From NCBI GenBank assembly GCA_036873135.1, contig JAPTYO010000011.1:15944747-16008746 (forward strand): a stretch of 64,000 nt of DNA, given 5' to 3'. The DNA comes from Clarkia xantiana subsp. parviflora. Taxonomy: Eukaryota; Streptophyta; Magnoliopsida; Myrtales; Onagraceae. The position numbers and the translations under genes are program-made. The notes beneath the pieces were generated by a model. That model saw only the letters and a list, made by a program, of their open reading frames with translations. It was not told the origin of the DNA and searched no databases. How positions within the stretch are numbered: position 1 is the stretch's first letter; every line of letters begins with the position of its first letter. Below, piece after piece: positions 1-64,000 of the stretch.

Positions 1-403
1 GTGTCACGTGTCGTGCACGTGAATAACCCTAAACATTTGATTTTGTTCAGTTTAGTCCCTCTAATACATCCCTAACTTTTATCAATTTAGTCCTAATATT
101 TGAAAATCACTCTAGGTTCGGCTAAGTCAATTTATGTCAAGGGTTTGATTTTCAAAAGGACTAAATTGAATAAACTAAAAGTTAGGGATGTATTAGAGGG
201 ACTAAATTGAACAATATCAAAAGGTTAGGACTACTCACGTGCACGGCTCGTGACACTTAACGGCCAAATTGGAGGGAATTTTAACGAAGGTATGAAAAAA
301 TGTACAAAGTTAAAATCATAGGTACCACAAGTGTATAAAAAATAGAAGTGGTACCAAAAGTGGATTTCGGTCAAAGAAGTGGTATGAAATGAACATTTAA
401 CCC
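1..403. mobile_element. Right part of a MULE-like foldback element
   Basis: Positions 1-257 form a near-perfect palindrome: the left end GTGTCACG pairs with CGTGACAC, and the arms share the block around TAGTCCCTCTAATACATCCC. The sequence then runs into a right terminal arm ending TTTAACCC at 403. The same terminal family (ACCACTTCTTTGACCGAAAT) occurs inverted at 26518-26605. The left end lies outside the window, so no target duplication can be checked. No coding sequence is seen. Classing it as Mutator-like rests on resemblance to the GGG...CCC elements elsewhere in the window. Confidence 0.6.
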
Positions 404-806
404 TTTAATTTTTTTTAAAGAATGACTCCTAACAGAAAGTTTGGCTAGAAACTTCCTAAAAAATACTTATAATTTGTGAGAGATTTAATTCCTTTTAAAA
501 AAATGCACTCACAAATTATTGCCGATTTTCTTGTAGTGGATTAGCTGTGTGATTCAATAATACTTTAAAGTTTTTTAAAATGTGATTATTTGGTACACTC
601 CACTAAATTTATATAACATTGATGTGGCTCAAGAAACATCTTTATTTATATTTTGGAATTTTTAAGTATATTTATTTTACATAAACTTCATTTAAATTAA
701 ATATGATATTATATTTTCATTATCTATATACCAATATATTATTTGTGTTGGGTCCTCACCCCCAATAGACATCTTTGGCACATTTTCACTTTATTAATAA
801 AAAATA
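404..806. other. AT-rich spacer, no feature seen
   Basis: No gene, repeat or RNA signature was recognised between the first foldback element and the target duplication of the Pack-MULE. Confidence 0.5.
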
Positions 807-815
807 TATTATATT

Positions 816-1919
816 GGGTTAATAGGTGTTTTGGTCAGTGATGTTTGACAAGTTTTGGGTTTTGGTCAGTGATGTTTTTTTTTTCCTAGTTTTGGTCTCA
901 TATGTTTGTATACTTTCTAGTATTGGTTTTTCCGTCAGTTTTTCTGTTAACTGAACACGTGAGGGTCACGTGACCCCAAAAAAAAAAAAAAATAAATAAA
1001 TAAAAACTGAAAAGACCAACCTGCCCTTTAGATCTATCATCGTCCCTGTTCCTCTCCCTCTGGTGCCGATGCCCTTTAATAGGCGAAATTCTTTCGTCTT
1101 TTAAGCTGCCGAGCTTGGTTCTCTTTCTAACCCTTTCTTCACCGATAAAGTTACCATCTTTCTGACGCCGCCAAGCTCTGTTCTCCTCTCGAGCACCACG
1201 CTGCTTGCAGTCTTCAGCTGAGACAGGGTCGGCTTCGCGGGAATGCACTGCAACTCCATTAGGAGGACGACAGACCTTCTCCTTGCAATCTATTTCTGTA
1301 TCCAATAGCGCGACGGTGGCGGGAGGAGAAGGAGAACCAGGCACATCTCCGCCGCTCTTGAAGCTCTCAAGTATGTGATCGATTCCTCCGAAGAAATCAT
1401 TCGCCTTCTCGAGGCCTTCCTGATCGGCGCTGTTTCCGGCGCTGAAATTGATGAACTCCTCTTCTAAAGCGTCGCAGGACATGTCCTCACAAGCATCCAG
1501 CCAGTAAGAGGAGTGGGGGAGTTCCTCTGGTACAGAAACCCTAGACGCATCGTCCATTTTCACCTTTGTTCTTCGTAGGCAGCTGCTGGATGGATCTCCT
1601 CCTTGAACGCAGCAGCAGCAACCAATTCACGCGGCGGAGATGGCCCAACTAGAAGAGATTCGGAGAGAAGAAGGTAGTTATGGACAGAGAGAAACACTGA
1701 CTGAGGATGGGCAGGTTGGTCTTTTCAGTTTTTAATTTTTTTTTTTTTTTTTTTTTTGGGGTCACGTGACCCTCACGTGTTCAGTTAACAGAAAAACTGA
1801 CGGAAAAACCAATACCAGAAAGTATACAAACATATGAGACCAAAACTAGGAAAAAAAAAACATCACTGACCAAAACCCAAAACTTGTCAAACATCACTGA
1901 CCAAAACACCTATTAACCC
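816..1919 (-). mobile_element. Pack-MULE carrying a DCL1 5' fragment
   Basis: An 1104-bp element begins GGGTTAATAGGTG and ends CACCTATTAACCC. It is flanked by an exact 9-bp direct repeat TATTATATT at 807-815 and 1920-1928, the target-duplication length typical of Mutator-like elements. The terminal inverted repeats are about 211 bp each (816-1026 and 1709-1919), including matching poly-A/poly-T runs and the block GGGTCACGTGACC. Between them lie 682 bp of GC-richer host-derived sequence with an open reading frame on the minus strand that matches the DCL1 N-terminus. There is no transposase, so the element is non-autonomous. Target duplication, long inverted repeats and captured gene sequence together fit the Pack-MULE definition. 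Confidence 0.92.
898..1557 (-). pseudogene. DCL1: Captured DICER-LIKE 1 N-terminal fragment
   Basis: The ATG at 1557 opens a 219-residue frame. Its first 177 codons (1557-1027) are captured DNA. The residues SYWLDACEDMSCD near the start and NDFFGGIDHILESFKSGG around residue 55-70 are the hallmark blocks of the plant DCL1 N-terminus. After them comes an Arg/Lys/Asp-rich stretch like the DCL1 region ahead of the helicase. About 150 bp upstream of the ATG (to 1708) look like captured 5' UTR. Helicase, PAZ, RNase III and dsRNA-binding domains are all absent, so no dicing activity is expected. After residue 177 the frame runs into the element's inverted repeat and adds about 42 transposon-encoded residues before the stop at 898. 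The captured frame has no stops. The parental DCL1 gene is not in the window. Confidence 0.85.
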
Positions 1920-1928
1920 TATTATATT

Positions 1929-3690
1929 TAATTCCTATATTTTGTAAAATTAATAATTTAGTCATTACTATATTTGAGAAACATTTATTTATCTTTAATA
2001 TTATTACTAAATCATTATTTAATTTTTGTTATTTTTTTAAGGTCGCTTAGTCGGCATGTCATAGTAATTATAATTAAGTGCAATCCAATATTCATATCAA
2101 TTTAAGTCAGCCCTATCATACTCATTCCGTTCAAATTTCGGATACATGTAAAAAAAAAATTATTCAACGAATATATATAGATCGAGTGATATATGTTCCG
2201 CCTGTTGAGATTTTTCTATCACATAGATCAGCCACTTACCAAATTATATATATAACAAGTCAAAATATGGGTGAAATGTGGTTCTTGAAGTTTGACCACG
2301 TACAAATAACATTTTACTCATCATCCAATATTTATGGACTCAAACTATTAATTTAGTTCTTCTATTTGTTAATCCAATCAAATTGTGTACAACCTAATTA
2401 ATGTTAACTAAATATTTTTGTAAATTCAAGTCTAAATTATATGTTTGTGATTTAATTTTATCTTTATTGTTAAATCAAATTTTGTTGGTATTGTGATATT
2501 GTATATAATTACGTTTGTATAGATCAAATTTGTCCATTGATGACTCTAAGTAGTTAAGAACAAGTTTACATTCTTGACACCTCAAGTTGCTGAGTTAGAT
2601 ACAATTGAGCCGTTAATGACCATCGTAATGCTCGACTCAACTCACTTATATATCTAACTATAAGGATAACTTAGTACCGTAACTGAAGACATTAGTTAAT
2701 TTTTTACTTAATTATCCTCTTCTCTTTCTCATGTTTTGAATTACGTTATGTCGCTCTTCTCTATCACATAGATTCGTTTCTCACAACGAATCAACTTGCC
2801 CATATTATACTTTGATTAATTATAAATATTAGTAAACTTAAGATAAATTATATATCTTGAAATTTAAATGATCGATGCGCGTGCTACACAATACACATTG
2901 ACTACCTTTAGATAAAAAGAAACTCTCTGTCCAATAGATTGTTTGAGGCTTTTTTCAAGTGACTTTCTAATAACTGGTGTTATGACTCTAAAGCAAGTAT
3001 TTATAGTTGCAGACCATAAGTCAGTGCAACCTGATGAGGCAGCAGACGGTTACCAGATCAACTTATGAAATTTCGTTCTCGGAACACAACGCACGCGTTA
3101 ATAACTAGTATATACTGAATTGTTGTGGTTGGATACGGATTGTGTCTGTTGAAATAGGGCAAGACCATTATACCCAAGAAGTGGCAGAAACTGAACATGC
3201 CAGGTTTTATATGTTTAACCACATATTGGAGCCCTAGCGAGTCTTAGTGTTTGGACATTCGCTCTAGTTGGTCCCTGGTCAGCTTACCTTCATTATCATT
3301 GCCATTAACTATTTCTCAAAATAAAATGGATAGAGGTTAAGGCATTAGTAAAGACCACTCACTGAATTACATCTAATTAATTTTCTCGAGACTCGCATCA
3401 TCTCAGGTACGAGATCAAAAAGTAATAATCATGGACAAACAGTTGCAAATCGCAGGTATTTCAAGGATGTTAACATCAACCACCCCTTTAAATTAAGGTA
3501 CTTACCAAACAACCCTAAAGAAGAAGCTTCATACCATGCTAGGGAGAGGCTCGCTCTTCTCCTCTCCCCTATTGGGAGGAGCGCTGTGTTTCATCGGGAG
3601 GAGAGGGGAGGGGAGGGGATTTACATGCCCTAACGACAATCCGAACGACAACTAAAAGTTGACGAATAATTGAGGAAGAGAGTGTCCACA
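1929..3690. other. AT-rich intergenic, no gene recognised
   Basis: Open frames are short and lack recognisable domains (for example 2078-2356). A purine-rich, GA-repeat-like patch lies at 3545-3622. I see no convincing gene or transposon ends here. Confidence 0.5.
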
Positions 3691-3699
3691 AATAATTTC

Positions 3700-4114
3700 A
3701 TCCGTAAGAACCTATAAACTGCCCTTTGTGAAATTTTGGTAGGTAAAGTTTCAAATTTGTTGAAATTTGCTGTCTCCGTCCAAATTTGCGGTTAAAATTG
3801 ATAGAACTTGATCATGGGTTTGTCACATGACCCAATAAAAAAATAAATCTCAAAATTGCCCCTAGTTGGGCAGTGGCCGGCCGGAGTAGGGTGGTGGCCG
3901 GTCGGAGTAAGGTATGATCGGAGTAAACATAAAAGTATCAGGGGCAATTTCGACTTTTCACATCATTCTGTCAAATTTGACAGAAAAAATGGACGGAAAA
4001 CCAAAATTTAACAAGGTTGAAACTTCAGACATCCGATATCAACAATTTAAATTTTGACACCAAAATCTCACATGTAGCAAACCTCAGACAGCTTATAGGT
4101 GCTTAAACTCTTAA
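3700..4114. mobile_element. Degenerate MULE-like foldback element
   Basis: The left arm AACCTATAAACTGCCC and the right arm ending CTTATAGGTGCTT are diverged inverted copies. The interior has a GC-rich block built on GTGGCCGGCCGGAG. The stretch TCTGTCAAATTTGACAGAAA is shared with the better-preserved element at 45180-45995, which has a 9-bp target duplication. No clean duplication is visible here, so the boundaries are approximate. Confidence 0.5.
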
Positions 4115-4806
4115 AGAAAAATGTTTTATAGTTGGTATTATAAAAATTCTTCTTCCTACTAACGCAGGAAACTTTGAATTACTGGTACCCATCCAAACTC
4201 ATGGAATAAAATCTCATGTATCTTCAATTGACTATCATATCAACGTATTTTTAAATGGTTATCATGCTCACAATATTCAACGCACCTTTGTGCCCACATG
4301 CCTGCCTCTATGTAACTCTCACAACAACCCAGAATCCAACAAATTACATGCTAAAATACGTGCCAGCATTATTTTTCATAAATACTCTTACCATGTAATG
4401 GATTATGCTACGATTTGACAGTAGTTTGTCATAACCTAATCACCCCATCCTATTTTGGGTTACTCAGAAACCACTAAGTGACTCTGCCTAATGCTCACCT
4501 CCTCCGCTCAAAAGTGCACCTGAAACTTCCCTGCTTCTCCAAAGTACTCTGCTGCGATGTAGATTCAAATTGGATGAAAACCAGCTGCAATGTCGTCAAC
4601 TTGAGTTGAGGGAATTCAAACAGTTCCATCTGCTTCCTTCATTATATAGCAATTTCCATATACCATGCAAAGAAAGTAGAGGCCAATGAACAGAATTTTT
4701 TGATCAAATTCATTTCTTTTCTTTAGTGTTATAAATGGATCAAAAACATTAGTCTAGTAAAGTACAACATACTTACAACTAAGTACACCAGAGTCGATAA
4801 AGAATT

Positions 4807-7351
4807 TCAAGATCTCAATCTCGAAGCTTCTATATCTTCTAAAAGCCTTACAAGGATGTCGTTCCAACTGTCAGTGAGACCAGGCAAGCACCAATGCATG
4901 CAGTCTTGATGCTTCTTTCCACCAGCAGTGGATGGATGGGCATCAGCTCTGAACTCGCTCAATTTTGTTATGTCCAGAACGTGAAAGTCCGATCCTTTCA
5001 GTGCCCTGTGAAGGTGATCATTTACTAGTCGAGCTTCCACATTGGTTCCATTCTTTCCAACAGAGAACAACCCTTCTACCTAAGAAGAAATAATGTACAT
5101 GATCAAACATATCCACAGGTAGAATAGAAAGAAGGGTCACAATAACAACATGCTACAAGATAATAACTCAGTAAGCTTGCTTGTAATGGGGCTGACCTGT
5201 TCAAGAGACAGGGGTCTTAAACGAGGGCAAGAACCACCTTGGTCCCAATCACCTCCTTCGAAATGCCTAGGTGATTGCGTGCGGAAGATTTTAATGGCAC
5301 CAGGTTTTGCTTCTTTCTTCACATAAGACCTCTATTAAAAGAAGAAAAAAACATTCTTTAGGTAATCCTACTGTTCTTACATTTAACGAGTTGCAAAATA
5401 GAAAGAATGTACACCGGCATACCATGTGCTTCAAAACTAGATCAAGCCCAGCATCAGGTTCTAATGGCGGGATTAGAGGCTTGCCATTTTCAAAGAATAG
5501 CATGGGTGATTTTACAGGATCGAACTTTGATGGAGCCCACCACCTACGAAAACGAAGTCAATGGTTTATCAATATGCGACTGGAAACTTTGGCCTTCGGT
5601 GTCATGAAAAGATCAGGTTGAGGTTAAAAATTGTGCAGAGAAACAAAGAGAGTAGTTTAACAATTTAAGGAAGTGCAAAAATCTATCAAAACGGGTTTCC
5701 TCCCTCCCTCTTGTCTAAATCAGCTGCATTGTCCTAGGCCTTGTTAGTTCAAGAAACCCTAAAACTAAGCTCTACCATCTAAGGGTTTTAAATCACCCAA
5801 CCAACAAAAAACTACTGCAACAAATTAGTCGATTTCTGTGACCTCATCTTCCCTTGCCATTCATGAAAGCAAGAAATTGTTGAGTATCAAGACAGCGACA
5901 AGACTTGCAGATTCATGTCAAAGGATTTACTTACCTCAGATAAATAAATGCTTCTAGATACTAATTTTAGTTAAGTCAAATATTCATGAACACAAAACTG
6001 AGGCAGCCATATCAAAACTTCTAATGAAAAATGAGTAAGGACCAAAAACTTCAACCCATGTATTCCAGAATTAATGCCATTTATATGAGCTAACTCCAAC
6101 AAATCAAGAATACACCGAGCAGCAAATTACAAGCATCAATTTTCTAGATTGAGCTCTGTGAAGCATCACACAGACCACGCAGACACATAACATGGAAAGT
6201 GAAAGAAGTAAAAGTAACTTATGATGTATCCCAGAATTAATAACATTCAGATGAGCTAACTCCAACAAGTCAAGAATACACCGAGCAGCAAATACAAGCA
6301 TCAATTTTCTAGATTGAGCTCTGTGAAGCATCACAGAGACCACACAAACACATATAACATGTGAAGCGAAAGAAGTAAAAGATAACTTACCAGTGTCCTG
6401 TGTTAAATATCAATATATCATGAAAATGCGGAGCTTCAGTCCATGTTCCATCGGGAATATCTATGTCTATTCTAAAACCCTCCTTATATCCAAGTGATTC
6501 TAGCTCTCCACCATTACTACTAGCTGACCACCTGATATCATTTGAAAGCAGCGCACAAGCACGGTGGGTTACCGATTGATACAAGCAACGAGTGAAGAGG
6601 CAAATCCAATGATAAAGGAAAACAGACTTAGATCACAAAATACAATAGTGTGTTAAACATCCAAGGCAGAGCTTAGTTACTTAAATTACAGCATTACCTA
6701 CTGTAGCGTGCCAAGAGATTTGTACGGTGATATGAAATGGTAAGGTTATACTGAAGAAACGTAAATCCACGATCAGCCCCGGCAGGCCGCCATTTCTTCA
6801 CATCACTCGATACACGTTTCAGAGTGCAAAAAAGAGAAACAAACATGTTCCTGTTAAGCGAATCCCCAACAAATCCTGCACTGTTGAGCATTCTTAAGTT
6901 CATGAACTACCAAATCGTAGACCAAAAGAGCCTAGGGAAAGGGGAGAGTGAGAATACCAATGTTGGTGTTTCTATGCAGTTCCAGAAACCTAGCCGGATC
7001 GAACTGCGGCAAATCACAAGACAGAGGTTTCCAGCGCCACCGTACGAGGTCCCAAGCATTGGACTTGTTACCGGCGATGCAATTCCATCCTTTGAAGATC
7101 TCCTTACAGGAGCTATCATACTTGAGGGATTCAAAGGTGGGGTCGTAGATCCAGGATCCAGCGGAGTAGTCGCAGGAAGCGTCCTTGGGCCTCCGGATCA
7201 GTTGCTGGGGCTTATGGTATTCAGGATGAACTGCAGAAGCGTTATTGAGGAGAGAGCGGAGGAAAAAGATGGAGACGAAGAGGAGGAGGGAGAGGATAGG
7301 GAGGAGGGAGTGGAAGTTGGGCCGTGCACGGTGGTCTCTGGCGGTGGCCAT
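4807..7351 (-). CDS. TBL: TRICHOME BIREFRINGENCE-LIKE (TBL) protein
   Basis: Six exons (6958-7351, 6698-6875, 6391-6531, 5423-5543, 5197-5331, 4807-5079) join at GT-AG sites into one frame of 413 residues. TBL/DUF231 proteins are Golgi enzymes of wall polysaccharide O-acetylation; many acetylate xylan, mannan or other polymers. A short cytosolic N-terminus is followed by a single signal anchor at about residues 15-35 ([12 protein letters not shown]). The PMR5N-type region holds CDYSAGSW and the Cys pair before GRxD-like sequence. The catalytic GDS motif is GDSLNRNMF, encoded at the start of exon 2. The C-terminal DxxH-type motif is DCMHWCLPG in exon 6. Length and both motifs fit an active family member. 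The ATG at 7351 was chosen because the anchor follows directly; upstream in-frame codons read through non-coding sequence. Which family member (and so which polymer) is not certain; it recalls the TBL12-14 branch. Confidence 0.92.
6058..6390. repeat. 166-bp tandem duplication in TBL intron 3
   Basis: Units 6058-6223 and 6224-6390 are near-identical, sharing for example AGATTGAGCTCTGTGAAGC. The second unit ends exactly at the exon-3 splice donor (minus-strand GGTAAGTTA). The corresponding place in the first unit reads CATAAGTTA, so that copy has lost the GT. Confidence 0.85.
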
Positions 7352-7639
7352 GCGTCTCAGTTCACTGCTGAATCCCCCCGATTGCAGCGCATGTACGTCA
7401 GCACTTCCAACTTTCCAAGCTAAACATCTGATTACTAAATTAACAACTGCTCTACTCAAAAGGTAAGTAATGTGCAAAGAACATGCCAAATAAATAAACC
7501 ATGTAATAATGGTGGAGTAGTTCATTGGCTGATTCAAGAACGTACTAGCAGTAGTGGCTTAACCATTCTAAAATAAATACATAATAGAAGGGTAAATAAG
7601 AATATAACGGGTCAAACCAATTCTCAAATTTTGTTGCAA

Positions 7640-7935
7640 GGAGCAAGATAGATTTGGTTGATAGTATGACTATAAATGATCCGAAATTGGCTCGGTCAAT
7701 ACTCGAATTCGAATAATTTTTTACTTGATTGAGTGAAGATTAGATATAATCAACTCGAGCTTACTCGCAGGCTTTATAAAGATCTCCCATATATATATAT
7801 ATATATTAATATACGTTGACAAATTCAACCTTAATCGAGTAGAGATCAAGCTCGGTCAAGTTTTGAATCTGAAAATTCAGTCTCAATCGAGTTCGAGCCG
7901 GCTAATACTTGGCAAGGCTCGGCTCATGTACTACC
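7640..7935. mobile_element. Possible small MITE between TBL and CGR
   Basis: An AT-rich block with CTCGAGCT/AGCTCGG-type words and a short (AT)n run is bracketed by similar 14-bp words, TTGATAGTATGACT at the left and TTGAGAGTATGACT at the right. It could be a decayed hAT-like MITE, but no clear inverted termini are seen. Confidence 0.25.
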
Positions 7936-8510
7936 CTAGTTGAGAGTATGACTCCATGAATATACTGTGTTCACTTGTATTGTAGAGCTACGTCATAGTG
8001 CAGATACAAGATTCTCAATATATAAACTCCATAAGACTTTTGTCTTGATTTATTTACCAACTTAGAGACTTGTCTTTATCAACCACTTAAGAATAAGAGC
8101 CATAACTTTGGAGTTCCTTTTATGATCCAACTGAGTATCAGTATGCATCATATTTTCTCAATGCGAGTTCGACTTCTCAAACTCTTTGGGAAACGATGTA
8201 CCACTGTACTACTAACGTAACCAAAACTGTCCATGTTAAGCATAGCATCAAAACGACACCTAAAACAATTCAAAGAAGCAAATGCTCAATAAATCCATGG
8301 ATTAAGTAAGGCTGGAAAGTGCTGCACCTAAATTTACATCCCTGAGACGAAATCTTTCATAATGAATCAAATCGTAGACAGGTTCATCACTGCAATCTAG
8401 AAAGGCAAAGGGAAGGGGAAGATACAACTTTCACACTAACGGCAGGCCCTTTGGGCGATTGGGTATTTTTCCAATATATAAGCAACAAGCAGGAATATCT
8501 GTATCTCATC

Positions 8511-11180
8511 TCACTGGAATGATTTCAGATGGAAGACTTGGCAGGCTGGTTTGTATGACTGCGTGTTCGCAGCCTTCTTGAACTTCTTTATAGCCGACTT
8601 GTTTTCTTCTAGTTTGGTTTGGACAAAGTACTGAACCCACCAGGAAGGGCTCCTTAGTTTTGCCTTCATTCATACAAAATGTTCAAATTTACCACATTAA
8701 TCCAATCTCTTTTTATCTTATGATGCAATCACTTTATTAAGAGATTGGCATCACACGCAAATAAGATACTTGTCCTGGCTATATTATAAGGAAATTTATC
8801 AAGCTATTTCCTATAAACCAGACATGCCCATACGTTTTTCCATCTACTCGAAAATATGGAAACTGGAAAAGAAACCAAAGAGATTGAGGTCAGTAACTTA
8901 CAGGACGACCGAACTTGGAAAGTTCTGCAACTTTAGCCCTGTGCTGGCCTGGGTAACCTACATTTCAATTTTGATTTAAAATTAATCCATATAAGTAAAT
9001 TATCTACGTTGAGGCAGAGAAAACTCTGAGCAGTGATTTCAGTACTGCTAGTAAGTAAAGATGCTAGATCCTTTCCAACAGGTACTAATTATTCAAATAG
9101 TTGATGATACATATTGCCCTATGCTTCTGTCAATCGAAACAACAATTGTTGCTTTTTTGTTCATAGAAAGAGAAAAATGCCTTTGTGCTTCCATATTACA
9201 GATACACCACAGCCACAACTCTGAAACTTCACATTTATCTTTATGGAAAACGCTACATGTGTCAAATTATCAACAATAATCTCCACTAATTATATAATAC
9301 TCATTGGCCAAAACAAATTGTAGAATAATCAATCATATATTCTGTTATAAGAAATTATAGCTGAAAGAATAAAACGTTACTGAACTGCAACCAATAACGT
9401 TACAACAAATGATTAAACTATTTTAATAATTTTAAAACCCCAAAAAAGGTAGGTGTTAAACAGTGCAAAAGGAAACCCATATTAAAGTTTTGTCCGTCAA
9501 AACACACTATCAACTTTGGTTTTCGACTGAGAGCTTGCCAGAGTAAGAAGAGAGAATTACAGAAAACTTACCAGCAAAGATCACGACTCCGTTAGAAGAT
9601 ACTCTTGCTAATTCTGGAAGGGTCTTGTTCAGATATCTAGGAGACAAGTAGTCCACGGCATCTGACACCATGACAAGAGAGAAAGAATTGTCCCGGTAGG
9701 GTAGAGGGAATTTGATGTCAGCTACACGGACAGTGCCTTTACGCACAAGTCTCTTGCAACCGGCATCAGTATCATCCAAGTCATATGGCTCTAGACCCCA
9801 TGCCTCAATACCCTCTTCTTTTAACAACTGAGACACAATGGAACACGTACTGGGACCCACGTGCAGCACTTTTTGCATGTTGTCACTATATGCTTTACTC
9901 AAGACAGGTAATGCTCTCTGCATTTCTAATGTGCATGATGATACACCACTGCCTGGATATATATATACAATTAAATCTTTAGATAGGGTTTTCTATCAGG
10001 GGCACTCTGCAAAAATATACAGGAGTACACAAATGTCTACAAAACAATGCCAAATATGGCTGAACTTTGTTGAAAAAGTGATGACAGCATTTTCAAGATC
10101 AGCATACCCAGCTTTTGCATTTCCCTACTTTCTCAGAACAATGGCTTAAGCAACTATAAATTCAGAAGTTTCTAAGACATAGTCCATCTCTGGGTCAGGC
10201 CAACATTTGGAATGAGAGTAGAATATTTAGTTCCAAATCCAAACAGAAGCATCTTGTTTCAAAGTAGCATTTATTCCAGTATCTAAGAGCACCGCTGATC
10301 CATCCATCAATAAACCAGGTGCAAGCAAATAAAGTAATAAACCTCCGAAGGTACAAAATGATACGTAACAGGACACCGACATAAAGTCAGTGTCAGGTAA
10401 TTAATTACCTTCTAGTTTGCTGACAACCTCTCTATAGCTGCTTGATCCACCTGTTATAAAACGAAATTAGTCTAAGTGAGGGGTTCAGAGGTAGATCAAC
10501 AATATACTGTTTATCACAGAAGGATTTTCAGCTAATATAATCCAGCCAAATAAACTATTTGTTAATTCAATATGCCACATTTCACTTGCTGCCAGCCTTT
10601 CTTTATATGATTATGATAGGTCAAGAAATAAATTTCCAAATCAGAATTTTACTAGAAGGTCAAAGGGCAACTTTTCCTCGTACCTGATCAATATAAAACC
10701 AATTGAAAGCATTTGAATTTTTCTTCTAACTTCTAACACCGAAAAGATAACATGTGGACAGCAAGAGAAAAATATTTAACTTCTTATGCAGCAGGTAGAA
10801 TAGAAGTATATGTTGAAGGACCAGTACAAACCTGACTCACTGTAGAAATAGCAAATCAGAAGGACAGCACCCTGGAGGAAGCGAAAAATGCAAAGGATAA
10901 ATTTAGTGATAGAGCTAGTTAGTAGTTTAGGGAATCCACTTCAAGAAACAATACCTATAAGCATTATAAAAAGAATAAAATAAGCAATCAACTGACATAC
11001 AGCAATGAATCCAATAAGAATGACTTATATATATGAATTAAAATTCCCATAACATACCACAACTAAAAGGCCTATAGATATTAATGGCGAGGAGCGCGTT
11101 TTGGATTGCCCTGAACCCGAGAAAATGGTATTTCCACCATCTACCAAGCGTCGAGTGAGATTTACTGACCTCCTTGACAT
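8511..11180 (-). CDS. CGR3: CGR2/CGR3-type Golgi pectin methyltransferase
   Basis: Six coding exons (11058-11180, 10832-10871, 10409-10450, 9572-9952, 8902-8957, 8511-8663) join at GT-AG sites into 264 residues. CGR2/CGR3 are Golgi S-adenosylmethionine-dependent methyltransferases that methylesterify homogalacturonan. The N-terminus MSRRSVNLTRRLVDGG is basic, followed by SKTRSSPL and one membrane span at about residues 32-50, split across exons 1 and 2, giving a type II topology. The large exon 4 holds the methyltransferase-like fold: VLHVGPSTCSIVSQLLKEE, the acidic EPYDLDDTDA, ADIKFPLPYR and VSDAVDYLSP. The C-terminus ends SYKPACQVFHLK, a family signature. Arabidopsis members are about the same length. 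The gene lies about 1.2 kb upstream of TBL on the same strand. I cannot tell CGR2 from CGR3 orthology with certainty. Confidence 0.93.
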
Positions 11181-11199
11181 ATTCAAATTTGTCCTAAAC

Positions 11200-11677
11200 C
11201 TGCAAAAAGAGGTCTGTAGTGAGAAACAGAGGAATACAAATTCCCCTAGGATGCCCATCTTTCCTTATCAGAAACCAGAAATGAAGCTGCGACACTGAAC
11301 TAGAGAGATTGAAACGATGCATCGAAATTGGAAAGTGTGGCCGGTGAGATGAATCAACAACTATTTCAGCTACTATTTGAAAATACAGCAGCCCGAGAAA
11401 AAGCAATTTCATTAAAATGCAAGCTAAAGAGACTTAATATAAACTAGATCAAGATCTATTCAAGTAGGAGCTTCGCTCAGAATCTAGATCAAGCCAAACT
11501 GATATGAAAATTTCCGGAAATGGAAAGTGGCTACTCTAATCATAGATCCGAAGCAAAAGAGCATTGAAGAGAGGGACACCGATTACCTGATGACGAATCC
11601 TAAGAGGAATCTAGATCTGAACTGCTCTCACTCTCTTCAGTCTAGGCTCTTAATTAAGCTCTCTCAAAGGAGAGAGA

Positions 11678-11708
<31 letters not shown>

Positions 11709-11720
11709 CACGGGGCATAA
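11200..11720 (-). promoter_or_regulatory. CGR 5' UTR intron, leader exon and TA microsatellite
   Basis: A leader intron is inferred at 11200-11586: donor CAG/GTAATC, acceptor TTTTTGCAG, ending 19 nt before the ATG. The leader exon runs upstream from 11587. At 11682-11708 a (TA)n run is flanked by GA repeats, close to the expected transcription start. Leader introns and CT/GA-rich 5' ends are common in constitutively expressed plant genes. Confidence 0.55.
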
Positions 11721-11925
11721 ACAATGCTAACAGAAGAAAGCAAGCAGAAGAATCTCCCTGTCAAAGGAATGAACCGTTTCTGCTATCTATCTCCGGCTTC
11801 TCCGTTATTTCTTCGAAAGTTTTGAAAATCGAACCGGTCCTTGACCGGTAAGGTTGTCGGTTCACAGATCGGCACTGGTTCATTAAAAAAATATAACCAA
11901 TCCAATCTTTATTATTATGGAAAAT

Positions 11926-12075
11926 GATTGGGATGCCGACAGATAACATCCGAAGTCCTCCGATATGTGCTTAAGTGGCATGCCTTGTAATACATAAGAA
12001 CTTTGTGGGTAATTTTTTGACACACACATTCGGATGTTTTCGGAGGTTCCAATTCGGAACCCCAATCACCGCTCT
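11926..12075. mobile_element. Small MITE-like inverted repeat
   Basis: GATTGGGATGCCGA at the left and TTCGGAACCCCAATCA at the right are inverted relatives, and inner words CATCCGAA/TTCGGATG also pair. The block is about 140 bp. No target duplication was established. Confidence 0.3.
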
Positions 12076-12238
12076 ATTATTATTTAGAGCCGTGATAGAC
12101 ATTATGACGATCGGAATGTCACGGTGACAGTTATGTAATAAATCCCAACTTGAATGGCAATTTTATGTTTACACACATTCGGAACTTCTCGTAATGGGGT
12201 TATCGGAATGTGTATCTTATTTGTATTATTATTATTTA

Positions 12239-12771
12239 GGGTTAATAACTAAAAAACTGTCCAAGGTTTATCCTATGTTAAAATTAGGTGTCTGAAGTTT
12301 GAAATGTTAAAATGGACTGTCCCAAGTTTCATTTTTGTTGAAATTTGGTGTCTTTGTGCGTCTTTTCATCTTCATTCCATCATTTTCATCAACCCACCAA
12401 CCCACTCATAATCCATCACTCTTTACTTTTCACAAAATCGTCAAATTTCACCTAAAAATTGAACATTAAAAAAGAAGTTTCTAGAAGAGTGGTGTAGAGC
12501 CATTTTCCAAGGACAATAGAGCGAGATTTACTTGCCCGGATGTGACCAACTTTTTAGGTGACGGTCCCGGCAAGATGACGAGAATGGAGTGTGTATGAGA
12601 GCTTAAATTTGACAGACGGTTTCGTCGGAATTGACTTCTCTAAAGTAATCACACCGATACACTAAATTTCAACAAAAATAAAACTTGGGACAGTCCATTT
12701 TAACATTTCAAAATTCAGACACCTAATTTTAACATAGGGTAAACCTTGGACAGTTTTTTAGTTATTAACCC
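12239..12771. mobile_element. MULE MITE, copy 1
   Basis: A 533-bp element begins GGGTTAATAACTAAAAAACTG and ends with its inverted complement. It has an exact 9-bp target duplication TATTATTTA at 12230-12238 and 12772-12780. The inverted repeats are about 120 bp (GTCCAAGGTTT..., GTGTCTGAAGTTT..., ACTTGGGACAGTCC). No open frame of note is inside. A nearly identical copy sits at 51745-52277. Confidence 0.93.
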
Positions 12772-13048
12772 TATTATTTATAAACATACGAGTATATTTC
12801 AATTCAGATTTTTTATTAATTAAACCGGCTCCGATTCGACCTGATTTTCACTAATTGAACCTTATGTGAACACCTATAAGTGAACTTGCAGGACAAACTC
12901 CTAAATGATGATACTTCTTTCAGGAGACTAATAGGAACGTTTTTATATATTTTTTTGTTTCCAAACTTGACAGCTCCTTTGCAGTTAGACATATCATTCG
13001 GTTCATGCAAATCTAAAAAATCTCATTTGGATACTATAATTAGGTTTA

Positions 13049-13560
13049 TTGTCATCTAAGTATTATGTTGAGCTGATAGTTATTGTAATGTTTGACTGGG
13101 GAGATTGTATTGAAAGTCATAGATCAGTTTTAACTGGGTATTATGTTAAATTGAGAAACTCCCTTATCTTGGAAGACCAAAATCTCACAATTTATACATC
13201 TTCGGCAGATGCTAAATATATGAGTATTTATCAACTTTTGGAGGAAGTTATTTAAATGAGAGGATTGACATCTAAATTAGATTTTCCTCAAACAAAACCA
13301 ACTATTCTTTTTAAGATATCAAAACTTCAGATATCAACCAATAACCAATGTAGTATTTCACGAAAAGATTAAACATATTGAGAATGATTATCATCTTGTT
13401 AAAGATAAAATTCGAAATGATAAAGTGCATCTTAGTAATCTCAAACTTCATGATACATGGGCTGATATTTTTACTAAGCTTCTTAGTTCGATATTAACAC
13501 TATTTCATCTCTAACAAGCTTGTCTTGATGAATGTTTTCATAAAACAGGAAAGCGGCTTC
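13049..13560 (+). pseudogene. Copia RNase H remnant
   Basis: Translation gives broken Copia RNase H sequence: DWGDCIESHRSVLTGYYV followed by SSADAKYMSIYQLLEEVI, matching the DWA..RRS.SGY and S.AEAEY motifs. Downstream out-of-frame pieces resemble the histidine/acidic tail (HVKDKI..., ADIFTK-like). Stops and frameshifts are present. It duplicates a domain also found in the fragment at 14185-15708, so it comes from a second Copia copy or a rearrangement. Confidence 0.7.
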
Positions 13561-13647
13561 ATGAAAATAAAGAAGAATACTGAAAGCTACTTTCCATTAA
13601 AAGTTAACTTTGTGGTTATTTGACGCTCACCAGCATGCCAGCATGAA

Positions 13648-14178
13648 GGGGGGGGGGGGGGGGGACAGTACAACAATATAGGAGGTACTTGCGTTATAGT
13701 AAGAGCATCGAATGGTGAGGTCTTGGGAGGTGTCAATCGGAGGGTCCATGGGAAGAGTGCGATGATGTTGGAGGCTCTCGCAATACAATAGGAAGTTTGT
13801 CTAGCCGTGGAGAAGGGATGGAACAATACGATCATCGAGTCGGATTCCATGCAACCTATTAAGCAAATTCAGGACCCGACGAAGGTGGCAGATTGGGAGA
13901 TAAAGACAACAGTGGCCAATATTCTCTATTTTTCAAGGGATGTTCCAATGATGTTGTGGAAGCATGTTCCTAGAGAAGCAAATGAATGTGATAATTGGAT
14001 TGCTCGACAATCTAAAAGGGGGATGCGACTTGACAATTGGGTCTTAGAACCCCCATCCTCTTTGCTTAGTTTAATTTATATTGATTCGAGTCTTATTGCT
14101 ACTGGGTAGATTGTATGAACTTTTACTTTGAGAATAAATGAATTATTTGTTGGCAAAAAAAAAAAAAAAAAAAAAAAA
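13648..14178 (+). pseudogene. LINE 3' end: RNase H-like domain plus poly-A
   Basis: From about 13680 the frame reads an RVT_3-type RNase H domain (GGTCVIVRASNG, a stop, then VEKGWNNTIIESDSM and VPREANECDNWIARQ), the layout found at the 3' end of plant LINEs. The glutamate (LEALAI) and the second aspartate (ESDS) are visible; the first catalytic Asp is replaced. It ends in a run of over 20 A at 14155-14177. A 17-G tract (13648-13664) marks the left edge. It separates two Copia fragments. Target duplications were not found. Confidence 0.65.
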
Positions 14179-14184
14179 TCTCCC

Positions 14185-15708
14185 CCCTGGAACGAAGCCA
14201 ATTGGTTGTAAGTGGGTATTTAGAATTAAGTATAACTCTGCTGGCTCTTTGAATAGATACAAAGTCAGATTAGTTGCCAAATGTTTTAAACAAAGATATG
14301 AGATTGCTTAATTTGAAATATTTTCACATGTGATCAAAATGAATACAGTTAGGGTTATTTTATCTCTGGCTTCTATTCAAAATTGGTCACTTTTTCAAAT
14401 GGGTGTTTCAAATGCTTTTCTGCAAGGAGATTTGGATGAAGAGGTTTACATGTCTCTTCCACAAGGATTTCGTAATCATGGGAGTATCCTCTTTTTTGTC
14501 GATGAAAAAAATCCTTGTATGGATTAAAACAATCATCTAGATAGTTGAATTGAAAATTGACTAAGTCCCTTTGCAATGCTGGCTTTAAGCAATCAGCTCA
14601 TGACCATTCTCTTTTTTATCAAGTCTAAATGTTCAGAAATTGTGATTTTATTGGTTTATGTTGATGATTTGATAATTATTGGGAATAGCTCAGAGTTAAT
14701 ATCTGAATTGAAACATGTTTTACAATCTCATTTCAAGATGAAGGACCTTGGCGGGTTGCAGTATTTTATTGGGATTAAATGTATTAGATCTAAGAAGGGA
14801 ATTGTGTTGTGTTAGAGGAAATATGCACTTGAATTGATTGTCGAGGTTGGTTTGGCTGGTTCTAAACCAGCTAAAATCCCTATAGAAGTCAATCTCAAGC
14901 TGACTAGCAAAAAGTATGATGATTTCTTAGGTATTAATCAAGATGACAAACTCCTAGGTGATGTTTCTAAGTTTAACAGACTTATAGGAAAGCTATTGTA
15001 CTTGTCTCTTACTCTTCCTGATACTGCATTCACTGTTCAACATCTTAGTCAATATTGCAGACACCTAAGCAGTCACATTATCGGGTTGCCTTACATGTTA
15101 TCATGTATATTAAACTTGAGCCTGGTAAATGTATTTTCTTATCTTATAGTAGTTCTGACAGTCTGATTGCTTATTGTGATGATTCTGATTCTGATTGGGG
15201 AACTTGCTCTGAATCTAGGAAGTCCCTTACTGGTTATATTGTCATGATAGGTTGTTCTTCTATTTCGTGGAAAGTTAAAAAAAAAAAAAAAAAAAAAACA
15301 CGATGTGTTTCTCTTCCTTCAGCTGAATCTAAATATATGAGTATTGTACATGCAATTATTTAGGTTGTTTGGTTAAGGAGTTTGCTTGATGAGTTAGGTT
15401 TCCCACAAAATTCTGCTTCATTTTTGCATTGTGGTACTAAAGCAGCCCTTAAAATTATGTCAAACCCCTTTTCCCATGAAAGGACTAAGCACATATAAAT
15501 TGATTGTCATTTTTCTCGTCAAATGTTGCTGAAAGTTTTGTCCAGACTTCCTATATAAGAACAAATGATCAAACAACAGATCTGTTCACCAAATCATTGT
15601 CAGTCAAGCAACATTATTACCTTGTAGGAAATCTTGGGATGTTTGGAGGACACACAAGTTTGAAGTCTTGAATGTTTGGAAGACTACCCTGTCCAGATTG
15701 AGGGGGAG
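14185..15708 (+). pseudogene. Decayed Copia reverse transcriptase and RNase H
   Basis: The order of motifs is that of Copia pol: PIGCKWVF, SNAFLQGDLDEEVYMSLPQGF, YVDDLIIIGNS (catalytic YVDD, near 14660), KDLGGLQYFIGI, then RNase H DWGTCSESRKSLTGY and SAESKYMS. At least five stops or frameshifts break it, and a 20-A run at 15279-15298 sits inside the RNase H frame. It ends in the polypurine tract TTGAGGGGGAG just before the LTR. Confidence 0.9.
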
Positions 15709-16035
15709 TGTTGTTTTTTGGACCTCTTAGGATTACTTTTCTTAGTTTTTAATCAGGACTTGTTGTGTTTTCGGACTTTTGTATTTATTTTATGTCCCAG
15801 TCCGCTTGTGGATTCGTTTGAGATAATTGTTTTTCTTTTGGGTTAAGTTTCTTCTGATGTAAAGACTGTGGGGGGTAGAACTGAATCTTCTCAAGAAGTT
15901 TGGTTCCATCTAATATTAAAAGGGGATCGGAGTCCAATTGAAAGAACCCGAAGTGATCCGCAATTACTCTTCTGTTCTCTCTATTTTGAAAATGGCAATT
16001 CTAGGATTTTTCTACTAAGGTTTCTGAATACCACA
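15709..16035 (+). repeat. Copia 3' LTR
   Basis: It starts TGTTGTTTTTTGG directly after the polypurine tract and ends near CTGAATACCACA. The partner 5' LTR is not in the window, so the right edge is approximate. It lies about 350 bp beyond the stop codon of the PLAC8 gene, which is convergent with it. Confidence 0.7.
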
Positions 16036-16383
16036 TTCTATTCTTAATCTCTCCATCCATTGATGTGGATAGCATCAGCTTATAAGCTTAAGAATGTATA
16101 GATGGTAGGTCAGACGGAGGAGAAGCAGAAGTGGTGAATGGATTTGGTACATGAATCTTCTTGCAAATTTGAGAGAGTTTAGAGCCCTAAAAAAAACTTT
16201 GGTATGCAACTAATATTCCGTTCAGTTTACAACTACCGAAAGGGAGGCAACAATATAATCTGTATGCAAATTGACACAAAACAAACTTTTCCACTCTTCT
16301 TATACATGCAGCATAATAACATACCAAATTTGATGCTCGCTCTTCTTATACAACACGTAGTACCTAGTTTAGAGTTAGATACA

Positions 16384-17994
16384 TTAGTTGGCATCTTTAT
16401 GAATCACCAATGCAGGTGGAGGGCACATCGTTCCATCCTTACCCAACTCTTCCTTCACTGTAGCAAGCCTCCCTTCTGGACTTCGGAACCCCCCCTGCGA
16501 CACTCTGCTCGGACTCGGAGATCTCCTATTATCATTTAACGTATTCACTGCTGGTGAACTCGATCCCGACCTGTAATTAACCAAACCCTCAGGGGTTACA
16601 GGCGACACCGGAACCTCATTTTCCCCACCCTTTATGCAGAACTTCTCCTCCACGATATCGTAAGAATTCCCTGTTCTTACTTCCTGAGCAAGTGCACACC
16701 AACAGCAGCACAGCCACAGAACACAGTCCGAAACACCTGCCTTCCCGAAGCAGAACTTGTATTTTGGCAAGTTAAACCGTTTCCTCATCTGAATCCTCCA
16801 GAATCCTCCGTAAAGTAATCCGAACACACAAAGAAGAATCCCTGTCAGGCTCAGAGCTGTCCGGGCAGTGTCGTTATCGATATTTACAGCAGCTAAGTTG
16901 AATATCCAGAACGGAGCGATGCAGAAGAGAATGAATGTCGCAATGTGGACATACATGTTCCCAAACCCTAGCCTCTCCATGTTCCACCCAAACACACAGA
17001 AGCTACAGAACAGTGATAGATATGCTAATGAGATGTCATCCCAGAAATCAAGTACACCTCCACTCCACTTTGGAGAGGTTTCAAACACTCTCTGTTGATC
17101 ACCTCCAGATGCAAATGAAAACCTCCTTGCCATCGACTTTCCCTTCAAACTCTCTTCGCCTGTTGTTACTTGGCCTTGTGCTTCCTCATCATCTCCAGAG
17201 TCATAATCTTTGCCTAGTGGACTAACAATGGTGTAAACACCGGCTATTGCAGGTGCACCGATTGCAAATGCAATACATATCCCAACTCCAATGGCAGGTC
17301 GTTGCGATCTCTTATATCCTATATTGAGACCACATAGGGCGTACTGTGAAAAACAGTTGAGATGGAGTAAAATCACAACAACCAACATGTGGGCCCACTC
17401 GTGGGGTTTATACGTCCCGTTCTTACAGTAAATCTTTCTTAATCTCGAAATGTCTTCGGGGTTCCATCTGCATAAGAGCACAAGATGGTAGAACCGCTTC
17501 GGATGGTTGTATAAACACATGAGAGTGAAGAGTGCATTGAGGATCTGGTTGTTAACTTCAAACCAAGCATCTCTTTCAGACTTCTTTCGCAGTACATGAT
17601 TCAGCATTCCAGTCATCACCAGAAACAGAATGGCCCCCGACACTGCGACACAAGCGATCCATACAAAGAGTGCCAGGTTCATTGGGTCTTTGAACCATTC
17701 TTTGCACATCTTATTAACTGAACCCCAGTCAATCTTGCGTGCAAAAGATGAGCGTAACCTGTCCCTAAACCCATGACTATCATCTGATGAAGCCACTTTC
17801 CGTGAAATATCATCTCTTTCCTCAGCTAATCGCTTGAATCTGGCAGACGCAGAACCGAAACTTAGGAAATTCATCCTACCTTGGGAGGAAGTAGGACTAC
17901 TTCCGGAGGTACCATTGCTCAAGAGTATCCTGCGTGAGGTTGAAATGTCAAATGGAAGGGAAGCCTTGCTCCCCAAATTACTTTGTTCCTCCAT
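16384..17994 (-). CDS. PLAC8 / DUF2985 membrane protein
   Basis: One uninterrupted coding exon of 536 residues from the ATG at 17994, which follows a likely leader-intron acceptor. The N-terminal 100 residues are soluble and Ser-rich. A DUF2985-type block follows (SVNKMCKEWFKDPMN, a membrane span, NHPKRFYHLVLLCRW, a second span near HMLVVVILLHLN). After a variable acidic linker comes the PLAC8 region, with spans near FILFCIAPFWIFN and TGILLCVFGLLYG and the Cys-rich signature DCVLWLCCCWCALAQEVR at roughly 420-445. The tail is rich in SP dipeptides (SPSPSR), possible phosphosites. Length and domain order match plant PLAC8-family proteins of about 550 residues. Plant PLAC8 relatives are linked to fruit size, cadmium transport or calcium entry, but the role of this long subgroup is unknown to me. 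Confidence 0.9.
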   Translation of the reverse strand: MEEQSNLGSKASLPFDISTSRRILLSNGTSGSSPTSSQGRMNFLSFGSASARFKRLAEERDDISRKVASSDDSHGFRDRLRSSFARKIDWGSVNKMCKEWFKDPMNLALFVWIACVAVSGAILFLVMTGMLNHVLRKKSERDAWFEVNNQILNALFTLMCLYNHPKRFYHLVLLCRWNPEDISRLRKIYCKNGTYKPHEWAHMLVVVILLHLNCFSQYALCGLNIGYKRSQRPAIGVGICIAFAIGAPAIAGVYTIVSPLGKDYDSGDDEEAQGQVTTGEESLKGKSMARRFSFASGGDQQRVFETSPKWSGGVLDFWDDISLAYLSLFCSFCVFGWNMERLGFGNMYVHIATFILFCIAPFWIFNLAAVNIDNDTARTALSLTGILLCVFGLLYGGFWRIQMRKRFNLPKYKFCFGKAGVSDCVLWLCCCWCALAQEVRTGNSYDIVEEKFCIKGGENEVPVSPVTPEGLVNYRSGSSSPAVNTLNDNRRSPSPSRVSQGGFRSPEGRLATVKEELGKDGTMCPPPALVIHKDAN

Positions 17995-17999
17995 CTCCT

Positions 18000-19740
18000 C
18001 TTGCACTCTTACAAGAAAGACAAATATATCTTCGAAATCACACTAAAACACGTTCTGACAAACTGGAGTTTTCTGTAAAATCATAACCGTAGAGCTGGAA
18101 ATGGCTGCCTGTGAAATGTAGACCATTTTCAATGAAAAGCTGAGAAAAATTTAACAGAACCAACAGATTTTCAACTAAAGAGGTAATATTAGCACTTAAA
18201 ACAATAATCAAGGATGCTGTTCAGATTCATCCACTAACAAGACTCTAATCTAAAAGATAAGTGAAAGAAAAAATCTATAAAACCAAATCAGTGACAGCAA
18301 TAATTTGAACAAGAAAACAGGAGAAATGAAATTCCAATGAAGACCCATCTGCTTAAAAGCACTACTACTAAGGAGAACAAGCTAGAAAGAAAAATCTGAA
18401 TGCAGAAGTCAAAGAGCACTTAAAGCTCTATGCTAGTAAGGAAGAAAATTAGGCCATTGTAAACAAAAAAAAAAAAGAAAAGAGGATTGGAGAAGAGAAA
18501 TGGGAGATGAGTTCAGCCAATGAGTAGTTTGGTCTTGGCCTAGACATAGAATAGGATCCTCCTTGGAATTTTATGCAAATCCAATAGTCAAGGCATTGAA
18601 GTGAAAGGAAAATAGACAATGGCAATTGGTAAGGCAGCAACTATGGCAATGGCAAAGTTCAATGTGGGACAAGTTCCACACCTTGCAATCGGTATTAGTC
18701 TATCACAATGGATTGCCACCGACTCCGCAGTATAATCTATGGGCAAACTATCCTACAAGCTTTTCACAGCAAAACTTATATTTGTAGTCCCTGGATCTAT
18801 GAACATACAACATAGTAAGCACACCTTAAATAATGCAAGCTATTCTGAGTAAACCATCCATAATATGACTAATTCATCCAGCCACACAATAAAATAGATG
18901 CTTCTAGAAACCCACCCGGCATAATCCTGAAACTCTCCCCAAATTTTGCAATCTTTGCTAGTTAGAGTAGAATCAATTCTTTCAATGTTAGTCACCAAAT
19001 TTAAGGTTCTACTGATTCGGGTACTAATTATACCATTGTATACCAACTTCAATCACGAAACCAAAAGCGTTGCCTAACCAAACCAAAAGGAGAAAGCTAA
19101 AATTGTAGGAGTAAGAGTGAAATGAGGAGGGAAGGGACATGGCTTAGGTATTACGTAATAAATGACTAACCAAAATAACTTGAACTGAAGCTCACAGAAA
19201 TTAATAAAGTACAAATGAAGACTGAGCAAACTACTAAACAGAAAAGATTGACCGGCATAACCCTTGCCTTTATAGCAGCCACAATCAACACAACAAATCG
19301 ATAATCAAACATTCTGGAAGCAAGAAAGAAATGAACCTGAAATTTCGTGGACATCAGCAGCGGCAGTAGATGAGAAGACACAAGAAAGGAGAGAGGCGAT
19401 GGATTGAGAGAAGGTGAATGGGGAGTGCTACTAAAAGAGAGGGGACGGGAGGAGAGGAAAGATGGAGTGACAATGATTGACGGCAACGGAACCCTAATTG
19501 GAAATTGAAGAGGAATGAGGAAAGGAGAAGCAGAGAATATCTTCTCTTCTGGCTGACGGGTGGGAATTTTTCTTCGGTCTAAACTATCTGTCACAAAAAA
19601 GAAAGAGGAGAAGAATAATAATATCTTCTGGCCTGGGAGAGGAGACCGAGCAGCGGGCCCACGGCGGTGGAGAAGAATCAGACTGTCAGACAATGACAGA
19701 CAGACGGAAGCAGAAGAAGAAGGGAGGACATCTGGAGAAC
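18000..19740 (-). promoter_or_regulatory. PLAC8 gene 5' UTR intron and leader exon
   Basis: A long leader intron probably runs from 19336 (donor TTCAG/GTTCAT) to near 18000, just before the ATG. The leader exon spans about 19337-19700 and is CT-rich on the gene strand, as expected for a plant 5' UTR. Several short frames here have no recognisable domain. Confidence 0.5.
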
Positions 19741-20292
19741 AGCTGACGTGGCTGGTGGTAGAGGCCTAAAGTAACAATTAACTTCCGTGCCTTCTTATAT
19801 TAGATATACATGTTCCTCTCCTATTTTTGGAGTGTACTTGATAGATTATTTACAAAGTTTATTATTTACTGAAAGAAACAATTAACTTCCTTGACCATCT
19901 ATCTTGTCTTCTCCTGGCTGAAAGCGTTCCAATGCTAGTTTTAAGTTTGAGTTTTTGTCATCCATCGTTACTCTGTCTTCCGTTTATTCTTTTAGGTAGT
20001 CATCATCACTCATGTCACTTATGTGAATGTAATTACCAAATCCACTCAATGTAATATCTATTTGCCATAATATTATTATTAATAAAAATATCTCATAAAT
20101 TGAATGCTCAATCCCTTGACCATTTGACTTAAACTTTATAACATTTTTTGAATTCATAATAATATTATGCTAAATTGTTTAATTTAATTCTTTAATAAGT
20201 TTTTATGCTAGTATCATTTTTTGAGTTGGCTAATCACGTTATCGTATCATTATTAGAGTCAATATATTCATGTCATTGTATTATTATAGGAG
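19741..20292. other. AT-rich intergenic, nothing recognised
   Basis: Likely upstream region of the PLAC8 gene. No TATA box or gene can be assigned with confidence. Confidence 0.4.
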
Positions 20293-20297
20293 TTGAC

Positions 20298-20743
20298 TGT
20301 AAGTTTTTATAAACCCTAATTGCCAGGATCTTGATCATGCTTTATGTAGATTAAAGTATAGTGATGAATGACTTACCTGGTCTTGATCTCAATTCCTCCG
20401 ATCTTCCTAGACTGTCAATTCGCTTCTCTGTAGAACGGTTCTACTTCTCTCCCTTGTCCATCCTTCTGTCAGAGACCAGTTGATGGAGAACTGCTCTTTC
20501 TCTCTGCGTCAATCACTGGCAGGGAGAGAGGACCGTTTATAATATTAACCCTTTAATCTGATACGTCCATCAAGTAACCAATTGAACGGTCTAGATTAAA
20601 TCATACCATAAAGATATATATTGATATAATATAATATAATATAACACATAATGTATTATATTATTCAATATATTTATATTCCTTAATATTATCTGGCCAC
20701 ATAATTAGAATATATATTGTAACATTAAATATATATTCTTACA
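20298..20743 (-). repeat. LARD 3' LTR
   Basis: 446 bp, TG...CA ends. It differs from the other LTR mainly by one extra 5-bp ATAAT unit in the ATAAT/TATAA run. Confidence 0.93.
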
Positions 20744-23534
20744 TTCTCCCACTTGGCCAGATAATCACATAAGTCTTTCATCTTTATGGAATAACATAAG
20801 GCGCGCGTAAAATCTAATCTTTCCGTTCATCATAATCACTTACATTCAATAATCTGTAAATGCGGGTTATGGCGGTCATACACTTATTTAAGCAGCATAC
20901 TCCCTTCCATATACCACGACAGTTACATCTTATCAAACGTAAGCCTGTAAGTAATATATATAAACACATTAGGGTCCGAGTAAGGCTTTGCATAAGGTTT
21001 TCCCGTTATCATAAACTTTATGTGTACACAATCATAATTAACAGGAAAACATTGGAGTCAGAAACATATCATTGAGCTCAGAGTGTCAAACATCATCATC
21101 ATCAGCTTTACAACTAAGACCCATTATTTACATGCTTCTTTAATGTCATTAGTTGTAAACATTCATTTAAATACATCATTGTCAGCTTGGCCATTATGCT
21201 GACAGACACTCTTGTTTCTGAACTTTCTTCTTAACGACAATAAACTTTCATTCCATAAGTTTGCACCTTTTAATTCTTGTCGTTTTGACGAAGAAATAAC
21301 TGTGGCGTTATTACGATAAATTTTCCAGCGACTTGGTAATGGTGTCGACAACCTCAAGCCCTGAAATAAGTCCCACAGTCCTTAATGCATGATAAAACAT
21401 GCTAAAAACCTTACTTTACATTATTGATAACGACAGATAATTACCACTTTTCTATAATATTGCTCCAACACATAAAATGAACAAATAATTGAAAGTGGAC
21501 TTTCAACCGTCACGATATCCCTTAAATCTGAATCTACACGAACATAAATGCATTCACATGTTCTTGTAGGTGCATTAGGACTTTATTTGCAGAATTCGAG
21601 AATTACTCCCTATATAAGATCAATTCAATGTGAGCTTTCTGAGACAATCCAACTGTAACCGTGACTAGATTAAAATTTTAATTTAATCTTTGTCACGCAA
21701 ATTGTCTCTCACATTAACTTTCATCTTAACTTCAGAGGGAATCATAATGCATAATCATTTAAACGTGAGCAAGAAATAATCAATTATACAGGTAAAATAT
21801 CTACATACTCCCACTAATCTTACAGTTCATACGGTTGTCAAGTCACTTACTAAACCATTCGTGGGAACATTTATTTTATCCTATAAATTGATTTTTTAAA
21901 ATGACCATCCATTAATTGAGAAATATAAACTTCATACATAATATATTGTGGGAATGAAACCGAAAAAGTATTTACTAATATCTGAATCCTACATGTAAAC
22001 CAACTTCCAGAATAACAAATTTTCGTAATGTTATTCTAAATGATTTAACTTTATATCAGATGATTATATTTTTCTTTCTTTATGGAGTATCATGTCTTTC
22101 GAACATTATCCCTTATGTTGAAATTTCCATTCAACTGATGGAACTATATTCTAATCCATGTGAATAATGTATTCATACAGATAGACAGTGTCTATCATTT
22201 ACCATAATATCCTCATCTTATTATTCAGACACTCCCACTAATTTCATTATTCTTAAGATTAACATAACTGGTTTCTACGATTTTCGGACTTCAATTAAGA
22301 AAGTAAGTATTTATACCCTTTGGATCTTTTAATGTTACTCTAGAGTAAACATTTCATTCAAGAATCCATTCTTTAATGTGGATCATAAACATTTACTTTA
22401 CTTTTATTAGACAACCTCAAACATAATGGTGTCTTAACCAAGCTCCCTTCCAACGCACGGATCATTAAGAGGTTGGAACTGCCTTAATGGGATCTCAGAC
22501 TTAACTCATACATCCACAACTTAATGTCATTAATGGTTAAAGAAGACTTACTTGTCTAACTCTTAACTGTAACTTTCAAATTCCGATTATATTTCCCACA
22601 ATACTATTTTCATAAATGTATGACATGTTCTCTTAAGAAGGCTTATTAATGAACTAAAAGTCATATCATACTTCTATACATTTCTCATGAAAGTCACCAC
22701 ACATAAAGACATTATAAGTTTTCACGTTTCTATCTAATTGCTTACTTTCCATCAAGAAAAATCACCCAGCAAACAGATATAGTCATGACATGAATAACAC
22801 TAATATGCTTAAATTCATAAGTGCAAGAATATATACAATTATCCCCCTATTCTTGACACTTATTAATTTTCCGTATAAATAATCATGCAATAGGCGAGAT
22901 ATACGAAATATTGCATTTTATTCATGTATGAAAAACTATTGCACTAACCTTTTAGTAGCACTCCTTTATGCATGGTTGACATGTGACTTTCTTGTTCTTC
23001 ATAACATACGAGCTAACTCAATATCACTTAATGAACACTTTAAAGTGCTCTCATAAATATTGAGTTATCTCTAGTCATCCTTAAGGTCTTTAATCTTGCT
23101 TCATAAATTAGTCAACTCAAACTTCTACAAACTATACAACTCAAAACTTAATGGTTGTAAGTTTGTACATACGAGTGACTTATTACATAATTCGTTCTTT
23201 CATCCACAAAACTTCATAATTTTCTTTATTTGTTGTTTGTGGAATAAACCAAAATTATTCGCATTAACTTAAGATTTACTCTGTTATATCGTGTTTATAA
23301 TTTATGATTTGACTTTCTACTTAAGTTGTGTACCCGTAAGGATACTATTTAATTGTGTTAAGTCAGGATCTAGTAACTTTAGTGGAACCTGACTTACACG
23401 GTTTAGAAAGTCAAACCTATTAAACACAATAACAGAACATACATGCGAATTAACTATAATAGCTGCAAATTACATACTTGCTCATTCATAAAATAAGCTA
23501 ATAAGAATCAGCTAATCATTTAAAGTAAATCATA

Positions 23535-24335
23535 ATCGACCTTTGGGCAACAACTATAATATACTATCATTAAGTAAATGCCAATTAGTAAATAAACTAT
23601 TATAGATTCAGATAATCAATAAGAGTATATCATAGTCGACCTTTGGGCAACGACTACAATACACTAATCTTAATTAAATGCCATAACATTATTTGGAAAT
23701 CATCAAAGTATACTATAACCGACCTTTGGGCAACGACTATAGCACACAAATCTTAATTAAATTCCATAACATTATTGGACAATTAAAGAAAATCTCCAGT
23801 TAAATATATAAGTTATCTTTGGATATACAAATATATAGAACCAAAAGATCTTAATTATCCCATCATGTTTACCGGTTATAGAAAGTGATTCACCTTTGGG
23901 TAAATCCTAAAATTCTAGTAACAAGCAAACGTCAATTTTTCCAATCATGTATACAGTAATAGGCATTTCATTATTATCATGGATAAATGACAATTGTATT
24001 ATATGCATGAAACAAATAAACATTCTAGATTAGCCACTTTGGTGACAATAATCTACATAAAATATAAGTTCATGCATATAGTTATTGATCTTCTTTAGGC
24101 ATGACAACACATTCTAGTTCTGTCACTTTGGTGACTAGAAACTAACCATAAAGTCATGTTGATAGTAATGTCCCATCAAACCATAACCTTATCATTCTAG
24201 TTCAATCACTTTGGTGATTAGAAACTAACTATAAAGTCATGATGATCGTAAATGCCTCATTCATGCATGACATTATCATTCTAGTTCAATCACTTTGGTG
24301 ATTTGAAACTAACCATAAAGTCATGCATATAGGCT
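23535..24335. repeat. Periodic non-coding motifs inside the LARD
   Basis: Three copies of CGACCTTTGGGCAACGACTA recur about 100 bp apart at 23540-23740. Four copies of a CATTCTAGTT...CACTTTGGTGA...AAGTCATG block recur with similar spacing at 24030-24330. They share no reading frame, so a role in RNA structure or packaging is possible but unproven. Confidence 0.7.
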
Positions 24336-25826
24336 TTAAAGTAATATTTCAATAACTAAATATAACCTGATCTCATAACGGTTATCATGACATTATTGAA
24401 ACATTACTAGAAAACATAAGGTTTGGCTAAAATAAAATATTTGAACCCATAAAGTTTATGGTTTTACACCATAAAAACTATAATTTTTATTATTGATTAG
24501 CGGAAGCAATTATCAAGGAAAACTTATATCCTCCATCATGATTGATAATCCATTTAAAACTTTATATTCATAAAAAAGAAACACTAATTTCAATCGATGA
24601 CTAAAACTTAATTCAGATTCTAAGCTAAATTAATAGCTTATCCTTCATTGTTGAAACATAATCAATCATTAACTTCAAGTTAGAATCAGCTGATCTAATA
24701 TGTCATTCATTCATCACTCATGCATAGATCAACATCATCATGCTTTAGAATTCATGTACACATGCATAGGAGTTTCAGTTGACTACCATTATCACACTCC
24801 AAATTCATCATTTAGGTGTATATCCATATTATTATAAGCATGCGATTCTAATCACCCTTAAGGCACGTAATGAACGAAATAGGTAAACTCTAATTTCATC
24901 ACTTTAGGAACCACTATCAAAATACTATACATGCTAGTATGTATTGTTCTTAAGATTTGCAAACAACGTAATTGCAGACTTAAACAACATAATTAAACTA
25001 ATCTAGCATGTTATCATCATCAATTATATAAAAGATGGAGAGAATACATACGTAAAATTTCGAAAGCGCTCCAAACAGTGAATTCGCACTTATGTACGTG
25101 ATCATATTCATCCATGTGCAGTTCATGGACAATGAAGAAAATCAGCTTCACTTCGAACTAGCACGTAGCCGTTCCACTTCAGGATCAGACCACTCCGACG
25201 ATAAATTGGAATGCAACGCCTCGTTCCACCGATTACATAGACAATAATTTGTGCATCGACACAGATCATGAAGAAGAAAGGGTCATTGTATGGAGATGGT
25301 CAATCCAGTTATCAAAATCACAATTCCATGGCAAAACCGACCAAATGATTAAACAAATTCGAATTGAACCATCATCAACAATTTGATTACGAAACCCTAA
25401 GTTAACAATTCCATAATCAAAACATAATATCAACAAAATAATAACCAGTTTAAACATTCAACCGATTTGATTGATATGGGGTAACCATGAGAGAATTCCA
25501 CCGGAAGTAAATTTACCGATTTGGATGAAAACAGAACTTTAATTGTTAAAGTAAATCGGACAATTTGTACGAAGATTCCCATTTAACGAATTACAAAGCC
25601 ACCAATTTCCTCTAATTCCACCGATTGAAGAAAACTTACCATACAATTTAGATAAGACTAGTTTAGGCTTGTATGGTAAATCAATTAAATAAAAACCGGT
25701 ACAGGATTGAACGAATCCTTTGAACGAATCCATTCGTGAAATTGGATTTAATCATATAACCCGAAATCGTGATGATCTATAATCCAACATAAAGACATGA
25801 TCAACAACTCAGGCTCTGATACCACA

Positions 25827-26267
25827 TGTAAGTTTTTATAAACCCTAATTGCCAGGATCTTGATCATGCTTTATGTAGATTAAAATATAGTGATGAATGA
25901 CTTACCTGGTCTTGATCTCAATTCCTCCGATCTTCCTAGACTGTCAATTCGCTTCTCTGTAGAACGGTTCTACTTCTCTCCCTTGTCCATCCTTCTGTCA
26001 GAGACCAGTTGATGGAGAACTGCTCTTTCTCTCTGCGTCAATCACTGGCAGGGAGAGAGGACCGTTTATAATATTAACCCTTTAATCTGGTACGTCCATC
26101 AAGTAACCAATTGAACGGTCTAGATTAAATCATACCATAAAGATATATATTGATATAATATAATATAACACATAATGTATTATATTATTCAATATATTTA
26201 TATTCCTTAATATTATCTGGCCACATAATTAGAATATATATTGTAACATTAAATATATATTCTTACA
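25827..26267 (-). repeat. LARD 5' LTR
   Basis: 441 bp; a two-base spacer separates it from the tRNA-Met primer-binding site at 25812-25824. Confidence 0.93.
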
Positions 26268-26517
26268 TTGACTGATCATGTTCGTGTATTATATCATCTT
26301 CGGAGTCCATTTGATCATGACATCTATCATCCTTACAGCATCTACAATAATATTACATAATATTACTTAAATATAGGTTTAACATATTTTTTTATGTAAA
26401 TTATAAAAAAAACACTATACAATAGTTTTACATAGCTTTCCTTAAAAGTGGGATTCACTTATTTTTACATAACATATTCCTTAAATTTAAGGATTGCACT
26501 ATGTATTACATAACCAA

Positions 26518-26605
26518 TGGTTAAAAGTACTTTCATACCACTTCTTTGACCGAAATTGGCTTTTCATACCACTTCTTTTTTTTTTTTTTTTTTACTTTTG
26601 GTACC
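26518..26605. mobile_element. MULE terminal-repeat remnant
   Basis: GGTTAAAAGTACTTTCATACC and the two CATACCACTTCTTT words, one followed by GACCGAAAT, are the inverse of the terminus at 300-403. The element is cut off by an LTR at 26606. Confidence 0.6.
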
Positions 26606-27073
26606 TGTTGGATCACGGTTGGAACTCCGGTACGATCTTGACGGAAATCCGAAATCCTTCGCTCCACGTAATCCTGCAAGAAGGGGATAGACCGGGCGGT
26701 GACCCAGAATCCCTCTCCGATGCTTAAATGAGAATCTCGTGGCAGGCAAGGCAAGCAAAAGTACTCGTATGTAAGTGCGTATATGTGATCTGAGGTAACT
26801 TCTTCCTTTATATAGGAGAGGAGTTACCCCAGTTACCTGATGAACTGCTAGGGCAGTTAGCCCACGTTCCGCTTATCTCGGCCACTTGCCCACGTTCCGC
26901 TTATCTCGGGCCACTTCCCCACTACTCTGATAGTGGGCGTGTTTCTCGGCCTCAACCTCTGATAGCAAGTCCCGACGGATGTCGGGGACTCCAGAGTTAT
27001 CTCTTTTGGTCATTGCTCGGGGCCCCTCGTCATCGGGACAAGACCAGCATTCTCAGGGATTCAATATCGGGGC
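26606..27073 (-). repeat. Truncated Tat-type LTR
   Basis: It starts TGTTGGATCACGG and runs parallel to the LTR that follows (CTTTATATAGGAG, CGCTTATCTCGG-like words, TCGGGGC). It stops at GGGGC where the second LTR begins, as if a related element had inserted into it. TATA-like CTATATAAAGG on the minus strand fits the element orientation. Confidence 0.75.
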
Positions 27074-27839
27074 TGTTGGATCACGGGCGAAGCTCCGTTA
27101 CGTCCTTGACGGAAAGCTCTGGACTCCTGGGCTCCGCGCAATCCTGCAAAAGGGGATGACCTGGGTGGTGACCCAGAATCCCTCTTCGATGCTTAAATGA
27201 GTATACGATCAATGGGGTGGCAGCAATGTTCTAAGTGCGTATTAGATGATTGTTTTTTGAGGTAACTTCCTCCTTTATATAGGAGGGGAAGTTACTCAGT
27301 TACCTGTGACCGTGGTTGGCCGTTTTGCCCATGATTCCGTGTATCTCGCCACAATTTCGTATATCTCGGTCAGGATTCCGTATATCTCGCCCCACGCTCC
27401 GCGTATCTTACCCGTACTTCCGCGTATCTCGGGCACGCCCTGCGTATCTCGGGGGACTTATCTATATCTTTAACCGTCTCCCACTACTCTATCTAGTAGG
27501 CGGGTTTCCCGGTCTTTATCCTCTGATCACAAGTCTCGACTCCTGTCGGGTACTCCAGAGTTGTCTCATTCTAGGTCACCACCCAGGACCTTCAGTCTCT
27601 ACGGGACAGGTCCAGCCTCTGCGGGGCTATATTATCGGGGCCTTTACTAAGGCGCGTCGTGGCCTTTACTAAGGCATATCGGGGCCTACTCAGAGGCTTT
27701 TTGTCGGGAGCGTTCAACTCTTATGTCGGGACCCTTCATATTGGGCCTTCGGGCCCTCCAGGCCTTCCACGAGGCCCACTGGACCTATTCGCCGTCTACT
27801 GGCTGTTAACGGGGCTGACGATTCCATCGGAGCCCATCA
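27074..27839 (-). repeat. Tat-type Gypsy LTR (3' LTR)
   Basis: 766 bp from TGTTGGATCACGG to CCCATCA. It is followed by TTTGCCCCCAAG (27840-27851), the inverse of a polypurine tract, so the element reads on the minus strand. Confidence 0.8.
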
Positions 27840-28320
27840 TTTGCCCCCAAGACATGGGGTACTTTTAGTTCGCCGTGTCTTTCAGTTCCGATCCTCCGAT
27901 CTTTCTGTCGGTGGCTTTTGTCTTCATACCCTCCGATACCACCGTCGGAGGTTTTTGCCTTGCGTGTAATTGTTGTATAACAGAGTCTCTTACTCATGAT
28001 TACCTTGGGCCCACCAGACCCCATGGGCAGTTGCCAAATCCGAGGAGACTCCTCGGTTACTGTAGCATTAAATGCATGGGGATAAGGAAATGACGTTTAA
28101 ATCGGCGTGACTGTTGCTTTCTGAAAAAGCAGATGTGACGTCACTCGCGTCTCTTCCGTACCTATAATCTTGGCGATTAAGATCATGTCGTTTCCTCTTC
28201 AACGGTGCAGATCAAACCCGTCCAGCTGTCTCTTCCGTACCGTCCCCATGATTTCAACGATTGAGATCAAGTCGTTTCGTCTTCAACGGTCAAGATTAAG
28301 TCCCCTCCGTTGTCCTTTTG

Positions 28321-28330
28321 CTTATAAAAG
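28321..28330 (+). promoter_or_regulatory. TATA box of the antisense gene
   Basis: CTTATAAAAG lies about 155 bp ahead of the antisense-gene ATG (28485), followed by a pyrimidine-rich start-site region. Its strand is opposite to the LTR promoter. Confidence 0.55.
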
Positions 28331-28484
28331 CTAAAACCCTGGCTTTATTCACTTCTTCTGCACTCTCTCGATTTCAGCCATTTTTGCATTCGAAGCTTCT
28401 TCTCCAAGCTCCTCCTGCTGTTCAAGTGATCAAGGCCTTCATCCCTTCCGATCTTCCTTCATTTTACCTCTTCGACCACCGATC

Positions 28485-30235
28485 ATGTCTGGTAAGGGCT
28501 TTCTTTTATGTTTTCGTGATTTACTTGCTGTCTGTTCTCCTTTTCTCAAATTCTTTTGTTTGCAATCGTTTTAGACGAAGCTAGTTCTGAGGCTAGGGCT
28601 CCTTTCATTTTCGAATTTGCCGTCAATGAGATCTCTGAGGCTTCATATGAGGTTTCCCTTAGAGAGGGGTGTATTACCTCAGATTGGGAACCTCGTTTCC
28701 CGTATGAGTCTCAATCTGCTGTCAGAAGGAAGCACATCATTACGCCTCCTCGGGCAGGGGAAGTGTTCGTCTCCGCCGGTCAAATAAGCGCGGGGATTCG
28801 GTTCCCCTTCTGCGGAAATATGGTGGAGATGTGAAACTTTTACAAAACGCATCCTTGTACCTTCTCTCCACACGCCATCCGCGTGTGGAATGCCTTCCAA
28901 TTCTTATGCCACCGCCAGCAGTGGACGTATAGTCTACTGCTATTCCGCACTTTCTACGGCATGAAGTGCAACAAAGCGGGTGTCTGCTCCTTCTCCCCTC
29001 GACTCCCCAAGTGGACAAAGGAACAACTTTCACGTTTTGGCTGGGACAGCGAGACTTGGAAGTTCCACAAGGATCGGATACTGATACGCGACTCGGGGTC
29101 TGACAATAGCGGATGGAAGAAGTACTACTTCTTCGTCCAGCACAGCTCTGTCTCATGGCCTCGATGGGAGGTCGTGGCGGACCCTGCCCCCAAGCTCTTA
29201 GACTACACCGATGATGACCTCAACACTCTCCAGATGGTTCAGCTCTACCGTTGGGGAGACAACTTCATACCCCTCGACGCCAACAAGCTCCGGGAGAAGG
29301 ACCTGATCATTATCGGAGTCCGACTCCTTGACTCTGTTTCCAAGGATTTGGTCATTTGGGTAATATTTCTAACTATCTTATTTTTTACCTTTGCAGCCAA
29401 GAAGGCTTCTCTGCTGACCCATCTCATTATGAAGCAGGGCGAGACTGATGCCGTCCAGAGTGGCTCCAAGCGGAAGCGAAAGCTGGTGAAGAAAGTTGCT
29501 TCCTCTTCCACTCCTGTGTCTACTGCTCCTCCCACCGAAGAGCAGGTCGGGGCCAAGAAGGCCAAGAGGGGGGAGATAGATCGGGCCTTCGGGGCCACTA
29601 CTGTCGAGGAAGGTAAGCGCGTTCGTCGTGCAATTAAACGATATAAGAAATTAGTTCCCAAGGAATTTATCCCCGCTGATCGGGAGTCGCGGGTTCGGGA
29701 AATTAAATATATCCTTCGAGGAGAAGTCCCCCGCGTTCTCAAGGCGGGATATTATAACTTCCATGGGAAAGACCAGCATGTCGAACGTCAAATTCTCTGG
29801 TGTCCTGGCGGAATTATTCCTGATCATGTTCGTCCTGCCACCGCAGGTCCCTCGGATACTCCTGTCCCGACGGAGGCTGTCATTCCAGCGGAGACTGCAG
29901 CTCCGCAAGAATTGATGCGGGAGGACGTCCCGGCGGAAGCTCAGTTCCGTCGGGTGACCGATTTGGAGGCCTCTCCTTCTGCCGAGGAGCCTGACGAGGG
30001 GGGCCTGCTTCCCCGTGGAAGGTCGGGGTCAAGGAGCATGGGGCCCGCTGTGAGGGACGTGTCCCGGAGTCCTCCTCCTGCTTTCCGTACTCCTACTCCT
30101 GAGCTTCCTCCGACCGAGGTAGCTCCTCCCGTCGATGATGCCGAGGTTATCCCTCGTCTTCTGATGGATGATGTTTACAAGATCTACACCCCCGACCAGG
30201 CGACGGTTCCCTGGCGTCCGATCGAATCCAAATGA
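28485..30235 (+). pseudogene. Antisense ORF with Transposase_28 (gypsy-type) domain
   Basis: The frame reads opposite to its parent LTR element. A first exon ATGTCTG splices (GTAAGG...TTTTAG, 28492-28574) to DEASSEARAPFIFEF. After one in-frame TGA (28832-28834) it continues NFYKTHPCTFSPHAIRVW, CHRQQWTYSLLLFR and WKKYYFFVQHSSVSWP, the putative gypsy-type transposon domain (PF04195). A 37-nt GT...AG interruption (29360-29396) precedes a basic, Pro/Ala-rich tail. The name of the domain does not show transposase activity; its role is unknown. The last codons abut an integrase fragment from another element. Confidence 0.7.
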
Positions 30236-30924
30236 TATGTCGATATGGGGTGCCAAAGATCCTCATCAGTGACAATGGCCCTCAGTTTGCCAGCGACGAA
30301 TTCGCCGACTTTTGTGAAGAAATGTTAATCAACCATCGATTTGGTTTTGTTCATCATGCCCAAACAAATGGACAAGTCGAGGCAGCCAAGAAAACAATTC
30401 TCAACGAATTGAAGAAGAGGGTGGCTTCTCTAAAGGGAAATTGGGTCGAAGAGTTGGATCAGGTACTTTGGGCACTCAGAACCACACCCAAGAGGGCCAC
30501 TGGCGAGACTCCTTTCAGCATGGTTTATGGGTCGGAAGCTGTTTCACCCATTGAGGTGGCTAATATCTCCCAAAGAGTCATCACATACCAAGTCGACCAG
30601 AATGACGAACAAAAGAAGATAGACTTGGATCTAGTCGACGAAAGAAGATGGGCCTCTGAAGAAATTCAACGAAGAATGAAGCTCGCCACTGCTAGATATT
30701 TTAATCGAAAAGTAGGGCGACGCCAATTCTTCCTAGGGGGAAAATTCCTACGAAGAAATGAATTCTTAACAGCCGATCAGAGGGGAAAAATTGTGCCAAA
30801 ATGGGAAGGTCCTTATGTCGTCATCGGCATACCAGGTCCCAATGCTTACAAACTAGAGGATCCGCAAGGGCAACGCCTCAACAGGACTTTTAATGCAGAG
30901 CACTTGAAGAAGTTCTATGTTTAG
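30232..30924 (+). pseudogene. Ty3/Gypsy (Tat) integrase C-terminal part
   Basis: It reads from ICRYGVPKILISDNGPQF, the second catalytic Asp of the DD35E integrase. NGQVEAAKKTIL, holding the catalytic Glu, follows, and then WALRTTPKRATGETPFSMVYG and the C-terminal chromatin/DNA-binding fold GPYVVIGIPGPNAYKLEDPQG to a normal stop. The zinc finger, first Asp, reverse transcriptase and gag are missing. It runs opposite to the preceding element's pol direction, so two elements are fused near 30230. Confidence 0.9.
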
Positions 30925-31005
30925 GAGAAAATCCTTTTCATGTGTTTCAATTACAATAAAGTAATGAATAAAGATATAATTCATCTCTTCTTGATGTACT
31001 AAAAC

Positions 31006-31830
31006 AGGACTCCCCGACTTCCGAAAGTCGCCATCTACAAAGGAGATCAGTCGCAACACTCACTCCCCCGACTTCCGAAAGTCGTCATCTACAAAGGAGA
31101 TCAGTCATAACACTGACTCCTCGACTTCATATAGTCGGTGACGAATCAGGAGATCAGTCATAATACTGAATCCCCCGACTTCAGTCGCCATCTACAAAGG
31201 AGATCAGTCATAACACTGACTCCTCGACTTCATATAGTCGGCGACGAATCAGGAGATCAGTCATAACACTGACTCCCCCGACTTTCGAAAGTTGCCATCT
31301 ACAAATGAGATCAGTCATAACACTGACTCCTTGACTTCATATAGTCGGCGAAGAATCAGGAGATTAGTCATAACACTGACTCTCCCGACTTCCGAAAGTC
31401 GCCATCTACAAAGGAGATCAGTCATAACACTGACTCCTCGAATTCATATAGTCGGCGACGATTCAGGAGATCAGTCATAACACTGACTCCCTCGACTTCC
31501 GATAGTCGCCATCTACAAAGGAGATCAGTCATAACATTGACTCATTGACTTCATATAGTCGGCGATGAGCCGGGAGATCAGCCATAACACTGACTCCCTG
31601 ACTTCCGAAAGTCGCCATCTACAAAGGAGATCAGTCATAACACTGACTCCTCGACTTCATATAGTCGGTGACGAATTAGGAGATCAGTCATAATACTGAC
31701 TCCCCTGACTTTTGAAAGTCGCCATCTACAAAGGAGATCAGTCATAACACTGACTCCTCGACTTCATATAGTCAGCGACGAACCAGGAGATCAGTCATAA
31801 AACTGACTCCTCGATTCTCTAATAGATGAT
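31006..31830. repeat. Alternating 53-bp tandem array with hairpins
   Basis: About fifteen units of two alternating types share GGAGATCAGTCATAACACTG. One carries GACTTCCGAAAGTCGCCATC and the other GACTTCATATAGTCGGCGAC. Each holds a short self-complementary stem (GACTT-CCGA-AAGTC; GACTTCATATAGTC). The array lies between the integrase stop and the 3' LTR, where Tat elements often carry tandem repeats. Confidence 0.9.
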
Positions 31831-31980
31831 AAAGGCAAGAGGAATCCGAAATCGCACTACAAGCTCAACCTATGACTTAATGATCCAAAGATGGAAAAGA
31901 TAAAAGTTGACCTCTCGTCATAAAAGGTACTCGACATAACCCCTTCCCCCTTTTATTAAAATAAATTTAAGGACTTATGT

Positions 31981-32857
31981 CTCGGGGGCAAGTGTTGGAA
32001 TATGATTCTAGGTAACCTTAGATAGACCAAGTCGAGTTATGACTATAAGGATAGGCAGGTAGAAAGTCGAATACGTCTAAAAGCGAGACCAGAAGAAAAT
32101 AAGTCAACGACCATTTCCACTTAGAACGACGAGGCAAAGATAAATGGTCGACGACTATATATGAAGAAGTCAACTTTTGAAGAACGACTAACAAAAAAAG
32201 GCGACTAAATCACTCGAGGCTCTCCTATTGAGGTACGAGTCGAGTTGATAGCTAAAACAGCATTGAAAACCCTTCCTCTTAAGGAAAGGGGCAGGTGGCG
32301 ACCTGCTTTGACCACCTTAGAAGAAACCTTCCCTCCTAAGGAAAAGGCACCATCTGGTAACCTGCTCTCCGCCTTTAGGTCCGAAGAAACCTTCCTCTCA
32401 AGGTAAAACTTAGGTGGCAACATGCTTATCACCTAGTTAAAGAAACCTTCCACGGTAAGAAATGGTGAGGTGGTGACCTGCTTGTCACCTACTGTCTCTT
32501 CACCGTCCCTTTCAACCAATTAGAGAAAGGCTACCACCGCCATTGAACAGCCAATCAAGGCACATCAAGCCGTCATTTAAAGTCGGTAATCTCTCCCTAT
32601 AAATAGGGGAACATTATATATATTTTACAATCTTGATTCTACTACTCTACAATACTCTTTCTAAATTCATTACTGACTTAAGCTTCGGAGTGGAATCAGG
32701 GGCCATGCCCACCCCTTTTCAGGTCCCCGCCTAGCACAAATCTCCCAAAGGAAACTAAGTACCCGAGAGGTCGAGAAAGATACCTAAAAGAGTTAGCTCC
32801 CGGCGAGACCTCGAAAACCACTACTAAAAGTTCAAGGCCACGTCATCTTGATCCCAA
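31981..32857 (+). repeat. Polypurine tract and 3' LTR of the Tat element
   Basis: CTCGGGGGCAAG (31981-31992) precedes the LTR start TGTTGGAATATG (31993). A TATA box CTATAAATAGGGG lies near 32598. The right edge is placed at about 32857, where Copia integrase sequence resumes. No partner LTR is present. Repeated GAAACCTTCC...GGTGGCGACCTGC words (32270-32490) make a diffuse internal repeat. Confidence 0.75.
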
Positions 32858-35800
32858 TAGTATCGATAATCCTTTTGTGTTTCAAAGTATCCCATAAAGA
32901 CAGCTGGGATTGCTCTGGCTGCAAATTTGCTCGAAACCATCATCTTTTTAGCATAACCCAAACATCCAAAACCTTCAAATGACTAATATCAGGTGCGCGT
33001 GTCCAAGTATAACTTCTAGATGATATTTTCCTTTAAGAACCTTGGTAGGTAAAAGAGTAACAAGATAGCAAGTTGTAAGAACACATTCTCCCCAAAATCA
33101 GTTAGTAATAGAACTTGAAGTTTCAGAACCCTAGTTACCTCTAGCAGACGCCTATATTTTATCTCAACTATATCATTCTATTAAGGAGTATATGAACAAC
33201 TACTCTGGTGAAGAATGCCTCTCTCAAGGAAAAAAAAGAAGTCAAATCATTTTAAAAAAACAAATATTTACCACTATCACTTCGAAAAACTTTAACATAT
33301 TTCTTAAATTGGGTTTGAAAAGATAAACCTCCTCAACAGTTCAACTACATCATTATTAAACCTCATAAAAAGAAGCCAAGTGACTCTAGAATAGTCATCA
33401 ACCATAGTGAGGAAATATAATTTATTATTATACGTAGTTGTTTTACAAGGTCCCCAAACATCATTGTGAATGAGATCAAATATAGCACCCGTTTTAGAAT
33501 CTGACTAGGAAAAGGGAAAATCATGAACCTCAATACAATTATTCTAAAAGAATCAAGAGAGATAATATGTTGCAAGGCTTGACTGGAAGCATCCCCAAAT
33601 CTATGATGCCCCCAAAATAACACCTTTTTTTTTTTTTTAAATTTCTAGTATGTAAAGTAACATGGAAAAGATTGGTGCTGCTGGAGTTGAGGTGATAGAG
33701 ACCGGATTGCTTCTTACCATTTGCCAAGACCCTCCCACTTGAGAGGTCCTGCAAAGTAGTAGAATCAGGATAAAAAATAGCAGCACAATTAAGTTGCTTG
33801 GTAAGCTAAGAAACATAAATCAAGTTAAACTTAAAATTAGGTAAATAAAGATTTTTTTTTTTCAAAAAAATTTTCTCAGAAATTTTAAAATCTCCAACAC
33901 CAATAGCAGAATAAGAAAGACCATTTGTTAACTGAACTTTAATATCATAAGTGGTTTTAAAATTAGTAAGCCAAGAGATATTTCCTTTCATGTGAGAGCT
34001 AGCTCCAGTATAAAAAATTCAGCTATTATCTTTATTAAAACAAGGGAGTGAAGAAATTATACCTAACAACTTGCACTTTATCTTCCCCAGAAGTGATGTT
34101 TGTGGAAATGTTCTAAATGTTGCCACTACATTCATTCGTCACTAGAAGTGCCTTAAACTGTTGACTGGTTAAAGTGATGTTACATTGAAATCTGGGGTTA
34201 TTAGGGGCAGTAACAGTGTCACAAGCAGAATCATCACTAGTCTTCACAAGATTTTCCTTGGCAACAAACCTTTAGCCTTCATCAGTTCTTTGTATTTAAA
34301 GCAATTATCCCGATAATGACCATTCTTCTGACTGAAGTCACAACCTTTAGAAAAAAATTATTTCAACAGAATGACCATTTTTCTTGCAAAACGAGTATTA
34401 GAGATTAGGATTGTTAGGTTTCTATTCTTCCCATCATTTGGCATGGACACAGAAATAGAGAATTGGTTCCCATCAGTGGAAGATATTGAAGCTGAAATGT
34501 CTCTTTGACTTTCCTCCTGCAAGAGGATGTCATATGCTTCATTGAGGGTATAAAATGGTGTCCAAAGCAATAGACTAGTTCAAACATTAACATATGAATC
34601 ACTCAGTCCCATAAGGAACTGGAATAGTCACTGATTCTTTTTGTGTTCCAAGTTCTTTTAAAAGATCTCCCCCAATATGTGGAAAATCACTGATAGCATC
34701 ATACTCAGACCACATATTCTTTAGTTTGGTAAATAAAGTAGCCACATAATCAAGCCCTTGACAAGCATTCATAATCTCTAGGGTTGAGCACAATTCGATT
34801 TATAGCCGAACTAATTTCGAACAGAACTAAACCGTTTAAAACAATTTGGTTCGATTTTAGACTTGGGGTCTAAATTGCATTGTATAAAATTATAATATCT
34901 GATTTGGTTGTAAAGCGGTTATAAACCAGTTCGAACTGAACTGAACCATTTGTCTCTTCTTCTTCTTTTTTATAAAAACAAAATCATAAATAAGAACTAT
35001 GACTCTATGATCAATACGATATATAAGAACTAATCTAAAAATATGAGCTCATTAAGAACTTAGTAATCTAACTACATACTTAGCAATCTAATAAGTTGTT
35101 ATTACTTATTAACTTAAGCTAATAATAATAAGTTCAGCCTGTCCCTCTTTTTTTGAAGCTAAACTTAGTAACCCCGTAGTAACTTAGCAATCTTAGGTTT
35201 ATATTTTTATTTAAAAAAAAATATAGTGTATACATATATATGTTTAGCGAATTTGTAATAAATTAACATTAAATTAACAAAACTAGTTTGGTTCAATTAA
35301 CTGTTATACCGGTTTATTATATCATAATCCTAAACTGCACTATTTAATTATAGAAAATCTGTTTTGTTTATTAAACCGGTTCGATTCAGATCAAAACCAA
35401 TCCAATTCGGCCGAACTAGTTAATATGCCCAACCCTAATAATCTCACGACGAATCTGATAAATCATAGATCCATTGATTTTATCTTAACTTTCATTCAGT
35501 TCCGTCCAAAATAGAAAATCACTATGTAGATACATAATACTATCAGTGATTTCATCTGCAACTAAATTGATAATCCAACCACGGATAACAGCATCACAAA
35601 GATCCCACATACAATGAAACTTAGGCATTTATGAAACGAAACCCAATTTATTCTTTGGCACAAGATCCTGTAACAAAACCCAATTTATTCGTTCCTAGAA
35701 ATATAATATGCATGCCTCTGCTCCACTTACGATAATTCTCAGTTTCAGTGCAATCAGACTTTATCCAGGATTACCTGAACTATGGAGAAAATAAGGGATG

Positions 35801-36225
35801 AAATGAATGAACCTCCGTTGCGCGACGTTCACAGTTTCCTCGGTTGCAAACAGATCTAATTTGTCGCTGCCATCCGGTTTCTATGCTGGATCGGCCAACG
35901 CAGAAGAAACCTTTTAGGTTATGAAGAAGGATACCAAGATCGAAACAGAGAGATGAATCGCGAACCACCGAAACGACTTATCGCGCGAACGAAGATCTGA
36001 TACAGAGCAAAATGAGCGAAGACGACTCAAGATCCTTGAACCGAATCAAATAAAGGTCGATTCATGGAAGATGAATCGACATGCAGAGATGCACCAAGAA
36101 TAAAATGAATCGTCACAACAAGTGACGAACAGAACCAGCACAGGATCGCCAAGGGAAGCACATGCAGTGGAACGACGAGCCAATGATCGATCAGTGGGGT
36201 TGAAGCCGATCCCGCTCTAATACCA
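32858..36225 (-). pseudogene. Broken Copia: gag to integrase, 3' part missing
   Basis: From right to left on the minus strand it shows gag pieces near 34360-34790 and 35450-35970, sequence around the protease at 33806-33991, the GAG-pre-integrase phrase DLSSGRVL near 33740, and integrase down to FAARAIPAVFMGY at 32870. The frame is ruined by stops and frameshifts. Reverse transcriptase, RNase H and the 3' LTR are absent; the Tat LTR begins where integrase stops. A primer-binding site TGGTATTAGAGC (36214-36225) matches initiator tRNA-Met with one change. Confidence 0.8.
34779..35437. mobile_element. Non-autonomous hAT element
   Basis: A 659-bp element begins TAGGGTTGAGCA and ends TGCCCAACCCTA. 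It has an exact 8-bp target duplication ATAATCTC at 34771-34778 and 35438-35445, as expected for hAT. It interrupts the Copia gag. The interior repeats GGTTCGATT/AACCGG-type words and has no open frame. Confidence 0.92.
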
Positions 36226-36528
36226 TGATGAGATCTCAAACCCTAACTATGGTGGAAAGGAGATAAAGAGTTTCAGAGAGCAAAGGGAGAAGAGAAGACA
36301 CTAAACATGCGGATCATTGGAATTGGTTCTTTCACTAGGTAGTTCATCACCTAATAACACTAACCCAGACACTCGGTCCGGGTGAAACCCACAGTTTGTA
36401 CAATAGTGAATGAACCGAATCGGTCCAAATTAATATAATACAAACCCAGCATAAACAAAAACAAAAAACAGAAACAGGCTTAAAGCCCACTCGTCCAGCT
36501 TGATGCTCAAGAAAAGTTTTGGCTAACA
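36226..36528 (-). repeat. Copia 5' LTR
   Basis: About 303 bp, running on the minus strand from TGTTAGCCAAAAC to GAGATCTCATCA next to the primer-binding site. There is no second copy in the window. Confidence 0.7.
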
Positions 36529-36859
36529 AATTGCACATTATGTAAATTTCAGTTAACAACAGTAATGTTGGCAAAAAAAAAAAAAGTTAACAACAGTAAT
36601 TAACCCTTGCAAAATATAAGAGATCATTGGAATATGTTACATAAAAATTGTATGGTACCATCGGATCAGCCGACCTAAAACTAAGGTACGATCCCTTCTC
36701 ATCATTATTATTGAATGAAAATAACAAGGCTAGAAAATGGAGTTCGTGAGTCGTTTAACTACACATTGCTGATCTTGATTTGAATCGGATCAGGTCTACG
36801 GTCACAGACTAAATGGAAGAGCATACTCAATAAACTAATCTATTTTAGAAGAATTCATT
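36529..36859. other. Short intergenic spacer
   Basis: AT-rich sequence with no feature recognised, between the Copia LTR and the MULE target duplication. Confidence 0.4.
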
Positions 36860-37169
36860 TAACTTAATAGGGTTAAAAAGTCATTTGGTGCCGTATATTT
36901 GGCCAATGTTGATTTTTGGTGCCATATGTTTTTTTTTAGACTTTTAGTGTCATATGTTTGCATTTTGTAGACTTTTGATGCATCTGTTAGTCAACAGTTA
37001 AGTTTCACCGTTAAATACTTTTAATTTGCTCAATTTAGTCCTCCAATTTATATTTCTAACTTTTAATTTTTACAATTTAGCCCCCAAAGATTATAAATCG
37101 AACCTAGATGGAAATTGACCGAGTCAGGGTCCGACCCACGGCTGGGTCGGACCCTGGCTAGGTTATCCA

Positions 37170-37947
37170 TAGGGGTGAAATCGGACAGGTCGGTCCGGTT
37201 TTTCACTTAATTCGGTCGGAGACCATTATATTCGGTCTGGTTTTTTTTTTTTTTAAAAAAACCAACCAAAAAACCGTTTAACAAAAAATAAATCATCCAT
37301 AAATAATACGGTTTTTCGGTTTGGTTTTTCGGATTAAACCGAATATCCGAAAATAATTTTTAAATAAACAAAAATCACATACCATAATCTTATATATGAC
37401 TACGAGATGCCTTCGAACATTAGAAAGGAAGGAAGACTGCAAGAGTTGCCACTTGCCATGAACCCTAAATCCTTAAGTTGCCATGATTGATGCTGGAACC
37501 ATACTGGTCTCGTAGCCTCTTTTGCCTAATTTGCTTTATGTCTGTCAAAGACTCACTCAAAACTCAAAAGGATGGAGACTAGCCAAGCCAGAGTAACTAA
37601 TTGGAGATATCTGGCCAAAAAATAATTAATTGGAGACGGGCTTTTAATGATGATATTAACTGTAAGACAGCACATTAATGATGGAAAGACCCTTCGTTAC
37701 ATTCAAATTTCAAATTAGCATTAATTAAGAATACTTAAATAATAATTAATATAATATACTAATATATTTCGGTCGGTTCGGTCTCTATGATTTTTTTAGT
37801 ATGATGACCGAACCAAACCGAAAATTCGAACTATACTTAAAAAAACCGTCCATACCGAACCGTATAATAACGGTTCGGTTTTTTCGGTCCGTACCGGACC
37901 GGTTTTTGTCGATTTTTCGGTCCAGCCGGTTTTTTGTTTCAGTCCTA
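37170..37947. mobile_element. hAT MITE
   Basis: TAGGGGTGAAAT at the left and GTTTCAGTCCTA at the right form inverted ends. The 8-bp flanks GTTATCCA (37162-37169) and GTTACCCA (37948-37955) differ at one base. The interior is rich in CGGTTCGGTTTTTC repeats in both orientations. Confidence 0.8.
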
Positions 37948-38031
37948 GTTACCCAGACCTGGGCGACCCTAGCCAGGGTCCGACCCATGGCTGGGTCTTA
38001 CTCTGGCTTGGGTCTCCCAGGTCTAGGTAAC

Positions 38032-38689
38032 TGATAGAACGAGCTCGTCCGGGGTCCGATCTTGGCAGCCTAATTGTAGAGTTGCGTTCCTTCTATCTTC
38101 CTAGCAATGTCGATCCTTGTCCAGTGCCTTGCCTACTGCACAAAGGGCAATACCAGAGAGGAGAAAGAGGGGTGTCTCTGGCGAACCCTCTCCGATGCCT
38201 AAGTCAGACCGTAATTCTAGAGAGATAAAATGTAGAGAGAAGTCAGAGCTCCGGTGTCTCAATCCGAGATCAAGTTTTAAATGAAGGACCTAGGCCCCTA
38301 TTTATAGAGTTTTGGATCCAGGCACCGGGGGGCCTACATTTTGAGTGGGGCCCGCATAGAGATTAGGAGAGTGGTCAGGTATACGCGCACCCCGGGTATC
38401 GATACATGGGGGTCGGGGGCCGACGCGGGACGCGTCGGCCTCATTGTCACCAGAAAAGTCCGGTTTCTGTGCAACGACAACCAGACATGTCCGGTTGCAC
38501 AAGCAGCCAGACATGTCCGGTTGCTCCGGACGAATCTGGTACAACCGAACAAGCTCGTCCAGTTGCTCCGGAATTATCCGTAGTAACCTGAATAGCGCGT
38601 ACCCTTGGAAAAAAAAAGGACTTACATCGAGGTCGGCGGGGCGACCGTGTTTAAGCCTTAGTGAGGTCCAATCGGGTGTATATCCATCA
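38032..38689 (-). repeat. 3' LTR of the Tat-like element
   Basis: 658 bp, starting TGATAGAACGAGCTCG and ending TATATCCATCA. It carries extra AGACATGTCCGGTTGC repeats (about 38480-38560) that the other LTR lacks. A TATA-like CTATAAATAGGGG reads on the minus strand near 38310. Confidence 0.88.
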
Positions 38690-39499
38690 TTTGCCTCCGA
38701 GTCAAGAATTGGTTTACCGTTTCTTGACTCTACTTTTTTTAGAAGGAATAGACGCCCGATTGTACCTCGCCTGTTGGATTACCTTTGAATATTCATATGG
38801 AGCGGTCGTCTCTTCCGTTTTAGGGTATGCGACCTAAATTGTTGTTGAACTCATGGAAAAATTCATAAATAATTAGTCATAAACGTGTTGTCATGTGGTA
38901 ACGTGTATCCGACCAGTGACATGCTGTCATGATATAATGATTTATTACAATTGAACATGGTGACCAATGTAATGAATATGAATGACTAACACTATAGTAT
39001 GCTATGCACACATTCAGGTAATGTCAGGTAGTGACGATGTCAATGTCAACGGAAGTAGTCATGTTGGATGATAATACAATACACGAGTACCATTGTAATA
39101 GTGGTGATGCAAACGTGTGTACACATGTAATTGAACAATTTGCTTAAGTGTTGTGCTATACGTGTTCTAATATATATAAATGCAATCATGGTTTTAAAAA
39201 ATTATATCTATCATAATACACTATTAATGGTATGAATTAAAATGTGACTATCATTTTCATATGTATGCTCTAGTGTAATAATCACTAAGTAAGGGCAGTA
39301 ATAGCAATGCCGTAATTAATTTGTATGTAAAACCCTATTGCATACTTATAAAAGGGAAATAAGATGTCACCATTCTAGGTCACCAACACCATCTACTTTA
39401 CTAATAGTTAGAGCATCATACATTTGTATTTCTTAGCCATCAAGAAACCATTTTTCTTGATTTTGGAAGCATGAATCAACCATGGTTTGATGGTGGTTT

Positions 39500-40130
39500 G
39501 GTTAGAGATGGCCCGATTCTGACCGGTTTAGGTTCTGGGTCGAACCAGGTGTCCACGGCGGAGCTCCAGCGCGGCGGTGGTTAGGGTTTTGCCGCGGCTG
39601 AGTTGCGGAGTGAACAATTCGTGGCGTTTCCGGCAGGATTTCGTCGCGGGCTGGCCGAGGATCGACAGAGGACTTCAAGGGCGGCCTGTTGGTGGTCGTG
39701 GTGGCCCCTATCCGTGGCCAATCGAGCTTCGGCGAAGGGTTTTTCGCGGCGGAGCCAAACTCAGCCGGAGGAGGGCTCCTTTCGTGGCGGGCTTCTGCGA
39801 CTGGGATCGCGTCGTCAAGGCGATTCCGGCGACCTATTATTAGACTAGCGAGGCCGACGCGCGACGGCGGTGGCGACGAAGTGAATTGCGTGGCCAAAAT
39901 CAGCCGCATGAGGCGTCTTTTCCAGGCGGCGTTAGTGCGACTGGAGTCGTGACGGCGAGGCGACTTCGGTAAGGTAGGTCTCGTCCGGTGGTGACAACCT
40001 TCCACGATGACGAAGGCGGCGACGGTGGCTGCAGCGGTGGCTACGGTGTTTTCCGGCGAGGGCTGGTTTTCTCTACTGAACCGGTCTGGTTCTGCCGAGC
40101 CGGTTTTGGGATCGAACCAGCTTGTTTTAA
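39500..40130. other. GC-rich block of unknown origin
   Basis: Base composition shifts sharply to GC-rich, with long open frames on both strands (39502-40005 minus; 39577-39843 and 39689-39952 plus). None shows a domain I recognise. Repeated CGGCG/GGCGG words explain the openness. It could be a captured host exon or element-specific sequence. Confidence 0.4.
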
Positions 40131-41108
40131 GGTCTAATTTTCTAACCCCTTTTATCTTTCAGCCATAATTTGAAGAAACACTTGCGATGTATTGTTATGT
40201 AAAAATAAAATGATTGTATGTAATTGGAAAGAGGTTACCTCAACTCCGATTTTTAAAAATTTATGATTTTTTGAAAATTTGTAACTTGGCTGAGTAGGAA
40301 TGTCGTTCCACCCATTCGGTATATAATCATGTTGATCGTATAGTCGAAACATGTACTCATTGGAAAAAATGTTATGTGAAATTTTTTCCCCGAAGTGGAC
40401 TAGTTAATACCTTAAATGCGAGGTGTTGGGTCTCGCGTTGACGGCGTTGTGCGCCATGCTCGCATTGTTGCCGTATACTCCTAAAATTGGCATAGGGAGT
40501 TATCCTTGATGACTTGTTGTGTATCATTGTGTTGGACATGGGGTGTCTTCCCACATGTCTGATATGTATCATAGTGAATGATGTAAGGTTGCCCCCCTAG
40601 GGTAGGCGGAGTGATCATAACATGGTGAATTGAGTGGCAGTCCCTATATCATGCGTTGTCTCCACCTAGTAGGTGTAGTAACCGCTACTGGTGTTGATCT
40701 CTTCGCATACACTACACTACTGCCTTTGTGTTGTTATACTGCCCCCGAGGTGACATTGTCACCCTTGTCGTTGCATTTGTTGTCCCCATAGTAGACTCTT
40801 TTGTTGTTTACCTCTGTAGGGTGTCTACCCTTATTTATGCCACACCTTCTAGAGTGAGTTCGCTGAGTTGCCCCCAAAGTAGGGGTAATAGCCGCTCAAT
40901 ACTTTTATTAATTCATCTCTCCCCTATTGTAGGCTATTAGCTCTACTTGAGTCTATAAAGTGTAGTATACACTCACTCTTAGTTGCATACATAGTTGCAT
41001 ACACATAGTAGCATACATAGGGCAAGTGTAGACACTTACAAATGATTGTATACACCCGGCCACTAGTAAACCTAGCATAGTCCTAGTTGGTGAGCCTAGT
41101 CTCACTTA

Positions 41109-41118
41109 GTATATATAG
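41109..41118 (+). promoter_or_regulatory. TATA box of the antisense gene
   Basis: GTATATATAG lies about 340 bp ahead of the ATG at 41456 on the strand opposite to gag. Confidence 0.45.
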
Positions 41119-41455
41119 TGCACTCTTTAGCTTGTAATCCCTAATCATCAATGAAGTATGATTCAAGCTTATAGAGTCCTTGAGGCGTCGTCTCTGTAGC
41201 GGACGTTGGATTGCCCTTACGCTGACTGGAGTCACTCTCGCCATCATGCGTGAATGTTCTTCTCGTAAAGGTTCTTTATTTCCTGCTCGTTATCTAGTTT
41301 CTGAGTCGAGTGAGGATTGGGATTGTTCTCATGAGACTGTATCTGTGTCGGGGTTGGTACTTGTTACCGAATCTGAGTTAAACATGTAAGTTGGGTATGT
41401 TCCCTCTGATCATGAGTCTCACGAAGAATCTTCTTCCGTTGCGGTTTCAGCCCGT

Positions 41456-43755
41456 ATGTCTTCTTCCGAGGAGGGAAGTCCCGAAGAAAGCTCTGGATAT
41501 GCATCCGAGGTGGATCATCATGGACGAAAATTCATTGCAAACGAACTTCTGCTAAAGGACTATATGACTATCCTTCGTCTAGCCGGCTTGACTGATTCTG
41601 ATCGTGTTGTGTATCCCTTCGAGCAGTACACGAAGTCTAAGTTTACGAGCGTTACTCTTCCGCCGCCTGGGATGTCGACACTGTACACCATCCAGGTGCG
41701 TAACGGCCTGTGCTTTCCGTATTGCCCGGATCTCTTAGAGCTTTGCGAGTTCTATGGGGTGTCTCCCCTTGACTTCGCACCTCACGCCATCAGGTGTTGG
41801 GTTGGATTTCGCATTTTATGTCAGCGCCAAGGCTGCAGCTACTCCCTCAATGTCTTCAGGTGCTTCTACCGCATTCAGTATAAAGAAAAAGCTGGGGTGT
41901 ACACTGCGGTAGTACGATATCCTAATTTGTCCAAGAAGAAGGGTGAGTATATCTGGGATATTGATTTCCGCTTTGTTACCTCCATTGACCGTTCCCGTAA
42001 CCAGTGGAAGAGTCGTTATCTATTCATCAAGGATTGCCAGGTTACTTGGCATATTCATGTTAGTGGTATCAAGGATGGTATTCCTACCTCATCCAGTCTT
42101 TCGTCGTCGGAGCGAGCGACTATCAGAGCTATCTATGCTGCCCATCAGACCCGAAGCTTTGCGCCTATAGTGTCGTATGCTGATGATGATCTTCGCCAAG
42201 CAGGCATATTAATTGACACTCCTTTGGTATGCATGGTAATTTTTCTCATTGTTATATATTTATGTTTCCTTGTTGTAGGTTTGTTTGCTGACGTGAAACC
42301 ACAGTAAAAGGTGGAACGTTTGTCTTAAGGTGGTACTGGGAGTGTTAGGGGTTTCCTTCTTCCTCTATTGCTCGGAAGCCGTCGAAGGTTTCTAAGTCAC
42401 CCAAGGCGGCGGGTATGTGTGTTCATGTATGATTATCGTAGTTGCTACTATTATTGCCATGGTTGTTCATGCTGGTTTCTTCTTATCTTTCAAGTCATGG
42501 TGACGCCTCTGTTCCTGCTGACGGAGGTTTCGGTTTCTCCTCTGGTCGAAAGAGGAAAGTGATTGATCTGGACGATCATGTTCCCACAGCTTCCCGTGAC
42601 AAAGGGAAATGTGTGGTTGATACAGCTCCTGTCGATCCTCCGCCTATTGCGCCTGTCGAGACGGTACCTGACGACCCTATGTCCTCGGCTGGTCAGCAGG
42701 GCGATGTCCATGCTCTTATTCAAGAGATTGCTTCCTATGATGATGGATTGTCCAGCCTTTCTGGTCTTGGTCTGGAGACACAACTTCAAGCTATGTATTA
42801 TTTTCGTTGATTTCCTATCTTGACGCTATATATTTATTACTTTTCCAAATTCAGCTCGCATTCGTCACCCTATGCTGTCCCGAGAAGATCTGGTCCAACC
42901 TCTTGATGGTGACATTATGGGCTTCGAGTGAATACCATTTTCTTCTATGAACAACTATCACTTTGATAAGTGGTCATCCCTTTCGTCCCCCGAAGTTGGT
43001 GTACGCGTGTTGAATGTCGTGGTACCTCCAGGTGACCGCATGGCCTTGCCCGTCACCTCTAGGTCTGGCTTTGAGTTTGTTCGCGATGCCATGCCTCGCT
43101 ATGCCCCCGTAAGTATGTTTCCTTCACTTGGTTGTTGTCATTATATTCTTTTGTCTAACTCTTGTGAATCTTGTATAGGTCGTCTCCGATATGGTCACTA
43201 TGGGATCTTTCATTATCCAGCTGACCGAGCAGTTGATGCCCTGAAGTCTAATGTGAAGGAGCTTGAGGAGACTGTATGTATCATGAAGAAGAGAGCTTCT
43301 ACCTTTGACTCATCCGAGCTTGTTTACCAGAAGCGCCTTGCATTCTTTGAAGCCGACAGCAGACTTCGGAAGGAAAAGGAAGAAGAGGCGCGGCTGCGTA
43401 CGAGCATCTGGCTCAGGCCCTCTTGAAGAATACTGAGGAGGCGACCGCTCAGGGAGTTGCTCAGTATAAGGCGTCTCCTGAATTCGAGGCAGATGCCAAG
43501 GCGAAGTGCCATGACATCCTTACGGCCTATGGTGAGGATCTTTCTGTGAAGATATATGGGATCGACCCCTCCTTTGATTTCAGCAGGCTCGGGGACTTTG
43601 TGGGATTTGCCTCTACTCATATATCAACATTATTTGGCGAGGACTCTGCCCCTGTTGGTGAAGAATATCTTGTTTCCCCTGCGACGCTTTCTGGTAGTTC
43701 TTTAGAGGCTATGCTATTTGGGGATGACGGCGACGGTGGCACTACCGCTCCCTGA
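41456..43755 (+). pseudogene. Antisense gene with Transposase_28 (gypsy-type) domain
   Basis: The first 283-codon frame (41456-42307) holds the PF04195-type domain: TIQVRNGLCFPYCPDLLELCEFYGVSPLDFAPHAI in sense, then WVGFRILCQRQGCSYS and WKSRYLFIKDC. It is the same domain as the antisense ORF at 28485-30235. A short GT...AG interruption (about 42237-42279) falls at the same place as in that copy. Further frames (42442-42810, 42947-43426, 43423-43755) give a Pro/Asp-rich linker and a charged coiled-coil (KSNVKELEETVCIMKKRA), which would need splicing to join. Function is unknown; a retroelement accessory protein is the best guess. Confidence 0.65.
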
Positions 43756-44264
43756 TTGAGGAACAACTATCTTATCTTAATTGTTTATAGCCACTCTAGT
43801 CTATCTATGCTTATCATGTTCCTTTGCTTGGAAACATTCATTTTTGGGATTTAGGCTTGTATGCCATCCATCAATCTTTCGCATTAATCTGCATGAGACA
43901 TGTGTAAATATATGGTTATATAATCATGAGTAGGATTTCGTACCGTTGTTGATAAGAAAGCCCTTGTAATTGATAGGTTGTGTGTGTATCCACATCCAAT
44001 AGCGCCCTTTCATGCTTGAAGGGAAGCACATGTATGCGAACTTGAGTCACTTATCCAACATATGTCACCGCATTGATGTCGCATTGTTCTTGGGGTGTTA
44101 TCGTTGTTGTCATGCCGGTGGAGTGTCGGTTTTGACATTCATCGCATTCAATCACAATGTTACCTTTAGTAGCGAGTTCATCCATGTCCCTCTTGGTCAC
44201 CGCCAAGGAATGACGTAGCATATATAGTATTTCATATACTTGGTGGATGATCCATTGCTTGTCG

Positions 44265-44600
44265 ATGCCTCGACGTTGTTTGCAAGACGCTACTTGCGCT
44301 GTGTTGACACGTTTTATGACCGCGTATTCGATGCCTCGAGATAACGTTGTTGGCAAAACGCTACTTGCTAATTTGATGCGTTTTAACCACTTGCTTGATG
44401 CCTCGGGGTAGTGTTATAGCAAGACGTTTCTTGCTTTGTTTGGTACGTTTTAAGCCGCTTACTTAATGCCTTGAGATAGCGTTGTGGCAAGACTCTACTT
44501 GCAATCCTAGTAAACTATTGTTAGCGCGTTTTACCGCCCTTGGTAGCCCAAGATGTGGCGTTGGTGCAAAACGATACTTGCGGTAGTGCGATGTGTTTTT
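44265..44600. repeat. Diverged tandem repeat in the Tat-like element
   Basis: About five units of 70-90 bp share GATGCCTCGAGATAGCGTTG, GGCAAGACGCTACTTGC and a following GCGTTTTA word. Confidence 0.7.
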
Positions 44601-45179
44601 TTATTGTATGACCGTTACTTGGCTTGTCCGAAGGAAGGTCGGGACGGTATCGGCTCCGCCGTAGTTGTGTATCTGTTACTTGATTTTTCAAGCTTACGTT
44701 TTGGCGAGGTGCGACTCACATGGTATTTAGCGTTTTAGGGCGTGTAGGCGTCACTCCGTTATTGTGGGGTTTGCCTCTTCATCGGTATAGGCAGCGGTCG
44801 CGGAAACATAACTATCCGTGGTAGTGCCACTGTTACTCAAAGAGACTGGACATAGTGACATTCAAAATATCTCATTAGAGTTATCTTCTAAGGAATGGAG
44901 GCAATCACATCACATAAGTGTCTGTGACGCCGTAGAATTTGAGATGATACCTGGTTTTCACTTTCCAGTTACCTGTTGCTATCATATCAGCATGACCTTA
45001 GCGCTCAAGTATTATGGTCGTGATATTGGTCTCTGCCAGTCAAGCCACTTTGAATCAGTACCCTAAGGTACAGCGATCGCGGCCTTGGTGTTGGTTCCAA
45101 GTGCGACGCCTTTAAGTAGTTCCCTAAGGCACAACTATCATGGAATTGGTAGTAATTCCAACCATGATGCTTTGAATAA

Positions 45180-45995
45180 GGGTCAGTAACCTGGGAGAGG
45201 TCTGAAGATTGGCCCTTGTGAATTTGAGAGGTATGAAGATTGAAATGGTGATAACAGAGGTCTGAAGTTTCGACTTGTAGATAATAGAGGTCTCCGTTAG
45301 TTTTTTCCGTTAAAACTGACGAAAGTTGGTCATGTGCATGGCATGTGACCAGAAATAAAATAAAATTCCAAAAATACCCTTCTTGCAACTCAACTGTTTG
45401 AATGAAAAGACGAAAATGCCCTTAAGGCCACCGCCCAACTCCGGCGACCACCACTCACAGCTCCGGCGACCGCCACCAAACTCCGGCGACCACAACCCGA
45501 CTCCGACGACCATCACACAACTTCGGCAACCACAACCGCGGTCCCGATTGGGCCCAATCGGAGCCACAGAGCTCCGATTTGGAGCTCTGTGGCCCCAAAT
45601 CGGGGCTGGTGGCTCCGATTTGGGCCCAATCGGGGCCGTGGTGGCGGTCGTCGAAGTTGGGTGGCGGTCGTCGGAGTTGTGAGTGGTGGTCGCCGGAGTT
45701 GGGTGGTGGCCGGCCGGAGCCGTGGTGGTGGCCGGAGTTGGGTTAGGTTTAAATTATGGACAGGGGTATTTTTGTCATTTCATCTTTGTATTAATTAAAC
45801 TTTTTATTAATTCAAATATTACAAAAGGGTATATTTGACATTTCATGCGGTTCTGTTAAATTTGACAGAAAATTTGGACATAAAACCTAAAAATCACAAA
45901 ATCGAAACTTCAGACCTCGGTTATCACCATTTCAATCTTCAGACCTCTCAAATTCATAAGGGCCAATCTTCAGACCTCTCCCAGGTTATTGACCA
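45180..45995. mobile_element. MULE MITE inside the Tat-like element
   Basis: An 816-bp element begins GGGTCAGTAACCTGGGAGAGG and ends with its inverted complement. It has an exact 9-bp target duplication TTTGAATAA at 45171-45179 and 45996-46004. The interior has a GC-rich region of CTCCGGCGACCACCAC repeats and palindromes around GGGCCCAATCGG. Related sequence lies at 3700-4114. Confidence 0.9.
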
Positions 45996-46249
45996 TTTGA
46001 ATAATATTGTTGGGTGATCAGCCCAAGACAGCTTGAGGTTGTGTGTAACATTGATATATGTGTGTGGCGTTGTAATGTCATTCAAGAGACGAAACCCGTC
46101 GCTTTAAGGACATTTATAAACATAACCATTCAAAATATATACAATACGAAGTCCAAAGGTCTTCGCTTTAGGATTGATCTTTGAAGATAGACATGCATAA
46201 AACTAAAGATAGTTTTTTCCACTAGGGAAATTCATTCATAAAATAAAAC

Positions 46250-47084
46250 TTAAGGATACTTAAAAAGATACGAAGACATGGTATCTTGTTGGTGCAGCCT
46301 TATTCCCATGGGAGGCACTATGAACTCATTCAGCCTTCCTTGTCGTACTAGACACTCCAATTCAATTTGCAAGACGTTACAGTCATTTGTATGATGGCGC
46401 GTTCCGTCCAGCTTGGTGGTAGCACGTACCATAGGTGCTCATTATGGCGCTCTTCTAAGCTCATTATTAGTTGGGTGCCGAGTCCGATGCTTGATTCCTG
46501 GCTTATCATTGCATCTTCTCCATCCGGGGGGTTACTTTTGTGCATTTCTTCCATCTCATCTTTATAGGTCCAAATTCCAATTGCCATTGCCTCTGGTTCC
46601 TCCTTTTTCATGGCTTCTTCTAGCCAAATCTTGAGTTCTCTCATTGTTGATATTAGCATTATTTTATGCCACTCCTCCGGGTCTTGTTTGAGCAGACCTT
46701 TCAAATTCCTGAAGAACATTCGAATGAACTCTCCCTTTTTTCATGGAGGGAGGTAGCATTCTTTGCGAGGCGTTTGAAGTAACTCCTTGTTGTCTCGTCT
46801 GGCATGTGGTGGATCTCCCCTGTATGGTGGATTCCCATCATGTCTGTTGAGTTGATTTTTTGCTGCCTCCAAGAACCACTTGGGGAATCCATGCTTGTAT
46901 TGTCTTGATGCTCAGACGATTCAAAACTTGTTTTGTCTTGGTGTTCCGATGATTCCGACACTCTTTTGTTACTTTCCAGTGTTGGAGCCATGTTTGTCAT
47001 CATGTCGCTGTCCGGCGTTGTTAGCAACAACTTCTCTCCCAAACTACCCATCTCTTCACTGCATTCCACTTTTTCCTTATCCAT
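46250..47084 (-). pseudogene. Second gag-like fragment
   Basis: Frames here read RSYFKRLAKNATSLHEK and EEWHKIMLISTMRELKIWLEEA, resembling the end of a Tat gag core, then HHTNDCNVLQIELECLVRQGRLNEFI, a zinc-knuckle type HHTxxC with its usual follow-up, in two frames. It lies downstream of the protease, so gag sequence appears twice in the element. Confidence 0.5.
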
Positions 47085-47716
47085 GAGGACTTCTTGTTCT
47101 TGACTTGAGTCATCACCATAGCAATGCTAAGGCCACGACGTGCCTTCCTCTTCATTGCATTAACATAGCATTGTCTTGATGTTGACTGGTCTCCGAGCAC
47201 TTCACCTATTCTGTGTGGAGTAATGGACTTCAGCTTTTGGTGTGCTGTCGATGGTACCATGATACTAGGGTTGATTGTTGTCCTTCCAATTATAGCATTG
47301 TAGGCACCCAAGTGCTCTGCTACTACAAAGTTCACATTGAGTAGCAATTGCTTCCATTCTTGGCATAGTCGCATAGGTAACATTATCATCCCCAATGGGT
47401 AGCTAGATGTTCCCGAAAAACTGAATAACGGGAAATCCACTGGAGTTAAATTGGTCAGCTTCTTCCCTAGATCTTTAATCACATCAAGATGGATGATGTC
47501 TGCTGAGCTTCCTCCATCTACTATGATTCTTTTCACAACGAACCCATTGATCTCAGCTGTTATAACCAGGGCATCGTCATGAGGGAACACTAATATCCTT
47601 CTTTGAAAATTGAATGACCATGTCATCCTCTTCTCTTGGACGTTTGCCCCACATTGGCATGTTTTGGGGTTGTGAAGCATATACTTCTCTTGCATTTGAT
47701 GTTTGCTCCCCTGCAC
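47021..47716 (-). pseudogene. Gypsy aspartic protease
   Basis: The active-site motif is IVDGGSSADI (usual form D-T/S-G-S-S-A), after FPHDDALVITAEINGFVVKR in pieces, followed by YNAIIGRTTIN, the second conserved protease block. This is the plant Tat/Gypsy gag-protease layout. The frame ends without reverse transcriptase. Upstream (47890-47950) a knuckle YCNFHEARGHHTNQC is readable. A Gly in place of Thr/Ser at the second motif position may weaken activity. Confidence 0.8.
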
Positions 47717-48051
47717 CTATTCCTCCATGTATAACATTTATAGTACCCCTCTTTTGGGGAGGGTTGTTGTCATCGACCTTTACTTTGGCTTTGTCAGTGG
47801 CGGACAACCTGGGGGGTGTAGACCTTTCTCTCTTGTTCCCAATGTTGACATAATGCTTGAGGTGCCCTTGCTAGATCTCTCTATCTATCCATTCTCTTAA
47901 GTCATTACACTGGTTCGTGTGGTGACCTCGTGCTTCGTGAAAATTGCAATACTTATCAGGGTTTGGTCCCATTTGAATGTCTGCCTTCTTCGGGGGTGGT
48001 GTACATATTCCCGTTTCTTTCATTTCCCTGAGGATGATAGTCGGTGGTGCA

Positions 48052-48265
48052 TTTAAAAAAACAAACTTGATAGCGTTAACACTATCTGGCCTCCTTGTAT
48101 CATTGAAGTTTCTAGCCTTTGAGGCAGGTATCCATTCCTTCTGCCTTTGATTGGGTGATTTAAAAAAACAAACTTGATAGCGTTAACACTATCTGGCCTC
48201 CTTATATCATTGAAGTTTCTAGTCTTTGAGGCAGGTATCCATTCCTTCTGCCTTTGATTGGGTGG
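48052..48265. repeat. 107-bp tandem duplication in gag
   Basis: Two near-identical units share AACTTGATAGCGTTAACAC and GGCAGGTATCCATTCCTTC. The unit length is not a multiple of three, so the duplication itself breaks the reading frame. Confidence 0.9.
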
Positions 48266-49694
48266 CGCCTGCTGCTGCTGCTGCCTACCCTTGTTGGCTT
48301 TGTTAGCTTCATTCTTGTTTGCATTCGCTGCCACTTTGATACGTCGTGCAGACTTAACCCTTTCAAGGTCAATGTGAGCCTTAACCCGTGCTGCCAACTT
48401 TTCGACTGTAGTGACCATATCAAGTGCCATGCTATCCGCCAGGGATGCACCCCAGCGTCCTGAGTTTTTAATGAAAGCCCTTATGATCTCTCCATCAGTG
48501 AAATCAACGTTTATTTCTGCCACATTCTGATTGAAGCGAGTATAGTAACTTTCTAATGTTTCTCGGTCCTCCTGCTTGACATCGTCAATCGCAGTCCAAT
48601 TCTTGTGGAGTTGTCTCTCGCCCAATTCTTGACGCTTTTGGGAGACTGAAGAACCAGTGTGCTGCCGGTCCCATCAGTGTTGTAGAAAATGACAATGCCA
48701 TCAATCTCTCATCACTACTCTGACCCATAAATGATTACTCGTGTTGTTGCACATATTCTATAGGGTCACCCTTTCCATTATACTTCTCAATCTTTGCAGG
48801 GGACACACCTTCTGGGAAACACATGTCTATAAGTTCTTGGACTAGGGGGTGTGATGCATTGTCACTTAGACTGAATAGAGCTTTACTTTTTGACTCCCTC
48901 ATCTTTCTTGCTATTAACTCTTCGATCTCTTCCATTGTCGTGGGAACCCTTGGAGGTTCGGCACTTACCTCATAGTTACCTGAATTTGTACTCTGCCTGG
49001 TAGGGCTGGTAGTGCGGACTTTGCTGATACTGAAACTCATAAGGTGATGAGGGATGTTGTCTCCATTGTTGAGGCATTGGTATGTGCTCAAAGCCTTGTC
49101 TTTCAAATTGCCCCCTGGTGCATGATGTTGAAAATTCTGTGGCGGGGGTGGCATTGTATGTTGTCTTGTACTGTCATGCACTGGCGGCTGTCCATGTGCT
49201 CGAGGTGTTGGTACCTGTTCCCGGGAGAGGTTCAGCGATGGTTGTCTTGCACAAGGGGTTGGAATTTGTCGCGCTACCTCATGGTTAAACGGTTGCCTTG
49301 TCGAGTTGTTGGGATGATGTCCCTCACTTTGAGCTGTCCTTGGAATGTCCCTTGGTGGGGCTTGGTCAGTCGGAGCCACTGGTGGTGGTTCATATCCTCT
49401 AGCTCTCATTGCCTCACGGTATACTATCAATTCATCAATGGTTGACATGAATCCTTGTGCCACTGGAGGTTCACCTTGGGAGAACATCAAATGTCCTGAT
49501 GCGGCGTATGTATGCCTATTGAACATTGACATATCATACGATGGGATTGTGTTGCGAGGCATCCCAAATGGTTGATCTTGTGGCGGCATGCCATAAGGAA
49601 AACGTTGAGTGGGGTTCTTATGGTAAGTCCTCATGGAATGCGAGGTAGCACTAGTCGCAATGTTCTTACTTGGGTGGCGTCGTATTGACGACAT
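48053..49694 (-). pseudogene. Tat-like gag
   Basis: The N-terminal frame (48735-49694) is Pro/Gln-rich and ends FPEGVSPAKIEKYNGKGDP, the usual entry to the retrotransposon gag domain. The next frame (from 48625) continues QEDRETLESYYTRFNQNVAE and TTVEKLAARVKAHIDLE. A break lies between them near 48630-48735. A 107-bp tandem duplication (48052-48158, 48159-48265) shifts the frame again at its C-terminal side. Confidence 0.8.
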
Positions 49695-50000
49695 AGATGC
49701 ATCAGATGATTCTTCTTGTTATACCAGCACCGGAGGTACCTGTTGAGCATTAGGAACTGGTGGTTCCTGTTGCGGCTCTTGGGCGGGTGGTATCTCTTCA
49801 GGAGCGGACATTGGTGGCACTTCCTGATGAACTTGTATAGACGGTTCCACTACAAGCCTCGAACCCCTTGGTACCTTGTTACTTGGACGTCTTGGTGGTC
49901 TCGAACACTCGGGAGTAGATTCGTTACCTACAGAACCACTCGTTGTCATTTCTCTTGTCACTGCCAGGCTTTTAGTTCAGATCACACAGTACGGCTCCAA

Positions 50001-50552
50001 TGAAGGAACGAGCTCGTCCGGGGTCCGATCTTGGCGCCCTAAACGTCGAGTTGTGTTCCTTCTATCTTCCTAGCAATGTCGATCCTTATCCCGTGTCTTG
50101 CCTACCTGCACAAAGGGAATGCCAGAGAGGAGGGGGTGTCTCTGGCGAATCCTCTCTGATTCCTAAGTCAGACCGTAATTCTAAAGAGATAAAATGTAGA
50201 GAGAAGTCAGAGCTCCGGTGTCTCAATCCGATATTAAGTTGTAAATGAAGGAGCTAGGCCCCTATTTATAGAGTTTTAGATCCAGGCACCGGAGGGATCC
50301 ACATTTTGAGTGGGGCCCGCACAGAGATTAGGAGAGTAGTCGGGTATACCCGCGCCCCGTGTATCGATACCCGGGGTCGGGGTCGGGGGCCGACGCGGGA
50401 CGAGTTGGCCTCATTGTTACCGGACAAGTCGGATTGCTCCAGACGAATCCTGGAATAGCGCGTACCCTTGGAAATAAAAGGACTTACCTTGAGGTCGGCG
50501 GGAGCAACCGTGTTTAAGTCTTAGCGATGTCCAATCCAGTGTACATCCATCA
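50001..50552 (-). repeat. 5' LTR of the Tat-like element
   Basis: 552 bp, starting TGAAGGAACGAGCTCG and ending TACATCCATCA, followed directly by the GTAAC duplication. Confidence 0.88.
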
Positions 50553-50837
50553 GTAACCTAGCCAGGGTACGACCCAGTTAATTTCGACCTAGGTACGATT
50601 TCTAATATTTGGGGGTTAAATTGTAAAAATTAAAAGTTAGGAATATAAATTGAAGGACTAAATTGAACAAAATAAAAGTACTTAACGGTCAAACTTAACT
50701 GTTAACTAACAGATGCACCATAAGCCTACAAAATGCAAACATATGACACCAAAAACCTGCAAAATAAAACATAGGACACCAAAAGCCAACATTGGTCAAA
50801 CATACGACACCAAAAGACCCTTTAACCCTAACTTATA

Positions 50838-51357
50838 AACATCACAATGGTTGCCCATACAACCAGTGTCGTACAAGTCTCATATCTTGCAATACACTGT
50901 AGCATCTACCCTTGTTGTTGGTTACATTACAGCCGCTAACTGTGTCTCCAATTTACTATTACTCATAAGGTATGGAAATGTCTAGCCCCCTCCAACACAA
51001 ACACTTCATTGCTTATGCAAAATCCTCTATTCGATCTACTTAAGTACCAAGCAACTTATCTTGAATTCTTGATGATGTCACCACACAATTTTACCCTGCA
51101 ATTTAAATTTAGAAGAAGAAGACATCAATAGTCATAGGATATATACCAAACTTGTTCATTACTCATGCAAAATCCACCATTACCTTTTTAATCTTACATT
51201 ACCACTACTATTAGGGTTGTCTATTTAAATCCATCCAATGCCCACTACATTGTAACTTGACACATACATGATACCAAAAAAAGTTATAGTGGTCTCGGAT
51301 TGATATGTTCATTTCACAAGATGATCCTTTTGGGCCTTCTTTTAAAGTGATTTTTTT
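50838..51357. other. Intergenic, no feature recognised
   Basis: AT-rich sequence between the nested MULE and the foldback pair; only short frames. Confidence 0.4.
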
Positions 51358-51729
51358 ACAAATAAATAAAAGTCTTTCAGGTACCTAAGCTCTCACGTTT
51401 TGACAAAGTGTTACTTGAAAATTATATATAAATATTTTACTTTTGGGTACCTAATAGATGTTTGTTAGCACCAACTTTTAGATGTTTCTATCAAGTATCC
51501 CACTTTTGTTTATTGTTACAGTTTAGTATCTGGCTTTTTTTTAACCCTTAGTAACAAAAACAAGCCACTTAATTACAACAACAAAAAAAATAAGATGCTG
51601 TATACAAACATCCAAAAGATGTTGCAACAACAAGAAAATGCTAGCAGGTACCGAAATTCAAAATATATTTTTCATGTATCAATTTGTCAGAATGTGAAAG
51701 CTCAAGTACCTGAGAGACATTTATTTATC
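51358..51729. mobile_element. Foldback element without clear target duplication
   Basis: The left arm (AAATAAATAAAAGTCTTTCAG, then GTACCTAAGCTCTCACGTT) and the right arm (TGTGAAAGCTCAAGTACC, then TGAGAGACATTTATTTAT) are inverted copies around an AT-rich centre. It abuts the MULE at 51745. Confidence 0.6.
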
Positions 51730-51744
51730 CCTACTTTTTAACAA

Positions 51745-52277
51745 GGGTTAATAACTAAAAAACTGTCCAAGGTTTACCCTATGTTAAAATTAGGTGTCTG
51801 AAGTTTAAAATGTTAAAATGGACTGTCCCAAGTTTCATTTTTGTTAAAATTTGGTGTCTTTGTGCGTCTTTTCATCTTCATTCCATCATTTTCATCAACC
51901 CACCAACCCACTCATAATCCATCACTCTTTACTTTTCACAAAATCGTCAAATTTTACCTAAAAATTGAACATTAAAAAAAAAGTTTCTAAAAGAGTGGTG
52001 TAGAGCCATTTTCCAAGGACAATAGAGCGAGATTTACTTGCCCGGATGTGACCAAATTTTTAGGTGACGGTCCCGGCAAGATGACGAGAAGGGAGTGTGT
52101 ATGAGAGCTCGAATTTGACAGACGGTTTCGTCGGAATTGACTTCTCTAAAGTAATCACACCGAGACACCAAATTTCAACAAAAATGAAACTTGGGACAGT
52201 CCATTTTAACATTTCAAACTTCAGACACCTAATTTTAACATAGTGTAAACCTTGGACAGTTTATTAGTTATTAACCC
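51745..52277. mobile_element. MULE MITE, copy 2
   Basis: A 533-bp element nearly identical to 12239-12771, with its own exact 9-bp target duplication TTTTAACAA (51736-51744, 52278-52286). It lies about 280 bp beyond the PPR stop codon. Confidence 0.94.
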
Positions 52278-52556
52278 TTTTAACAATCAACAAGATGGGA
52301 AATCACAGAAAACTAAAACCAAATACTACTATAAAATCTGAAAGCAAGCATACTCAATAATATAAACACTCACCTCTGGTAGCTGCCACGTAAACTACTG
52401 AGATTCTAGGTTCCAACTTGTTGCTTCCAAATAATCTGCCCTGTAGGAATATCTGCTACTGCTTCAGAAACAGTCTTTCGAGTCAAGTACTAACCAAGCA
52501 AGCATGTAAAGCAGCGGATGCAAATTTTTTTCATCGTAATCAGTAAGGTTATAGTG

Positions 52557-54056
52557 TCATCTGTTGTCTGAGGATCTTAGATTGGCGGTGTGCATCTTTG
52601 CTGACAAGGTCTGAAGAGCTTCATTCTTATTAGCCAATTCCATCAGCACCTTTATTCTTCTGTAAGAGGCATTACTTGGTTTGAACCCTTTTTCCACCAT
52701 CTGCAGGAAACACTTCTCTGCTTCCACCAGTTTCCCCAGATCGCAAAGCAAATTAAACAGCACATCTGAAACCAGTATATAAGACCCAAACCCTTTCTCC
52801 ACCATGTCGTTCCAAAGCCGTAATGCAGGTTCAACCTTCTCCTGTCTCTTGCACAGCCTCATCAGAAACATACAGCTCTGTGTATTTGGAAGACATTCAG
52901 CAACCATCATCCTCTGATACAGATGAAAAGCATTTTCCAAGTCATTTGACCCAGCAAAGACTCTAAAGAACAAGTTGTATGTAGTTGGGTTTGGGTTTAA
53001 ACCTTTTTGCATCATCTCATCCATTAGAGAGAAGGCGTCACCAAGCCTCTTGTCAATACAGTAGTTCCTAATCACAGCATTGTATGCAGCAGCATCTGGG
53101 TAACATCCAAGTTCCTTCATATCTTTCAATACATCCCTAGCTTTATCAGGCTGACCAATCAAACCTAGTCCACCAATTATACTAGTATAAGTGATGATGT
53201 CTGGCATTATATCAGCCTCCTTCATTTCCTCAATCATCTTATACGCTTTGTCCACCTCCCTACATTTACAGTACACATCAATCAAGGAATTATATGAGAC
53301 AAGATCGGGTTTCACATTCATGTCCTTCATTTCCTTGAAAAAGCTCTCAGCTTCATCTGAGGATTTCCATCCTGACAGAAGTATATTGAAAGTCATTATA
53401 TTAGGGCGAAAATCATGCTTCAGACCATGATAAACATTTCTCGCATCAGTCATACTCTTTTCATGGCATAAAGTCCTCAGCAATCCATTGAAGCAAGCAG
53501 TGTCCAACTCGGGAACAAACTTCTTGAACTTTCTAAATGATTCCACAGTTAGCCTAACAGAGCAGACTTTTGCAACTCGGGCTAAAACTACCATAACAGT
53601 CCGGCGTGTGATTATGGACCGATCTTTCCTCCTCATTTCAAGCAAGACATCCCATATCAGATCGAACTTACGGCTCCTACCCAATATATAAAGCATTGTA
53701 TCTAGAGAAAATGAAGTGTGATAAAATCCTCTTTTACCATCAGCATATCTGAACAATTCAAGAGCTTTAATTGGATTTCCATGGCTAAATCTAACCCTTT
53801 TGAGCACTTTATCCATCAGGTCATTAGAGAGCGATATATCTCCCATGCGTAAACACTGCTTGAGATCATCTAAAGAGGTAGAGCTATTCATAATCTTATA
53901 AAGTTTTTCCACATCAGCAGTGAGAAGTCTGTTGTCAGTGGAGAAGCTACACAAGAAGAGCGTTTGAGAAGCTTGCTTTACATGAGATGCATTATGGTAA
54001 TGCATTAGATATATTACTGGTGGAGATCGCCGAGAGAGTGATCGAACAACGAGCAT
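52557..54056 (-). CDS. P-class pentatricopeptide repeat protein
   Basis: An intronless coding exon of 499 residues from the ATG at 54056. The first 45 residues are basic and hydroxylated with few acids (MLVVRSLSRRSPPVIYLMHY), which suits a mitochondrial targeting peptide. About nine 35-residue PPR motifs follow in tandem, for example KPDLVSYNSLIDVYCKCREV, MPDIITYTSIIGGLGLIGQP and YPDAAAYNAVIRNYC. No E, DYW or SMR domain follows, so it is P-class, a group that usually stabilises, splices or aids translation of organelle RNA. The RNA target cannot be read with confidence. No stops or frameshifts are seen. Confidence 0.93.
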   Translation of the reverse strand: MLVVRSLSRRSPPVIYLMHYHNASHVKQASQTLFLCSFSTDNRLLTADVEKLYKIMNSSTSLDDLKQCLRMGDISLSNDLMDKVLKRVRFSHGNPIKALELFRYADGKRGFYHTSFSLDTMLYILGRSRKFDLIWDVLLEMRRKDRSIITRRTVMVVLARVAKVCSVRLTVESFRKFKKFVPELDTACFNGLLRTLCHEKSMTDARNVYHGLKHDFRPNIMTFNILLSGWKSSDEAESFFKEMKDMNVKPDLVSYNSLIDVYCKCREVDKAYKMIEEMKEADIMPDIITYTSIIGGLGLIGQPDKARDVLKDMKELGCYPDAAAYNAVIRNYCIDKRLGDAFSLMDEMMQKGLNPNPTTYNLFFRVFAGSNDLENAFHLYQRMMVAECLPNTQSCMFLMRLCKRQEKVEPALRLWNDMVEKGFGSYILVSDVLFNLLCDLGKLVEAEKCFLQMVEKGFKPSNASYRRIKVLMELANKNEALQTLSAKMHTANLRSSDNR

Positions 54057-54107
54057 AGCTGGATCTTCAACTGGTTCACACAACTCTCGAAATGGAGCAA
54101 TCCACAA

Positions 54108-54950
54108 CTAAATAAATAAATAATAAAAAAAAGACAAAGATCATTGCCACTTGCCAGATTTCTTATCTTGAATAGAAGAGAAACAAAAATACTAAGAGGG
54201 TAGAAGCTAATATGACAAGTAACTAGTTTATTATCCAAATTCCAAACCTAAGGTACTCCATGACATCTTCTGCAGGTGAACCATGGAAAGAAATAAGTTG
54301 AAAAGCAATTCTCATTTCCTCAAAATATATAGTCTCCCATCCCTCTCTAAATGGTATACATAGTTTAAGAATCAGAGATGTGACCATTTCCAACAACTCG
54401 CTAAGTTGGTAGATTTTTCTCAACACTGACTCCTATTTGAATCTTATTTATTCTCAAAGTTGATGAGTATATGAAAAGGCAAATGTAGAAACTGCTGTCT
54501 ACTGAAAATATTTATTTTAGGACATCTCCAACAACCACCTTCGGCTCCTCCTCATCTTATCGTTTACATCCAAAGCTGAAAAGTTCCAAAGCAGACTAGA
54601 GGACAGATTACAAACGGCACTTTCTAATGTAGCTTAGCAATAATTGGACAGAAGATGCAATCATATGAATTGGAAAAGAAATACCAACACTAAGAAAAGA
54701 GAAAAGTCACCTGTGTGATTTCTCCTACAGAAACTGCGGCAACGACCCTGAGAGAAGACCAGCGATACTACACACCTCGCAGGAGACTTGGCAGTAAGTA
54801 TGGCGGCTGGAACGACAATGATGATACCGGGGAGTAGGAAAGGCGTATGCCGTATAGTATTGGTAATGGAGTCGTGGAACAGAGACGTTCGTTCAGTCAA
54901 GTACAATCAGGGTTTTAGGGGGATAGAAAGAAATTCAATGGGAAGAGAAG
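54108..54950 (-). promoter_or_regulatory. PPR gene leader intron and 5' UTR exon
   Basis: A leader intron fits 54108-54710 (donor CACAG/GTGACT, acceptor TTATTTAG). The leader exon runs from 54711 to about 54950 and includes CCTAAAACCCTG, a telo-box-like word common in plant housekeeping promoters and leaders. Confidence 0.5.
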
Positions 54951-55101
54951 AGAAGGGTAAACCGTAAAAGGAGTGTTATCAGAACCGGATCGGGAACCGA
55001 ACCGGCCTAGACACCGATTTACGGTTCTCCGGTTCGAACCGGCCTAACCCGGTCTGGCCGGAAAGAGCAGCAGCAGCAATAGAGACGTTCGTTCAGTCAA
55101 G

Positions 55102-55215
55102 TACAAACACGGACATGGGCCGAATTAACAACAACAATTCAACAAAAAAAAACTAGGCTCAAAACAAGCACACAAGCAAACAGCTTGATAAACCCATATA
55201 ATATGGGCTTCAATA
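55102..55215 (-). repeat. Truncated Copia 3' LTR
   Basis: It matches 60186-60297 of the 5' LTR (ACAAACACGGACATGGGCCG to GGGCTTCAATA); the rest is lost. Confidence 0.85.
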
Positions 55216-55222
55216 CTCCCCA

Positions 55223-56935
55223 TCAAGCTGATTGCACTTCAACTCCCAATTCAGCCTCTAACCCCCCCTGTTTCCTGAAGACATTCAACATACCAAGCTT
55301 ATTAGATAGCAAAAAATGTTGTTGCTTAGGCAATATCTTGGTAAAAATGTCAGCAAGCTGACTGTCTGTCCTGATGTGCCCAAGCTGTACAACACCCTGC
55401 AATAACTTATCTCTAATAAGATGGCAGTCTATCTCAATATGTTTAGTACGTTCATGAAACACAGGGTTAGTAGCAATTTTTACTGCAGCCTCATTGTCAC
55501 AGTAAATCATAGTAGGAGCTTTCTGGCCAAAACCTAACTCAGAAAACAGACCCCTCAACCAAATGATCTCCTTTAACAGATCTGCGATACTCCTATACTC
55601 AGATTCTGCAGAGCTCTTAGAAACAGTATCATGTTTCTTAACCTTCCATGATATTACAGAATTACCCAACATAACACAGTAACCAGATATGGACCTTCTT
55701 GTTTCAATACAAGTTGCCCAATCTGAATCACAATATCCAACAAAATCAGTAGCAGATTCAGAACTCAATAATATACCTTTTCCAGGTTCTAACTTAACAT
55801 ACCTCACAACCCTTAAAATAGCTTCCCAATGGGATTGATTTGGATCCTGCATATATTGACTTAAATGTCTCACAGCAAAAGAAATATCAGGTCGAGTAAT
55901 AGTCAAATAGAGCAGTTTCCCTATCAGCTTTCTATAGCTAGTAGCATCATTTAAGGGAGGATCATCTTGATTGACTTGCAAATGCTTATCATAAAAACGA
56001 CTAGTCAGCTTTGCATTCAACTCCATAGGAGTTTTAGCCACTCTGCCACCAGCTAAACCAACAGAAGAGATAAGTTCTAAAGCATATTTCCTCTGACACA
56101 TCAAAATGCCTTTATCAGATCTGATGATTTCTATGCCAAGAAAATATTTCATTTCACTCAAATCCTTGATTTTAAAACTAGATTCCAAAACAGTTTTAAG
56201 CTCATCAATAAATTCATGACTATTCCCAGTAATCATAAGATCATCAACATAGACCAGTAAAATAACCAACTTTTCACCAACAGACTTTGTAAAAAGAGAA
56301 TAGTCATGCCTGGATTGACTGTAACCTGCTTTGACAAGGGAGTCAGAAAGTTTTAGATTCCACTGTCTACTAGCATGTTTTAAACCATAAAGTGATTTGC
56401 GCAGTCGACAAACCAATCCCTGACCCCCCTGACTAGCAAATCCATCAGGTAAACTCATATATACCTCCTCATTTAAATCACCTTGTAAAAAAACATTGAA
56501 AACAACCATCTGATAAAGGGGCCAGTTATGTATAGATGCAAGGGATAAAATAGCACGAATAGTATTCATTTTAACCACGGGTGAAAATGTTTCAAAATAA
56601 TCAATCCCATGTTTTTGTTTAAAACCCTTAGCAACCAACCTAGCCTTATATCTTTCTAATGTGCCATCAGACCTAAACTTCAGTTTCTAAACCCATTTAC
56701 AGCCAATAGGGACCTTACCTTTAGGCAACTGAACTACATCCCAAGTTCCATTTTCTTGCAGGGCTGTGACCTCTTCATTCATTGCCTGCACCCAATTAGG
56801 ATCTAAGGAAGCCTCCTTATAAGAATCTGGTTCAACCAATCTTGAGAAAGATGTTAGAAAACATTTATAATCATGAGACAATCTATCATAAGAGATATAA
56901 TTCCCAATAGGGTGAGAAGTAGTGGATCCTCCCAT
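55223..56935 (-). pseudogene. Copia reverse transcriptase and RNase H
   Basis: The frame 55223-56638 reads MVAKGFKQKHGIDYFETFSP, FLQGDLNEEVYMSLPDGF, the catalytic YVDDLMITGNS, then RNase H DWATCIETRRSISGY, KSSAESEYRSIADLLKEI and HIRTDSQLADIFTK. The start of the domain (56687-56935, ending VPIGCKWV) is cut off by a stop just after CKWV. Apart from that the catalytic residues are intact. Confidence 0.92.
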
Positions 56936-57183
56936 AATGTAATCACTAGACTAAATTGGGGGTTTCACTGTTCTACCTGTTCTAGTAACCTGCATATTAG
57001 GAACAACTGGGGCAGCATCAGAGTTAATAGGCTCTGACTCATCATCTGCTTGAACAGGGGATCTTACAGAATCAACAGAATCATCTGAATTGGAACTATC
57101 AAGTAAATTGATGGAGTCAATCTGATGAACATCATCATTAGAAGAAGAGGGATTGTTACTGTGATCAAAAACTTCAGAATCAT

Positions 57184-58285
57184 TTAATAAGAAAAATCAT
57201 CATCATTAGAAATATGATCACTTGCAGAAGCATCAAACCTAGGCATCTGATCAGCTTGCTGTTTGGCAAAAGGGTATATGTTTTCCTTAAAAACAACATC
57301 TCTACTAACAAAAAATCTTTGAGCAACCAAGTCATAAAGTCTATACCATTTTTGAAACTCTGAATAACCCATCAAAACAGAAGGGATAGCCCTACTAGCA
57401 AACTTATCAGTCACCAATAGGTTTTTTTGCATAACAAAGGCAACAAAAAACCCTCAAATGAGAAACATTAGGGACCTTTCCAGACAAAACTTCTATTGGA
57501 CTCTTCCCTTTTAAAACTTTAGTGGGCATGAGATTAATCAGGTAGCAAGAATTTAAAACACACTCACCCCAAAAATGAGCAGGTATGGAGGCCTGCAATT
57601 TAATTGCCCTGGCAACCTCAAGAAGATGTCTATGTTTTCTTTCAACCCGACCATTTTGTTGGGGTGTGTAAGCACAAGAACTTTGGTGAAGGATTCCTTT
57701 TTGTTTGAAAAAATCTTTCAAATTGTCATTGAAGAATTCCCCACCATTATCAGTTCGAAAACACTTGATGCATTTTTCAAACTGATTTTCAATCAAGGTA
57801 ACAAAAGATTTGATAATCATAAGAACATCTGATTTAAACTGCATCAAATGTATCCAACACACCCTAGAATGATCATCCACAAAGGTCAGGAAAAATCTTT
57901 TCTCATCATAAGTAGGAGTTTTATAAGGTCCCCAAACATCATAATGGACCAAATCAAAAACAGAAGCAGCTCTGGAATCAGAATTGGGGAAACTATTTCT
58001 TATTATTTTTGCTTTGGGACAAACATTACAATCATCCAATGTAACAGACTTATTCTTTGGCAAATTCAAACTACTGATGTGCTGCAAGGTCTGAAGTGGT
58101 ATATGACCAAAACGTTGATGCCATAAAGACATCTTATTTACAGAAAAAGCATGAGGATCCAAGACAGGAATTTTTAAACTGTTCTTTAGAAAGTATAAAC
58201 CTGAGTCCTCATTTCCACTCACCAAGGCCCTCCCACTTGAGAGGTCCTGTAATGTAAAAAAGTTTGAATAAAACAAGCAACACAT
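57184..58285 (-). pseudogene. Copia GAG-pre-integrase and integrase
   Basis: GAG-pre-integrase (LWHQRFGHIPLQTLQHI) is followed by the integrase core FRTDNGGEFFND and the Glu-bearing YTPQQNGRVERKHRHLLE. A frameshift near 57420, at a run of T in GGTTTTTTTGC, separates HLRVFCCLCYAKK from FASRAIPSVLMGYSEFQKWY. Another frameshift with stops lies in the acidic linker at 56940-57190. Confidence 0.9.
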
Positions 58286-59739
58286 TGTAAGTCTGTTGTT
58301 AGTTTAGATACTGAGAGAAGATTAAAGTTAAAATCTGGGATATAGAGAACATTTTCTAATTTTCTCTCAGTATTCAGAAGATAATTCCCAATGCCATAAA
58401 CATAAGAAAAGTTTCCATTTGGCAAACTGACTTTTGTTCCAGAGAGTTCTTTAAAATCAGTCAACCAATCTTTTCTAAAAGTCATGTGATTGGTTGCACC
58501 AGTGTCAAGGATCCAGGCATCTTTAATGTAAGCAGAATTAACAGATAAAGATATACCTGCTGTGTTGGCCCTCAATTCATTGGCACTTGTAGCAGCTGCA
58601 GGGGTTGCAGTCCTTCCAAGATGACCAATGTTAGAAATGAGCTGCTCAAACTGCTGTGGGGTGAAGGCAATCATCCCCTCATGAGTAGAGGATTCATGAG
58701 AAGAACCAGTTGGAAGAGCTGCCCCATCACTATTTCCACTGGTGGCTGAATTAGCCTTAGGACCACCCCCACCCTTAGCTTTAGGTTGCTCCTTTAGTTT
58801 GAAACAATTATCCTTTACATGCCCCTTCTTCTTGCAAAATTCACATCCCCTTGCGTAACATCTATCCACCAAATGCCCTTTCTTATGACAGAATGAGCAT
58901 TCCAAGTTTTGATTTAGCCTTGGTTTATCAAAATTGCCAGCAAGATTCACAGAGGAGGAATCAACAGAAGCAGCAATGGTTGAGGAGAAATTTATCTGAC
59001 TTTCCTCTTGAATAAGAAGGTTATAAGCCTGATTTAAACTAGGCAGAGGATCCCAAAGCAACAGATTGCTTCTGATTGAAGAATAACCATCATTAAGCCC
59101 CATAAGAAATTAAAATAGCCTAAGGTTCTCTTTATGAATGACATGTTTCTGAAAAAGCTCGTGATCAATATAAGGGAGCCCACACACAGCATCAAACTCT
59201 GCCCAAAGAACCCTCAATTTGGTGAAGAACACAGAAATCGAATCCAGACCCTGCCTAGTCAAAATTATGTCACGATGGAGCTGGTAAGTTCTGGATCCGT
59301 TCTGCTTATCAAATCTTTGTTTTAGATCTTTCCAAGCAACGAAGGAACTATCAGTGTACATGATTGTCCTCCCAATCTCCTTAGAAACTGAATTCATAAT
59401 CCAGCCAAAAACAACAGCGTCACACTGATCCCACAGTTCATCAAGAGGAGACGAATAACTTTCCCTAAGGCAAGTACCAGTAACAAAGCCATGTTTGTTC
59501 CTACCAACTAGGGCAAATCTCAAAGCACGACTCCACATTGGATAATCATCAATGCATGTAAGAATATGGGGACTAGTATACGAACCAGGATGATCGCTTG
59601 AGTGGAGATAAAGTGGATACCTGGAATCGATCTTGATAATAGCAGTAGAGCCCCCGGCTTTGGTTGCATGTGGATCTGCCATCTTCGAATCGGGGTCTCC
59701 TGTCTTCGAGTCATAGTTCTCCTCCTCCATCTTCGACAT
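58219..59739 (-). pseudogene. Copia gag and protease
   Basis: The gag start (59739) shows RYPLYLHSSDHPGSY, the Copia-like N-terminal type, and a UBN2-like core. One in-frame TAA near 59107 interrupts it (ENLRLF*FLMG). The zinc knuckle CSFCHKKGHLVDRC and a second Cys/His cluster follow, then the protease active site WILDTGATNHMT. The frame shifts near 58260 into GAG-pre-integrase. Confidence 0.9.
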
Positions 59740-59958
59740 CGCTCAGAGGTAGGTAACAAGGAACGATCAAAATTCGCAAACAGATGATCTGGAGGTATCC
59801 AGGACGACGAACAGAAAGAATCGCAAGAGGCACGAAACAAATCGTCTGAGGAAGAAGACGAATCGTCTCGTGAAGAAACACCAGGAAAAGAAAAACGCAG
59901 CGGAGGTCTCAAGATCAAAAACCGAACGGATGAAGGACATCCATTAGCTCTGATACCA

Positions 59959-60297
59959 TGTAAGATTTGGTGGCACTCTCAGAAACCCTAACCCTAATTG
60001 AAGAAGAACATCGAAAGAGAAAGAACAGCAAACGTCGGGTTTCTCAGGTTAAGGTTCCTTCATTTGGCTTAACCTCCACCCAATAACCTAAAAACTATAT
60101 ATAAGGTTCATACAAAACAGAAATCGCAAAAAAGACCCCAAAGAAAATAAAAGAAGGAACAAGGTCCACAAACAATACAGGCAAATACAAACACGGACAT
60201 GGGCCGAATTAACAACAACAATTCAACAAAAAAAATAGGCCCAAAACAAGCACACAAGCAAACAGCTTGACAAACCCATATAACATGGGCTTCAATA
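59959..60297 (-). repeat. Copia 5' LTR
   Basis: 339 bp; on the minus strand it runs from TATTGAAGCCCATG to CCAAATCTTACA. TATTG appears to be a changed TGTTG, shared with the truncated LTR. Confidence 0.85.
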
Positions 60298-60593
60298 ATT
60301 AATTAGGTGAGTAGCTGGATCTGCTGATACGGAATGGCTCTGCACTTAGATTTATGATTTTAGGGTTTTTTTTTTTTTGGTAATCGTTGAACCGGCAGAT
60401 CAGTAACTCGGCCGGTTATCTAAATATCGGGCGTTTGGACCGAATTCGCTTGCATTCTGTTCTTTTCTTTGAACTTGACCGTTTAGGTGTCCGGTTCTCA
60501 GTCCGAACCGGTCGGACTACCGGTCTGATTCTGATAACACTGGGTAAAAGTGGAATTCGAAAGTTTTAACTCCCGAATTTGTCCTATAAGTAA

Positions 60594-60761
60594 GGGTTAA
60601 ATTCTAAATTGCTAGATGAATTTATAATCAATCTGCAAATTGTTAGCTAAACCTTTATTTATAGCAAATTGTTATTGTCAGATGAACTTCTAAGTTTGAG
60701 CAATTTGCTAGCTCTATTCACTAATCTCGTTAACTTAAACGGAAAGACTTCAAATATTACA

Positions 60762-60814
<53 letters not shown>

Positions 60815-61441
60815 TTTTGATATAATAGTAAAATAATATCAAATTTAATGTCTAATATCATCAAATATTCGCAAATCGAATGTGAAATAATACTTGTGAT
60901 AAAAATAGCAAGGTACAATAAATATAAGCCATAAGTATCAAAGTAAAATTTTGAAATTGTTTATTTAATTAAAAAACTTTAATAAAAGTTAAGTTAAAAG
61001 TTAATACATTAAATATTTTATTTTGAAATCTTTAAATACAACTGATAAAATAATTACAAAATGGAAAGGAATTATAGTGCTGCTAATAGCAATTCTATAT
61101 TTAAGGTCTTCCTTATGGTTTATTTTTTAAAATTTGTCAAACAATATATTTCTAATTTGGCATTATGTTTGTAATCATACTTTTATTTAATTTTTTATAA
61201 TATGTGTTTTATTTAAATCCAATTTTAAATTGAACTATCATATAAAGTTATTTATCATCAAAGAAAAACTTTATGGTGTTTTTTGTTGCAATTTTTAAAA
61301 ATATTTCAGTTAAATTTAACGAAGCTAGCAATTTTTTTTCTCAAATTTAGAAGTTCAGCTATCAATTTTTTTATAAATAAAAGTTTAGCTAGCAATTTAC
61401 GTATTAAATAAAAATTTAGCTAGAAATTTTTTATTTAACCC
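60594..61441. mobile_element. AT-rich foldback element (MULE-like)
   Basis: GGGTTAAATTCTAAATTGCTAG at the left, given here as two joined words, and AGCTAGAAATTTTTT...TTTAACCC at the right are inverted, with repeated CTAGCAATTTGC-like words in both arms. Flanks TATAAGTAA and TATTGGAAA match at six of nine positions only. The interior holds an (AT)n microsatellite at 60767-60813. Confidence 0.55.
60767..60813. repeat. (AT)n microsatellite
   Basis: About 23 uninterrupted AT units inside the foldback element. Confidence 0.95.
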
Positions 61442-61455
61442 TATTGGAAAGAAAA

Positions 61456-61523
61456 GGGTTAACAGGTCTTTTGGTCCATGATGTTTGACAACTTTTGGGT
61501 TTTGACAACTTTTGGGTTTTTAA
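61456..61523. mobile_element. Terminal remnant related to the Pack-MULE
   Basis: GGGTTAACAGGTCTTTTGGTC followed by ATGATGTTTGACAA and TTTTGGGTTTT matches the outer 60 bp of the element at 816-1919. A 17-bp stretch (GACAACTTTTGGGTTTT) is duplicated. It stops where the CACTA array begins. Confidence 0.6.
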
Positions 61524-63063
61524 ACTACTGGAGATAAGGCAATTACCGACGAAAATAATTTTCGTCGGTATAACATTCGTCGGTAAATATTACATTCACC
61601 GACAAAAATATTAATCATCGGAAATTCAAATTATTACCGACGATATTTTTTTCCTCGGTAATAAATAATTTTACCGACGAAAATTTAATTGTTGTCGGTG
61701 AAAACTATAAGTATTACCAACCGATAATACTTTTTCGTCGGTATTAACGTTTTACACCGATGAAAATTAATATTGTTGGTAAATATACGTTTTACCGACC
61801 TAAAGTGTTTCGTCGGTAAGTATTAATATTAATTTAAAATTAGACTAAAATATATCACCGACGAATATAATATATTTAGTCGGTAATACTAATTTACCGA
61901 CGTATTCAATTTCGTCGGAATTATATATGTTTACCGACATAATTTTTGTTGTCGCTCATGATCCTTTTCACCGATGAAATATACACTTCCTCGGTCAAAA
62001 TAGTGTTTACCGACAACATATAGTTCCCTCGGTAAATATATTTTTACCGACGAAACAATAAATTTCACGGTAAATACGTGTTCTACCGATGAAATATAAA
62101 CTTCCTTGGTACTAATAGTTTTTACCGACGAAATATAATCTTCCTCGGTAATAATAGTTTGTATCGACAACAACAAAGTCCCTCGGTAAATACTTGTTTT
62201 ACCGACGTAACAACAAATTCCTCGGTAAATATTTGTTTTACCGACGTAATAACAAGTTCATCGGTAAATATTTGTTTTACCGACGAAATACCAAATTCTT
62301 CGGTAATAATAGTTTTTACCGATAACATATAATTTCCTCGGTATAAATAGTGTTTACCGACCAAACTACAAATTTGTCGGTAATAAGTCAATCAATTCGG
62401 TAATATAAAATCCGAATTACACAAAAAAACAAATTCACCGATGAAAAATACATTTCCTCGGTATAGAGATTTTGCCTACAACAACTAATTTCATCGGTAA
62501 ATTAGTGTTTACTGATGAAATTACAAATTTCGTCGGTAATACATGTTTTACCGACAAAAAACACATTTCGTCGGTAAAATATTTTTTTAAACAAGTTTTA
62601 GCCGAATTGTATGGTTTAAATCCGCCATTAATTATCAAAATTTAGCTAATAACTTTCATGTGGCCGTCTTTCATTGTGCTTCTACATCTTCTAGTCGTTC
62701 TCTTCCTTTCTTGTGCGTACACAGACAATAACAATTCTTATGTAAGTTGAATTTCTCATATAATACATCTAAATTGCTGTTCTTTCTATGAATTCATCTT
62801 CTTTTCCTAGGTTGTGGCATCTAGTTTGGTGAAATTCCTTTATAAAACGACTGCTTCTTCTATAGGATTATGGTTGTGTATTTTTTAAGCACTTGAATTC
62901 CATAGTTATTTTGATTTTGTTTTTTTGCTCTTACAATTTTTAGGTAACATTGATTTTCTACTAAAATATGCTAATGGATCCACCAATTGATAAGAGTTGG
63001 ATGTCTAAAGATCGGGCAAGTACAGAATACATGGATGGAGTAGAAATTCTCTGCTGCAAATAA
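61524..63063 (+). mobile_element. 5' end of a CACTA (En/Spm) transposon
   Basis: The left edge AACTACTGGAGATAAGG resembles a mutated CACTACTGG... terminus. From about 61540 to 62580 more than twenty copies of TACCGACGAAA or its inverse TTCGTCGGTA occur in both orientations every 30-50 bp. This is the layout of CACTA subterminal transposase-binding repeats. A leader of about 350 bp leads to the start of a TNP2-type gene at 62968. No right terminus is visible. Confidence 0.75.
62968..63063 (+). pseudogene. TNP2-type transposase start, truncated
   Basis: The ATG at 62968 reads MLMDPPIDKSWMSKDRAS then TEYMDGVEILCCK and a stop. IDKSWM...Y.DGVE is the transposase-associated N-terminal motif of CACTA TNPD/TNP2 proteins (PF13963-like). 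The rest of the protein is not found downstream. Confidence 0.65.
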
Positions 63064-63720
63064 ATTCTCTGTTCTACAATCTGGTTATACTGTGAATGCT
63101 GATTTTTTTGCAAACTTTTTTTAACAGTTTTTTAATTTTTAAAAAAGATGTCAAAGATCTGGTTCGAACCTAGGTAAATGACCTTGAAACATTTATTGAG
63201 GAGTACCTAGTATATGGTCTATTTTTTATTTTTTATATTTTTTTTTGGGCAAGCCTATAATAGGCTCGACTGCATATGCAGTCGAGTCCAGCCATTAATT
63301 CCAAAGTCCGTTTTGCTCCTCTATTCATTCCTTGAGTCCTCATTTAATAACCCGATCAGCTCGATCGTTCACCTCAACTAATATTATTTAACACGAGAAA
63401 AATTTTAGAGGTCAACAAAAAGTTTTTAATTTTTTTTTTCACAATAGAAAGTTATAATTTCCACGTAAATTTGTCATTACAGAAACTTAATATGTTTGGG
63501 GGAAAAGTATATTGATTTATTCTTACCAAAAAAAATACCTTAGTTTAGGAAAGATTAACCTAAAGAAAGAAAATTATTATTTATTAAAGACAAATATTGT
63601 TACAATAAAGAGTTATTATTATAAAGATAATAAGCTAATAAACATAAAGACTAATAAATAAAAGACTAAAAAGGAAGGCAGATGAAGGGTTGTCTACAGT
63701 TTATTTTTTATTCTAGCGCC
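63064..63720. other. AT-rich sequence with a perfect palindrome
   Basis: No gene recognised. A 22-bp perfect palindrome centred on GACTGCATATGCAGTC spans 63265-63286, with GCCTATAATAGGC just upstream. Confidence 0.6.
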
Positions 63721-63779
63721 TAAAATAAACTACTCCCGCTCTGCTGTAGTTCTCACAGTCGCTCCAGCTCCCGCGGTGC

Positions 63780-63957
63780 GCCAGGTCCAAATCGCCGTCT
63801 CCAGAGGTCTCGCCGTCGCTCGAGGTCTCGCCGTCGCTCCGGATCTCGCCGTCGCTCCGGATCTCGCCGTGGTTTCACAGGTCTCGCCGTGGTTTCACAG
63901 GTCTCGCCGTCGCTCCGGAGGCCTCGCCGTCGCTCCGGAGCCCTCGCTCTGCTCTAG
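63780..63957. repeat. 18-bp GC-rich minisatellite
   Basis: About eight to nine imperfect copies of CTCGCCGTCGCTCCGGAT, including a GTGGTTTCACAG variant. The plus frame 63776-63961 is only a translation of the repeat, and I do not call it a gene, though it could lie in the 5' end of one that continues past the window. Confidence 0.85.
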
Positions 63958-64000
63958 GTAATTTTCACCCCATCCCCTATCTATGGTTTTCACTGAATGT

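Follow-up and report, generated by a model that had tools for sequence, protein, structure and literature searches.

A Pack-MULE carrying the 5′ end of DICER-LIKE 1 in a Myrtales genome

Introduction

Gene-capturing Pack-MULEs are a well-known kind of transposable element, reportedly described by Jiang et al. in 2004, and they favor the 5′ ends of genes as donors. In maize, Mu killer, an inverted duplicate of MuDR, silences MuDR. DICER-LIKE 1 (DCL1), the gene for the main microRNA-making enzyme of the plant, is controlled by miR162.

Pack-MULEs are described in the available parts of PMC4858842 and PMC8903248, the first of which also reports a GC preference of MULEs and the insertion of Pack-MULEs near the 5′ ends of genes. 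According to the accessible portion of a review (PMC13317346), captured genes bring the silencing of the element into conflict with the protection of essential donors. No report of a DCL1-bearing Pack-MULE was found in the titles and abstract openings of open-licence papers. DCL1 capture was not the subject of PMC10004981 or PMC4772531, as far as their available parts extend, and no word starting with "dcl" or "dicer" occurred in the available part of PMC13317346. The element type is known, and DCL1 is a notable, unusual cargo.

Here, we analyzed a locus in a 64,000-nt stretch of Clarkia xantiana subsp. parviflora DNA (C11:15944747-16008746; hereafter, the window) and searched the corresponding genome assembly of 695.6 Mb in 59 contigs. 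An earlier note on the same DNA had interpreted the locus as a Pack-MULE that captured the 5′ end of DCL1.

Results

Window positions 816-1919 form a 1,104-bp Mutator-like element (Table 1). The 211-bp inverted repeats and the exact 9-bp target duplication described in the earlier note were both confirmed, with 98.1% identity over 211 aligned positions in the former and TATTATATT on both sides of the element in the latter. When the two 416-bp flanks were compared, 12 of the 166,464 possible position pairs had an identical 9-mer, the target site duplication (TSD) counted among them; chance therefore does not explain a duplication located precisely at the element ends. Inside the terminal inverted repeats (TIRs), the element consists solely of the DCL1 piece plus 4 bp of filler and has no transposase of its own. 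On the left side, the family TIR extends past 1026 to about 1029/1030, running up to ...CTGCCCTTTA and joining DCL1 with one base in common. On the right side, ...CTGCCC is followed by the filler and then by DCL1. The DCL1 capture stood, while the limits of 1027-1708 given for it earlier did not: the true piece is narrower, because 1027-1029 belong to the family TIR and 1705-1708 are filler. Every feature tested was found, and by these sequence features, the element is a non-autonomous Mutator-like element, or Pack-MULE. An Rfam scan of the window returned nothing at the gathering score.

Table 1. Coordinates of the Pack-MULE and its parts within the window
Feature	Position	Strand	Basis
Left target site duplication, TATTATATT	807-815		Exact match to 1920-1928
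Left TIR, 211 bp	816-1026	+	98.1% to right arm; 97-98% to both TIRs of the C10 element
Open frame, 219 aa	898-1557	-	DCL1 residues 1-176, then TIR to stop
Captured DCL1 piece, 675 bp	1030-1704	-	669/675 identical to C2:1613831-1614505
Captured sequence upstream of DCL1 ATG (5′ leader, possibly beyond)	1558-1704	-	Alignment to host gene
Filler, 4 bp (ATCC on minus strand)	1705-1708		In neither parent gene nor family TIR there
Right TIR, 211 bp	1709-1919	-	98.1% to left arm; 99-100% to TIRs of the C10 element
Right target site duplication, TATTATATT	1920-1928		Exact match to 807-815

To place the captured piece, we searched the genome with the interior alone. All four first-look candidates were scored and gave four places, namely C2:1613831-1614505 at 99% and one element each on C11, C27, and C13. 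These are four different contigs, each with one copy and none with an inverted pair. The C2 locus is the parent: a complete DCL1 occupies C2:1603022-1614358 on the minus strand, where tblastn placed residues 1-1927 of Punica DCL1 in order. Against this gene, the interior aligned without gaps, and the captured content comprises exon 1 codons 1-176 together with the 147 bp preceding the ATG. Among the best 24 of 306 candidates from a search of the genome with Punica DCL1 (E of 1e-10 or better), the DCL1 N-terminus appeared only at the C2 locus and in the elements on C11 and C27; the C13 element, a known carrier of the piece, was missing from these matches. The other matches among these 24 covered residues 1520-1828 at 39-58% identity and probably represent other Dicer or RNase III genes, and no second DCL1 that could have been the donor was present among them.

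The genome-wide count therefore amounts to DCL1 plus three elements, in line with the interpretation in the earlier note. DCL1 was the only locus hit besides the sister elements, and it lies on a contig other than that of the window. An alternative is that no transposon captured anything and that the locus instead belongs to a DCL1 gene, arose as a retrocopy, or is an assembly artifact. The captured piece is intronless, as a retrocopy would be, but it lies within exon 1 of the parent. We consider this alternative exceedingly improbable, and a DCL1 gene part, retrocopy, or pseudogene was rejected given the complete gene on another contig and the TIRs and TSDs that flank the piece at three loci. 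Because the piece is wholly within exon 1, capture from DNA and capture from RNA are indistinguishable.

The piece differs from its parent at six bases. Five of these differences are coding, with three synonymous changes and two replacements (Q84L and G127R), and the sixth is upstream of the ATG. The resulting dN of 0.005 vs. dS of 0.027 on the captured fragment comes from five coding changes, which are too few to use, and alignment with the Punica, Trapa, Rhodamnia, and Melastoma proteins was too gappy at the differences to polarise them. If 7e-9 to 1.3e-8 mutations are assumed per site and year, divergence from DCL1 corresponds roughly to 0.64-0.34 My. The GC content of the captured piece was 0.523 vs. 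0.401 for the gene body, ranking 347 among the 13,825 segments of 675 bp in the DCL1 locus. This high GC content fits the preference reported for MULEs in the available part of PMC4858842.

The minus-strand frame has 221 codons from a GTG and 219 from the ATG at 1557. As claimed previously, it contains the DCL1 blocks SYWLDACED and NDFFGGIDHIL. When its first 180 aa were compared with sequences of solved structures, Arabidopsis DCL1 (PDB 7eld) was the only match up to an E of 10, at E 5.6e-13, and a Pfam search of this 180-aa frame found no family. Among 122 proteins, the captured peptide scored best in local alignment with the DCL1 proteins of Trapa incisa (311) and Punica granatum (308), both Lythraceae within Myrtales, followed by a next score of 224; by these scores, the host probably belongs to Myrtales. 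In a protein search with Punica DCL1, Trapa came directly after Punica among the best 120 of 262 proteins.

Such a frame could conceivably be translated as a fusion, giving a short DCL1 N-terminal protein that would compete with DCL1 for partners or nuclear import. From the original ATG, which is preceded by 147 bp of captured upstream sequence, the frame is open for 219 aa in the C11 element and 185 aa in the C27 element, and three of the five coding changes are synonymous. However, a copy of this young age would be expected to retain an open frame, the ATG is missing from the C13 element, and the TIR supplies three sense-strand ATGs ahead of that of DCL1. We judge a competing fusion protein to be very improbable.

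To describe the spread of the element, we compared the three insertions that bear the DCL1 piece. Those on C11, C27, and C13 are flanked by exact 9-bp TSDs (TATTATATT on C11, and TTTTCTTTT and TAAAATGTA at the other two) that differ in sequence from one another. The C27 interior is identical to the window interior over 675 bases. In the C13 copy, a stretch that includes the ATG (query positions 625-846) is missing, and the remaining pieces of 410 and 43 bases match at 100%. Identical shared interiors combined with separate TSDs indicate a single capture followed by recent spread, and because the shared interiors of all three elements are identical, this spread is probably younger than the capture. 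The three insertions further suggest that the element has been mobile as a unit.

A genome search for the TIR family covered the best 40 of 1,371 first-look candidates, and the family is larger than these. Exact 9-bp TSDs were present at eight of the nine family elements tested, the three DCL1-bearing ones among them, and the TSD of the remaining element (C1:13658997-13659877) agreed at 7 of 9 positions. Two long elements, on C10 (6.35 kb) and C16 (6.98 kb), share TIRs with the window element, with 97-100% similarity in the case of C10. Both encode PF03108 (MuDR DNA-binding), accompanied by PF10551 (MULE transposase) on C10 and by PF04434 (SWIM) on C16. Two sister elements (C2:32386078-32387141 and C1:25138437-25139495) are 98% alike, each with exact 9-bp TSDs. 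The one on C2 matched successive parts of the PF00067 (cytochrome P450) profile at E 5.6e-4, 6.6e-4, and 0.044, all weak and below the curated cut-off. These P450-like matches make repeated capture by the family probable, so that gene capture by these TIRs was probably not a single accident.

At least 17 further arm pairs, lying 444-552 bp apart from outside to outside and with TIRs 75-86% alike to the family, form a MITE-like branch (e.g., C4:24108516-24109047, C2:38218587-38219122, and C1:50997488-50998019). None of these arm pairs contains the DCL1 piece.

These relatives bear on the idea that the cargo acts as camouflage, such that silencing aimed at the DCL1 piece would extend to DCL1 itself at a cost to the plant, leaving the element protected. 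A trade-off of this kind has been proposed for captured genes in general in the available parts of PMC13317346 and PMC10004981, and the element did multiply after capture. Still, three copies are modest, the sister element with P450-like pieces also has at least two copies, and the family arm pairs without the DCL1 piece give no sign that this cargo helps. We judge camouflage to be decidedly unlikely.

The window contains several other repeats. At 36870-50828, two inverted repeats of ~260 bp lie ~14 kb apart. Their outer 95 bp share 72-74% similarity with the TIR of the Pack-MULE, and they have a near-exact target duplication (TAACTTAATA / TAACTTATA). The structure is probably a related but older MULE in which an LTR retrotransposon, marked by direct repeats at 38032-38411 and 50001-50376, is nested. 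At 61456-61504, the TIR family of the Pack-MULE is represented by a single 49-bp end (90% identity), for which no partner arm was found in 61301-64000; from around 61965 onward there are repeats containing words similar to ACCGACGAAA. Positions 1-256 contain two 81-bp arms in inverted orientation, separated by 94 bp and 89% complementary; the structure is MITE-like, or the end of such an element, and is cut by the window edge. Another element is present in two copies (12229-12773 and 51735-52286; 97% over 300 bp) with 122-129-bp inverted arms 293 bp apart. Direct repeats at 20298-20745 and 25827-26269 are 99-100% alike and 5.5 kb apart, and resemble the two LTRs of a very young retrotransposon. 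Finally, the terminal repeat pieces of a Copia-type retrotransposon at 55146-60297 are 94% alike and enclose RVT_2, rve, and gag domains.

Lastly, we considered what the captured piece could mean for small RNAs and DCL1 regulation, the earlier note having suggested that the element could, if transcribed, give small RNAs against DCL1 or against itself. In the predicted fold of a read-through transcript, the two TIRs are the only segments paired with one another (207-208 of 211 pairs; MFE of -581 kcal/mol for one strand and -591 kcal/mol for the other), placing the DCL1 piece in the loop. One possible reading is a functional siRNA source, in which element transcripts, started at TIR promoters or arising by read-through, would form dsRNA across the DCL1 piece and give siRNAs that repress DCL1 through cleavage of its mRNA or methylation of its exon 1, adding a transposon arm to the DCL1 feedback. 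Perfect matches to DCL1 make up 529 of the 655 21-mers and 508 of the 652 24-mers in the piece, and each TIR contains two CACGTG G-box words that make transcription from either end conceivable. In the accessible portion of PMC13317346, gene pieces carried by Helitrons, Pack-MULEs, and Sireviruses of maize are described as siRNA reservoirs against donor genes. By contrast, dsRNA over a piece situated in the loop would need antisense transcription or an RNA-dependent polymerase, and the piece forms no inverted repeat of itself, being single at each of its four places. Moreover, silencing an essential donor would be selected against, as the same portion of that review argues. We consider a functional siRNA source unlikely. 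Equally doubtful is a transposon-DCL1 loop, in which small RNAs over the captured piece would tie transposon silencing to the DCL1 level; if true, this would be an intragenomic conflict whose donor gene is part of the silencing machinery.

The miR162 target sequence had no match in the element at up to four mismatches. In the parent DCL1, its first 12 bases are intact, where the Arabidopsis tblastn piece ends, and its second half was not located in that gene.

Discussion

The joint best explanation, to which we assign a probability of about 90%, is a Pack-MULE with one DCL1 capture, a younger spread, and a passive passenger as cargo. The TIRs, TSDs, copies, parent gene, and related transposase-bearing elements together uphold the original proposal of a Pack-MULE with the DCL1 5′ end. 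We propose that the piece was captured once, some hundreds of thousands of years ago, possibly during repair at the inner TIR ends, and that the later copies are younger. The element would have been moved in trans by the transposase of its family. Small RNAs, if any, would derive mainly from the 211-bp TIR hairpin, with RNA-directed DNA methylation of the element. The DCL1 piece itself is most likely a passive passenger without a strong effect on DCL1, a view we hold as the default rather than as a result. Speaking against it, the 219-aa frame is still open and dN < dS could hint at constraint, on five coding changes only.

If the piece is silent, this is one more Pack-MULE. In this case, the donor is itself a gene for a small-RNA enzyme. 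The event is young and clean, with one capture, three insertions, and six diagnostic bases, and a conflict between silencing the transposon and preserving its donor gene is therefore directly testable here.

Several known systems provide points of comparison. Like the captured-gene siRNA reservoirs of maize, as presented in the available part of PMC13317346, the element is a transposon-borne gene piece with long perfect identity to its donor; unlike them, it is known from sequence alone, and its donor is a small-RNA enzyme. It resembles Mu killer in that both derive from Mutator and can fold into a long hairpin, but here only the TIRs pair, and the DCL1 piece is single in the loop. As in miR162 control, the DCL1 level would be under small-RNA feedback, whereas the captured piece is exon 1 only, and the element has no match to the miR162 site at up to four mismatches. 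With the Pack-MULEs themselves, the element shares its non-autonomous Mutator-like nature, long TIRs, 9-bp TSD, GC-rich gene piece, and spread after capture. It differs from those described in that its donor is DCL1, a component of the silencing machinery, and in that its host is a eudicot of the Myrtales rather than rice or maize.
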